From Amanita rubescens (lineage: Eukaryota > Basidiomycota > Agaricomycetes > Agaricales > Amanitaceae), in assembly GCA_015039365.1 (NCBI GenBank), contig WION01000113.1, positions 88,266 to 152,265 on the forward strand: a DNA stretch of 64,000 nt, read 5' to 3'. The translations under genes were made by a program, and so were the position numbers. Of this stretch, positions 1 through 64,000 are shown piece by piece. Under the pieces are notes generated by a model that saw only the letters and a list, made by a program, of their open reading frames with translations, did no database searches and was not told where the DNA came from. The stretch's first letter is position 1, and each line of letters starts with the position of its first letter.

Positions 1-598
1 GTTTGAGCACTGAGTACAACGTAGCCGGTATTGGCACGTTACAGCATCTTTGAGCATAATATGATCATTCTCGGTTAAGTTTATCTTGATATCTCCCATG
101 CCTATGGCTGCGATAGATGATCCGCCCACTCCTTTGATAAATTTGGTGGAGATGGATCGTAGATTACTGAAATCGGCTCGCTCGGGTGATATGTGGACGG
201 TGGCGCCAGTGTCGCAGAGGAAGGGTAGTACTTTGGTTTCGATGATGCTTGAGAATGCAACAGAGTCAATCGGGTTGCTGTTAGTGGCCCAGTTGACTGA
301 TGTAATAGGCTCCTCCTCAGCAAGCCATCCCTCGTATTTGATGCTATCGCTAGATTTCGGTCCGATCGATTGGAGGTCGTCAGATGCGAGGCCAGCAAAG
401 GCGGGCGTAGCCTCGGCAGAGGCACCACTATCAGTATCAGCTGAGTCGAGGTATGCTGTGAACACACGGCCCGTCGCGTCTTTGAGATGAATTGGTATCT
501 TCCCTTTGTTACTAGAAGAGGAAGTTGAGGGGTTTTTGCCAGAAGTCCTTTCTCTCCGTGCGCGCTGAAACACTGCAGAGTGCTCTGGGTTGTACCCA
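1..598 (-). pseudogene. copia pol fragment: protease N-terminus
   Basis: On the minus strand one frame stays open from about 598 to the window edge. It contains the retroviral-type aspartic protease signature LCDTGATVHISP, with the catalytic Asp codon at 211-213 and DTGA over 202-213. This is where Ty1/copia pol begins. Upstream is the acidic Ser/Thr-rich linker typical of fungal copia elements. The frame differs from that of gag (910-1771), so a gag-pol fusion cannot be read through without a frame change. The product is cut off by the window. Confidence 0.8.
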
Positions 599-909
599 GC
601 ACTGCAGGTGCCATGCACAATAGTGCACAGACTTAAGCTAAGGCTGATCTGAGGGGAAGGGGACTCCGATTCTCGTTCGTAGCTGATCGTATACGACTAC
701 ATGTGACATGTACTTATAGTAACTACCATGCGCTTACCATGCGCTTGTGGTCCGACATAATCCGACATATTCCCGCGCATCCGACGTACTCCGACGGATT
801 CCCGCGCGTCAGATCGAAGCGGATTGAAAGCGGACGGAAGCGGACGGAAAGCGGATTGAGGGATGATTGATGGTGGACATCTTCAGAAAGCTTCGGAGCC
901 TGCTGCACA

Positions 910-1771
910 CTGTAACAGGATTCCATCCGTTACAGTGCTTCGACTCCTCAATTGTTTTCCCGGCCATGCTGCCACCTGGGGAGATACAGTAATCCGCGCT
1001 ATGGCCCGGCTTTTTGCAGTTACTGCATGAAGGGATATTTGGTTTGGTCTTGGCCAGAAGGGCGGTAGCAGGGGAAGAGGTGGTTTTGTCGGCATTGAGT
1101 AGGCGTCGCTCGTTTTCAAGGAGACGGATGATGTCGGTGGGTGTATAGAGTTTATCTTTTGTTGATTGGGAGATATTGTGATTGACAGTTGTCCTTAGAT
1201 GCGCATAGTTGGTCAGGCCACTCAGAATGAATAGACAGGCCATAATGTCAGCAGTCAGATCCCCCATCGCCAGGGTTTGCTTGGCTAGCTGATAGGCCTT
1301 AGTTGCTGACGTGGGTAAGGGTTCATCGTGATGTGAAAACTGAAGAGACATCCCTTCGTGGATCAGTTGGAGCTGGCGCATAGGACCTTCATTGACATGT
1401 CGCTTCTCGAGTTTATCCCAGCACGCTTTCGAGGTGGTGACAGCTTCGTCAGTGAGTACAAATTCCTGCTCGCTTTCATCAATGTTTTGAAGTATAAAGT
1501 TAAGTGCGAGGTCATCGTTTTCGCCCCAGTTGGCATGCGCGCGTGGCTCTGTGGTCGCAGCGGGTCGGGTGATAGTACCCTTGACATACCCTTTCAATCA
1601 GTTGAGGCCTAGCGCAATATTCATTGTTTGGCTCCATTCTTTCCAGTTGCCCTTGACGTGGTCGAGACGGTCGCCAGCAAAGGTCTGAGAGATGGATAGA
1701 CGAGGGATAGATGGACGATAAGTATCGGGATCATAAGTCCCGGACGAGTTCGGATTCTCTGATCCAGACAT
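910..1771 (-). pseudogene. copia gag with in-frame stop
   Basis: Gag packages element RNA in virus-like particles. The ATG at 1771 opens a frame that runs 57 codons to a UGA at 1598-1600, immediately followed in the same frame by a further open stretch to about 910. Near the C-terminus there is a CCHC zinc knuckle (C-x2-C-x4-H-x4-C; residues CSNCKKPGHSADYC, about 1000-1045), followed by the GGSMAGKTIEE segment usual for fungal copia gag. The N-terminal part has the helical gag pattern (KGNWKEWSQTM). The stop truncates the protein before nearly all of gag. The sequence after EESK no longer resembles the family, so the 3' end is also damaged. No host gene is implied. Confidence 0.85.
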
Positions 1772-1840
1772 AGTAGCAGCAAGAATGATGTGTAGCGTGA
1801 AAACTTCCGGATAACTTCAGAGTTAGATCTGAGGAAATAG

Positions 1841-1850
1841 GCCCATAACC
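1841..1850 (-). promoter_or_regulatory. primer-binding site, initiator tRNA-Met half-tRNA type
   Basis: The minus strand reads GGTTATGGGC directly after the LTR. This complements the anticodon-arm region of initiator tRNA-Met (loop CAU), as in Drosophila copia, which primes with a 5' half-tRNA rather than the tRNA 3' end. Position and sequence together support the call. Confidence 0.65.
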
Positions 1851-2185
1851 TGTTAAACGGTAACACGCTAATAGTAAAGATGTACTCAGTTACGAGTGTT
1901 CGTACTTATATTAGTTGCATACCTAATAGTAAAGATGTACTGTATGACATAGATTAGAAAGGTATGCGTGGAAATTGTTAGAATTATCTCACCTCAGTTA
2001 CGAGTGTTTGTACTGAGGTGAGAGAGAGGAATGAGGGTCTATATATATGTTTACGAATGTATCTGTGAAGCGTATAATGCGGCATGTAACAATGGGAATG
2101 AGCGGGTGAGTAGAATGAGGCAAATGATGCGCTTTATACCTGTAAAGCGCATCTTATGACGTACTAAGCGTTGCAATGTTCAACA
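1851..2185 (-). repeat. copia 5' LTR (335 bp)
   Basis: On the minus strand the repeat starts TGTTGAACATTGC and ends CCGTTTAACA, giving TGTT..AACA termini. It abuts the primer-binding site exactly. A TATATATAG box lies at about 2040-2050 on the minus strand, in the position expected for U3. The outer edge (2185) is inferred from the terminal inverted repeat only, because the partner LTR is outside the window. Confidence 0.65.
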
Positions 2186-2463
2186 TGCTGTATGACTGTG
2201 GCAATTCTTCATGGATCATCAAGAACTTTGGAAATGAACATCATTGACCACAGATGATCACTAGCTAAATTTTAATCCATATCAAAGATCATCATGGACC
2301 ATGAATGGTTCATGATTGTTCATGAGAGCCCAAGTCAAAGGGGGAAGGCAATCATGAGGGATCATCATGATTGTGGATGATCATCAATGATCATCATGTT
2401 TCATTGCCATTTTTGGCAATGGAAATTATGGAATGGGTTTTGTCCAATTTTGCAGCACATAGT
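2186..2463. repeat. GATCATCAT-rich low-complexity tract
   Basis: Degenerate repeats of ATCATGATC, ATGATCATC and CATGATTG recur on both strands through about 2200-2400. No coding signal is seen. It may be an old satellite or the decayed end of a transposon. Confidence 0.5.
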
Positions 2464-2873
2464 ACAGGGTCAGCTTGGCAAATAAAGTAAAAAATGAGAT
2501 CTGCAACAATACTTAGCTTACTTAGAGAGATGGAGGTGGCACTCACCTGGTGGACATCCCAGAGAGCCTCATGCAACCCTGACAGCAAAGCCCAGCTCAG
2601 GTACATAGCTGATACCAGCATTGCTGCAGCTAGCAGTACATCATGTATTAAGGCTGGTCACCTCACTTAGTGTTGCCGAGCATCACCAGCCCCATTAGCA
2701 GACTGAATGGGCACCCCATAATATACTCTATATATCAAAGCTCAGTAAATGAGTGTATGTAAATGGGTTATATATTTGGGATGTCCACCAGGTGAGTGCC
2801 ACCTCCATCTCTCTAAGTAAGCTAAGTATTGTTGCTGATCTCATTTTTTACTTTATTTGCCAAGTTGGCCCTG
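2464..2873. repeat. foldback element with 97-bp inverted arms
   Basis: The left arm 2464-2561 and right arm 2777-2873 are near-perfect reverse complements (few mismatches), separated by 215 bp. They share TTGGCAAATAAAGTAAAAAA and TAGAGAGATGGAGGTGGC or their complements. No gene lies inside. It fits a foldback/MITE-type element. No convincing target duplication was found. Confidence 0.7.
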
Positions 2874-2981
2874 GGCTAGATCCCATTAAACAGAGGTGAC
2901 TGGCCATGACCAATGTGCTTCCTGGCTGGCTAAAGAAGGCCTTGAGGGGCATCTTTGTAGAGTCAAGGTGCTGTTAGACGA

Positions 2982-3316
2982 TGTCACGAGCCTTAGACAG
3001 GCTACACAACACAAGACTCAATCACTCGTAGATACTACCGACAACGTCAGGTAGCGAGGGCGAATACAAGACCCGTTGAGGGTCAGGGCAAAGTTTAAGA
3101 GGGTAGGAGCTCCGAGCTGTCCAAGGAAAGACTAGCTTGTTGCTTAGGGTATCTACTACAGTTTACATTACTTATATACTACATGGGGTTCAGGGTATGA
3201 GTCATAGGGTATAGGGTATGAGTCATACTGCGTCATAGGGTATAGGGTATGTGGTACATGAGTTAGTACATGCACGAAGCATGCGGCGTATCAAGGAGTA
3301 AAACAGGGGCTTGACA
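2982..3316. repeat. solo LTR (335 bp) with TSD GACGA
   Basis: The repeat begins TGTCACGAGCC and ends GGGGCTTGACA (TGTCA..TGACA termini). It is flanked by the 5-bp direct repeat GACGA at 2977-2981 and 3317-3321. This is the signature of a full LTR insertion followed by LTR-LTR recombination. It contains reiterated GGGTATAGGGTATGAGTCATA motifs at about 3186-3250. The superfamily cannot be set from the LTR alone. Confidence 0.8.
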
Positions 3317-3345
3317 GACGAGTGCTGGTTGGGTAGGGGCCATAG

Positions 3346-3381
3346 GGTGGTGGTGGTGGTGGTGGTGGTGGTGGTGGTGGT
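3346..3381. repeat. (GGT)n microsatellite
   Basis: About twelve uninterrupted GGT units. No open gene is associated with it. Confidence 0.9.
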
Positions 3382-3902
3382 AACAGCATGAGAAGAGTCC
3401 CTGATAGTGAGGTTGAAATCACCTCATCCACATCAGGTATTACTGGCATGACTTGCTGGACTGGTCACAAAGAGCTCTGCTGCACCAAAATGGTATCTGA
3501 TGTGTCACTCTCTCATCACCTGGACTCCAGGTAGCACACCCTTTTGTTCAGCAGCCTTTGCCATTTGGTCAAGCTCAATGTCCATCTGGTTGGAGGGCTT
3601 TAACTGGCAGCAGCTATGGAGCTTGGTGGAGAACAACCTTGTTGGGTTGGGACCAGAATGGGTGGCAGGGGGCATACCTATTTGTCCAACATGACATGGC
3701 AAGTGCATGTGGTGAGCCGTTAGAGACAGGGTGATGGGAGGTGCATAGGGGGCCATTGGAGGTGCTAGTTAGTGATTGGAACCAGAATGGGTGGCAGGGG
3801 GGGGGCTTGCCTGGGTGACGTGGCATGTTGTTGATTGCATGCAGTGGGTCATTGGGGATGGCAAGGATGGGGAGTTTACGCACTGTGATGATCAAGTAGG
3901 AC
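3382..3902. other. gene-free stretch left of the KDZ composite
   Basis: No gene is supported. A direct repeat ACCAGAATGGGTGGCAGGGG occurs at about 3652 and 3781. This sequence continues at 22,317 once the composite transposon is removed. Confidence 0.5.
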
Positions 3903-3910
3903 ATCATGCA
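3903..3910 (+). repeat. 8-bp target-site duplication, left, outer KDZ copy
   Basis: ATCATGCA directly precedes the terminal CACCTGCAC at 3911 and recurs directly after the opposite terminus at 22309-22316. Eight bp is the duplication length known for Zisupton/Dileera-type elements. Confidence 0.9.
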
Positions 3911-4423
3911 CACCTGCACAGCCGGCTATTTAACGTTAATTAGCATTGTCCTAATTTAGCTAGTCCACTGCTTTTTTGCATCACATCCTTGATATTCCCA
4001 TACTGCTCGATATCCCTCGCCGTAGCTAGCTATACTTGGGCACAATATACTCCCTTCCCGCCGCTCCTGCGCCCGCGCCCCATCTATAATAGGAATAAGC
4101 CGCGTAAGCACGCCAGGAGCGCTTCCCACCGTCGTCCCCGTCGTCCGCAATGTCTCCCACGCCTCCCCCGCCGCTATTGACATCGTCCCCATCGCTGGCA
4201 TCCATATATAAGCTGAAATTGTGGCTTGAGGCATGATATCCGACCCCTCCCGCACCCGTCCCTTCTATAATAGGAACAAGCCACGTGAGCATGCCAAGAG
4301 GGCCTTCCCACCATCGTCCCCGTCGTCGGCGACATCTCCCACGTCTCCCTCGCTGCTATTGGCATCGTCAGCATCCTGACATCATATATAAGCAGAAAAA
4401 GGGCTGCGGGGCATTATATTACA
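3911..4423 (+). repeat. left terminal inverted repeat, outer KDZ copy
   Basis: About 513 bp, GC-rich, starting CACCTGCACAGCC. It contains two TATAATAGGAA(T/C)AAGCC motifs (4086 and 4266) and CTCCC/CGTCGTCC-rich stretches. It differs from the equivalent end of the inner copy (13114-13626) at about eight positions, all transitions and most at CpG. The many overlapping open frames here are a by-product of composition, not genes. Confidence 0.85.
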
Positions 4424-4431
4424 ATGCTGGC
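4424..4431 (+). repeat. 8-bp target-site duplication, left, inner KDZ copy
   Basis: ATGCTGGC, repeated at 13627-13634. It derives from the outer element's own terminal region. Confidence 0.92.
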
Positions 4432-4980
4432 CACCTGCACAGCCGGCTATTTAACGTTAATTAGCATTGTCCTAATTTAGCTAGTCCACTGCTTTTTTGC
4501 ATCACATCCTTGATATTCCCATACTGCTCGATATCCCTCGCCGTAGCTAGCTATACTTGGGCACAATATACTCCCTTCCCGCCGCTCCCACGCCCGCGCC
4601 CCATCTATAATAGGAATAAGCCGCATAAGCACGCCAGGAGCGCTTCCCACCGTCGTCCCCGTCGTCCGCGATGTCTCCCACGCCTCCCCCGCCGCTATTG
4701 ACATCGTCCCCGTCGTCCGCGATGTCTCCCACGCCTCCCCCGCCGCTATTGACATCATCCCCATCGCTGGCATCCACATATAAGCTGAAATTGTGGCTTG
4801 AGGCACGATATCCGACCCCTCCCGCACCCGTCCCTTCTATAATAGGAACAAGCCATGTGAGCATGCCAAGAGGGCCTTCCCACCGTCGTCCCTGTCGTCG
4901 GCAACATCTCCCACGTGTCCCTCACTGCTATTGGCAATATCAGCACCTGGCATCCATATATAAGCAGAAATCGTGGCCCC
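4432..4980 (+). repeat. left terminal inverted repeat, inner KDZ copy
   Basis: It shares about 540 imperfect bp with the right end (13114-13626) but carries an extra in-tandem copy of a 42-bp CGTCGTCCGCGATGTCTCCC-containing unit (about 4662-4745). Its mirror is 21760-22308. The TATAATAGGAA motif is repeated, and a related CTATAATTGGAAGTTG plus CCACGTCAGCATG lies at 5052-5090. Confidence 0.85.
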
Positions 4981-5253
4981 ATTGCAATAGATCCCGCCAT
5001 CGGCATCGCACATTATGTAAACTGCCTCACGAGTTTAAAATAAATTATCCTTCTATAATTGGAAGTTGAACGTGCCACGTCAGCATGTCGAACTGCAGGT
5101 CGTTGCTGTCGCCGCCATCCGTAATGAGTGGTGAACAGCAAAGCAAATGTCATGTATTTGAAGCCAAAAAAAAAACATATGTTGAGAAACGCGTACTATA
5201 CTATCAAAATGTTGTGATCTCATTGCTCGGATTCGGCGTGACAAGACTGATGC

Positions 5254-8200
5254 TCAGTCCTCGGGAGAGGTCTGGTATTGACCGTCTTGATCTGTAGAAA
5301 TGGAGAGCAGTTTGTAAGTGATATCACTGAGCACCAGATCGTCATCTTCGAGATCCGACATTAAATCATCATCCGGGCAAAGCTCGACTCGGGACTCGCT
5401 ACCACGTTCAGCTTGCTTTTCCTGCTGCACAGTCCTGGGATTTAGAGACAGAACACTTTGACCAGGGGTGATATTGCCTGTAAACCGAGGATTTTTGGCC
5501 AGCTTCTCGAAGCGCTGCACGTGCAATGCATTCGCGCGACCACGTTCCATACGGTATACTGAGATCTGGTGGGCGAAAATGGGGTTACTCTTCGCCAAGA
5601 TGGCTTCCTTTGCACATAAGAATTCAGTCTCATCGACGATGTAAGTGATCACCCGGCGAATTTCGACGTCGAGCCGTTTGATCTCTTCCTGTGCTCGTTC
5701 AACTTTGAAATATTGGTCCCGAAGTACCCTATTTAGGGGACACGCCCATGGCTTCTCCCGTACATCTTGCCGAGCATCGCGCAGGAGATCAAAATCTGAC
5801 AAGAATGCATAATCAACTACCTGCTCCCATGTTAAAGCAGGAGCAGGAGGATGAGCAGCGGCAGCCTCATTGTACTTGTCAAGAGCTTTCTTGATAGCAT
5901 GCGAGCGGGATTGAAGCGACTTGGCGATATGCCGCTGAAGCTTATAACCTGACATTATCATCAGTGGCTGATGCAAATGGAGTAAATATGACGCACAGAT
6001 GTCGGACATATTCATTTTCGTCAACTCAAACAGCCGGGACACAACCAGGGCCTCCAAGACATCCACTGCCCTGCGATAATCGCGCTGCTGAACCTTTTCT
6101 GCGGCAGCTGCCCACTCTGGAGACTCTGGGGTCCATCGTGACCTGATAAGAAGTTTGCGCTCTAATTCATGGACATGTTCTAAACATCTGTCGCGCTTCT
6201 CGAATGTTTGTCGGCGCTTTGTTTCTATTGCTCTTGTCCGGTCTCGTTGGTGAATATCTGACATGCTTAGGTTGAGGAAATTGGCGCTGCCCGCATCTAG
6301 TTCATTCCTAGTCCACTGTCAGGAAAATGCCAACGTAAAAGTTAAAAAAGGGTAATACACACTGATATTCCCCAAGTTCAACGAGCGCGCTATAGTAATC
6401 CATTTCCAAAGTCTCCTCAGGCGGTTCTGTTGCTAGATTCTCGAGATATTTTTTTTCCTCTTCGAGCCATGACATAAATGTGAATGCCGGGTCTGATATC
6501 TCTTTCTCATCCAATGTAAGCTTGAGAGACGGTTCGCTCTTGAGTATTTCTAACGCTTGCAGATAGTTGTTGACGAGAAATTTGCCTGAAAATCACGTGA
6601 GTCAGAAAGCAACACGTTTACATAATAACCGACTGAGGTTAGTATAAGTTTCAAAAGTGTCGGTGTGCCGCATGTAGTTGACAATACTTTGCTGTCAATG
6701 GAACACACTCGCATAGTGAACAGAGTTGGCGAGTGCGTTGGATTTTGAGAAAAACCTTTCACACCCTTCGAGATCCTCGAGGCCCAGTCCTTTAGTGTAT
6801 GTCGAAAGATGAGTTAATTGACACAACCGCCCATGCGCATGGCCGTGGAAGGATCCGACGAGTGAACGGAGATTGAGCTGGCTCGCAACCGGACCTAGTG
6901 GGCTTTTCTTGACAGTCGTTGCAAATTTGCACCCAATATCATATCCTACGCCAATATTGCTTCCGAATGCCTTGAGGAGAAGATCAACGACGGCGAGAGG
7001 ATATTTTGACCTGCCAGTAAAATGATTGATTGGAATGTAAACAAGAGCCGGAATAAACTTACAGTTCTCCGCTTCGCACCATGTCGGCAACAACAAGCGC
7101 AAATCCATGACGACAGAGTGCAAGAAAGATACCAGTCTCGTCGAATACGCCCCACATGCGAGAGGTGACACTATCAATCATGTTCTTCCATCGTGATGCA
7201 CATGGGTTGTGCTCGTCACTCTGTAACTCAGTATCAACATATTGACCAGTTCACTTCAAGAGGTAATTACTCACAGGCATCACCTTGACGAGTTCCTCTT
7301 CAATAACACCCTTAGCCCACTTATCCACTTCCTCCCGTGTCAGATAATAGTCGCCCGGGGTAGCGCGTGAGTCTGGTCGCTCATGACGCCGTTCATCCAC
7401 CTCAAAGTCATCTTCTGATTTCAGATCTCGTCGCATCCGCTTCAGTGAGTTGTTCCCGTCCATTGTGGTCAGTACGCTGAAGGTGAGCTCCTTCTCACCA
7501 TGAAGTTGATATGAACAAGCAGGACAGGCATTTTTAATGCGCCAGAGGGGGCCATCACGGTTTAATTCTTTCATGACTGCCTTTCGGCTCTCTTCAAGTA
7601 TTTTAAGGTAGACATCGTTGCATGTGGAGAATATGGTACTGTAGTTTGGTAAAAAGGACATCTAACATATATGAGTATGTAGACAAACTGAGGCTAGAGC
7701 GGACACGTACACCATGCAAATCAATTAAGCCCTTAACAAAAGGTTGTATGGCAAGGCAAGGGCACCGAGCATTAAGGTTCTTGTATAGTTCCAGAACGCG
7801 CGTAGATACTCCATAACTTGGTTGATAGGGAGCAGACGGGATGATGCCTTGGCGAACCAAAGCAGTGCCAATTGTTTTATCATTTTTGGACAAGGTATAT
7901 TTAACGTTGCGGGTGCCTGCTTCATTGTAAACGAATGGCTAAGACGATTGCATATTAAACTTACAGTATGTGTCAATCAATATTATATCTGCCGTTTTCT
8001 CTACCTCTTCTGATGATGATGCGGCGAGACTGTCCGTGAAACCCTCCTTATTTTCGCGGTTATTGTAACACCAGACATGATAAGCTGCCACTAGTGAGTC
8101 CATTTGAACCGCAAATCCTTCTACCAAACGTAATGTCCTATCACGACGCGTGCTTTGGTCATGACGTCGCTTTGAGCTATAACCGGGTGAGCTAAATGCT

Positions 8201-8554
8201 TATTAGAGTAGTAGTAGCTTATACTTACATTTCCTTCTTGATATCGGTCCTAAGAAGCTCGACGAACTCGCCACCAGCGTGGCTGAATTCAATTGGTTGT
8301 GTACCATCGAGGATATTGTCTGCCATTGTTAGGTCTTGCATCACCTCATCGTCACCAAGCGCCGGGTCACAAGAACCTGTTGCCACCCTGTCTAATAGTC
8401 CCCGATTGAGCGATTGGTCGTCGTGAAACAGCTGAAATACCTTGACGCATCTGGCGCTGCAGCATCAGATTCTTGGCCCGCTCTATCGAAACGTTCTTCG
8501 GTCAAATAGCCCTTCCTCGTCCTCTTGTAAGCATTGCAATGTCGTCTGTGCCAT
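5254..8554 (-). pseudogene. KDZ transposase, inner copy
   Basis: Exact mirror of 18186-21486, with the same eight-exon structure and the same lesions: stops in the first exon frame at 8483-8485 and 8465-8467, and the in-frame UGA at 6695-6697. The last exon (complement 5254-6307) is intact and ends in an acidic tail. See the entry at 18186 for domains. Because the lesions are shared with the other copy, they existed before this copy was inserted, or were spread afterwards by gene conversion. Confidence 0.88.
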
Positions 8555-9333
8555 AATTGCGATACTTCTTTGATTTGAAAGAACGAGAGTTGAATGCCAT
8601 GTTTACCGAGCTGTGATCGTGGCTCAAGCATGTCAGAAGTCTGTAAACGAGATCACGTGGTAGATGAGATGACTGATGATCGATGAGATAAAATATACGG
8701 TTCAATCTCAACGTGTTGAACTTGCAATGGACACGAGGTGATCGTGAATTTAAGAAGAAGAAACTGACTTGGAATAGTTTTCAAGGCAGCGACAGGGAGA
8801 GAAAACTGCCAGTTGCAGTGAAAGTAATACTACTCATTCCAAATCGTCCGTTCCTCTTTCTGATGCAGTTCCAGACACTCTCAAATCACTAAGAAAGCAT
8901 GTTCAACTGCAATACGCGATACATATAATTACGTGTGATCACTGATAAGACTGTGAGAGTGAACGAGTACTGATCGCAAGGGATGAGGGATGACGAAGGT
9001 TGGTGGGAGTGATTAGTACAAGTCGAGCCGGTGAAATAGATAGCCTCATCATGTATTCATTCCTGAGCACGCGCTGAGCCACAAGCTCTAATCGAGCTGA
9101 CAGGTTGTTATCCCAATCAATTTGCTGCAATATCACTCGTACTACATATGTAATAACATACATTGGTGCAACACCCGCAACTCAAACTGCATATCAGGAC
9201 ATGATTTACGAGATCACCTGTACGAGGTGACAAGTTTTACATTCCCATGAATTCGCTCCTTCAATTTGCAACGCTAGCCGACATATATCAATTTCAGGAC
9301 CAGATAGTTGTATTTACAATGTGATCTAAAATT
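8555..9333. other. intergenic region inside the inner KDZ copy
   Basis: This lies upstream of the transposase and downstream of the viroplasmin-like gene. Only short open frames are present, with no recognisable domain. It probably holds the transposase promoter and 5' leader. Mirror of 17407-18185. Confidence 0.5.
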
Positions 9334-10468
9334 CTAAATACGGTGTACTTCGCCTGCCATGTACTTCTCAACGAAAAGCCGGTTTGCTGCCACTTCGCCC
9401 CTCACACAGCGAAGATCTATGATTGGCGAAGCTCCGACCGCAGCTCTAGCATCTTCCCTGTCAATAGTGTTAATGCCCAGTTGTCTGAGGATAACTTCCG
9501 ATAACTTACATATTACGGTAAACACCAGGGTTCTCACCTTGAAGTATGATCCAATAGAAATCATCTGCACCTGGTTGGATGGGGGGATGGGTATTGGCTG
9601 TCGCGGGGGAAGTTTGGTAATAACTTTGATACGTGCGGGGGGCAAATATAGAGGGCCGGGCCCTCTGGTCATCACCAGCCTGAATACTAGCATTTGTCGA
9701 CACGGGGGAATTGGCAGCCCGGACATGGAGAACATCGCTGCTGGCCTGAGTACGATTCACTGGTACAGGAGTGATGTTGCTAGACTGAGCGCGGTTCGCA
9801 GGCGCTGGCGCAATGCCACCGGCCTGGGCACGATTTGCCGGCACAGGAGCAATGCTGCCAGCCCGAACGCGACTCGCTGGCACAGGAGTGACGCTGCCAG
9901 CCCGAACGCGACTCGCCGGCACAGGAACGATGTTGCCGGCCTGAACACGATTTGCTGGTGCGGAGGCGGCTCTATTTGTTGTAGTATGGGAAATTGGACC
10001 GGCAGGCAATTGGGGTGGGACAGGCTCTCGTTGCTGACATCCCTCAAGGTAAGTCTTCCATGACTCTTGAGCCACTTCCAATGTTGTAAAAGACTTGAAA
10101 CTAGCCCCTGAAAAGCGGTCGGTAAGGCGGGTGACAAGTCCCCTGCAACGATGGTTTAGGCAGTGGCCAGCGGGAATCGCTATGGCTTACCAGTTGTCAA
10201 AAATACCTGTTTGACGTCCACGGTACACAACATAAAAGTCTCTGCCTTCCGTGCTAAGGTTAATATCCTCGAAATGCTCAAAGTACTCGAGGTCTTCGAC
10301 GGAAAGGTATTCCATGGATGATTCGACACTTGGAGGCGGCGTTGGTTCGCGGGGCTGCCTCGCCCGGTTTGCTGGTGGCTGCGGAGGTGGCTTTCCTACA
10401 AGATAGTAAATGGTCAACTGTTAAGTTTGTAAGAAATACGGGGGCTAGTACTACTCACTGGGGGACAT
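9334..10468 (-). CDS. two-domain RNase H1-N/viroplasmin-like protein, inner copy
   Basis: Mirror of 16272-17406, apparently identical in sequence, with exons complement(10459-10468, 10191-10395, 9510-10142, 9334-9457). It is transcribed away from the 690-aa accessory gene, with 146 bp between the two start codons. See the entry at 16272 for domains. Confidence 0.72.
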
Positions 10469-10614
10469 GCGAACTGAGGCAACGTGAGCGTTGAAAAAAG
10501 CACAAGTTCCGTGTGAACTATAAAACAGTTGGGGCTCCGAATGTTCCAGGCTAACTTAACTAGGGTGATCAATTGGCCATTCGAACCTCACCCACTTGGT
10601 CCCTCTCCGAGTCC
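10469..10614. promoter_or_regulatory. divergent promoter region inside the inner KDZ copy
   Basis: These 146 bp separate the start codons of the viroplasmin-like gene (-) and the 690-aa gene (+). Both must be transcribed from here. No TATA box is obvious. The mirror is 16126-16271 in the outer copy. Confidence 0.5.
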
Positions 10615-12997
10615 ATGAACTTCGGATGGGACCAGCAGACACCTGCAGGTGCATACCAAATTTTTGGTAGCTATAAAAGTGCTGTCCCCTTGAGCCAACT
10701 CTCTCCTGAGCTTGAGCCTTGGCCATGGCAGTCGCAACCTCTCGACCCTCTTCAAGCCGGAGGCTGGCATTCTGACCCACAGCAAATCGATTCTTGCGGT
10801 GGTACTTCGTCATCTAGCACCCCTGCGCCGTCCTCGCTTTCCAACACACAGCACATTCCTTTTGACCAAAGAAATACTCTGTCCGGCAGTCAACATTCGA
10901 TAGAAATAGAAACCGACCTTCGTTCACGATACTCTCATTACAATACACTCGCTCGGCCTAATTATGCAGCCGGCCAGGCCCACCAAGCTATCTATGTCAA
11001 CAATAACATTAATACCTGTGGATATCAAGTCAGCAATAACACACCTAATACCCATCTTAATCAAAGCATTACCAATTCCCGGGATCCATCCCATGGTAGC
11101 AATACGCTTCAGCCCATGAACGTGGATCCAAAAACATTAAATATAGGTCACCAGCAACGGTAAGTATCCGTACTCACATCTGATAACCTGCTATAATAAG
11201 ATATATAGGGACAACGTTGCTCGCGACGCACCAATAGACTTTGCTTTTGTTCCCGAGGATCCAGGATCCCAATATGAGCATACAGGTCACGGTAATGACA
11301 AGGATGGCGCAAATGAGCTGACGCATTCGGGCGACAACAATGATACGGAGAGCAGCCCAAATCTACAAGACTTGGATCCTTCAAACTTGTTTGTAAGTTG
11401 CACAGTATCGCAGCCACTGGCAATAACTCACTATAGATTTTATAGTCTTTTGATGATGAGCCTGACGACGACGATGCGCTTGCTGAGTATGCGATTATTC
11501 TCAATCATCAGAGGGAATTGATGGCGGCCACCGATAAGGAAAATAATGCCTTAGATAATTCTACAGTGAACCTGAGCACGTGGGCTGAGCGTAACTTTGG
11601 TAAACCCATCCAGCCAATCCGACACCGTACCTCTCAACCGAAGGCTCTCGCCGAGAAAGAGACCGCAAGATTGAAGAGCGAGAAGATGCGGGAGAATGCT
11701 AAAGCTTTACAAACAGAGGTCAAGACGCTCCACGCGTTTCTAGAGAAGGCAATTAACGACCTCGCCACAAAATACAAGAAAAAGAAATCATACATCTCGA
11801 CTCTCGTTCATGCAAAGTCCACGCTGAAAGCCAAGCGCGCTCCAAATCTGAAAAACGCTCTACTCCACCGAAAGGCTAGAGAAGTCAATCAAGGTCTGTA
11901 CCCCATTTACTCTGTCACACTTCCTTACGGAGCGTGATCCTTAGATCGCCCCAACGGTGAACGCTTGTCCCTACTTGAAATTCAAAAGATGGTAGACGAT
12001 GACAAAGATATCGAGAACATCTCAGAAGAGCAGAAGAACGAGTTGATAAAGGATCTCAAAGCTTACCGCGAGTTGAAGCAAACAGGCTCACGTGCCTCTA
12101 GTCTTTCGGTAGCTCAAGATGTTAGACAGACGATGCAACGTATAACGATTGAAGTAAGTGTCTCACACTGAAGAGAAGATCTATTTCTGACTTTGGCTCA
12201 GTTGCAGCACCTCCATCTTCGAACGGGTACCTGCTCGGTTCTCTTCGTCTCCAAATCCCACATTGATGATCAGACGATTCCCGGATGGGCGGCAACGGGC
12301 GAATCTGCTTCATTCTTTCTTGACGTTCTCAGGGTGGACGTATGGGATGTTCTTAGGAAATACGAGCAGTGGGTGTGCTCAAAAGATCAAAGTGAGTCCA
12401 CGGCATCGCTCCGCTTTTGTAGAATGTATGTGACATTATTTTAGGCAAAGCTAAGACGGACACGTTTAAAGCTATTCGCTCCGAATGCACTACCATCATT
12501 ACTGAAGGGTTAAGTAAGCCTCTATCAGAACTTGTTACATTCGCGCCGCTAATGATCTCAAATTCAAAGGACAAATTCTGAAATCCGACAACGTTATGAT
12601 GAACTATGTGAACTACGAGAAGGTCATTATTCAGAAACACCACGTAAAGCTCGTAGGGTGGCCCAAGAATGTCAAGTTTGTCACGCCGGCAAATCTATCA
12701 AGCGTTGATGAGGTCCGCACGCTCAGACATGCGTTGAAGTCCAATGAATGCCACTGGGTTCAATTATCTGAGGCTGAAGTCGGGGAGAACATGGCCTCTA
12801 TTGCAGAACGCGAAGCTGCTGGGGAACAGGTGGGCCGAAAACGCAAGCAACGTTCCGACAAAGGGAAACCCAAACAGCGTAAGAAATCCGCTGGCAGCGG
12901 CGCCACCCGCTTGGCGACATCATCGAAATTCAAGAGCAAAGCTTTATTGAGTGATACAGAAGGAGAAGAGTCTGATCGTGGTTCTGAGAGCCCATAG
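10615..12997 (+). CDS. 690-aa KDZ accessory protein of unknown function, inner copy
   Basis: Exons 10615-11159, 11209-11392, 11446-11893, 11945-12153, 12202-12391, 12445-12513 and 12570-12997 total 2,073 nt (690 aa plus stop), all with GT..AG ends. The ATG at 10615 is chosen over a non-ATG start upstream. The N-terminal third is Ser/Gln/Asn-rich and low in complexity. The middle has a basic coiled-coil-like region (KALAEKETARLKSEKMRENA). A compact region follows (LLEIQKMVDDDKDIENISEE; TGTCSVLFVSKSHIDDQTIP; VDVWDVLRKYEQW; MMNYVNYEKVIIQKHHVKLV), and then a Lys/Arg-rich nuclear-signal-like tail ending in acidic Ser. The central block resembles a protein found repeatedly in Agaricomycete genomes near transposons, but I know no function for it. 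It is intact in both copies. Confidence 0.75.
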
Positions 12998-13113
12998 TAT
13001 ACCCAAGTACCTCCCAATTGTTTTTTTTTAAATTTATATATAGTTTTAATGGTTACGACGTGGCACATTCTAATTATAGAACATAGTGTGACTTATTTTT
13101 GGGCTGCCAGCAT

Positions 13114-13626
13114 TGTAATATAATGCCCCGCAGCCCTTTTTCTGCTTATATATGATGTCAGGATGCCAACGATGCCAATAGCAGCGAGGGAGACGTGGGA
13201 GATGTCGCCGACGACGGGGACGACGGTGGGAAGGCCCTCTTGGCATGCTCACGTGGCTTGTTCCTATTATAGAAGGGACGGGTGCGGGAGGGGTCGGATA
13301 TCATGCCTCAAGCCACAATTTCAGCTTATATATGGATGCCAGCGATGGGGACAATGTCAATAGCGGCGGGGGAGGCGTGGGAGACATCGCGGACGACGGG
13401 GACGACGGTGGGAAGCGCTCCCGGCGTGCTTACGCGGCTTATTCCTATTATAGATGGGGCGCGGGCGCGGGAGCGGCAGGAAGGGAGTATATTGTGCCCA
13501 AGTATAGCTAGCTACGGCGAGGGATATCGAGCAGTATGGGAATATCAAGGATGTGATGCAAAAAAGCAGTGGACTAGCTAAATTAGGACAATGCTAATTA
13601 ACGTTAAATAGCCGGCTGTGCAGGTG
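13114..13626 (-). repeat. right terminal inverted repeat, inner KDZ copy (palindrome spacer)
   Basis: This is the non-palindromic 513-bp centre between the two 8.7-kb arms. It reads as the reverse complement of 3911-4423 with about eight transitions, and ends in GTGCAGGTG at 13626. Confidence 0.85.
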
Positions 13627-13634
13627 ATGCTGGC
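13627..13634 (+). repeat. 8-bp target-site duplication, right, inner KDZ copy
   Basis: ATGCTGGC, identical to 4424-4431. The outer element resumes at 13635. Confidence 0.92.
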
Positions 13635-13742
13635 AGCCCAAAAATAAGTCACACTATGTTCTATAATTAGAATGTGCCACGTCGTAACCATTAAAACTAT
13701 ATATAAATTTTAAAAAAAACAATTGGGAGGTACTTGGGTATA

Positions 13743-16125
13743 CTATGGGCTCTCAGAACCACGATCAGACTCTTCTCCTTCTGTATCACTCAATAAAGCT
13801 TTGCTCTTGAATTTCGATGATGTCGCCAAGCGGGTGGCGCCGCTGCCAGCGGATTTCTTACGCTGTTTGGGTTTCCCTTTGTCGGAACGTTGCTTGCGTT
13901 TTCGGCCCACCTGTTCCCCAGCAGCTTCGCGTTCTGCAATAGAGGCCATGTTCTCCCCGACTTCAGCCTCAGATAATTGAACCCAGTGGCATTCATTGGA
14001 CTTCAACGCATGTCTGAGCGTGCGGACCTCATCAACGCTTGATAGATTTGCCGGCGTGACAAACTTGACATTCTTGGGCCACCCTACGAGCTTTACGTGG
14101 TGTTTCTGAATAATGACCTTCTCGTAGTTCACATAGTTCATCATAACGTTGTCGGATTTCAGAATTTGTCCTTTGAATTTGAGATCATTAGCGGCGCGAA
14201 TGTAACAAGTTCTGATAGAGGCTTACTTAACCCTTCAGTAATGATGGTAGTGCATTCGGAGCGAATAGCTTTAAACGTGTCCGTCTTAGCTTTGCCTAAA
14301 ATAATGTCACATACATTCTACAAAAGCGGAGCGATGCCGTGGACTCACTTTGATCTTTTGAGCACACCCACTGCTCGTATTTCCTAAGAACATCCCATAC
14401 GTCCACCCTGAGAACGTCAAGAAAGAATGAAGCAGATTCGCCCGTTGCCGCCCATCCGGGAATCGTCTGATCATCAATGTGGGATTTGGAGACGAAGAGA
14501 ACCGAGCAGGTACCCGTTCGAAGATGGAGGTGCTGCAACTGAGCCAAAGTCAGAAATAGATCTTCTCTTCAGTGTGAGACACTTACTTCAATCGTTATAC
14601 GTTGCATCGTCTGTCTAACATCTTGAGCTACCGAAAGACTAGAGGCACGTGAGCCTGTTTGCTTCAACTCGCGGTAAGCTTTGAGATCCTTTATCAACTC
14701 GTTCTTCTGCTCTTCTGAGATGTTCTCGATATCTTTGTCATCGTCTACCATCTTTTGAATTTCAAGTAGGGACAAGCGTTCACCGTTGGGGCGATCTAAG
14801 GATCACGCTCCGTAAGGAAGTGTGACAGAGTAAATGGGGTACAGACCTTGATTGACTTCTCTAGCCTTTCGGTGGAGTAGAGCGTTTTTCAGATTTGGAG
14901 CGCGCTTGGCTTTCAGCGTGGACTTTGCATGAACGAGAGTCGAGATGTATGATTTCTTTTTCTTGTATTTTGTGGCGAGGTCGTTAATTGCCTTCTCTAG
15001 AAACGCGTGGAGCGTCTTGACCTCTGTTTGTAAAGCTTTAGCATTCTCCCGCATCTTCTCGCTCTTCAATCTTGCGGTCTCTTTCTCGGCGAGAGCCTTC
15101 GGTTGAGAGGTACGGTGTCGGATTGGCTGGATGGGTTTACCAAAGTTACGCTCAGCCCACGTGCTCAGGTTCACTGTAGAATTATCTAAGGCATTATTTT
15201 CCTTATCGGTGGCCGCCATCAATTCCCTCTGATGATTGAGAATAATCGCATACTCAGCAAGCGCATCGTCGTCGTCAGGCTCATCATCAAAAGACTATAA
15301 AATCTATAGTGAGTTATTGCCAGTGGCTGCGATACTGTGCAACTTACAAACAAGTTTGAAGGATCCAAGTCTTGTAGATTTGGGCTGCTCTCCGTATCAT
15401 TGTTGTCGCCCGAATGCGTCAGCTCATTTGCGCCATCCTTGTCATTACCGTGACCTGTATGCTCATATTGGGATCCTGGATCCTCGGGAACAAAAGCAAA
15501 GTCTATTGGTGCGTCGCGAGCAACGTTGTCCCTATATATCTTATTATAGCAGGTTATCAGATGTGAGTACGGATACTTACCGTTGCTGGTGACCTATATT
15601 TAATGTTTTTGGATCCACGTTCATGGGCTGAAGCGTATTGCTACCATGGGATGGATCCCGGGAATTGGTAATGCTTTGATTAAGATGGGTATTAGGTGTG
15701 TTATTGCTGACTTGATATCCACAGGTATTAATGTTATTGTTGACATAGATAGCTTGGTGGGCCTGGCCGGCTGCATAATTAGGCCGAGCGAGTGTATTGT
15801 AATGAGAGTATCGTGAACGAAGGTCGGTTTCTATTTCTATCGAATGTTGACTGCCGGACAGAGTATTTCTTTGGTCAAAAGGAATGTGCTGTGTGTTGGA
15901 AAGCGAGGACGGCGCAGGGGTGCTAGATGACGAAGTACCACCGCAAGAATCGATTTGCTGTGGGTCAGAATGCCAGCCTCCGGCTTGAAGAGGGTCGAGA
16001 GGTTGCGACTGCCATGGCCAAGGCTCAAGCTCAGGAGAGAGTTGGCTCAAGGGGACAGCACTTTTATAGCTACCAAAAATTTGGTATGCACCTGCAGGTG
16101 TCTGCTGGTCCCATCCGAAGTTCAT
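13743..16125 (-). CDS. 690-aa KDZ accessory protein of unknown function, outer copy
   Basis: Mirror of 10615-12997 with the same exon structure (complement 15581-16125, 15348-15531, 14847-15294, 14587-14795, 14349-14538, 14227-14295, 13743-14170). No difference from the inner copy was noticed in the coding part. It starts 146 bp from the viroplasmin-like gene and is divergent from it. Its 3' end lies about 100 bp from the junction with the inner copy, so the nested insertion did not interrupt the reading frame but may have removed its natural downstream sequence. Confidence 0.75.
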
Positions 16126-16271
16126 GGACTCGGAGAGGGACCAAGTGGGTGAGGTTCGAATGGCCAATTGATCACCCTAGTTAAGTTAGCCTGGAACATT
16201 CGGAGCCCCAACTGTTTTATAGTTCACACGGAACTTGTGCTTTTTTCAACGCTCACGTTGCCTCAGTTCGC

Positions 16272-17406
16272 ATGTCCCCCAGTGAGTAGTACTAGCCCCC
16301 GTATTTCTTACAAACTTAACAGTTGACCATTTACTATCTTGTAGGAAAGCCACCTCCGCAGCCACCAGCAAACCGGGCGAGGCAGCCCCGCGAACCAACG
16401 CCGCCTCCAAGTGTCGAATCATCCATGGAATACCTTTCCGTCGAAGACCTCGAGTACTTTGAGCATTTCGAGGATATTAACCTTAGCACGGAAGGCAGAG
16501 ACTTTTATGTTGTGTACCGTGGACGTCAAACAGGTATTTTTGACAACTGGTAAGCCATAGCGATTCCCGCTGGCCACTGCCTAAACCATCGTTGCAGGGG
16601 ACTTGTCACCCGCCTTACCGACCGCTTTTCAGGGGCTAGTTTCAAGTCTTTTACAACATTGGAAGTGGCTCAAGAGTCATGGAAGACTTACCTTGAGGGA
16701 TGTCAGCAACGAGAGCCTGTCCCACCCCAATTGCCTGCCGGTCCAATTTCCCATACTACAACAAATAGAGCCGCCTCCGCACCAGCAAATCGTGTTCAGG
16801 CCGGCAACATCGTTCCTGTGCCGGCGAGTCGCGTTCGGGCTGGCAGCGTCACTCCTGTGCCAGCGAGTCGCGTTCGGGCTGGCAGCATTGCTCCTGTGCC
16901 GGCAAATCGTGCCCAGGCCGGTGGCATTGCGCCAGCGCCTGCGAACCGCGCTCAGTCTAGCAACATCACTCCTGTACCAGTGAATCGTACTCAGGCCAGC
17001 AGCGATGTTCTCCATGTCCGGGCTGCCAATTCCCCCGTGTCGACAAATGCTAGTATTCAGGCTGGTGATGACCAGAGGGCCCGGCCCTCTATATTTGCCC
17101 CCCGCACGTATCAAAGTTATTACCAAACTTCCCCCGCGACAGCCAATACCCATCCCCCCATCCAACCAGGTGCAGATGATTTCTATTGGATCATACTTCA
17201 AGGTGAGAACCCTGGTGTTTACCGTAATATGTAAGTTATCGGAAGTTATCCTCAGACAACTGGGCATTAACACTATTGACAGGGAAGATGCTAGAGCTGC
17301 GGTCGGAGCTTCGCCAATCATAGATCTTCGCTGTGTGAGGGGCGAAGTGGCAGCAAACCGGCTTTTCGTTGAGAAGTACATGGCAGGCGAAGTACACCGT
17401 ATTTAG
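16272..17406 (+). CDS. two-domain RNase H1-N/viroplasmin-like protein, outer copy
   Basis: Exons 16272-16281, 16345-16549, 16598-17230 and 17283-17406 sum to 972 nt (323 aa plus stop). Residues about 57-106 (FYVVYRGRQTGIFDNW, then FSGASFKSFTTLEVAQ) match the small domain shared by eukaryotic RNase H1 N-termini and caulimovirus viroplasmin, which binds RNA/DNA hybrid or dsRNA. The C-terminal 60 residues (FYWIILQGENPGVYRN, ASPIIDLRCVRG) look like a second, more divergent copy. Between them are six 13-residue repeats of the pattern PVPA(S/N)R(V/A)(R/Q)AGS (about 16779-17009). No RNase H catalytic domain is present. It is intact in both element copies, unlike the transposase. A nucleic-acid-binding accessory role in transposition is an inference. 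Confidence 0.75.
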
Positions 17407-18185
17407 AATTTTAGATCACATTGTAAATACAACTATCTGGTCCTGAAATTGATATATGTCGGCTAGCGTTGCAAATTGAAGGAGCGAATTCATGGGAATG
17501 TAAAACTTGTCACCTCGTACAGGTGATCTCGTAAATCATGTCCTGATATGCAGTTTGAGTTGCGGGTGTTGCACCAATGTATGTTATTACATATGTAGTA
17601 CGAGTGATATTGCAGCAAATTGATTGGGATAACAACCTGTCAGCTCGATTAGAGCTTGTGGCTCAGCGCGTGCTCAGGAATGAATACATGATGAGGCTAT
17701 CTATTTCACCGGCTCGACTTGTACTAATCACTCCCACCAACCTTCGTCATCCCTCATCCCTTGCGATCAGTACTCGTTCACTCTCACAGTCTTATCAGTG
17801 ATCACACGTAATTATATGTATCGCGTATTGCAGTTGAACATGCTTTCTTAGTGATTTGAGAGTGTCTGGAACTGCATCAGAAAGAGGAACGGACGATTTG
17901 GAATGAGTAGTATTACTTTCACTGCAACTGGCAGTTTTCTCTCCCTGTCGCTGCCTTGAAAACTATTCCAAGTCAGTTTCTTCTTCTTAAATTCACGATC
18001 ACCTCGTGTCCATTGCAAGTTCAACACGTTGAGATTGAACCGTATATTTTATCTCATCGATCATCAGTCATCTCATCTACCACGTGATCTCGTTTACAGA
18101 CTTCTGACATGCTTGAGCCACGATCACAGCTCGGTAAACATGGCATTCAACTCTCGTTCTTTCAAATCAAAGAAGTATCGCAATT
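17407..18185. other. intergenic region inside the outer KDZ copy
   Basis: This is the 779 bp between the viroplasmin-like gene and the transposase. No domain is recognised. A further 5' transposase exon could hide here, since other KDZ proteins have longer N-termini, but none is identifiable. Confidence 0.5.
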
Positions 18186-21100
18186 ATGGCACAGACGACA
18201 TTGCAATGCTTACAAGAGGACGAGGAAGGGCTATTTGACCGAAGAACGTTTCGATAGAGCGGGCCAAGAATCTGATGCTGCAGCGCCAGATGCGTCAAGG
18301 TATTTCAGCTGTTTCACGACGACCAATCGCTCAATCGGGGACTATTAGACAGGGTGGCAACAGGTTCTTGTGACCCGGCGCTTGGTGACGATGAGGTGAT
18401 GCAAGACCTAACAATGGCAGACAATATCCTCGATGGTACACAACCAATTGAATTCAGCCACGCTGGTGGCGAGTTCGTCGAGCTTCTTAGGACCGATATC
18501 AAGAAGGAAATGTAAGTATAAGCTACTACTACTCTAATAAGCATTTAGCTCACCCGGTTATAGCTCAAAGCGACGTCATGACCAAAGCACGCGTCGTGAT
18601 AGGACATTACGTTTGGTAGAAGGATTTGCGGTTCAAATGGACTCACTAGTGGCAGCTTATCATGTCTGGTGTTACAATAACCGCGAAAATAAGGAGGGTT
18701 TCACGGACAGTCTCGCCGCATCATCATCAGAAGAGGTAGAGAAAACGGCAGATATAATATTGATTGACACATACTGTAAGTTTAATATGCAATCGTCTTA
18801 GCCATTCGTTTACAATGAAGCAGGCACCCGCAACGTTAAATATACCTTGTCCAAAAATGATAAAACAATTGGCACTGCTTTGGTTCGCCAAGGCATCATC
18901 CCGTCTGCTCCCTATCAACCAAGTTATGGAGTATCTACGCGCGTTCTGGAACTATACAAGAACCTTAATGCTCGGTGCCCTTGCCTTGCCATACAACCTT
19001 TTGTTAAGGGCTTAATTGATTTGCATGGTGTACGTGTCCGCTCTAGCCTCAGTTTGTCTACATACTCATATATGTTAGATGTCCTTTTTACCAAACTACA
19101 GTACCATATTCTCCACATGCAACGATGTCTACCTTAAAATACTTGAAGAGAGCCGAAAGGCAGTCATGAAAGAATTAAACCGTGATGGCCCCCTCTGGCG
19201 CATTAAAAATGCCTGTCCTGCTTGTTCATATCAACTTCATGGTGAGAAGGAGCTCACCTTCAGCGTACTGACCACAATGGACGGGAACAACTCACTGAAG
19301 CGGATGCGACGAGATCTGAAATCAGAAGATGACTTTGAGGTGGATGAACGGCGTCATGAGCGACCAGACTCACGCGCTACCCCGGGCGACTATTATCTGA
19401 CACGGGAGGAAGTGGATAAGTGGGCTAAGGGTGTTATTGAAGAGGAACTCGTCAAGGTGATGCCTGTGAGTAATTACCTCTTGAAGTGAACTGGTCAATA
19501 TGTTGATACTGAGTTACAGAGTGACGAGCACAACCCATGTGCATCACGATGGAAGAACATGATTGATAGTGTCACCTCTCGCATGTGGGGCGTATTCGAC
19601 GAGACTGGTATCTTTCTTGCACTCTGTCGTCATGGATTTGCGCTTGTTGTTGCCGACATGGTGCGAAGCGGAGAACTGTAAGTTTATTCCGGCTCTTGTT
19701 TACATTCCAATCAATCATTTTACTGGCAGGTCAAAATATCCTCTCGCCGTCGTTGATCTTCTCCTCAAGGCATTCGGAAGCAATATTGGCGTAGGATATG
19801 ATATTGGGTGCAAATTTGCAACGACTGTCAAGAAAAGCCCACTAGGTCCGGTTGCGAGCCAGCTCAATCTCCGTTCACTCGTCGGATCCTTCCACGGCCA
19901 TGCGCATGGGCGGTTGTGTCAATTAACTCATCTTTCGACATACACTAAAGGACTGGGCCTCGAGGATCTCGAAGGGTGTGAAAGGTTTTTCTCAAAATCC
20001 AACGCACTCGCCAACTCTGTTCACTATGCGAGTGTGTTCCATTGACAGCAAAGTATTGTCAACTACATGCGGCACACCGACACTTTTGAAACTTATACTA
20101 ACCTCAGTCGGTTATTATGTAAACGTGTTGCTTTCTGACTCACGTGATTTTCAGGCAAATTTCTCGTCAACAACTATCTGCAAGCGTTAGAAATACTCAA
20201 GAGCGAACCGTCTCTCAAGCTTACATTGGATGAGAAAGAGATATCAGACCCGGCATTCACATTTATGTCATGGCTCGAAGAGGAAAAAAAATATCTCGAG
20301 AATCTAGCAACAGAACCGCCTGAGGAGACTTTGGAAATGGATTACTATAGCGCGCTCGTTGAACTTGGGGAATATCAGTGTGTATTACCCTTTTTTAACT
20401 TTTACGTTGGCATTTTCCTGACAGTGGACTAGGAATGAACTAGATGCGGGCAGCGCCAATTTCCTCAACCTAAGCATGTCAGATATTCACCAACGAGACC
20501 GGACAAGAGCAATAGAAACAAAGCGCCGACAAACATTCGAGAAGCGCGACAGATGTTTAGAACATGTCCATGAATTAGAGCGCAAACTTCTTATCAGGTC
20601 ACGATGGACCCCAGAGTCTCCAGAGTGGGCAGCTGCCGCAGAAAAGGTTCAGCAGCGCGATTATCGCAGGGCAGTGGATGTCTTGGAGGCCCTGGTTGTG
20701 TCCCGGCTGTTTGAGTTGACGAAAATGAATATGTCCGACATCTGTGCGTCATATTTACTCCATTTGCATCAGCCACTGATGATAATGTCAGGTTATAAGC
20801 TTCAGCGGCATATCGCCAAGTCGCTTCAATCCCGCTCGCATGCTATCAAGAAAGCTCTTGACAAGTACAATGAGGCTGCCGCTGCTCATCCTCCTGCTCC
20901 TGCTTTAACATGGGAGCAGGTAGTTGATTATGCATTCTTGTCAGATTTTGATCTCCTGCGCGATGCTCGGCAAGATGTACGGGAGAAGCCATGGGCGTGT
21001 CCCCTAAATAGGGTACTTCGGGACCAATATTTCAAAGTTGAACGAGCACAGGAAGAGATCAAACGGCTCGACGTCGAAATTCGCCGGGTGATCACTTACA

Positions 21101-21486
21101 TCGTCGATGAGACTGAATTCTTATGTGCAAAGGAAGCCATCTTGGCGAAGAGTAACCCCATTTTCGCCCACCAGATCTCAGTATACCGTATGGAACGTGG
21201 TCGCGCGAATGCATTGCACGTGCAGCGCTTCGAGAAGCTGGCCAAAAATCCTCGGTTTACAGGCAATATCACCCCTGGTCAAAGTGTTCTGTCTCTAAAT
21301 CCCAGGACTGTGCAGCAGGAAAAGCAAGCTGAACGTGGTAGCGAGTCCCGAGTCGAGCTTTGCCCGGATGATGATTTAATGTCGGATCTCGAAGATGACG
21401 ATCTGGTGCTCAGTGATATCACTTACAAACTGCTCTCCATTTCTACAGATCAAGACGGTCAATACCAGACCTCTCCCGAGGACTGA
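18186..21486 (+). pseudogene. KDZ transposase, outer copy
   Basis: RNase-H-fold transposase of the Kyakuja-Dileera-Zisupton class. Proposed exons are 18186-18511, 18549-18775, 18824-19029, 19079-19465, 19520-19677, 19730-20106, 20155-20377 and 20433-21486; phases agree from exon 2 onward. Family landmarks in order: HDQSTRRDRTLRLVEG; LVRQGIIPSAPYQP; DLHG; a cysteine pair ACPAC followed by TTMDGNNSLKR; FDETGIFLALCRHG; GYDIGCKF; SFHGHAHGRLCQL; LEDLEGCERFFS; and FMSWLEEEKKYL with the likely catalytic Glu. Two defects are present. The first exon needs frame changes around TAG 18255-18257 and TGA 18273-18275. A UGA at 20043-20045 replaces the Arg that normally follows SVFH (CGA to TGA is one CpG-type transition). 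The upstream ATG is uncertain. Confidence 0.88.
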
Positions 21487-21759
21487 GCATCAGTCTTGTC
21501 ACGCCGAATCCGAGCAATGAGATCACAACATTTTGATAGTATAGTACGCGTTTCTCAACATATGTTTTTTTTTTGGCTTCAAATACATGACATTTGCTTT
21601 GCTGTTCACCACTCATTACGGATGGCGGCGACAGCAACGACCTGCAGTTCGACATGCTGACGTGGCACGTTCAACTTCCAATTATAGAAGGATAATTTAT
21701 TTTAAACTCGTGAGGCAGTTTACATAATGTGCGATGCCGATGGCGGGATCTATTGCAAT

Positions 21760-22308
21760 GGGGCCACGATTTCTGCTTATATATGGATGCCAGGTGCTGA
21801 TATTGCCAATAGCAGTGAGGGACACGTGGGAGATGTTGCCGACGACAGGGACGACGGTGGGAAGGCCCTCTTGGCATGCTCACATGGCTTGTTCCTATTA
21901 TAGAAGGGACGGGTGCGGGAGGGGTCGGATATCGTGCCTCAAGCCACAATTTCAGCTTATATGTGGATGCCAGCGATGGGGATGATGTCAATAGCGGCAG
22001 GGGAGGCGTGGGAGACATCGCGGACGACGGGGACGATGTCAATAGCGGCGGGGGAGGCGTGGGAGACATCGCGGACGACGGGGACGACGGTGGGAAGCGC
22101 TCCTGGCGTGCTTATGCGGCTTATTCCTATTATAGATGGGGCGCGGGCGTGGGAGCGGCGGGAAGGGAGTATATTGTGCCCAAGTATAGCTAGCTACGGC
22201 GAGGGATATCGAGCAGTATGGGAATATCAAGGATGTGATGCAAAAAAGCAGTGGACTAGCTAAATTAGGACAATGCTAATTAACGTTAAATAGCCGGCTG
22301 TGCAGGTG
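21760..22308 (-). repeat. right terminal inverted repeat, outer KDZ copy
   Basis: Mirror of 4432-4980 with a single difference noticed (at 21999/4741, a CpG to TpG type change). It includes the 42-bp tandem duplication and ends GTGCAGGTG at 22308. Confidence 0.85.
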
Positions 22309-22316
22309 ATCATGCA
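22309..22316 (+). repeat. 8-bp target-site duplication, right, outer KDZ copy
   Basis: ATCATGCA directly follows the terminal GTGCAGGTG that ends at 22308 and matches 3903-3910. Confidence 0.9.
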
Positions 22317-22646
22317 CAGCCTTGCCACATGTCTCCCCTGATAATGGCTGCTGATGTGATATGGCAATCACCCACACAAGTCACAAGTTGGTATGTATTT
22401 GCCACTACAGTTCAGAGCAAAGCGATTCCAGAATGAGGCTTGGAAAACTTATGATCCCTAAATATGACTAGCTAGATCTTATTATATAAATTTGTAGATA
22501 TATGTATAACTTTTGTGAGGAACAGATGCAAGTAACATTGGCAAAAAGCATGTTAATTAATTATTTTTTTTAGAAGGTCTTGGCCATCAATGGTAGGTTA
22601 AAGTGTTACAAAACATGTTGTTATAAAAACTGATTACTCCTTTCAG
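22317..22646. other. gene-free flank right of the KDZ composite
   Basis: AT-rich, CpG-poor, with no coding signal. It is contiguous with 3902 before insertion. Confidence 0.5.
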
Positions 22647-24577
22647 TTGTCCTTGGAACTAGAGAATTTTCACAATGTCCAAAATGTGCCAGTTGGAGCC
22701 TTGGCAGCAGACAATGGTTCTCAAATCATGTTCACTGCTCTTAACCAAGTGTTACTCCCAGCCACTGAGGAGTACATTGTTGACAACTTTGTTTTCCACC
22801 TGCTGGATCTCATGGCTGGCAGTGAAGCTGGATTGGAAGTTGGAACTGGCCAAGAAGGACCCTATGTGCACTGCAGCTCAACATGGGTGGCCATATTATG
22901 CATACTTGGCCAAACATCTGTGTTGCTGGCCATATTGGGAATAATCTGAGGATGTTGGTCACTGTCGAAGAAAGCAAGCTTAACCAGGCACTGGATAGAA
23001 TTGAGCCACAGCTCATCGGTGCTGAGGCAATTGCTGCCTACCAACACAACATTGCAGCAGAAGCTCCATCAGGAGGTGACTGGCAAGGATATCAAGATGA
23101 TATCCTTTTCTATGGGCTCATCATGCAGGGCTTATGCCCACATTTCTACAGGATCAACATCCATCATGAGCTGGCAAACAGCATATGGGACTTCTCCCAA
23201 CAGTCCAGACAGAAGTTTTTCGATACACCCCAGTGCAGCAAAACCCAGGTGATGCTTTCAGCACAATGTGAAACCTTGCAGAATGGCAAGTTGCCCTACA
23301 GGCATTCTGGATATTTAGAAACAGGCTTGCAGCACACACCGCTGAGCTTGCAGAAGGGATGCAATAGTGTAATCTATCAATTACATCAGGAAGAACTGTT
23401 TCTACAATAGTTTTAATGTCTATTATGTAGTATTACCTTGCTGAGCACAGCACAATGTCATTCATCACTCAAACAACCAAGTGTCTGAACCACCTCTAAG
23501 TTGTCTTTCTAGCTGAACACATACGCCTATCAATGGGCAGACTGGAACAGTGGTGTTGACAGCCAGGTAAAGTGGAAGTTATCATCAAGCATCTCTCAAC
23601 TAATGCTCTGAATATAGGGCCTTGGTGAAAGTACCCTTGTACTTGACACTTTTGCGAATGGCTACTTAATGCAGCTCAGAGAATATGAAGATGATCATGA
23701 AAACAAGAAACCTGTTGATGCTCTAATCCTGGTGATGCAAGTGGTACAAAGTTATGTTTACCAGTCACTCACAAAACTAACTATTTTGGGTTGGCCATGC
23801 ACTTGAACAGGAGAGTTATCAAAGAAAGAACAAAAGTTTTCAGTAGATAACTATGGTGACCTCACGGTCAAGGTGAAGAAGGAGGGTACAATGAGTACCA
23901 GGAAGATGATGTGCATGCAACCATCTTTGTCCAGACATTGCACATGCTGAGCAATGCTCAGTGGGATAATCTCATTGTCAATCCAACAAAACCACCAAGT
24001 CTTGAGTCCACTTGACGAGTGCTGCTACCCTTGATGAAGAGGATGAAGATCCAGACAGCAATTTCATTATGGATTTCGACTATTTTGTGAGCACTTTCTA
24101 ACTTTATGCAGTCTCAATCAGTCACTCTTGAGAAAACCACAACTTTTGCTCATGTGTTACAATGGTTTTCATTCAATAACATTTGCTCTCAAGTTTGCAA
24201 GTTCATGTCAACCTGTTTTCCATTGCTCTCAAGAAATCCACCATGTAGTTTGCATTCACTATCATTCACTTTTGCCATCTTTTGCTCCTCCCAATTGCTA
24301 TTGTTCACTCTCGGTACAATGTATTCCGTTCATACAAATGATAATAAATAGCAATTTTTTGTGTCCCATTCAATCTTTGATAAATGCTTAATAGAGCAGG
24401 GAACTCAAGAGTGACCCAAGTGCTCTCAGAGCTGATTTGACCCCTCTGAGAGTGATGTACCTTGCAGAAGGCACTCTTGATGACATTGACAGCTGTGGTG
24501 ACTTTGGTAAGCTGCCCAGTGCCAAAGACAATGTTCTCCTTGAGCAGCAGCTGAATTTTGATGATATCAAACTGTGA
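22647..24577 (+). pseudogene. CpG-depleted relic of an unrecognised multi-exon gene
   Basis: Protein-like sequence is spread over several pieces: 22647-22946 (QNVPVGALAADNGSQIM, LVTVEES continuing in the next frame), 22922-23410 (APSGGDWQGYQDDILFYGL, RINIHHELANS) and 24400-24577 (LRVMYLAEGTLDDIDSCGDF). The switch from ILGQTSVLLAILG to LRMLVTVEESKLN at about 22945 requires a frameshift with no splice signals. CpG is almost absent, as expected after long methylation-driven decay. I do not recognise the family. It may be a dead transposon gene or a dead host gene. The stretch 23411-24399 holds short open pieces that may be further exons. Confidence 0.5.
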
Positions 24578-24960
24578 TTGCTCAGTTGCTGGGGTACTTG
24601 TCCAGGTCTTACCATTGTATATGCACACTCAAATAGGCTTGTCGACACAGGACTTGAGTCACTTGATGCATTACCCATTGGGAACAAGTGAGAAACACCG
24701 TATGTAAGAGGTTCAATCATGTCATGTCCGCTACTGTAGGTCATGGAGCACTTCTCTCTTGCCTGTAGGCTGTGGCTCGAGAAATCACTGAGCGCCTTCT
24801 TCCCACAATATGCCTGTGGCAGGCAAGACCTCATCGCAGGTTCCAGGTGGTTTTCCTATGCACATTGTTGATATTTGCGTTTTCTATTCTTGACCCTGAC
24901 ATTTTATTGCAGCAATATTAATGCTGAGACCCTTGGTGCGTAGCTAGCACAGACTTGCTG
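24578..24960. other. gene-free CpG-poor stretch
   Basis: Nothing is recognised here. Confidence 0.4.
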
Positions 24961-25246
24961 CATCAGGAAATTGGGGAAAAATCTGATTGCATCTGACACT
25001 GCTGGAACACTGGCTGTCTGATTGTCTGATTGTCTAACCAGCACTGGAACACTAATTGTCTGACAGCCTGATTGTCTGACAAGTGCCAGATGAGGTGTCA
25101 GATGTTGTCAGACAATGTCAGACAATCAGGCTGTCAGACAATTAGTGTTCCAGTGCTGGTTAGACAATCAGACAATCAGACAGCCAGTGTTCCAGCAGTG
25201 TCAGATGCAGTCAGATGAGATCAGATTTTTCCCCAATTTGCTGATG
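24961..25246. repeat. foldback/MITE-like hairpin, 120-130 bp arms
   Basis: The left arm 24961-25080 and right arm 25117-25246 are near-perfect reverse complements around a 36-bp loop; the right arm has about ten extra bases. The arms are built from the submotif GTCTGATT / CAGACAAT, reiterated at least ten times. No gene lies inside. No clear target duplication is visible. Confidence 0.8.
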
Positions 25247-25712
25247 TGGCAGGGCAAGTTCCTGTACAGAAGGGTACCACACCCCAGAAATTCCCACCAT
25301 GGTAGTACCAGTCACAATTCTGGTATGGCAGCAGCTGATCACAGCAGAATGACTATGTACATGGGGAGAAAATAGGTATGTAATATAATAAAGTAAAAAA
25401 TTAAAAATTAAAAATTAAATATAATAAGCTAATAATATAGAATCTATTATGTATATTTTCTGGTACTATTTTAGCATATTTGTTTGTTTCAGGATTTAAT
25501 CTATAAAGTACATATCTCATGATATGGATTAAATATTTTTGGAGATCTACCCCAGGTACCATTGGACATGGCCTTCAATGACATCACACTGTACTGCAGC
25601 CTTGTCAACAGGCTTTTGGAGTGATATCATCTCTGATGATTATTGTTAAGACATAACTTAAGGAATCATAACAAGTTTATGCTGATTATAGACTTAAAGC
25701 TACATACCAGAA

Positions 25713-25994
25713 CTAGATGGGCACATGATTGGAGTGCAGGGGGGTTGGGTGCAAAGGGGAGGCCCCCAGGTGAGGGTGTAGTGGCACTGGCAGCACTGCC
25801 TCTGCATATGACATGGGGTGTTTCTGGATTTGTGCCTGGACAAGTCCCAACTTAGATTTGATGGCCTGTGCCTGTTTGGCTGGCCCCTTTAGCTCTGAAG
25901 AGCCAAGGGCAATTGCCAGGTTGTGGGCCCTCCTCAGATCATCAGCAATGGGGGTGTTTTGGTCATATGACTTTACTGTGTAAGTGTTTTGCAC
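25713..25994 (-). pseudogene. possible coding relic (non-LTR ORF1-like?)
   Basis: A 93-codon minus-strand frame has a protein-like composition (LRRAHNLAIALGSSELKG, HPMSYAEAVLPVP). It resembles the linker of some LINE ORF1 proteins only loosely. It may be chance. The rest of 25247-25998 shows nothing. Confidence 0.2.
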
Positions 25995-25998
25995 ATGA

Positions 25999-26278
25999 TG
26001 TTGTGGTCATGCTCACACACATGTTTTGTTGTCTCAGCTTTAAAAAAATTAATCAAATCATCAGATTTGCCCAATTGCTTCAGCACTTTATTTCTGAGAT
26101 ATCATGTACATATATAGGCTAGATGTTGGTTGGCAGTTCCTGAACAGTTGATTTACCAACATCTAGCCTACTATATGCCTGGTATCTCAGAAATAAAGTG
26201 CAAGCAGATGATTTGATATATATTTTTTCAAAGCTGAGACAACAAAATGTGTGTGTGACAGCATTGCCACAAAACACA
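25999..26278. repeat. foldback element, about 125-bp arms
   Basis: The left arm (about 25999-26130) and right arm (26155-26278) are imperfect reverse complements, e.g. GCACTTTATTTCTGAGATA against TATCTCAGAAATAAAGTGC and GGCTAGATGTTGGT against ACCAACATCTAGCC. The loop is 24 bp. It is non-coding. Confidence 0.75.
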
Positions 26279-26852
26279 CAATAATCCCCACAATTAGAAT
26301 TGTAGTCATTTTTGTGGAGTTGAAATGGAGCCTCTTAGAACCATGGCAACCGGCAGCCATGATGTATGGTGCAACTGCAAACAGATGTATGTAGGCACCA
26401 CTACTTTTGCCCAGCAGCAAAATTGGCCAGGGAACAGACCAATAATCATGCCCAACAAAAACCCATTCTGCCATGATGTGCCAAACTAGGCCAAAGTATG
26501 CCAAATTCTTCCCCACCAAATCTCATGCCCAATCTGCCAATGAGTCCACATGTACTACTTAGTTTGTTTAACTTCTTAAGCAAAATGCTGTCCAGTGAAC
26601 CTCCTGCAACACTGCATAAGCTATAAGTAGGAAGTTAATAGTGAATAATAGACTTAATAGTGAGGAATCCAGCACTTACCTCATTGTAGTGGTTCTATGC
26701 ATTTTGAAGAAGATCAGTGATTTCTCCATCACCAGCATCATCTGCATGGCCATCCACTTGGATGCAAAAGCAGTTTCTGAGAGTGCACCTGAAGTGATTT
26801 CTCTCCATGTGGATGTTGATCTGCATAGCAGGCCTAGGTGTGGCATAGAGAC
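26279..26852. other. gene-free CpG-poor stretch
   Basis: No gene is supported; short open frames only. Confidence 0.4.
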
Positions 26853-27050
26853 ACTGTAATTGATAGTAAGAGTGTTGTCCAACAACTCAGAAGGTAATTA
26901 ATTTGTTTAACCCACTGCCTGAGAAATGCAACTTGAACCAGAAGCAATTCCTCTTTGAATAGATGGTAATACTGATTCTGGACAGGGGCTGAGATACTGT
27001 AGCATAGACTGTAATTGATAGTAAGAGTGTTGTCCAACAACTCAGAAGGT
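26853..27050 (+). repeat. direct repeat, two 43-bp copies
   Basis: An identical 43-bp block starting ACTGTAATTGATAGTAAGAG occurs at 26853-26895 and 27008-27050, 155 bp apart. It could be a remnant of a tandem array or of a duplication. Confidence 0.8.
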
Positions 27051-28743
27051 GGTTAATTTGCAGGAATACAGGTGACATGGTCAATAGCATGTTTTTCTGA
27101 TAAGAAGCAAGTCAAGAATGGCCATACAAAGGACAAGGATGACATCCTTCTTGATCTACAAGTAGAACACATCAGTTGATGCTGCCCCTGGAGCCTGACA
27201 CTGGATGGTGAGGATGATTCCTTCATGAAGTTGAAGTTTTGAACAAAGATGGCATGCTGCTTCAAGATATCAATTTGAATGACATGATATTCTGAAGGGT
27301 CATGGTATGATGGATTTTCTGGTCCAGCATTGATTGGTGTAGACTGAGCAGAGAGCATTATAAAGTGGTTGGCATCTGGACAGCATGTCAAGGCAGGGAA
27401 CTGGAACAACATTGGCTGCCATTGAAGGATAAGAATGTGAAGTTGGAAGGCAAACCATCCACTGACATCCATCTTATGGTCAGCCACTGGGGCATCAGCA
27501 AAATGTCCATGTCCTTTTGTAACTTTTAATTACTTATGCAAAAGGAAAAAGATTGATTTTTTCCTTTTGTGACTTTTTTAATTAAGTAGCTAAAAGACAT
27601 AGAAAAGGGAAAGAAAAGCAAAGAAAAGTAAAGATATGCATGGGGTGTCCCAGTAGAGGATGGCAGGGGTATGGGCAACCCCTCACCCTTCATGGAGGGT
27701 TTGGTGGAGGGTAGGGGTAAGGGTTGGAGCCTGTCTACCACTCCCAACCCCTCCCTATAAGAACCAACCCTTCATACCCCTGGGACCACAGCCATCAAAA
27801 ACTTCAAAAAGAATGATATGCACCCAGATAAGGTTAAATTGGCTATACTCAATGATAAAAGTGCTAATAATACAGTTTTATCTTGAACAAGGAGCAAACA
27901 AGAAATGCTAACAAAGGACATACATGTAAGTATGGTTAAATTAAGAAGATGAAGGAAAATAAAAGGTGTTACTTCCCTCTTCCCCCTGCTCCTCAAGACC
28001 TGCCTGTTTTGGTGGATGTTGTATGTGCAAAGTACTACAAAAGGAGTGTTGAGGTAGCAAATGGTGAGCTTTGTTCACTTGTTCTTTGATGAGGCTAAAG
28101 CCTCACCTGTGCTTTGGGCAGGGGGGTTGCCCAGGTGACAACAGCATTGTTATATTACAAAGGTACTGTTGCTTTCAATAACATAATAACAGCTGTTCCC
28201 CACTAACATTCAATGCATAGACACAGATTGACAGGTAATGGCAATTTGTTAGAGCTTGGCTAATGACTTACTACTGCATATCATGGTGTTCAAATGGGTA
28301 TTTAATATTCCCAACCTCCTGAATGATAGATAGAGCCTTCAATAATTATCTTAGCAGGAATTTTAGAGCACATAGGTGTCATAAAAGGTTGTAAAAAAGG
28401 CACCCATTGTCAAGGCACATTGTATAATGGGAAACATGTCACCAGCAGTAGAGGGTTGGTCACTTTTAGCACCTTGTAGTATGTATATCACAGTGCATGA
28501 CAAAGAAATAGTACCATTACTAATGACCCTTTGGGTCAAACCCTGGGGTATTTTTGTACCCTTGTACCCTTGGGCAACCCCTTCTGTACCCCTAGGGTTT
28601 TGAGGGGTAAACCCTCCACCCCTGTCCAAGGGTAAGGGTTGGGATCCAAAAACACCCCCAATGTGGTGGATGCCAGGACACTAGGGAACTGCAGGGGCAC
28701 ACCCTAACCAACTCAGATGGTTGACTGTTGGCCAATCAGAGAG
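27051..28743. other. gene-poor CpG-poor stretch with G/T-rich tracts
   Basis: No recognisable gene. A 144-codon minus-strand frame (27053-27487) has no family resemblance. Degenerate GGGTAAGGGTTGG / AACCCCT tracts at about 27660-27780 and 28550-28650 resemble each other. Confidence 0.4.
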
Positions 28744-28797
28744 GACCAAATAGAGCACCAAAGAGAATGCCAAATAGAGTGCCAAAGGGAGTGCCAT
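28744..28797 (-). repeat. short tandem repeat, about 16-bp unit
   Basis: Three to four degenerate copies of GCCAAATAGAGTGCCAAAG. Confidence 0.7.
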
Positions 28798-29413
28798 AGC
28801 CACTCCCTCTTGAATGTGTAGGGAATGATTGGGGTATACCCCTGCCATTCCCTATCAGAATGTGAGACCACCACATGGGTTTTGAGCACACCACTTTTTA
28901 TACATGTAGTCATCAGGAAAGTTCTGGATTGCCTTATTAGGACTTATGCACATAAATAAGACAAATAAGTAATTTCTAAGTGACAAGATTGTGAACTTAT
29001 TTTTGACTTACTGTAAGTAAATAAGGCACCCCCCCTCTTTTGACAGCCTTAAAACCAAAAACCTGACTTAATTGACTTATTTTTGGGGACTTTTGTAAGC
29101 CAAACCCAGCCTACCACCACTTACAGGTGCTTAACTTACAAGCACTTTCTGCCACTTATTTGGCAGGTGATGGTCTCATGATTCTTATCTTGTCTTAAGT
29201 GGCAGAAAATAAAGTCAAAAAAAGTCACATTGATTTTTAAGTACTATTACACTTATGACTACTTATTTAGTAACTTATTACTCTTCTGACTTAACTACTT
29301 TCTAGCTTGACTTAGTACAACTTAACTAATGCCTTAGGAGAAGTCCCTTTGGGGCATGGGAGGGGTCTAGAGGCCCTCCTTTATATACCTTGGCCATGTG
29401 CAGACCATATTGA
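28798..29413. other. ACTTATT/TAAGT-rich stretch
   Basis: The sequence is enriched in ACTTATTT and TAAGTAA motifs on both strands; no gene is seen. The solo LTR lies just downstream. Confidence 0.4.
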
Positions 29414-29418
29414 CCATG

Positions 29419-30083
29419 TGTCATATCCCGTTCCGGACTCCACCCAAACTCCGTGACCTCGGACCCCGATGGACTCCTGACTATACCCATGACCACTTTC
29501 CACCCATGTCGCATCTCATATCAAGCCTATGCCAAAACTCCGAAAACTCCGTGACAAACTCCGTGACGGACTCCATCACAACTCCGTGCATATTCGCTAA
29601 GTTCCTTTCTACGTATTTCCATACTTGTTTCACCTCTTGTTTCATCTCGGGTATCACTGGTATCATTATCCCTTCGTACCATATGCTCTACTCCACTTCC
29701 TGTTCCATATCTCCATAGTTTCCTGTTCTCATCAGAACACGGCCATAGCTCCCCTTGTCGGACTACGTATATAAGGCCTCACTTGTACTCATACAGTAGT
29801 CTGAATATCAACTTGGATTGTGCCCCAACTCGTATTGACTCCCTGTCTTTCATCGTCTAAGACCTCATCCAGACCACTCGTCCTTCGGACTCCGGTCCCG
29901 GACTCCATCCCGGACTCCAGAGCATTCTCCAGAAGTTTAGGCAAGACATACGTTAGCATGGCGCAGCTTGCACGCTGAAGCCTAGCCTTTCCCCACTACG
30001 TCCCGGACTCCGTTATACTCCGTCCTTCCCTGTCCGCGGCTTAGTTCCCGGGCTCCGTCCCAATTAGGATCACCGTCCTTACA
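29419..30083 (+). repeat. solo LTR (665 bp) with TSD CCATG
   Basis: It begins TGTCATATCCCG and ends CACCGTCCTTACA. It is flanked by CCATG at 29414-29418 and 30084-30088. A TATATAAGG box at about 29768 sets plus-strand orientation. The interior is rich in reiterated CTCCGTGAC / CGGACTCC motifs and in CpG, in contrast to its surroundings, so it is probably much younger than they are. The internal region has been lost by LTR-LTR recombination. Superfamily (probably Gypsy) is inference. Confidence 0.85.
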
Positions 30084-30088
30084 CCATG

Positions 30089-30812
30089 GGAACATATTAC
30101 CTTGCGCAGCAAGGTCATACCGAAAGGTAAATTCACAAAACCTGCAAAATGTGGGAAACGATTACTAAGTAATGATAAGATAAGATAACTTGTACTCTAT
30201 GACCCTCTATGTTTTGCCGTTATCCTTGTAGTAACATCCACCCCAAGCTGTCAATGGCAACCATCCTCTACTTATTTGTTATTCCCGAATGGTATATGTC
30301 CACATTGTACTCTTTTCACCATATCCTACTCTTGTTCCACTTCACTCTGTCTTCATAAACTTGAAATACTTAAATTAAGTTGTGAAATTGCTGATGCTAT
30401 GTATGTACACACAGGAACCCCATCCCTTTTTCAAGGTGTTACTGTTTCCTTGTTTCCTGACTCATCGAAGCTACCCGTTTTAATCAACATTTCACTAATC
30501 CATCCGTCGTTACAACTGTATTTTGAGGGCTCCATTATTCCCCTTACCCTCACCTTCAGCTTGAAAAAGCTTGACGGAGGATGCATCCAAGCTTCTGTGA
30601 AAAGTATTAAGTAAGTAATACCTTGAACAAAAAAACAGAAATTGGGAGTTTGAATACAAGCACAACCAAAATATTACCGGTTTGGACGCTGGTAGATAAT
30701 AGATTTAAACAGTTTTATATAAATAAATTAGGCGCAAGGTTTGCGTCGGCACTGCAGTGATGACCACTAGTTATATAAGAATCATGTGACATCAAAGTGG
30801 TGCTCTTGATGT
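30089..30812. other. gene-free stretch
   Basis: AT-rich. One 112-codon frame (30276-30614) lacks protein-family features. Confidence 0.4.
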
Positions 30813-30828
30813 TGAAAAACTCAAATCT

Positions 30829-31238
30829 GACATGTTGAGGCTGACCATGTCAATTGTCACATGTCCTTAAGCTCCACCAAAAAAAAAAAAAAAAAAAGCT
30901 CAAATTGGGGGCTGGATGGCTCAGTGGCACCATCCTTCCTGGCCTAGTTCCCATGGTCCTCTGACAAATGCAGAGTGTCTGGGTTCAATCCCTGTCCCCT
31001 GCTTTTAGTGGGTAGTGTCGTGGCATGCATACAAATGGTAGCACTGACAAGTCCCACACTTGCCATGATCACATGGTGTGCATAAATGCATTTCCCTCCT
31101 CCCAATTTGTGGGTTCAATTCCCATAGGGTTTCCACGGGTTCCCAGAGGTGCACCCTTATGGCACACCATGTGGTGTGATGTGCAATTGTCTTGGAACAG
31201 TGACAAAGAGTCACAACTGTCCACTAAAAAAAAAAAAA
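30829..31238 (+). mobile_element. tRNA-derived SINE with 16-bp target duplication
   Basis: RNA polymerase III promoter elements are visible: the A box TGGCTCAGTGG at 30917-30927 and the B box GGTTCAATCC at 30982-30991, with tRNA-like spacing. The element ends in an A tract (31226-31238). The 16-bp repeat TGAAAAACTCAAATCT flanks it at 30813-30828 and 31239-31254. A second B-box-like GGTTCAATTCC at about 31104 suggests a dimeric body. A separate A tract at about 30873-30891 hints at a composite 5' end. Confidence 0.7.
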
Positions 31239-31339
31239 TGAAAAACTCAAATCTAAAATTAGAATTGCCAAAAATGGCTTAGTTAACGAGGTATTTGCAT
31301 TTTTCTCACTTTCCCACACCAAGCTTAGTGACTTATTCT

Positions 31340-31426
31340 GACTTGACAAAGAGGCTTAGACTTAGATAAGACATGACCATTGTCAATGGCCTTACCTTGG
31401 ACTTGACAAAGAGGACTTAGACTTAG
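31340..31426 (+). repeat. direct repeat, about 27-bp copies 60 bp apart
   Basis: GACTTGACAAAGAG followed by CTTAGACTTAG occurs at 31340 and 31400. Confidence 0.6.
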
Positions 31427-32940
31427 GTAAAAGGCAATGACCTTAATGCACTTAGAGTCTTAGATGGTCTTAGCCATTTTCATCACTAAGGCAGGAGAGA
31501 CATTTTAAGCTCCCAAAGTGAATAAGCCAAACCAGAATTTTCCTAATGTATATTGGGTAACACATGTTCTTCACCTTTTTCATTCTGGCACATTAATTTG
31601 TGTCCTTTTGTATTTCACCAGGAAGAAAACACAAAAATATTATATCCAAAGGGTGACACCACTGTTGCCTTCATGCACAATCATATTATCATGTCAGCTT
31701 GACACTGTCCAGAATCTGCATTGATCCATTCACCCCACCAAACCTGTCTCCTCAAAGGATTTTCATAGTAATGGTGGTCAAAATAGCCCAGAGGTTCACA
31801 GCTGAGCCCCAGAGCCAAACTGACAGAACTGGTTCTAGTTTAATTCTAGATACCTGGGCAGCAGTTCTGGATCTGGTTCAGGCCAAGAGACCCTAGAATC
31901 AAACTGAACTAAACTTCAAGCTTCAGCATCACTAATTCAACTGGCAGGGGAATCAGAAAAATAGATATTTTCCACTCAGATATTTCTGTTATACAAAAAT
32001 GGTGGTGACTAGGTGCTGTGCACCACAGCTGCAAAATTATCCAACTATACTATATAGCACAAGGCTTTTTATATATAACCAGAGGCTAACTTGTAGATGT
32101 GGGCCCCCAAGTGGCAGCAAGGCCCCTCTCTTATTCTCTCTTTGGCAATGTTTGGTGCTCTTCCACACGCATGTAGGGCTGAGTCAGCATTTCTCAGGGA
32201 TCCTGCACATTGTGTGGTAATACAATTGTATTTTATTTCTTTTACATAGTATCTAATTGTTGGAATATTTCGGGCCGAGTTGAGTGTGCTGCTCACTTTC
32301 CTGTTTAGGAATAGCCTCATGATGTCCTCATGGCTAAATTTAGGTACATATATAGGAGTAGTTTACATTGTATTCCCCCATCCGTTTGCCTCTAATCTAC
32401 TGAGGGCCAAATGCTCCACTCGTCGTCATCGAGACCCCGTCAGGTTTTCCCAACACTAATATGCTAAGAGGTGTGGTCAAGGGCGGGTGGCAGAAGGAGG
32501 AGAAAGCAACAACCACAGTTTATTTATTTGTATATATTGTTGCCGGAAGTTACCACTTCACTACATCCGTGCGGCTTAGTAAGACCGAAACCTCCTTTCA
32601 GTCGATAGCACAAGGCTTTCTAGAGGCCAACTATGGGTACTGTATATGTCTATATATGCGGAAGTCCCTGTTCTTTTTCCTGAGTCTGCTCCTCTCTGTT
32701 CTGCATTGTCTTACATATATCCTTGGCATCAAACACAGCAGGACACAGTGAGCTCCCCATCTTTTGATACAAATAATCTATTATTATCCGCATTAATGAA
32801 AAAGTCCTACAAAAAACAGTCGTTCGGTCATTCAATCTCTCTACAAGATCTTAAGAAATAAACCCATAAAGTAGTCATAGATAATATACCCCGAAGGACA
32901 TGAAGAAAATCAGTCATAACTTGGCCCAGGCGTGACGAGA
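31427..32940. other. gene-free stretch before PDS5
   Basis: No gene is supported. A related piece (ATAGCACAAGGCTTT with a following AGAGGC) occurs at about 32054 and 32606, so this region probably contains old repeat fragments. Confidence 0.4.
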
Positions 32941-35900
32941 TCAACCATCAGATCCTACTGTCTCTGCACCGCTTCTAGCGTTGCTTCGGGTCGCCTTGCC
33001 CTGTGAAAAGATTTGAATCGAAGTGACAGAGGATTAATGATGTAAAAACTCTACGAACCCTTCTTCGGGGCCGAAGGCGTTTCTTAACTTCATCATCCGA
33101 ATCCACATCATTATCGGTGGGCGAAGGGTCTGATGCAGGAGGTTTCTCCGATATCTTGTCAGTCTCCACTTCCGAGTCCGTAATCTCTGATACTTCATCA
33201 TCCTCGTCTTCATCATCGTCAGATCGCCGTTTCTTTGATTGGCGAGCTCGTCTGATCCAATAGTCAATTACTCATGACGGTCGAAAGAAAATGGAATACT
33301 CATACTTTGCCGGACCTGACGCCTTCGTGGACGCCTTACGCTTCGTGGTTGTCTTTCTTTCTTTCTTCTCTGGCTAAAACGATTGTTAGTTTATGGTATG
33401 TAACGGCTTTGTCGATATATATGTACCTTAATTGTCGATCCTCGTTGTCCAGATTTGAGCATAGCATTCAACGCTGCGGATGCCTCTTCGGGTAGATAAA
33501 CAGTTTTCACGATCTTGAAAATGTAAATAAATCTCAAAGGAAACATACATATCCATGTCTGTCGCATACCTTATTCGCAGTCTCCGCGTTCGGTAGGGGT
33601 CGTAGAATGTCCGGTGGCAATTTTACTTTGCCAGGATAGCTTTGAATGCTCCATGAATTTTGATGCGCACGGGCCTTGATCAGCTCTTGTGCCATCTCGC
33701 AGATGGCATAAAAATTCTTGTTGAATGTCAAAAAAAAAAATTCCATGTCTTCATCCAATGCATACCTGACTGTGACTGTGCGATTCAGAATCGCGAACAG
33801 TCTTGCCTTTCATCGCCAAGTGATACAGGAGCGATATCGTCTCTGCAGATCCCACCAGGTCCAAATAAAACATTATATACCTGTACAAGTAGTTAGCGGT
33901 GGAACGAACTAATGCAGACCCGACGAACTTTGCGATGTCCATCATGTCTTCTGGAGAGGTACTAAAGTCTGGATGATGCGCCAACAGATGAAGCAACCGA
34001 ATAAAGGTCATTTCCAAATGTTGTATCTTGATCGCTAGTAAAAGAAAAGTACTCAATACAGGGATAACAAGAAAGAGATGACGACATACCAGACGGTAGC
34101 TTCTTGATAGCAGCTTGGACATATGACGAAGCCTGATAACCCAATTACTTGAGCCATTCCCAAAGCGGCAACGCGGCTCACCTTTGTCTTTACTTCTTCC
34201 TCCGGATCATGAATTGTTAAAAATAATATCACATTGTACCGTGCAGGCACTTTGCGTGATTGAAGAAGGGGAATTAATTTGCTTAAAAACGATATCCGGA
34301 CGTTATAGCAAGAGTCCTGGTTGATATACTTGAGTAAAGTAAATATATCAGCTTACTCATACAACGCTCACCTGTACAACCACGGCCAATCGAAGAAATT
34401 TTGGGATCAGGGCGTCCGCGTACACCCCGATTGACGACATATGGAGCAAAGACACTGCGGCTTGTAGTCTCATGCGCGACATGGCCTTTGTACTGGAGAT
34501 TGATATAAATAAGGAAAATAGGAGGATTCATTGTATCGCGCACTTTTCGTTCACATCAGGCGTCAATGATCCATTATTCTCCAATATCGACGCAAGCATC
34601 TTGAGAACTGGAGTTGCGATATCAAGAGCTTTATCCGATGAGCCAAAAGCTAAGCTTCTGTTTCTGCAGACTTTGAGTGCTAAAAGTTTCGCCTTTAGCT
34701 CGTCGGGAACTTCAGAATCTTCAAACCACTCTTCATCAGTTTCCATATCGTCCTAGACAATCTCAAACTTTATGTCGTGTAGGAGCAGGTAGGAGCTTAC
34801 GTCGTTCGCTTGAATTGGAACCATGAGCAATTTCTTCAGTAAGAAAGACATGATAACATCGCTCTTCTGCTCAAATGCATCCGGCGCATATCGAGCGAAC
34901 TGAGCTAACGCTGCGATTCTAGCAACTAGAGCGCCTGGCTCAGTTTCGTTCAAGCTATCGCTGATTTTCTGGATCGTGGGGCATGAGAATGTTCTCAAAC
35001 GCCGAAAAGTGACTCACTTCAACGATTTCAGTGCATGCGTCTTCCTTGTTCCGTGAAAACGCTAGGAAACGGGCTGCAAACTTCGCGTGCCGCGGGTCTG
35101 ATTGTAATGCGTAGCGGATGACACGTTCGATGGTACGACTGCAGACATAAGACTGTGGGATGAAGAACCTATATATCAGCATTAAGACTAACGTACGGTT
35201 CGTTGGGAGCTAGCTCTTCATCTAGTCGTGCGACAGCCGACAAGGCTTGCAGGCAAACTTCTACGGAAGCTTGGTTCTTTTCATCCGTCAAGCCCTTGCA
35301 CAGTTCACTTGTGTGGAGTTTGTACATTGAGGGTGAATGCTTTGAGACAAAGGCCAGCAGTGTCTGTGCGTGGCCAGCAATTATTTGAGATTGAGAATGT
35401 GTACCACCTTGAGCCTTGTGTATGCGCTTAAGGAGAGAAGGGATCGCCGATTGGTTAATCAGGCGGAAACTGGCACGCCGAAGAAATATCGACATGGTGG
35501 GTATAATTCCCGAGGCTGAGTGGTCCAATCGCTTTTCAAAGTCATGCTGATGGAAGTGAAAAAGGTTAGCAGATGCAGGAACTGCGTGTAAAAGAAAGGA
35601 CGGACAGTAGCTTTCACCAAGCCTTTCAGGTCCGTTTGAGGATCCATGCACGTTTTCAGTAGCTTATACATCCTAGGTTCGTTGAGTTTAGCAAACGTTT
35701 GCAAGTCTTCAGCCGCTTTATGCGGGTCATTGAAGTTACCTACGGGATCGTCAACATGCAGTGTAGATAATGATCCCGTCAACGCAACTTGCAATAAATT
35801 GTATCAGCGATTGCAGTCTACGAGTAACGGCTTCCTCGTTTTCATCAATGATGCCCCCCTTTGCGCGCAATTATGTCAAGATACTAATGACAACAGATAA

Positions 35901-37861
35901 AGAATGCTTACATTGTTCTTTATACATGCTTCAACAAAGTGTTCGTAAACGGTCGGTCGGCTAAAATGAATCAGAAAATTGGGCCTCTCGAGTAGCGCAA
36001 AAGTCACTCACAGGTTCTTAAGCCCGGATAAGCCTAAAAGTGCATTTATTGACTTGTCTGTGAGATACTTGGTAGTATTCAGTAGCCTTTCGGTCCACGT
36101 AACCTCGTCCACTTCACCGCCTTTCGCGCCAGAAGATGAGACGGATGGCAATGGCAAAATGAAATCTGCCAACACTTGCTCGACGACGGCCCTATGCCGA
36201 TTGAGACAAGTAATCTACAAGCAAGGTGATCAACTCACCAAACTCCGCTGTTTTTGAACATCATTTGAAGAATCTCGTCCGGGATCCACGCAAATTGTTT
36301 AACAGCCGACGGATCGTTATTTTCACTAGAATATGTCAGCGGATGATAACGCACAAACAGCATATGCTACATACATTTCAGGGTATGCCACGCTATACAG
36401 TTTTCCCAACGTGTTCAGAGCTTCGGTACGGACAGCCGGCTGCATTGGTTAAGTACTTGGGAGGCACGTGCGCATATTGTACAGACCTTTTTATCTATAC
36501 CTCTTTCAGCAACTGCTCGAAGTTGACGTTCGGAAACATGATGAAGTGATGTCTCATAATCTAGCTGAGAGAAGACTTTGCATGCCGCGGCCCGAACCTT
36601 TTCGTCTGGATCGAGTAGTTTTGTACGAAGACACTCTGAACCATTCGTCAGTGAACGGGCTCTTAACAAACGGAGCGGCAATAATAACCTTCGATTGTTT
36701 CTCCCAGTTCGGGGAGACCAATGATGAGACCTCGCGTTGCTTCAACAAAGAGAACACGAATAGAGGACATCTTGTCACTCCGTCTAGCAAGCCAAGCACT
36801 CCAAGTCGTTGGATATTTCTTCACCAAGTCTGCTCCCGACTTGGCTGAAAACATCTCTCCTAGTACTTGGACAGCGATGGATCGTACAGTATTATCCTCT
36901 GCACGTAGCTCTTCTTCTAGCTGGGGGATCACGCTATGCAACAGTCCGGGACATGATTCGTGCAAGCGCTTGATGAGGTCGTGTGCAGTTCGGATTTCAC
37001 CATAGTCTTCATCCCCGCGAGAATTCGCGTATATAATGTCGGAGAAATATTGTGATACGTGTCGTTGCAATTTATCAGCGGTGGCATTACAAACTTGAAC
37101 AGCTAGGCGGTAGGCAGGTTGTTCGATGCGCTGTCAAGGCGTAGTGAGTCGAGTGTCTGCTAGCACTATACAACGCGTCTACTGGTATCATAGAGTGCGC
37201 GTTGACAGGAAAAGAAGAAATAACGTACCGCGTTTTTGTCCATAAACTGTGACATGATGGTCTCCAGCACTTCTGAGGGTAGAGTCTGGGACTCGTCTAT
37301 CAACGCGACCAGAATATCGGCGAGGAAGAGTTCGACTTTCTTATTGGACAGGTCGCGACGGACGAGCGCGAAAAACTCTCGAAAGATATCGCTCAAGAGT
37401 TCATCTGCACTTGGGAGGTCACAAACGAGGACTACGCTCTTGACTGTGGACAAGGATTCGAGGAGATGGAAATATTGACCATAGTAAGGCGAGTCTGTGC
37501 CCTTTAAACCGGCGCTTAGTTGGCGAAAGAAGAACTGGAAGATGTCGCGGAGTTCTGGTTGAGTATAAGGTGCGTCTGGTGCATATAAGCGTAAAATGTC
37601 GGCGAGACAGCAAGCTGTATATGCTTTGACACCTCTGTCCTTGTGAAGGAGAAGGGAATTGTTGACTAATTCTTTGCGAACAGTGGCAAGGGATGAGACG
37701 TCGACTTGTTCCTGTTCGAGTTCAGTGAGGTTTGAGTGAAGAGTCTTGAGTTTCTTTAAGAGTGCATCTGTTGCAATTCCTTTTGTGATTAGTTTATCTG
37801 TAAAAGCGAGTTTCTTCTTGGGAGGAGAACGGATCCCGCTGTGTCTAGTGTGAGCGACCAT
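32941..37861 (-). CDS. PDS5: PDS5 sister-chromatid cohesion protein
   Basis: PDS5 is a HEAT-repeat protein that binds the cohesin kleisin and controls cohesin loading, maintenance and release in the nucleus. The N-terminal exon (complement 37205-37861) has the family hallmark KDRGVKAYTACCLADILRLY followed by APDAPYTQPELRDIF. Later exons carry HEAT-like helices (e.g. EKVRAAACKVFSQLDY, MFSAKSGADLVKKYP). The C-terminus is acidic then basic (DSDDEVKKRLRPRRR), as in other PDS5 tails. I chose the ATG at 37861, not the in-frame ATG at 37918 that would overlap the divergent NAA15 start. The last intron places the stop at 32941-32943. There are ten or more short introns, not all resolved here. No break was noticed. 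Confidence 0.9.
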
Positions 37862-37916
37862 GAGAGAAAGGCTCAGCCGCGGCGCGTGTTTGGACTGTGA
37901 TTTTAGATTTACCGCC
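37862..37916. promoter_or_regulatory. 55-bp head-to-head gap between PDS5 and NAA15 start codons
   Basis: The two start codons face away from each other with 55 bp between them, so 5' UTRs must overlap or transcription must start inside the neighbouring gene's first exon. No TATA box is visible. Confidence 0.6.
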
Positions 37917-40900
37917 ATGTCGAGGTTGCTCGCCCCTCAAAAGAGAGCTCTCCCTTCAAAGGAATCTTCCCTCTTTAAAGATCTTCTCTCTCTCTACGAA
38001 ACTCGTCAACTCAAAAAAGGTCTTAAAACTGCTGACCAGATCCTCAAAAAGTACCCTGAACACGGAGAAACAATATGTATGAAGGGTCTCATCCTCACTC
38101 ACATGGGCAAAAGAGATGATGGCTTGGACCTCGTCAAAAAGGGCATGCGTCTCGATTTAACATCCCATATCTGCTGGCATGTATTCGGTCTCATACAGAA
38201 AGGGGAGAAAAATTACGAGGAAGCTTTGAAATCATACACTCAGGCACTACGTTTCGACAAGGATAACCTCAATATTCTCCGCGATACCGCTCAACTCCAA
38301 ACACAGCTCCGCCTTTTTGACGCCCTAGTCGAGACACGATACGCGTTACTCCGCCTTCGTCCTAATCTACGGCAGAACTGGCTTGCACTCGCTGTCGCGT
38401 ACCATCTAAACGGTAACCTCGTCCAAACCAAGAATATTCTGGAACATTATGAAACAGTTTTAAGAGTGCGCGCATCTTCTCTTGTTTTCGTAACTTTCTC
38501 TTGATTTTGAAACTAGAATCTACCCGATTACGATGTCGAACAATCAGAAACTATGCTCTACCACGTTCGTGTGCTAGAAGAACTTGGTGAAACAAGACAA
38601 GCGCTTTCCCTGCTTGATTCAAAAGCCAAAGACAGAATCATCGTGGATCGTACAGCTGTCATGGAGAATCGAGGTTATTTCTTCTCTGTACTTCTCTGTC
38701 ATGCCCTTAGTTTGATCTAGCTCGCCTCCTGCAGAGTCTTGGGTCTGAAGAAGCGAAGGATGCTTGGCACTCCCTCATAGAACAGAATCCTGAGAGTTAT
38801 GCCTACTACCAAGGTTACCTTTCGAGCCGAGGTCTTAACCTTGGTGCGTAACCCACATACCAATCCGTTGCCTTTCGTATTTATCACTGTTTCAGATCAG
38901 CCAACTCCGGAATCATTGCAAGCCCTTCGCCAACTTTCCTCCGAGATACCTAAAGCTAGGGCTCCCCAACGCTTAGCTCTGAATATAGCTTCCGGAGACG
39001 AATTCAAGGAGCTCGTCAAGTCCTATATTCTGTCCAGTCTACAAAAGGGAATACCTTCTCTTTTTGCCGACCTCAAGGCCCTGTATAAAGACGAATTCAA
39101 GCGCCGAACGATAGAAGAAATTGTGGAGGAGTCTATCAAAGATCAACAACCTGATACTACTCCGCCCCCGGAAGAAGAGCCAACCACTTACTTGTGGACT
39201 CTCTACTTCCTCGTTCAGCACCATTCATATCTAGGCCACCATGAACGTGCTTTGTCGATACTAGAATCAAGCATGAAGCATACGCCCACCCTTCCTGATC
39301 TTCATTTGCTCAAAGCTCGGATCCTAAAACGATGCGGTGACTTCTTGGGTGCTGCGCGGTGTGCCAATGACGCCAGACTTTTAGATGGCCAGGATCGATT
39401 TCTCAATACCAAATGCGGTAAATATCTACTCCGAGCTGACATGGTAGACGAGGCCAGTCCGATTCTCGGCTTGTTTACCAAGGTAATGAGACTCAAAGAC
39501 CGTTATTACTTGGATTGATGTGGATCTCTCACAGAAAGACGCCGCTAGTCCTACGTCGGATTTAGAGGATATGCAATCGCTCCTGTATCTGACCGAGTCG
39601 GCCGACGCCTATTACCGCACTGGAAAGTTAAACCTTGCTTTGAAGAAATATGCAGCGATCGAAAAGGTGATTAAGCCACTCTAGGCTACTTTTCATCCTT
39701 GACTCTTGTCCCAGGTCTTCAACGAGTATGAGGACGATCAATACGATTTTCATGGATATAATCTAAGAAAGTTCATCGTCAATGTTTATCTAACGTAAGT
39801 AGTACGATTCAGAGCCGTAAGCACCAATGATGTATCACAGGACGGACTAGCCTCCTTAAGTGGGAGGATCAAGTTCGATCTCATCCTGCATATATCGCCT
39901 CGGCTATAAAGGCCGCGCAGGTTCGTCTTAATGATTTCATTACTTTATCGTCTAATATGTTCACAGATCTTTGTAACCGTCCACGACAACCCATCTCTGG
40001 CAGACCCAGCTTTATATGCTCGTGCGTCCCGATATGACTATTGCTTGACCGCTGCTGAATTCCTTGAAGCTCAGCTAACGGATGAAGAGAAAAAGGCCAA
40101 GAAAAAAGCGAAAAAGGCCGCCTCAAAGTCGCAAGAAGAAACAAAGAAAGGTGGGTACCGCCTAGTTATCTTTCAATAACAAGAAAGTCTGAGATGTCAT
40201 GCAGTTACGCCTCAACTATCGCACGAGGACAAAGGCTTGGAAGCCCCTCCTCCAAAAGACGATGATCCAGATGGACTTAAATTGTTGCAAAGTCCAGATG
40301 CTCTCGAAAACGCCGCAAAAATATTGAATTCTTTACTCCCCCTCGTGCCGGACAATATCGATGTCTGGTTCGTTCATTATGATGTATCAATACGACGCAG
40401 TAAGCCATGATGATATATGCACATGTCAAGAGATTTGACGTCCATGGCTCCCAAAGGAAAACTGTTACAGGCTATCAAAGCCCTCCAAACAGCCCAGTCA
40501 CTAGATTCCGACCATCCCGAACTGCATTTCCGGATTGTACATTTCAAGCAAACAGGTGCCATTGTCCTACTTTTTCAATTATTGCATCTAACTTTGTCTA
40601 GTATCCTCTCTCCCACAAGAACCACCTGCGCCTGTGGGACCTGTTGTTTCAGAAAGTCTACCCCTCATTTTCCCAGAGGGCGTCTCCACCGAGACTTTTA
40701 ATACCCAATACCTCCAAAAACACTCTGGTTCTGCACTGGCCGTACTCGCTGCGGCCAAAGTGGCTGCCAACGTACTTCATACGCCGCGGGAAGAAGTTGA
40801 AAACATCGTATTTGGTGCATTGGGAGAAGGCGTGTCATTGGATATAAAGGTATAGTTACAGTCCCTCTCCCTTTTCCTTCCTTTACCTAAAACTTTGGGA

Positions 40901-41129
40901 ACACTAGACTGCGCAACTCATTGTCATTTTCCTGTCTTCGATATCTTCCCCACGATTAGACGAGTTTCGGGCCGCTTGCGACGCGAAATTCCCGTTGTCA
41001 ACGGCTTTCAAGACGGCTGAGGACCAGGCGCAACTTCGGCAGCAGGTCCTTGCTGCTGGGAATTACGAGTCGCTAGAGCTTGATGGAACGTCAGGTGGGG
41101 GTGCAAAAGCAGGCGTTGATGGTAAATAG
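37917..41129 (+). CDS. NAA15: N-terminal acetyltransferase NatA auxiliary subunit
   Basis: NAA15/Nat1 is the TPR scaffold that anchors the catalytic subunit Naa10 at the ribosome for co-translational N-terminal acetylation. It begins MSRLLAPQKRALPSKES. TPR helices follow (LYETRQLKKGLKTADQILKK, YPEHGETICMKGL, ICWHVFGLIQKGEKNYEEAL, LRFDKDNLNILRDTAQLQ), the diagnostic N-terminal block. Later exons include EEPTTYLWTLYFLVQHHSYL and a Lys-rich EEKKAKKKAKKAASKS segment (about 40084-40135), which is conserved in position in NAA15. It ends at TAG 41127-41129. Introns are short, e.g. after HYETV at about 38460. Its promoter is shared with PDS5. Confidence 0.92.
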
Positions 41130-41193
41130 AGGGAGTATGATGGCTAGTTGTATTTATGTAGTGAAACTGGAGGACATGAATACTTGTTGTGGC

Positions 41194-41300
41194 ATGGAAA
41201 CACCGCCAGCAAACTTATGGTTGATAGGACTCTGAAAGCACGTCCGATTTTGCGCAGTCGGCCCCCAGTCACGGTGGAGGGTCAAGGTACGGGAACCCGG
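41194..41300 (+). pseudogene. 5S rRNA pseudogene
   Basis: 41224 onward matches the 5S gene at 46968 (ATAGGACTCTGAAAGCA, CGTCCGATTTTGCGCAGTC, CACGGTGGAGG) with internal deletions and a scrambled middle. About 30 bp of upstream flank also match the flank of the intact gene, but the bases between two ATAGG repeats, including the 5S start, are missing. It is non-functional. Confidence 0.75.
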
Positions 41301-41619
41301 AAGAACGTGAACTTTGTTACGCAGTAGATACACTTTTCATGTTGCCTATACTGTGGGAAGTAAATAGCTTGCTAACGGCGGCATTTAAATTCAATGCTCC
41401 CATGTGTGTTTTTTAGGGGTTGAGGTCACCGTGCGTTATTCGGAAGACATGAGACATATTGTTGCCACCACCACGATATAAATAAACGTTGAGGGCGGCA
41501 CAAGTGCCGCAAGTCCCGCTACGTCCTGGCCATCGTCACATAATTCCGGAGGTAAGGATTTCAGATGCCATTACAAGAATACAATTACATCAATAGAGTA
41601 TAAGACTTAGATTTTAAAT

Positions 41620-42847
41620 TTAGTTTTCCGTCATGGCGATATCGCTGGTGTCATTCCCTTCTTCATCGTTTGAACCGGCGGTAGCTTTTCCTTTTCCTTT
41701 GCCAGATCGCGTCTTCGTCTCTTTCCGCGTCTTTGGGTTGGTGGACGGAGTTTCAACGATCTGTGTTGATTCGGCCGATGCCAAATGAGAAGTCAGATGG
41801 GACAGACTGCGAGGTGGATGCAGAAGGCAGTTCTCCCGTCTTTCTTTTCTTTGAGGAGAACAACGCGTCTAATGCATCGTCTGTTTCGTCACGTTCGGCC
41901 AATTGGCTTTGACGGCTGGAAAATCCCGGATTTCCATTGTCTGGCATTTCCATTTCCCCTTCTGAATGTGCGACGACGCGAATACGATCAATCAGGAACT
42001 GGTAAGTCTGAGAGGAACATCAGAAACAAAGTTGGAAACACAGAATCAGTAAGTACCTTCCGAAGTCCGCTTTTTTGACGGTCAGGGAGTTCGAATGTGA
42101 GCAGCTGGACTTTCATCAGGACTAAAATTCCTGGACGCAATTTGTCGTACATCTCCCAAGGAGGGATCAGATTGCCTTCTGCATCTACAATTTCTCGTTG
42201 CAAGAGCTTCGCGTTTACGAGACGAAACGCGGGGCCACCGAAATCGGGAAGCAGATGAGGGTCGTAATATGCACCGGGAACTATTGGCTTCACCGAATCC
42301 GCAGACCTGGTGGTGGCAGGGTGATCATCTCGCGACCGAAACACACGTTTGCCGTTAGTGCGAGAGGTCCCCGCAATATCTTTACTTGAAGTAGCGAGTG
42401 CGGGAGGGACGACATATTTTGGCCCTAAGTGAGTAGCAATCAAATCCGCATCTGCATTCGAGGAGGGAGCACGGGGGATTTCGGTTACATCTAAGCCAGG
42501 CCAACAAACCTCCTGATGCGTCTTGGACAATAGGGGGCGGCTTAATCCACGTCTTACCGTCAAGTTGGTATGTGACAGTTGCGTTCAAGGCATTGTCATC
42601 CGGGTTTTCGATACCCATTGGCACGACGGGTACGGGAACAACATGCGCCGTTCGCCACACGTTGGTTGTGTAGAGGCAATTCCAATAAACCTTCACATCA
42701 TTACTCAGCGCCCGGCAAATGAAGAGAACTTGAACTTACTTTTCTCCGGATAGACATTCCTTGTTGTTCTTCTTTTTTGAATTTCGCATGGATTGTGTTG
42801 ATTTTAGCAGCAACCTCGTTGAAAGCGATCACGCGAGTTGCAGACAT
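41620..42847 (-). CDS. hypothetical protein, unrecognised
   Basis: It starts MSATRVIAFNEVAAKINTIH (ATG at 42847) and ends in an Asp/Glu-rich tail ETPSTNPKTRKETKTRS..DIAMTEN at 41620. Exons join through short introns, for example after SIRRK (GTAAGT) and within VQDASG/DADLIATHLG. Recognisable stretches are PGAYYDPHLLPDFGGPAFRL and ILVLMKVQLLTFELPDRQ, which look like a folded domain, and a basic C-terminal region that may be a nuclear signal. I do not know the family. It is convergent with NAA15. Exon boundaries are partly inferred. Confidence 0.6.
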
Positions 42848-43563
42848 ATTCGGGAACGTCGATTACCTGCTAAGATTCGAGCGCCGATAGTCTTATAAAG
42901 TGTAGAAATGAAAGGGGGCGGATTCGATCTCATTCCTCAACCACGCGTTATGGAACTCGACCGATTGTCGATCACGGAATAGCGGAGAAGAAGTCAGAAA
43001 AAGTTCCACAAGGCTTGCCAAAACAAGTAAAGGTCACAAATGTGATTGCGTGATCCTGATCACTGGCAGAAGCGTCGTACTGAACCCACTACTTACGTAG
43101 CGGGAATCAAGAGCTACAACCAGCCGATACGGTAATCTTTAGTATACCATCTTGGGTACAATTAACCCAAAAACAGAAAAGCATTGGATGATAATGACAT
43201 CATACTGCTACAGCATCGCGATCGCAATTGCGCTTCACGTTCAAGTTAGCAAAAAAGTACGCAATATAAAGGAATGCAAAAAGGCATCCCCCTGCATCTC
43301 TCCCGTCATGTCGGTGCGGCCCCTCTTCAACGAGTTACGGACGTCCCACCCGGGAGGGAAGATCGCGATCACACATTTCTACTGCTTAGCACGGATGGCG
43401 TACATACCGGTACCACGACAGGTGCCAGGTACAACGCGTCACAATATACAAGCAGCGAGGTCTAAAATCCATCGTATTTACTCTATGGTCCGAAGACGAT
43501 AAAGAGCACTATAATCTACTGGTCGAACGGACTGTCAAACGGACTGTCAACCTTGCATCTATT
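42848..43563. other. intergenic stretch without supported gene
   Basis: Several short frames overlap here. None has a start, splice and codon pattern that convinces. Confidence 0.4.
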
Positions 43564-44127
43564 TTGAAACTCAGGGCCAGGGGGTCGGCTAACAGGAAAT
43601 TAGCCAATGACACAGCGCTGGAAGTGGACATATCGGCTAACACCACTCAAAAGTTGTATGGTGACGCCCGGGTCACATGGATCCTTGCTACCGATGGCAC
43701 GTTTTCTATGAATTTAATGCAGCTCGCTACACTCCTCCGTAGTATCGTCGTGGACCAACTTGGCCAGCGATACCACACGGTGGACAGGAACTGTTTTTGG
43801 TTCGCGCGCATGACATGTCTCGCTATCGCGTGTCTCGCGCGGCGACAAGGCGCTCAGGATCGATTAAATGTTGCATTCACCGATGAAGCTGAAACACGCT
43901 TAGAATGCGGTTGTGTCCGCAACGACGGTTCTATACCCCATGGCATGGACGAAGTGGAAAAGCCGGTTAATGGGTACGAAAGAAAGTACCAGGAGTTCTT
44001 AGACTGTTACTATGCACAAGCAAGTCATTTGACTGTTCTACCATCACCCTTCACTAACAGTATTGCAGGGGAACACCACCAGCAACAGATTCTCGAGTAT
44101 CACATCTATGTTCAGCCACTTCACTAG
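43564..44127 (+). CDS. hypothetical protein with NCxxFA-type motif
   Basis: An open frame of up to 187 codons contains RYHTVDRNCFWFARMTCL. An Asn-Cys-x2-Phe-Ala signature following a His is seen in LRAT/NlpC-like and PPPDE-like papain-fold proteins and in an expanded Agaricomycete family of unknown role. The listed start is not an ATG, so a 5' exon is probably missing, or translation starts at an internal Met (MNLMQLATLL). There is no close neighbour to suggest a pathway. Function unknown. Confidence 0.35.
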   Translation: MKLRARGSANRKLANDTALEVDISANTTQKLYGDARVTWILATDGTFSMNLMQLATLLRSIVVDQLGQRYHTVDRNCFWFARMTCLAIACLARRQGAQDRLNVAFTDEAETRLECGCVRNDGSIPHGMDEVEKPVNGYERKYQEFLDCYYAQASHLTVLPSPFTNSIAGEHHQQQILEYHIYVQPLH

Positions 44128-44939
44128 TACTATGAACATTTGAACACGGCATTATAATCTATTGTACTATGTACCATCCTATCTACGGACTACAAATTGA
44201 GCAACTTTGCTCAGTCTGACGTACTCGTCGAGGTTTGAGATGTAAGGAAATACGAGCCACGGACTAGGAGAGTATCACGACGCGGTAGTAGAGGTTAGAC
44301 GGGTGACGACACCATGGACTAAGCGCTTCTAGTATTTTAACTACGCACGCATTGTCTATATAATCACACAACCCAATACCAACGGACGCATCCTTTTTCG
44401 TCGGGAGCCGATAGCTCTGACAGTAGCGCCGACTCTATTTCATGGCAACTGGTATTGGGATCTGATTATACTAGTACTGCTACGAACGTCGTGTCACTCG
44501 CGTCCTGCCCCCAGAACCTCCATGGCGGGAGAGTCCCAAGCCTCTTTCTCGGTGTCTGTTAAAAACAAGATTCGCGGGACCTACCAATATCGCTGTGTGA
44601 TTTTCCTGGCCTGGATCAGCACGACTGAATGCATGCATGTACTTGATGCAGCTACACAGGGGGAACATCAGGTTCGCAGCAAAGTCATGGTATAATATCG
44701 TCCAAGTTCTGACATTAGTGCTCCTTAGCTTCGCAATGCAGTTAGACTTGGCGTTTTACAAGAAGGATTTAAAAGGAGTTCAGAAACGAATGCCCTTGTT
44801 CGTAAGTGAGGTTAACTGTATTCTGTGTTTGCGGGTAGATGGGATATTATACTAGAGTGCTCAAATTGCTACGCCCTCTTCACCAAAAATCTCATTGTCC
44901 TGTCTCTCCCGATCCCGATCCTCCAGTACCTCGAAAAAT
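44128..44939. other. intergenic stretch without supported gene
   Basis: Nothing convincing; scattered short frames only. Confidence 0.4.
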
Positions 44940-45773
44940 ATGTCAAGTCTACTCGCAAGGGTCTGAAACCGCTACACGAGGTGCGCCATCTTCTCCGTTC
45001 AGGCTTCCGCGCTGAGCTGAGACTTCGGCGATCAGGTCGTCGATCTTCTGGCGGAGGCTTTGAACGGGACACCAGTGGATTTACCCGACCCTGTCGCCAT
45101 CATCCCATACTTAGGGCTTTTCACACTGGTTACCCTTGATCCAAGTACAGCAGCTGGAGATCTCATGTCTACCCCACACCTACCAGGCCTGTCCGTCATT
45201 CTTAACAATGAATTCCGAGAAGCCCCTGCTAACACTTCCGCCACTGCGGAGAACGTCGCTCGCATCTTTGACTCGTTGGGCATTGAAGACGATACCCACT
45301 TGAATTTTGACAGAGTACCGCTTGCACCTGGTGTCGCAGGATTCGAGGAGAAACGTTACTGGCGGTTGCCAGTTTTCGCAGGGGCTATCTTTGCTGCGCT
45401 GATGGCACGACTACAAAATGATTTGTCCGACTGCGAGGATATTTTATTGGCAAGGAGGATTGTCGGCCATCTCATGGTGAAAAATTCTGATGGCAGTGGC
45501 CCTAGTGGTAGCGGTGGGCCAGGCAGTGGTCGTAGCGGTGGTCGTGGCAGTGGTAGAGGCGATGGGCCGAGTAATGATAGAGGCGGTGGTGGGGGGTCAA
45601 GGGAAGGTGTGAGGAGGCAGTCTAAGAGGAAGAACGCCAGTGGCGAAGGTAGTCCATCCGCCAAAAGGGGAAAAATGAAGGCTACCATGACGGGTGGGGA
45701 CGGGGCTGGGGACAGTGGTGAATGCAGTGACGCAAGCGGTGAGGTGCTTCACTCATTCCCGGAGCCTCTCTGA
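44940..45773 (+). CDS. hypothetical protein with Gly/Arg/Ser-rich C-terminus
   Basis: The main exon stays open from about 45021 (VVDLLAEALNGTPVDLPDP) to the stop at 45771-45773. A likely ATG at 44940 (MSSLLAR) would need one intron ending at about 45020. The folded N-terminal part is followed by GSGGPGSGRSGGRGSGRG, an RGG-like disordered region, and then a basic segment (QSKRKNASGEGSPSAKRGK). This suggests a nuclear or RNA-associated protein, by inference only. No family is recognised. The first exon is uncertain. Confidence 0.4.
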
Positions 45774-46202
45774 CCGTACTGGAATGTAGAGTTTCCTCCT
45801 GGAGTTCGCTCTCAATACGGACAATCTGATCGTCTGGAGATTGCCTCATCAACTCGCATCCTTGGTGATGACACCAACAAGGATAATTCCGACTCCGAAA
45901 CTGGCCGCAGTCAGCACTCTTGAATGCAACCCCTAATTCACTACTGACTCTCGCAATTAGGTATATCCGCCATGAACCCTCCCGACGAAGACAATCCGGA
46001 TAAGTGGCGGTTTGGCCCATCATTTTCGACAAATAAGATTGTTTTCACTGCCAGAGCTGTAAAACTTACATGAATCAACTGTCTCTTATAGTCGTTCAAA
46101 TAAGAAAGGACTCACCAACGGACCTATCTCGCTCACCCGCGCCCCTCGTCGCGCTTCCTCAGCTCCCGTTTCCGTCGATAGCTCATACGGGCAGTTCTTG
46201 AG
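45774..46202. other. intergenic stretch
   Basis: No supported gene. Confidence 0.4.
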
Positions 46203-46300
46203 CCTGTCTCATGCTTGTCGAACCGCGCGAGGGATCAAACCCTCGCGACCAATGCGGAATACGCGTCTGAATGCAGACGCGCGTTAGCTGTATAGACAGG
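46203..46300. other. multibranched perfect-stem structure, possible structured RNA
   Basis: An outer 7-bp stem (CCTGTCT 46203-46209 with AGACAGG 46294-46300) encloses two perfect 8-bp hairpins: CGCGAGGG/CCCTCGCG (46226-46247) and CGCGTCTG/CAGACGCG (46262-46281). The minus strand shows tRNA-like words (GGTTTGATCCC), but loop sizes of 6 and 4 nt do not fit a canonical tRNA. It may be a non-coding RNA, a decayed tRNA or a protein-binding site. Confidence 0.4.
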
Positions 46301-46967
46301 AACGATATCAGGGCTTACCTGGTATCTTTATCCATTCCATTCTCCCCAAAGCACGTCGTGTGGGGGAGAAATCTATTATCCCGGGACCATATACATGTGC
46401 CAGTCCCCACCTCCTCTCTGCTTCCCATCCGTGGATCGATCGTTGAATAACCATCGTCCGATTCTATCCTAGCAATCGAGTCAACGAACGGCATACAACG
46501 AAAGGATGAAATGAAAAGGATCAGGGACACACCTTACGCTCTAACCACGCAACACGGCCGTCTCGCCTCCTTCCCCTCTCTCCTTTCGATCGCAACAAGG
46601 ATAGTACATGGCTCTAGAAGCCGTGCCGGATTCTTGGAGAGCTCCCGGACTCGGAGCTCCCTCCTACCTTGGATTATCGCTACCCCTCAAGCATCCTTTG
46701 ATTGGCAACAAGCGGTCCTTCGACGGGGAGAGGGAAGAGGGATTGTCGTGAAAGTGGATGGTATTTGAGCTATACGGCTGCGAGCCAACACCTGTTCGCG
46801 TGACGGGAGGGACCCGATGGGCTATAGAGTGGGGGATCGTGTCTATTAACCAGAAAAGAATACGAGGCACATTTGGAGAGACGAGAACGTACAGAGGAGT
46901 GTGTGTATTTACTGGGTGGAAACACCCCAGAAAAATGGTTTATAGGTTGCCTAGAAATCATGAGTTT
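46301..46967. other. intergenic stretch upstream of the 5S gene
   Basis: Open frames on both strands without family features. No gene is supported. Confidence 0.4.
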
Positions 46968-47085
46968 ATCCACGGCCATAGGACTCTGAAAGCACCGCAT
47001 CCCGTCCGATCTGCGCAGTCAACCAGAGTGCCGCCTAGTTAGTACCACGGTGGGGGACCACGCGGGAATCCTGGGTGCTGTGGTT
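46968..47085 (+). rRNA. 5S ribosomal RNA
   Basis: This is a 118-nt full-length match to the fungal 5S rRNA pattern. It starts ATCCACGGCCATAGGACT, contains CCGTCCGATCTGCGCAGT and the internal control region CACGGTGGGGGACCACGCG, and ends ATCCTGGGTGCTGTGGTT. The two ends pair (ATCCACGGCC-type stem). It stands alone between protein genes, as 5S genes do in many filamentous fungi. RNA polymerase III transcription would initiate through the internal control region. Confidence 0.95.
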
Positions 47086-47088
47086 TTT
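47084..47088 (+). terminator. Pol III T-run after the 5S gene
   Basis: Five T residues overlap the end of the 5S gene, adequate as a polymerase III terminator. Confidence 0.7.
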
Positions 47089-47291
47089 GGCCTTTCTTAC
47101 TTCAAATTTCTATCATCATAATTCAGTTACTATGCCACTGACATCCACTTTTTGAATCGAATGATGCTCTCTCGAGCACAGCCACATCTGAGTTGGGGCG
47201 TCTGACTGATAAGATTCCTTGCACTCGAAGACTCATTTCACTTTTGGACTAGATTGTCATCTCAGCATCTCACCCTCTCCACGTAGAGCGA

Positions 47292-50200
47292 ATGGTGAAG
47301 GGGAATTCAAAGTCGTCCGCTTCGTCTGGGACGCGCAAGAAGCATGCGAAGCGGGCCGCCGGCGCTCAGAACCAACCAGAGGATCCCTCACCGTCGAAGG
47401 AGAAGAAACCGAAAGGGAAGGGAAAGGGAAAGAAGCAGGAACCGCGTCAAAAGATGTACATTCCACCCGTCAAGCCTCTTCCTCCCCAACCAGACCCCCT
47501 TGACACAACTGGCCTTGCACATTCTCTACCCCCGGAGTTGCTGGTAGTACTCCGTAGTCTAGGTAAGAAAGCAGAAGTCACGAAAATTCGCGCGTTGGAA
47601 GATCTTCAGCTTTCCTGGGTCGATGAATGTACTAAGGATGGAGGGAAAGAGGGCGTTGCGGATACCTTGGCCGAGATGCTACCAGTATGGGTGCGTAGAT
47701 AACCCTATACTTGCGATCAATTTATATTCAGCGGTGACTACCAGTTCCATCATGTATTCTCGCTTTTCCTGCACTCGTCGAGACGAATACGCGCGCTGAC
47801 GGCAACGCTACATACATCGTTGTGCGAAATCCCTTCCGTCCGTGATCAGATGTTATTTTTCATTCGTGAATCGGCATCGGCATCTCAGGTCGAGAGCGTA
47901 GTCGGAACGTGGTGTATGGCCGCGCATGACGTTGACCGAGCGGTATCCGAGGCCGCTTCGAAATCGTGGAATGCTACAGTGACCACTACTCCCGGTGCTC
48001 CATCAGAGTATCAGTTGCGACTGGAAGGCGAATTGCTGGGGTCGCTCATAAGCTTTATTCAAAATGCGGCGTTGGACCCGTTGGGTCTCTATGCACATCT
48101 TAACCCGGCTCCCCCTACAGCTCCGCCTCCGCCAGCCCATAAAAAGTCAGGCATTCGCGCGACACCGGTGCCCGCTCGGAAAGAAGCTGATCAAAGCGCC
48201 CGTGGAAAAGGTGACGAAGTCGAGGAGAGTGACCAAGATAAGGGGGCGAGGATCAGATACGGAGCTATTGGCGCCATCAAATGGGTCCTCGGTAATGCGC
48301 TTCTGATTTCGTCGAGGATGTTTACTAACGCTCGCGTAGAATCAAGTTCAGAATCGTATAAAAGCATGTCTTCTATTCTTCCGAATCCTGCTTTATGGAG
48401 TGCCCTCTGTTCAGCCGACAACTGCCCATTTGCTACAGGGTTGGAAAGTTTTGGTTATGCTCAGCCAATCGTCCGCAAGTCTGCTTGGGCACTCCTTCAA
48501 AGTACTGTGAGATTACCGAAAGGTAAGGATGAAAGCTCGGGGAACTGCTGTGTTCTCCTGACCGTTCTTAGAATATGTTCTTTCGTTGCTCCCAACGTTG
48601 AGCACTGCTGTACTACGGTCTGCGTGGATTGAGACGGATACGAATGTACATGCAGTTATGTGGCAACCTCTGCTAACATTTTTGCGAGGTACGGCTCAAT
48701 CTGCATACCTGGTCTCACTCACGCTCTTTGACTACAGACCACCCGAGCTGTTGGGTCGTAGATAACGTCCGGGAAGCCGAGGGCGATGAAAACGACGAAA
48801 GCAGTGAAGACGAAAATGGTGGGCAAGGAGCGTCGGAAAAACTAACCCATAGCATGACTTGTGGCTCGTCCTCTGCCTATCGCGAGTTCCTCAATTTTTT
48901 GGGTTCCGGATGTTCCGGTTCCCCTCTCCAAGGATACCCCGCCGTTTTGGTCATTTTGTCAACCATCCCCAAAACCGTACGTCCAGAAAGCGTCGATTCG
49001 TAATCTATGTGCTCAAACGCGTCGTCAGATGCTTTTCAGTTCCTCATTCCCATCCTCCGATCTATTCACGGCGATGTGGGCAGCCGTCGATAGCCGCGCG
49101 CTTAGTTCATTGCAACGCTCAGTCGCATCCACTGCCTTTTTATCATCGCTGGTTGAGTGCGTTGTATTCCTCGCGAAACGGCTGTGCAAAGAAGCGGATA
49201 CTATGGGGGACGTTTCCCTGTCTAAAGAGGACTCCCAAGCGACCGCGTTACGGATAGTCGAGGAGGAGATTGGACGGATATGGGACAGTCTGTGCAGCAA
49301 TCGACTTAAAGTCGAGGAAGTGGCGTCCGCGAATCTACTTGGTAAATTATTAGTATCACTGCATAACGGCCTCGAAGGTGAGATCCCTAAGTCTTGTCCT
49401 GGCTTAAGTCGTGACTGGGCTCGCCCGTAGCCTTATTCCAACCTGCCTGGGAGTCTATCGCACAGCGCGCGAAGGAGTCTAAGGATTTGAACCCATCACT
49501 CGTTTCAACAGTCTTGAAATCGTTACGTGACCAATTTTCGTCCAAGCCTACACTGGAACCCCTAGTGAACTCGCTGAATAGAGAAATTATGCAGCAATCG
49601 GTAGAGGATATTCGCAAAGGCTTGACTGCTGAGGAACTTATCACAGCAGAGATCAGAGGCCTATCGTTTTTGGTCAATGTGCTAACCACGTTGCGGGAAA
49701 CATTATTTATAGATCCGCATGTAATTGAGGTCAGAGCACGTTTATCTCGTGCGGAAGCAAGCACACGAATTATTTTCACAGGTTATCGATGGTCTTCTTG
49801 ATGAATGCAGCTTCCTTCTCCTCGAACATTCCCCGGCTCTTATCCAGGCCTACTTGACTTACCGAGGAAGCGGAGAACATGTCTTGAAGGTGTGGCAAGC
49901 GTTGCTCGCAGCAGTTGCACAAGAGCCGCAGAAAGGTTTAGTTCTCATGAAGCCTATCATTGACGCAGGTCGTCTTCCGTCTCATCTGAAACCGAAAGAT
50001 GGTGAACTGGACGATTTGGTCCTAAAGTGGGTAGATGGTATCATGGAAGGCTCATTGACAGCAGGCGATTTGCCTCTCCTCGAACAAATTTTGCGCATTG
50101 GTGGTGAGTTAAATCCATTCTGGCAAGAAATGATATGAATCTCACGATGAACAAGATCATGTTCTCTCGAAGGAGGGCCTCACGGCTGTTCATCACGCAC

Positions 50201-53200
50201 TTTTTAGCACTTTCAATCACCAGATTCAGTCCATGCTATGGACAGGAACGTCCTCTGCAAAGCTTGAATCGGTACTGCACCTTTTCGAAACCGTTCTGGA
50301 GGTTTCCACATTTGAATCCCCTACAAGAGAACTTGACACCGCAGTCGTGAACATATTTGTTCTTGGATATTTGCTTCCTGGGTGTTCTCCTGATGATACC
50401 ATTGAAGTTTCCCAGTACGCACAAAAACTCTGGACAAGGAGGTCGCAGCGATGCTCCCAAGACAGACGGGATATTATCATTCCGACGCTCAAAAAACGCT
50501 TGAGGACATTGATATGCATGACGGAGCTTCGGTTAATGCGAGTATTCCCCAAGCCCACATTTGGATGAGATTTATTTACCATGGTGCAGGCCGGAAGACG
50601 TTGTAAAGGTCGCAACTCAGCACGCTACATCATTACACTTGAATCTTGTCGCTGACCTTCTCCCAACTCACGCCGAGTATGACGACATGCTTTCCACACT
50701 CCCGCAGGATGTCATTCATCCTAGTTTGGCCATTATTGACCCACTCATTATTCCCGGTGAAGAGAATAATGCTCTGAGTCCTGAGTGCGACTCGCGGGGA
50801 TATAGCCAATATGCACGAGCGGTCTGCGCTTTGATTCTGGTGCTGTCAGAGAATAGGAAAGAAGCAAAACAGAATATCTGGGCGTTGAAGCATATACTTA
50901 GTTTTATGGTCTACGCGACAGATCTCCAAAGTTACCCTGCCGGACGAAGTCCTTTGCTCTCTTCGGAAGCATTGAACGAATATCTAGATGACCTCGTGAC
51001 GAAGGGGTCGCAAATTGTGACATACATCCACACTTCGAGCTATGAAGATGGTTGGCGACAAAGCGTCTTGCACGCTGTTACTCAAAATGTTGCATTGGAT
51101 GGGTCGAACGGACTTGCGAAGCTCCTTGTAGAGCTTATCAATGATGCCAAAGAAACGGATGGAAGCCGCGCCTCTCGTGTCTTGAAGATGGCTTTACAAC
51201 ACGTCTTGGACGATGTCGATAAGGACGAGGCGGATCGTTGGTTTGCACTTTCCAAGAAATATGAACGTGATGGTGCGCAATACGAATACATTTATTTTAC
51301 AGCATCGTGATTGATTCCTGTAAAGCACCAGAAACGTCAATGGCGATAACGTCAACGATAGTAGAATGTGCTCCAGAGCCGCAAAGATTAGATCGTTATC
51401 GTAACGAACTCGCCGCTTCCTTGCTGGGGATCTCGCCGAGTCGAGTCAACACCGATGGGCTCCTTACGCTCCGAAGACTCGTTTCAACCGCACCAGACCC
51501 AGAATCTGTTATCATATTTCTACCTCAGCAACGTGCCATCAACGTCATCAAAGCATGCCAGCAATGGATAACATCAGATGAAGATATTGACGAGGAAGTG
51601 GAAAGTGTTATGCTTCTGGTGTTTCTGCATTTAGCACCCATTCTACACACTGTCCCGGGTGGCCATTGGGAGTTTATCTTTGATGTCATTGAGAGCAATT
51701 TAGAAGTGAGCCAGACCGTTTGCATTGGTGCATCGACTTACGAGTATAGCAGAGTTCCGACATCAAGGATGATATAACGCTCACGGCATTGGCGAGAGCC
51801 TTGAAATTGGTCATCCTGATTCAGGATTTGTCAAGTACAAACAAGAGATTCTTGGAAAGCTGGGGACCAAGGAGGACGCCTATATTAAAGACAGTCAGGG
51901 ACATGGCCGTAGTAAAGCTTGGTATGTTCTTCTACAGCAGCCGTGAGCACAAACTCATCGTCGTAGATGCTGCGGGGACTTCTGTTCCGCGCTCAATTTG
52001 TCGAGAGCTTATACTGGCCGTTTTACAAGACCTACCGTCGAGTCTCATGGAGGTTGAAACCTTGCCAAAGGTCAGCATGAACTCACTTATTTCCGAGAAT
52101 AAAGTTCACACCTCTACAGATGAGTCACCTACTGCTCGATTCATCGGCCGATGTCCAAAAAATGGCGTATCATCTGCTAAGCGCAGCCGCAAAGAAACGT
52201 ACAGAACATCTCGTCATAGAAGCTGGAGTCGACGTAGAGTCGACAACGAAGATTGACTTGCCAGATGAGTTGATGGCCATTTTACAAATCGACCTCAGCA
52301 TGAGTGACACCGATGGGTTGTGGCAGGAACAGGTACTGTACCACAATGTTCGTCATCGCACCGTAATTCACTAGCCTGATAGAGCGCATTTGGTTATCTT
52401 CTTGGGTGGATGCTGGTTTTCGACTCTTTCCAAGACGCGGTTCGTCTACTGAACTTTTTGTCGGCCAGTGTTGCTGACTGTTATGTTAGTCTCTCAAAGT
52501 CAGGACGGGTTACATTGACCAACTTCGGAATCTTGATCTCGTATCGAGAGAATTCATGCCGAACATTTTGAGCATCCTGCAGCTCAACAGAGGACCCGCC
52601 AAGGCGTTCAAGCTCGATATATGGGCCGTCGACGAGTACTACGTAGAACGTAAGTGAATTTCTTCTCCCACGTTGGTTGTACTGACTTTTTGCTTAGTGT
52701 ACGAACCGGGGACTCCGTTCAGCATACCCGTTCTAACGGCCCATCTGTATTACCGTGCACTACTGACGGTCCCATCTCTGATCCACAACTGGGTGCTCGA
52801 TTGCAAAGAACGACAACTATCGTCGACCGTCACCAGCTACACCTCCACGCACTTTTCTCCCGTGATTATCCGAGCCGAGCTGGCGCACGCCAAGAGCGCA
52901 GAAGCGACTTCGGATCTCGTCGACGAGAATTTCAAGATCAAGGTGACGTCGACGTCGAACGAGGTGGCTGCTGCGTATGCTGTGGACGAGCATCAGTTGG
53001 AGATTAGGTTGAAGATCCCGGCTGATTGGCCGCTGCATAAGATCGAGGTGAAGGATGTCAAGCGGGTTGGCGTCGATGAACATCGGTGGAGAGCGTGGAT
53101 TCTTGCCGTGCAGCAGAGTATTTGGTCGCATGTGAGTTGGTATGCGCTTCTTTTTTTTACATGCCTGATGTGCTCTTGGGATGGTAACAGAATGGAAGAA

Positions 53201-53527
53201 TCCTCGATGGGCTTGGTCTCTTTAAAAAGAACGTCACGTTGCATTTTGAAGGTCAAACAGAGTGTGCGATTTGCTATTCGTAAGTGGCGTTGTTGAATTC
53301 GGGAACCGAGGTACTGACGCTTCTTATTTAAAGCATTATCAGCCCTATGGACGGGAGTCTGCCAAAGAAACCGTGCAAGACGTGTCGGAATCGTTTCCAC
53401 GCTGGATGTTTGTATAAGGTATTGTTGATCTTCATGTGATGGCTGCTCTTATTGAAATCTGGGCAAACAGTGGTTCAATACGAGTCACTCGTCCAGCTGT
53501 CCTCTCTGTCGCTCAGACTTCATTTAA
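47292..53527 (+). CDS. LTN1: Listerin, E3 ubiquitin ligase of ribosome quality control
   Basis: LTN1/Rkr1 ubiquitinates nascent chains stalled on 60S subunits in the RQC complex. The N-terminus has [17 protein letters not shown] and then a Lys-rich linker before [20 protein letters not shown], the conserved N-terminal ribosome-contact region. The centre is a long series of HEAT/ARM-like helices over many exons. The C-terminal RWD-like part (residues such as [17 protein letters not shown]) precedes a RING of C4HC3 order: ECAICYS across an intron at about 53281, [17 protein letters not shown] at about 53358-53416, and CPLCRSDFI with the stop at 53525-53527. The genomic span (6.2 kb) suits the usual 1,600-1,800 aa. 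No break was seen. It is convergent with the desaturase. Confidence 0.92.
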
Positions 53528-53775
53528 GAAATAAACGACTGGGGAGGCATACCTCTCACATTTTATTCGTTATCTAGCAACGTACAGCAATAGAAACTAA
53601 CATCTACAATAATGCGAATGAGGTTATGCAAGTGATGAATAATGTCGACACGAAAGTATAAGAAAGCAGTTTCATCTCAGTCCATTTATTACTATTATCA
53701 GCCGTGTATCATGACGCGTCAAAAAAACCATTCCCTCTCGACCAATCTGACATTGGTCGAATTTTGTGGATTTAT

Positions 53776-55476
53776 TCAACCCAGCATACCTTCACCATCC
53801 GAGTATGCCGTGCTGCTACCATACGCAGAGCCCAATTCATTGTATCGTGCAATCTTCAAGCGTTGGCTTGGAGGAACAAATTTGTCTTCCGTACCGTGAG
53901 GAGCGCCACCATGCAAAACACCGACACGTTTCATAGCAAGCAACTGATGAAATGTTATTATAATGAGCATGAATTGACAAGATACAACATACATTGTGCG
54001 CCGCATTTGAATGGTCATAGACACCACCGAAGAAAGCTGTTGTTGCGTCCTTGCCAATCATTTTGATCAAAAGGTGAGGACCACCTGGGTGTTCTTCGAT
54101 GAAATCCGACACATCGTGGATGAAACCTGAAATGAGAACCAACGGGCGCTTTTGTGATTGCTCTTGGACTGAAATTCCAAAGTCAGTTAGGGTCAGCAGA
54201 GGAACCAAATAACGTACAGCTTTCCCAGCTGATAACCGGAAGATCCGTATCTTGCGGCCAAAGAAGTTTTTCCTGGGTCGCCCTGAGTTTCTTGAGTTGC
54301 ATTGTCAATTGTCCCTTTTTGACCTCGTTCTCGGGGAAGATCTAGACTACAGTCAGATGATTTGATGAAACAGTATATCGCTGCCCTACCTTAAGGTGGC
54401 TTGCCAGTCCAACGTTCTGACAGACCCAGATGAACCACTTGGTCGGGTCATATTGGTACCACTTGATGGCGTTCCTGTAATCCATGGGGAATTGGTGATG
54501 GAAGTTGTGGTAACCCTCGCCAATGGTAACAAGAGCAGTGATGACGTGGTCACGGGGAGTGTGCTTGTCATCAAACGGCGCCTCTCCAAGCCAATGGGCG
54601 AGTGAGTTGACACAGAATGTCGACTAGGTGTTTATTAGCACGCAGGCCAAGCCTAAAAAAATACGAACTCACATGATGAACAAAACAAAGCCTCAAGACT
54701 CCGGCATAAATGTAGCCACCGGCAGCATCGTTCCAGAAAAGCCAGGGAATGACGGTAGGAACGATGAAACCCATGAATAAAATGAGCTTAACATAATGGC
54801 GATGTTGCCACTTGACAACGTCACTCTTCGACAGGTCACTGACGTCTGCAACGCCCGGCTTCCTGCGAGGTTTGACGAGCATCCACCCCATATGCGACCA
54901 CCATAGTCCTTTGTGAGCATTGTACGGGTCCAAATCGGTGTCGGTGTAGCGGTGGTGTGCGCGGTGGCCTCGCGACCACCACTTGATGGAACCCTCGACT
55001 GCACCTGCACCTGCCAAAGCGAGGAAGTACTGGAGAGGCTTGGACGCGTTGTAGGACCTGTGTGCCCACAAGCGATGGTACCCAGCCGTGATACCTTTTC
55101 TGGTTTAAAAACGCGTGTTTTCATCAGACATCGACAGCTCACCTAAACCAGTGACATAGTAATAGAAAATGGAGAACAAAAATGTCTCCCAGCGGAGCTT
55201 CACTAAGTAAGCGCCAACGATGCCAATGAATGGGGTGACGGTGAGGATGGTGAAGCTGAGCCAGTTAATTTCCTTGAACCAATTGTCCCAAGTGATGGGT
55301 GGTAACGGTTTAGTGGACTTGAGGGTATGCTCGACGTAGTTGTCGGGAATGTTGATATCTATGGGGATGGTATCATCTTTCTTCATTGGGGTTGAGTCTG
55401 GAGATGCGAGGGTGGTAGTGGAGGATGCGGCTGAAAGTGAGGACGGGGGAGTCATTCTGCGACTAACAGAAGACAT
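53776..55476 (-). CDS. OLE1: delta-9 fatty-acid (stearoyl-CoA) desaturase with cytochrome b5 domain
   Basis: This is an ER membrane enzyme that introduces the delta-9 double bond into palmitoyl- and stearoyl-CoA. All three iron-binding histidine boxes are present: HRLWAH, HRAHH and HNFHH. Hydrophobic membrane segments are present (e.g. [18 protein letters not shown] and [16 protein letters not shown]). A fused C-terminal cytochrome b5 domain has the haem motif EEHPGG and a second His in VYDHSNAAH, the architecture of fungal Ole1. There are five or so exons, with introns near 55085-55150, 54625-54675, 54350-54395, 54170-54225 and 53940-53995. The start ATG at 55476 gives a Ser/Thr-rich N-terminus. 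The stop lies 248 bp from that of LTN1. Confidence 0.93.
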
Positions 55477-56565
55477 GGAAGAAAGAAGGAGAGGCGCGCA
55501 GGGCAGGCAAGGGAAGGGCGGTGTTTCCGTAAATATTTATTGACCCAAACTTTCATTTCTTTGGGGCAACCCTTTGCTTACGCTTTCCTCGGTCCTCCGC
55601 CCCGTCTACCCGCAGTTCTTGCTTATTATTCACATGGCCTCGGCCGATATCAGCTTTATGCCTTCGCATCGTATGGCCTGCCAGGTCAACCAGGGCCAAT
55701 ATGTCCCGTCATACGACATTTTTGTTTGGCAGAATGTATTACTATCAATGTTTTGATCTGTCCGAAATCAACTCCACGTTTTCTGTCAGACCGACTGGGA
55801 TGACGCCGAGGCCCGAGGCCCGACAGTCCCGACACCTGACCATCTTCACGTGAAGTCGTCACGTTGCTTACACCAGAACAGGGAGACGTTGCGCTATATG
55901 ATTTTGCGCCTGGAAATAAATAGCAAAGTGAATCACGCGCGCAAACTTCTGCATGTGGCCACTGATGACTGCGGCTGCGAAATGAAGAATTAGCCAGGAA
56001 AACACCTGGGGAGCCCCCAAGTTCAAACTGTCAAGTTTTGGCAACTGACAGTAGGAATAAAGACTAGCGATATGATTATGGGAAGGTCGAACTCCGAGAA
56101 AGAGCGAGCAACTTCAAGTTTTCGCGCGCCTCCTGGCGAGGGTGCGTTTGCTACAAGTCTTGACAAATCTTACTAACCTTCGCACCAGTGCACTGGTGCC
56201 AGGTGGACGCAGATAATATAGTATTAAGAGCTACAATTACAAAGCAGCTAATCGTACCTTGCGTTAAAACCTTCAAAGACGTCCTTCCGACTTCGTAGCG
56301 GTGTTGAGCTGGATGCTCTCCCATAGCTGGCCACATTGATATCGCTGGAAGAGCCCGGAGGGTCTTTTTCAACCTTCGGCCTGAGAATGAACGTCCTCGA
56401 GCGAGGACCACAGACTCAGATAAGTGCGCAAGGCAAACGACCGTTATTATGTACCCAACGAGTCTATGTCTCATACTCGCTCGGGATGGGCCGCTGACAG
56501 CCCCAAGCTACCCAGACTGCCTTGCGAGAGGTAAAGCGGGTAAAGGATCAACATCAAGGATCCTA
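55477..56565. other. intergenic stretch upstream of the desaturase
   Basis: No gene is supported. It presumably includes the desaturase promoter. A 107-codon minus-strand frame at 56151-56474 has no family features. Confidence 0.4.
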
Positions 56566-57119
56566 GACGATCCTATTTCGCAATCTATGACGCTGCGTAG
56601 TCGCTACCGGAGAATTTGAACGATTTATGCGAAACCCAGCAAAGCCGAGAGAAGGAACTCTACCGCCGACCCCTCGTCCATTACCCCCACGTCAAAAACA
56701 CGGAGAAGTACAACAAGCTTCATTACACGGCATTGACGGACCCCATGGGCGTGCTCCGCCGCCGCCTCTTCTGACCCGTGGGAAGGCAAAACTCTCGCGC
56801 TGAAGGTTGCGCTGTAGAAGCAACGGAGAACTGGGAGACGCTTACGAGGGGAGGCCCGCCATGTCCTGTCGTGTTCGACACCAAGGACATATGCGAGACG
56901 AGGAGGCTAGATGCAGAACAGAGAAGAGCGGACGAGACTCTAGAGGCGTGCCGGATCATGATCGGCTTCAGGCCAGAGGGCTGGGTGCCCACCGAGCACT
57001 ACGAGCAAGCCATAACGCGCAGCAAGCAGCTGAAGTTGGATACATTGGCGGAGGAACGGGCTCAGATCGCGGCGCACTGGCCCTTGGACAACATGGACGA
57101 AGAGGAGTACATGTACTGA
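56566..57119 (+). pseudogene. aminoglycoside-phosphotransferase-family gene, C-terminal half, inverted
   Basis: It reads DDPISQSM, LPENLNDLCETQQSREKELY, LHYTALTDPMGVLRRRLF and then, after a stop (TGA at about 56772) and two frame shifts, TENWETLTRGGPPCPVVFD..GWVPTEHYEQAI..EEYMY to the stop at 57117-57119. This is the C-terminal half of the APH-like kinase family common in Agaricomycetes. It lies on the opposite strand to its own N-terminal half (57195-57570), so an inversion of about 630 bp has split the gene. It is not functional. Confidence 0.75.
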
Positions 57120-57194
57120 ATCGAGTATGTTCCAGACGGGCCCAGACTTCGTCCGAAGTTGAATAGCGTTGATTCGTGGCCTTATTGCGAGCCC

Positions 57195-57570
57195 CTCGTA
57201 GTTCTGTAGCCGTTGGGGTATGCCGGCAAGGAGAAATGGAGGTAGAATCGAGGGATGTTGCCAGTCGATCAGGCTGACGACGTGCAAGTTAGAGTCGGGT
57301 GACCTGGAAACGATGATATTGCTCGGCTGGAGGTCGGGATAGCGGATGCAGAAATGACAGAGGGCCGGATTCCCAGGGATGAGTGACGACGCGATGAGGA
57401 GATAGCGATCCAGGTTCTCGACTCTGTGATCCGACGGTAGCTGCTCCTGGTATTGGTAACCTTCCCTCCTTGCGCGCTGGAATGGCAACAATACTAGTCG
57501 ACCGAACCGTTCCAGATAAGCTAGTTCCTTGACGGCTCCTCTTACGAGCACTGCTTCGGCACTTTCGTCT
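57195..57570 (-). pseudogene. aminoglycoside-phosphotransferase-family gene, N-terminal half
   Basis: The minus-strand frame contains KELAYLERFGRLVLLPFQRA, then YPDLQPSNIIVSRSPDS and VVSLIDWQHPSILPPFL, which correspond to the catalytic loop (Asp and Asn of D-x4-N) and the metal-binding DW of the APH/choline-kinase fold. Recognisable sequence stops at LQNYE (57195). The next residues of the family (DDP..SQSM) are found at 56566 on the plus strand. Substrates of this fungal group are not known. An upstream exon probably lies beyond an intron at about 57571. Confidence 0.75.
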
Positions 57571-58280
57571 ATAGTTATCAGTTAGTTCAAGGGAGTAATA
57601 AAAAAGGCAAAGAGCAGCCTACATGGTCCTCGATCTACGTCGAGCCGTGATCTCCTGCGGCGAGCCTCGGTGCCAATAGGAGAGTCAACAGATGCAAAAG
57701 GAGCGTGCAGTGAGATTGGCAGAAACTTGTGCACAGTAGAGATTACATCCTCCAGGGTTTTTGTCCGGTAATACTATAGATATAAGAATATAAGGTATAT
57801 AGATAGAAGATATAGACGGAAGATATAGATAGACTAGTGATCGTTAGTCAAGCAAAAGAAGAGTCGTGGAAACGTGGGAAATGATGAAACCACGAAGTTC
57901 GAAAATGGGCAGTTCAGCACTTGGGCTGAGGGTTCTAAAACGGGAAGAAGGTCTTCGAGGGCGCTGCATCAGTCCGTCCTACCACTGTGCATCGCCAACA
58001 TGAGCGTCAGTATCGAAAAAAGTCATTTCGTTGAGGTCCATGGTGACTACATCCATGTGGGTTTCCCACCAGTCACTGTACCAATCATGTTGCGCTGAAA
58101 TGATATTGATGTCATTCAGACCATAATAACTGGCAGTATTGGTGAGTACCTCGTTTTGTCGCGTCAAGGGTCACTTTGATTTATGAATTCTCCAATAAAG
58201 GGGGTTCCAATAAAGGCACTGAGTACACTTTGAGTAATGCTTCGCTAGCAACCTCTTACAACTTGATCCAGAACCGACAG
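57571..58280. other. stretch before the NLR-like gene, possible 5' exon
   Basis: It includes an AGATATAG-type AT repeat (about 57770-57835). The first exon of the NLR-like gene should lie here but cannot be identified securely; 57874-58098 is one open candidate. Confidence 0.4.
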
Positions 58281-58305
58281 GGATCCGATACCTCCAAAGC
58301 CAAGC

Positions 58306-60744
58306 TTGTTCCTCGGAAGAGATAAATTGCTTCATGATGTAGTGAAACACTTGAGTAACAATTGTCACGTCGCGCTCCTTGGGCCAGGCGGGATCGGCAA
58401 GAGCTCTATTGGGAAAGTCGTGCTTTACGACTCCACAATTATTCAAAAATTCGGCGACCAGCGTTTCTTTGTCAGATTCGATGACGTCGACTCCTCTCTA
58501 GTCACGTTCCATATGTTTTGCGAACGCATAGCCAAGGCGCTGGGTGTGAAGGCTTCCGAAAATCCTGATAATTCATTTCGCAAGTATCTATCCGACGCCT
58601 CCGGCGACATATTTCTCGTTCTTGATAATGCAGAAACTTTCCTGCAGGCCGGTGATCCACGAATTAGTACAGCAATCGGCACAGCAATCCGTGAACTCGC
58701 AGATATGACATGCGTCACAATCTTGCTGACTACCAGAAATGCCGAAATTCCCCCTAACCCACGCTTGAAGACAATGAAGGTTCCTCCGCTGGATGAAGAG
58801 GCTGCGTACGCAACGTTTGCAATGACTTACGGCACTGATGTTTGCCCTTCCGTCGCCAAAAACCTCATATGTACACTCGAGTTCCATCCACTCTCCATCA
58901 CTTTGCTCGCTCAGGTTGCAAGGCAAAGCGAGTGGACCCCTGAAAAGCTGGTAGAGGTTTGGAAAGAACACCAGACACGGTTACTAGATAGCGGAAATGG
59001 AAAAAGTGACAGTTTGGAAACCACGATCGAATTGTCCCTCAAGTCTCCTTCCATCCTAACACTGGGAGACAATGCTCGTCATTTCTTACGCGCCATCGCT
59101 TCCCTTCCTCAGGGTGTCGATGAAAAGAAATTGAAGCATCTCTTCCCCACAGTGGGGGAGGTCGACCTTCTGGCCGCCAAACTGCGCAAACATTCTTTGT
59201 TGTATCTCGATGGAGAGAAAAACATGATGCTCGCTCCGATCAGATTGTACCTCACCGACAAGGGTGGGCCTGATAGTCCTCTGCTCGTGGGTGTCAGGGC
59301 CTATTACTATGACCAACTTGAAAAGTTTGCGGACCCCAAACAAGGGGAGGAGGGAAGCGCTTGGATTACGACGGAGGATATCAACGTCGAGCGCCTCATC
59401 GCCCTCGACCTTCCTGGGAATACTCGAACAGGTTGTGAAGCCTGCGTTCGATTCACCGAACTTCTTATACGGCACAAATCGCGCCCAACCGCTCTATATC
59501 CTGCGGTCAAGGGTCTTCCGCAGCATGAACCGAAACTATTCGAGAGGATCCGCTTGCGTTTTCAACCCGCATTCCGGAGAGTGCACCCATTGGTATCCAA
59601 AGGAACTTGTTTTCAGAGTCTGGCCCTCCTCGCGCACAAGTTGGGCCGGACAGCGGAGGCGCTCGACTTTTGTAAGGAAGCCGAAAAGCTTTTTATTCTT
59701 GCAAGGGATCGTGATATGCTAACAGGTTGCGAGCGAAATATGGGAGATATCTACGTTTATCTAGGTGACTTCGCTAAGGCTGGTCGTCTGTTCAAGAAAG
59801 CTCAATCCAAATGTAAACATCCCGAAACCAGAGCCGCCCTCAATCTCTCACTTGGAAATGTTGCTATGTTTACCAAGAATTCGGAGGGTCGAAAGTTGCT
59901 TAAAGAGGCCGAGCACTATTACAAAGGCGTCGACGATAAGGATGCTATGAATAATGCTATCGGAGTCCGGGGATATATCGAGATGTACTCCGGCGACTAC
60001 CAAGCTGCAAGACGATGCTTCAAGCAAATCGACAGGAACACCTACACGCTTGTGGCGCTGTCAGAGGTGTCGTGGAGGGAGGGGGATTCATTGAAGGCCC
60101 TCGAGTTACTCGATAACGGCGTGAAGGAGGCAAAACACGACGAAGAATTTGGCTTTGCTATGGCCATCAGAGCTGCAGTTGCTTCCAACCAGGACGATTT
60201 CATTCGCGCACGGGAGCAAATCAACGAGGCAGCCAAAAAAGTGACTCTTTCAGATAACAGCAAGAATATGAACTTGGCATACTGTGTTTATATCTCAGCA
60301 CGCAACGAATTGTTCGCCAATGAACTCCTAGAGTCCCGGGACCGGTTTTCGAAGGCAAACGACATGTTCAAGGAGCTTGGAGATATCCGCTTCCGTGCGA
60401 GATGCGAGAGAGCGCTGGGAGAGATTGCTTTTCTAGAGAACGATTCTCAAGAGGCAGATGACAGGTTCGAGAAAGTCCAGTCACTCTGCGAGGACATGGG
60501 GATCTCTGCGGAACTGTTATACATTTGTTTTTCCTCCTTTTTTCTGAAGGATAGTTTTGAGGGGTGGAAAACTTATCAAGAGAAACACACGTTACCTCGA
60601 ACGCTTTTGGGAAAGCCTCGCTCTGTCTTCCCCCCGGCGCTGGTGACTTTTTGCTGCACCTGCTTTATTTTCCTCTCTCTCGTAGTCTACTTTTGCCACT
60701 ATATTCCCACATTCAATCACCCGATCCTTACCTACCTGTCTTGA
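58306..60744 (+). CDS. NLR-like STAND NTPase with TPR repeats
   Basis: One long exon encodes an NB-ARC-type ATPase: FLGRDKLL, Walker A GPGGIGKSS (residues 26-34), Walker B IFLVLDNAET (about 101-110), the sensor motif TTRN and a GLPLA-equivalent HPLSITLLA. Helical TPR repeats follow over about residues 420-720 (e.g. KLGRTAEALDFCKEAEKLF, YLGDFAKAGRLFKKAQSK). Such proteins act as intracellular sensors, in fungi often in non-self recognition. The true exon starts at about 58281 after CAG (DPIPPKPSLFLGRD), so a 5' exon with any effector domain is missing from this call and 58306 is not the real start. The C-terminus ends in a hydrophobic segment (TFCCTCFIFLSLVVYF), possibly a membrane tail or an unspliced 3' region. 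Confidence 0.78.
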   Translation: MFLGRDKLLHDVVKHLSNNCHVALLGPGGIGKSSIGKVVLYDSTIIQKFGDQRFFVRFDDVDSSLVTFHMFCERIAKALGVKASENPDNSFRKYLSDASGDIFLVLDNAETFLQAGDPRISTAIGTAIRELADMTCVTILLTTRNAEIPPNPRLKTMKVPPLDEEAAYATFAMTYGTDVCPSVAKNLICTLEFHPLSITLLAQVARQSEWTPEKLVEVWKEHQTRLLDSGNGKSDSLETTIELSLKSPSILTLGDNARHFLRAIASLPQGVDEKKLKHLFPTVGEVDLLAAKLRKHSLLYLDGEKNMMLAPIRLYLTDKGGPDSPLLVGVRAYYYDQLEKFADPKQGEEGSAWITTEDINVERLIALDLPGNTRTGCEACVRFTELLIRHKSRPTALYPAVKGLPQHEPKLFERIRLRFQPAFRRVHPLVSKGTCFQSLALLAHKLGRTAEALDFCKEAEKLFILARDRDMLTGCERNMGDIYVYLGDFAKAGRLFKKAQSKCKHPETRAALNLSLGNVAMFTKNSEGRKLLKEAEHYYKGVDDKDAMNNAIGVRGYIEMYSGDYQAARRCFKQIDRNTYTLVALSEVSWREGDSLKALELLDNGVKEAKHDEEFGFAMAIRAAVASNQDDFIRAREQINEAAKKVTLSDNSKNMNLAYCVYISARNELFANELLESRDRFSKANDMFKELGDIRFRARCERALGEIAFLENDSQEADDRFEKVQSLCEDMGISAELLYICFSSFFLKDSFEGWKTYQEKHTLPRTLLGKPRSVFPPALVTFCCTCFIFLSLVVYFCHYIPTFNHPILTYLS

Positions 60745-61315
60745 TACCAGCCCACACTCCCTACCTTCAGACTTAACCACCATATGTATACCCTCTCACC
60801 GTACCGAGGCCCAAACAGACTCCGTTTATTAACACCGTTACCATCTCACCAATCTCCGTACCATTCCTTTACACCCTTCTCAGATATCAATATCAATGAG
60901 CAAAGTAAACCGATGAAAGACAAATTCCGAGGCCGAGTGAAACCCTCTTATTCCGTCCCGCATCTCGATGCCACACCAGCCGAGACCGAAGAGACCGAAG
61001 GAATAGGTCTCTGTGGCTGCTATTTCGCAAATGGGCGAGCTGGAGCAGATAGCCTCGCCGTAACGCTCAGGGTAGGAGCGAGACATACCCTAGGAAAGCC
61101 TGGCAATCGTTGACAAAATCTTTTCAAAAAATTGCATCGTCTACGGTCAAAACGGTGTAGTTCATGACGATTCTGGCGATTACAACTGTCAGCTGGCACC
61201 GTATTTTTTTATATATAAACAAGCTAGCTAAGTATCTGTTGTCGCAAGATTAATTCGAGTTTGTGTGCGAAATAGGCTTGCTAGTTAAACATTCAACATA
61301 CAAGGACTCTAGATA
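60745..61315. other. convergent intergenic region
   Basis: It separates the NLR-like gene and the ankyrin-vWA gene. A 109-codon frame at 60784-61113 has no family features. Confidence 0.4.
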
Positions 61316-62857
61316 TCACTCCTCGTGCCTATCATAAAGTGGCTTCGTCAACAGTTTTAGCAGCCACAAATCCAACATATCTTCCTTCTCCTTCAGTTCC
61401 CGAAACTTGTCGTCCAGTCGGTCTGTGGTACAGTGCAACACTGTCCTGATCCCCCGTTCCATCCTCAGGCTTTCCAGAAAATCCCTCGCGAATTCATCAG
61501 ACCCAATCTGACTTACTAAAAACTTCACCGATTCCGGATCGTAACCAGCTTCAGTCAGTTTCCGTTGACATTCCAATATTGCTTTCACAAACACATCCGG
61601 TAGTTCACCACTTGGGGATCCATCGGTGATGATGCACACAAGGATCGGGCGCTTGAGTGTCCCTGCCGAAATGACGTTATAGACGAGAGGTTCGAGGATC
61701 TTAGATCGCAGGTTTGTGCCGATTGGTGTGCCACCCTTCGGTGTCACCGCTTTGATGGCCTGTTCGAGCGCATTCGCATTCAGTCTGTCTGAACCTGCAG
61801 CGTTGATGAAGCGGAGATCAACACCAGCCTCGTCGTCAGGGACGATCCTGGTAGCAATGCGGGCGATACGGCTGACAAGTGCCAGCTGATTCTGAAAGCG
61901 GTCGTCGGATTCCATGGAACCACTGTCGTCGCAGAAGATGACAGGACGGTAGAAGGCCAGGCGAGTCAGGTGCATGAGGTTTTTAGGATCGCTGAGGTCG
62001 GTAGTATGGTCTTCATGGAGGGCGTGGGCCTTAGCTGCGAGCTTTTGAAGAAATGGATCGTTTGGAGCGAAAAACTTCTTAAGCTTGCCATCTTTGACGT
62101 AGTTATTCAGGTTCGTCATGAACTCATTGAGGGTACTGGGCTTTGGAATCTCCTAAGGGGTTATATGTTACGAGGATTACAAATAGTAACAATTAATGTT
62201 GATTACCTTTACGAGGTTTGGATCCTCTGCTCTGCTGGTATTATACTTGAACTTCTTTGCTACGCCACGCAAAACAGACTTGAAGAGGCCTCTGGTGTTG
62301 GTGTACGATACGACGAGTAGCACCGACGACACAGCAAGGTCAACGACCTGTGCCAAGGTCGAATTCCTCTCCGCTTTCGTCCGCAAATGTCGTTTCATCC
62401 CGCGCTTCTCAGCCAGAGCCTCCGCTGTTTCTCCCTTTTTATTTTTGGTCTTTACCGATGCATTACGGTCTACAAGTTCCCGCACTACTCGCCCGTCCCT
62501 GGCCTGAGACAAAGCATTCATGAGCGGAGTATTCCCGTCCTTATCGCAGGGCATATCGATATTAACTTTGGCATCAATGAGAACTCGCAGAATGTCAAAC
62601 CGGACGGAACTGGGTGCTTGAGTAGTGACGAAATACAAAGGTGTGCGGCTAGAAGACGAAAGCGCATTGGGATTTGCGCCTCCAGCAAGTAGCACTTTGA
62701 CGACTTCGAGGTGACCTCGCCAGCAGGCGGCTGCAAGCGGGGTAATGTTCTTTATGCCACCTGGGCGATCAATGATGGATCGGTCACTCGAGACGTAATT
62801 CTTCAGGGCGGGGGAGGTGAGATGGCCATTCCAAGCTTCATCATGGATGGTGGGCAT
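61316..62857 (-). CDS. ankyrin repeat - von Willebrand factor A protein
   Basis: Exons are complement(62207-62857) and complement(61316-62152), with a 54-bp GT..AG intron; both exons are whole numbers of codons, giving 495 aa. Residues 35-150 hold ankyrin repeats (NITPLAAACWRGHLEVVKVL, GNTPLMNAL, KKGETAEALAEKRGM). Residues 275-450 form a vWA domain with a MIDAS motif CDDSGSM, a second site around GGTPIGTNL and ITDGSPSGE. These domains bind partner proteins (vWA through a metal ion). No catalytic motif is seen. The gene is convergent with the NLR-like gene. Start ATG at 62857 (MPTIHDEAWNGHL). Function unknown; intracellular sensing or adaptor work would be inference. Confidence 0.85.
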
Positions 62858-63580
62858 GTTCTGCAGTCGAGCTAAAGACCCGTGACACTAAAATCCTGGC
62901 AATAAACGATTAGATATTTATTTATTTACATTGCAAGAGATAACCTTCACTAGACGCATTAACACGTTTACCCTTCGCATGACACGAAGGCCACCTAACA
63001 GACTCCCACCAGGGGTTGCGATTCCATGAGGGAGCAGTGTGTGGGTAAGAACCTACTCAGCCAATCGTACAATTGTTGACCCCCAATTCGCGTTCCGGCA
63101 TCGCGCGCTATCAAAACATTGCAGATAGCCCCTTTGAGTTCGGATTCAGTTATGCCTGTTCCTTCGCATGCAGGGTCCAACTGTCAACACTTTTCATCTC
63201 CTCCCTGTTTGTCAACATCATGTTCCGCAGTTAGAGTTGGCCAGTGCTCATAGGTATAGGATAAACTTACATTTGTCTAACCGTAAGTCACCTTACATCA
63301 CAAACTTGAAATTACAAACTATCTACCGTGCAAGACATAATACTGTTTGCGTTCACAGCATGGGGAAAGGCTCGCAACTCGCGATCGTTGAACTTAGATC
63401 GAGAATTGGGGGGGACGAACTAAGGGAGATGTTACTTACGGAACGTGCGCCATCGTTATCAATGATGTGTTGCAATGTGAAAGCGACTACCAAACTCTAC
63501 TAAATCGATTTTCCAGCTTAGAAGGTTATGCAGATTGTTGACCGGTCCTTCCAGAGCATGAAGCCACATGAAAGAAACGA
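62858..63580. other. stretch without supported gene
   Basis: Short frames only. Confidence 0.4.
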
Positions 63581-63733
63581 GGCTGTCTAACTATACACTA
63601 TAACAGCATAGGTGTAGCGCATTTAGGCTAACTGAGTTTCAATAGGTTTCAATTGACGCTGCCGACCACCTTTGGACATTCTCTCCCACACACTCTCTTG
63701 TGTGGCGCTACGCCTATATATAGTTAGAAAGCC
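63581..63733. repeat. MITE-like inverted-repeat element (153 bp)
   Basis: The left end reads GGCTGTCTAACTATA followed by TAGGTGTAGCGC (63581-63620). The right end is the imperfect reverse complement GCGCTACGCCTATATATAG..AAAGCC (63705-63733). The interior also has a small CACACTCTCTTGTGTG hairpin. It is non-coding. No clear target duplication. Confidence 0.55.
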
Positions 63734-64000
63734 GAGTATGAAGATCCAGACTTCCAAATCCATTTGAAATGGATAGCGGGAATAGACTTCAAGTTCCTGA
63801 AGCCCTCGTCATTGGAACAACTTCACATGTCAAGATTTAAGCTTCAAGCTTCAAGCCCAAAACCCTCGCAAAGTTTAATACAACTTCCCAATCTACCCAA
63901 GAATAGCTCAGTTTCAAGACGTTCGCACGGCAAAGAAGAGCACCTGCTTCATGAGAAATCCTCCCTCATCTCCAAGCATTGGACTGGCAACTCTTTCGTT
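63734..64000. other. right edge of window
   Basis: Nothing recognised. Confidence 0.3.

Follow-up and report, generated by a model that had tools for sequence, protein, structure and literature searches.

Structure of the nested elements

The window, by which we mean the whole stretch of DNA that was analysed, comprises 64,000 nt of Amanita rubescens (contig WION01000113.1, labelled C17 below; C17:88266-152265) and was taken from an assembly of 75.7 Mb in 786 contigs. It contains a 9.2-kb KDZ element at ATCATGCA on one haplotype and a copy of the same family that is inserted into it in inverse orientation at ATGCTGGC. The product of this nesting is an 8.7-kb inverted repeat with a 513-bp spacer. 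The arms mirror about 13,370, and within them window position p corresponds to 26740 - p. Positions in the element are numbered E1-9195 in the orientation of the outer copy. The components of the nest are as follows:

3903..3910 (left) and 22309..22316 (right), + strand: outer target site duplication, perfect, ATCATGCA; the left site is single-copy in the empty haplotype (contig C101)
3911..4431, + strand: 5' part of the outer element, E1-521, outside the long mirrored arms
13635..22308, + strand: remainder of the outer element, E522-9195
4424..4431 (left) and 13627..13634 (right), + strand: inner target site duplication, perfect, ATGCTGGC
4432..13626, - strand: inner KDZ element, complete, 9,195 bp, reversed
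13106..13113, - strand: inner target in unsplit form within the inner copy, ATGCTGGC
4432..13113: left arm of the palindrome, 8,682 bp; 2 of 8,682 positions unlike the right arm
13114..13626: spacer of the palindrome, 513 bp, which makes up the greater part of the 5' end of the inner element
13627..22308: right arm of the palindrome, 8,682 bp
3911..4398, + strand: outer 5' terminal inverted repeat, E1-488
21770..22308, + strand: outer 3' terminal inverted repeat, E8657-9195
13139..13626, - strand: 5' terminal inverted repeat of the inner element, E1-488 (position derived from that in the outer copy)
4432..4970, - strand: 3' terminal inverted repeat of the inner element, E8657-9195, including an additional 51-bp tandem unit (position derived from that in the outer copy)

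The inner element (4432-13626, reversed) was aligned with the outer element (3911-4431 joined to 13635-22308). Both are 9,195 bp long and match from end to end with 99.891% identity, 10 mismatches and 0 gaps, which is far beyond chance. The initial annotation of this DNA had anticipated a gapless alignment at about 99.9% between two elements of equal length, arms of about 8.7 kb mirrored about 13,370 and two different perfect 8-bp duplications, ATCATGCA outside and ATGCTGGC inside, the latter still unsplit at 13,113. Each of these was reproduced, with arms of 8,682 bp that differ by 2 mismatches. The nested pair of KDZ elements in opposite orientation is confirmed as real, and the inverse orientation and the proposed order of the two insertions are supported. 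The phrase that the element had inserted into its own copy holds in the sense of a copy of the same family, but not as a statement that the inner element descends from the outer one. The inner target had further been placed within the terminal repeat. This needs correction: the 5' repeat spans E1-488 and the target E514-521, which starts 26 bp past the inner border. The terminal inverted repeats measure 488 bp (5') and 539 bp (3'), a difference that is mainly due to one extra 51-bp unit.

An empty site had been proposed as a check, to be sought in related strains. The check was run instead on the allelic contig C101 of the same assembly, and the site was found. The outer flanks are joined there with a single ATCATGCA and no footprint (218 bp aligned, 2 mismatches), and C101 is collinear with C17 on both sides of the nest, with insertions in either contig. 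The outer insertion is a true transposition on one haplotype and, unless the other haplotype lost the element by precise excision, it postdates the split of the two lineages of this stretch. We take it that the assembly contains both haplotypes because the RNA polymerase beta-subunit family is found in three contig pairs (C90/C301, C361/C364 and C35/C208). Further RNA polymerase beta matches on C331 and C696 may be bacterial. For the DNA methylase family PF00145 the genome yields three matches above the cut-off, one of them on C331. In the TE island around the nest the haplotypes differ at 22 bases over 10,316 aligned bp (7 blocks), sums that leave out blocks below 250 bp, plus-strand blocks and a CpG-free block of 722 bp, with 3 differences, that lies to the left of the window. 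A short haplotype block at 3797-3920 shows 2 mismatches.

Genes and relatives of the element

Each copy carries two genes in pieces and in divergent orientation. The limits given below are approximate and inferred:

5257..10420, - strand: transposase gene of the inner copy, in pieces
16320..21483, + strand: transposase gene of the outer copy, in pieces, mirror of 5257-10420
6698..7177, - strand: piece of the KDZ domain, PF18758, E 5.4e-38, 131.3 bits (cut-off 26.6)
7254..7661, - strand: piece of the KDZ domain, PF18758, E 2.5e-5, 24.5 bits, just under the cut-off of 26.6
6695..6697, - strand: in-frame TGA inside the inner KDZ domain match, common to both nested copies
20043..20045, + strand: in-frame TGA in the outer KDZ domain, at the same site as in the inner copy
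10564..12994, + strand: second gene of the inner copy, in pieces, divergent from the transposase gene, conserved in related sequences
13746..16176, - strand: second gene of the outer copy, mirror of 10564-12994

The inner transposase starts with an RNase H1 N-terminal-type motif, split between 10190-10420 and 9509-10186, and continues with a CxC-like stretch below the cut-off, the KDZ domain and a conserved C-terminal part. The CxC matches at 7606-7938 are both sub-threshold (CxC1 17.5 bits, CxC3 13.9 bits). The assignment to the KDZ superfamily made in the initial annotation was tested by the presence of PF18758 and is borne out by the match at 131.3 bits. The corresponding KDZ match in a truncated copy on contig C264 has no stop. 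For the 354-aa C-terminal frame we found at least 170 relatives at E <= 0.001 among 7,994 candidates scored; among the best 120 of these 170, the named hosts are mushroom-forming fungi and 7 sequences carry PF18758. The 159-aa frame of the second gene has 10 relatives among 54 candidates, and part of this gene matches contig C46 at 88% DNA identity. TET/JBP cargo was sought as well. No Tet_JBP domain was found in the 31 scanned frames, out of 43 stop-to-stop frames of at least 75 aa in the element, and a genome search for TET/JBP gave 4 sub-threshold matches, none of them on C17. As far as these frames show, the element is unlike the KDZ elements that carry TET/JBP.

Besides the nest we found at least one close copy, the truncated one at C264:28838-32063 (E5919-9195); the search gives lower bounds. 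The 23-bp terminus (up to 3 mismatches) occurs at five sites, namely the four ends of the nest and C264. A non-autonomous relative of 1,448 bp with similar ends lies at C223:1443949-1445396 and is flanked on both sides by TTGCGTCC, which makes a third duplication of 8 bp. PF18758 gave 126 matches genome-wide, 121 of them over the cut-off, which count pieces and not loci. Other KDZ copies form three pairs of about 3 kb, each with 2 CpG differences and 0-1 other differences, and represent young copies only.

The duplications of the nest and of the C223 relative, all of 8 bp, are of the Zisupton/Dileera type. According to the passages of Kojima (PMC12730594) that describe these groups, Zisupton has 8-bp duplications and terminal inverted repeats and a Dileera element has 8-bp duplications. 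The present element agrees with this description of Zisupton in its KDZ transposase domain, 8-bp duplications and terminal inverted repeats, and with that of Dileera in its 8-bp duplications. Kyakuja is defined in section 3.2.1 of the same paper as lacking terminal inverted repeats and having CA..TG ends and duplications of 7 bp; on that definition it is excluded, the element having 8-bp duplications and terminal inverted repeats and sharing with Kyakuja only the CA..TG ends. The element is of a known kind, and its arrangement is unusually easy to read. The locus fixes the ends, the target size and the internal layout of a KDZ family through two complete copies, an allele that is empty and a small non-autonomous relative whose ends are similar. 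Attention is due to the way in which the arms differ from the ends, to which we now turn.

Distribution of differences between the copies

Eight of the 10 mismatches between inner and outer copy fall in E1-521, one at E598 and one at E8886, so that the mirrored arms of the element differ at 2 of 8,674 bp. CpG transitions account for 9 of the 10, the neighbouring pair at 459/460 (CA vs TG) being scored as two changes of one former CpG. All eight mismatches in E1-521 are transitions at a present or former CpG; 5 decayed in the outer copy and 3 in the inner one, as judged by CpG logic alone (C264 is without the 5' end). Changed CpG positions amount to 8/84 in E1-521 vs 1/936 in E522-9195 (Fisher p = 1.3e-8), or 7/42 vs 1/468 when counted by dinucleotide (p = 1.2e-7). 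Among the non-CpG sites of E522-9195 we observed 1 change in 7,738, and across E599-8885 no change at all (0/875 CpG, 0/7,412 other sites). With 8.2% of the CpG sites, E1-521 holds eight of the nine CpG changes (binomial P = 1.8e-8). At the rate of the 5' ends about 89 CpG differences would be expected in the arms and 1 was observed; the CpG divergence of the arms is about one ninetieth of that of the 5' ends. A CpG-poor interior was rejected as an explanation, with 856 CpG positions left in E522-8674. When the 5' end was compared with the 3' end only, the rates were 8/84 vs 1/80 (p = 0.034), and 6/82 vs 1/80 without the CA/TG site (p = 0.12). This contrast is weak and hence the case rests on the whole arm. 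The step in divergence lies between E460 and E598, an interval of 138 of 9,195 bp that contains the inner insertion site. The arms are in other words more alike than the adjoining homologous sequence of the same two copies.

The truncated copy on C264 served as a control for local mutability across E5919-9195, which is 3.3 of the 8.7 kb of arm. It differs from both arms at 24 sites spread over E6120-E9037, of which 21 are CpG transitions, and at all 24 sites the two arms agree with each other. By direction, 12 of the 21 CpG sites decayed in the arms, both arms sharing the base, and 9 in C264. The arm difference at E8886 is inside a 51-bp stretch that is absent from C264. In E5919-9195 the arms differ from each other at 1/374 CpG and from C264 at 21 (p = 8.4e-6), where 374 counts the CpGs of the nested copies only. 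Interior CpGs of this stretch also decay, and on this comparison, which covers E5919-9195 only, we rejected the idea that highly mutable ends alone account for the pattern. The nested 5' ends (8/84 CpG) stand at a similar distance from each other as C264 from the arms (21/374, p = 0.21) and are no further apart than the haplotypes in the TE island (15/102 CpG, p = 0.37). In CpG divergence the arms alone are out of line.

These counts bear directly on age. The initial annotation had read the near-identity of the pair as a means of dating it, and this part of its proposal fails: the differences are concentrated outside the arms (8/84 vs 1/936 CpG sites, p = 1.3e-8), and on that placement we rejected an age drawn from whole-element identity. 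Because the differences sit outside the arms, arm identity records the last homogenisation, or an effect of the assembly, and not the insertion. The order and mechanism of the insertions stand; the pair is not datable by identity. The arms and the 5' ends give two estimates, and which of them comes closer to the time of the inner insertion hinges on whether there were differences between the copies before nesting. A warning follows: where an element is nested in reverse within a copy of its own family, pairwise identity may not give a date.

Probable conversion between the arms and alternative explanations

About 89 CpG differences are expected in the arms and one is seen, so the arms appear to have been made alike after nesting. 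This was probably brought about by gene conversion from arm to arm, as far as the pattern of bases at one locus in one assembly can suggest. After nesting, both copies would have been silent and would have lost CpGs by C-to-T change. In the 5' ends, outside the one contiguous mirrored tract, such changes would have stayed private and piled up. In the mirrored arms, conversion in one or few long tracts would have erased the differences and left the same decayed bases on both sides, including the TGA of the transposase. Arm identity would then give the date of the last conversion, and the 5' ends the better estimate of the time the copies have been apart.

A step in divergence where contiguous mirror homology begins is predicted by gene conversion and also by a mixing of reads during assembly, and the arm identity could be such an assembly effect instead. 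The nest would then be real and the 5' ends true, with reads of the two arms mixed in error correction or polishing, so that both arms show one common consensus. We regard this as the less likely cause, though one to be taken seriously. Long reads that are noisy can be confused between one inverted arm and the other. The mixing would stop at the end of contiguous mirror homology, as observed, and the surviving differences at E598 and E8886 lie near the ends of the arms (about 80 and 310 bp away). The genome presumably comes from PMC7550596, which reports genomes from Illumina, PacBio or both, with Falcon or Celera for PacBio; these two assemblers would stand behind its non-Illumina assemblies. 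Against mixing, the final 309 bp of the arms, which adjoin non-mirrored sequence, are identical as well. The assembly also kept the haplotypes apart in the TE island (22 differences in 10,316 bp) and, on contig C504, retained 2 differences over 2,998 bp in a pair of KDZ copies about 72 kb apart; neither case is mirrored and both arguments are accordingly indirect.

Identical bodies with shared decayed CpGs and diverged 5' ends would also result if the inner element had been copied from the outer one very recently and had exchanged its 5' end with another member of the family, either before it inserted or while it did so. This is quite improbable. Chance would have had to place the point of exchange in the same 138-bp interval as the insertion site, about 1.5% of the element, and no donor 5' end was found in the assembly, where the terminal 23-mer, with as many as 3 mismatches allowed, is confined to the four ends of the nest and to C264. 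The view taken by the initial annotation, namely two recent insertions with random mutations since and near-identity as a measure of age, is in keeping with the 99.89% identity and the perfect duplications. It is nevertheless very improbable given the placement of the mismatches (binomial P = 1.8e-8). Regional mutability fails as a cause since interior CpGs decay relative to C264, and the mismatches in E1-521 are unlikely to be sequencing errors, all eight being transitions at a present or former CpG. Large inverted repeats with short spacers are a known type of artefact, but a fold-back of the whole repeat from a chimaeric read, with no second insertion, is scarcely credible here because the arms both stop at termini of the element, with two 8-bp duplications that are perfect and unlike each other, the target is still unsplit in the inner copy, and 8 differences separate the 5' ends.

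Conversion between the arms, which remains our preferred reading, invites comparison with palindrome P6 of the human Y chromosome, for which PMC3723533 reports conversion tracts of 2 kb on average and up to more than 9 kb. Both loci have long inverted arms that are more than 99.9% identical, and long conversion tracts would be common to both, although in the nest they are inferred from one assembly. The palindrome here arose from the self-nesting of a transposon in a mushroom, unlike P6. The P6 study also describes a bias towards G/C and the ancestral state. The nest shows no sign that conversion saved CpGs, its arms being no less decayed than C264 over the same stretch (12 decayed sites vs 9). 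Somewhat tentatively, we suggest that insertion of an element into its own family in inverse orientation may found a locus like a Y palindrome in a mushroom, in which conversion over nearly the whole arm (8.7 kb) might outpace very fast CpG decay, keep the copies in step and spread broken alleles such as the TGA just as easily as intact ones. If so, two clocks would run side by side at this locus, a fast one based on CpG in the 5' ends, which are unpaired, and another in the arms that has been reset, and conversion rates would become readable in natural populations. Should reads confirm the arms, the nest would serve as a natural assay that sets gene conversion between arms against the decay of CpGs in a dikaryotic fungus. 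Among the matches listed, no title or abstract opening describes a self-nested KDZ element with conversion.

The type of change has been reported from other basidiomycetes. Kojima, citing earlier work, states in section 4.2 of PMC12730594 that hypermutation is undetected in Agaricomycotina; against this stands the report of C-to-T change, largely confined to CpG, in Tricholoma matsutake (PMC6980582). For transposons of Microbotryum, and weakly for two rusts, PMC4352252 gives C-to-T change largely at CpG. The nest, in which C-to-T change is found mostly at CpG, resembles the Microbotryum and rust as well as the Tricholoma matsutake reports.

Divergence between the haplotypes

We compared the TE island, the transposon-rich stretch around the nested KDZ pair, between C17 and the allelic contig C101 of the other haplotype. 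The comparison covered window positions 2365-32208 in seven aligned blocks of at least 250 bp, and the flanking stretches on either side served as the reference. Summed over the alignment rows, the island contained 15 CpG transitions at 102 CpG positions and 7 other differences across 10,214 non-CpG positions. For the left and right flanking stretches together we counted 151 CpG transitions at 6,240 CpG positions, and the other differences amounted to 218 on the left (18,677 positions) and 201 on the right (26,381 positions), again as summed rows. Compared with its flanks, the TE island is much more similar between the haplotypes and at the same time much more CpG-decayed.

Insertions and repeats

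Several insertions apparently entered the TE island after the haplotypes had separated. C101 carries insertions of its own at the sites opposite window positions 3797-3804, 22688-22694, 27677-27684 and 31456-31465. A 1,148-bp element occurs twice on C101, with copies that are 99.91% identical (one difference) and lie ∼490 bp apart if inserted DNA is not counted. Two further insertions on this contig measure 8,136 bp, with ends overlapping by 8 bp, and 1,552 bp, with an overlap of 10 bp. A 664-bp segment of C17 (window 29419-30082) is missing in C101. Two other repeats were found in the window, the second of which is possibly a small fold-back element:

1-1597, minus strand: pieces of a Copia-type retrotransposon, from domain matches (Retrotran_gag_2, Pol_BBD)
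24981-25216: inverted repeat of 101 bp, 99% complementary, with a 34-bp spacer

Second gene and relatives of the KDZ element

The gene divergently oriented to the transposase gene has no assigned function:

10564-12994, plus strand: second gene
13746-16176, minus strand: mirror copy

For P0121 and P0126, relatives of its 159-aa frame, the longest contigs measure 9,349 and 12,211 bp. Because these sizes equal those for the transposase relatives P0002 and P0040, they suggest that the two-gene layout is conserved. The assembly also holds a small non-autonomous relative, L010:

G000:C223:1443949-1445396: 1,448 bp, ends CACCTGTACAGC, duplication TTGCGTCC

Possible bacterial contigs in the assembly

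On two other contigs, C331 and C696, the RNA polymerase beta matches are long with no or one break, which suggests that both are bacterial contigs within the assembly.
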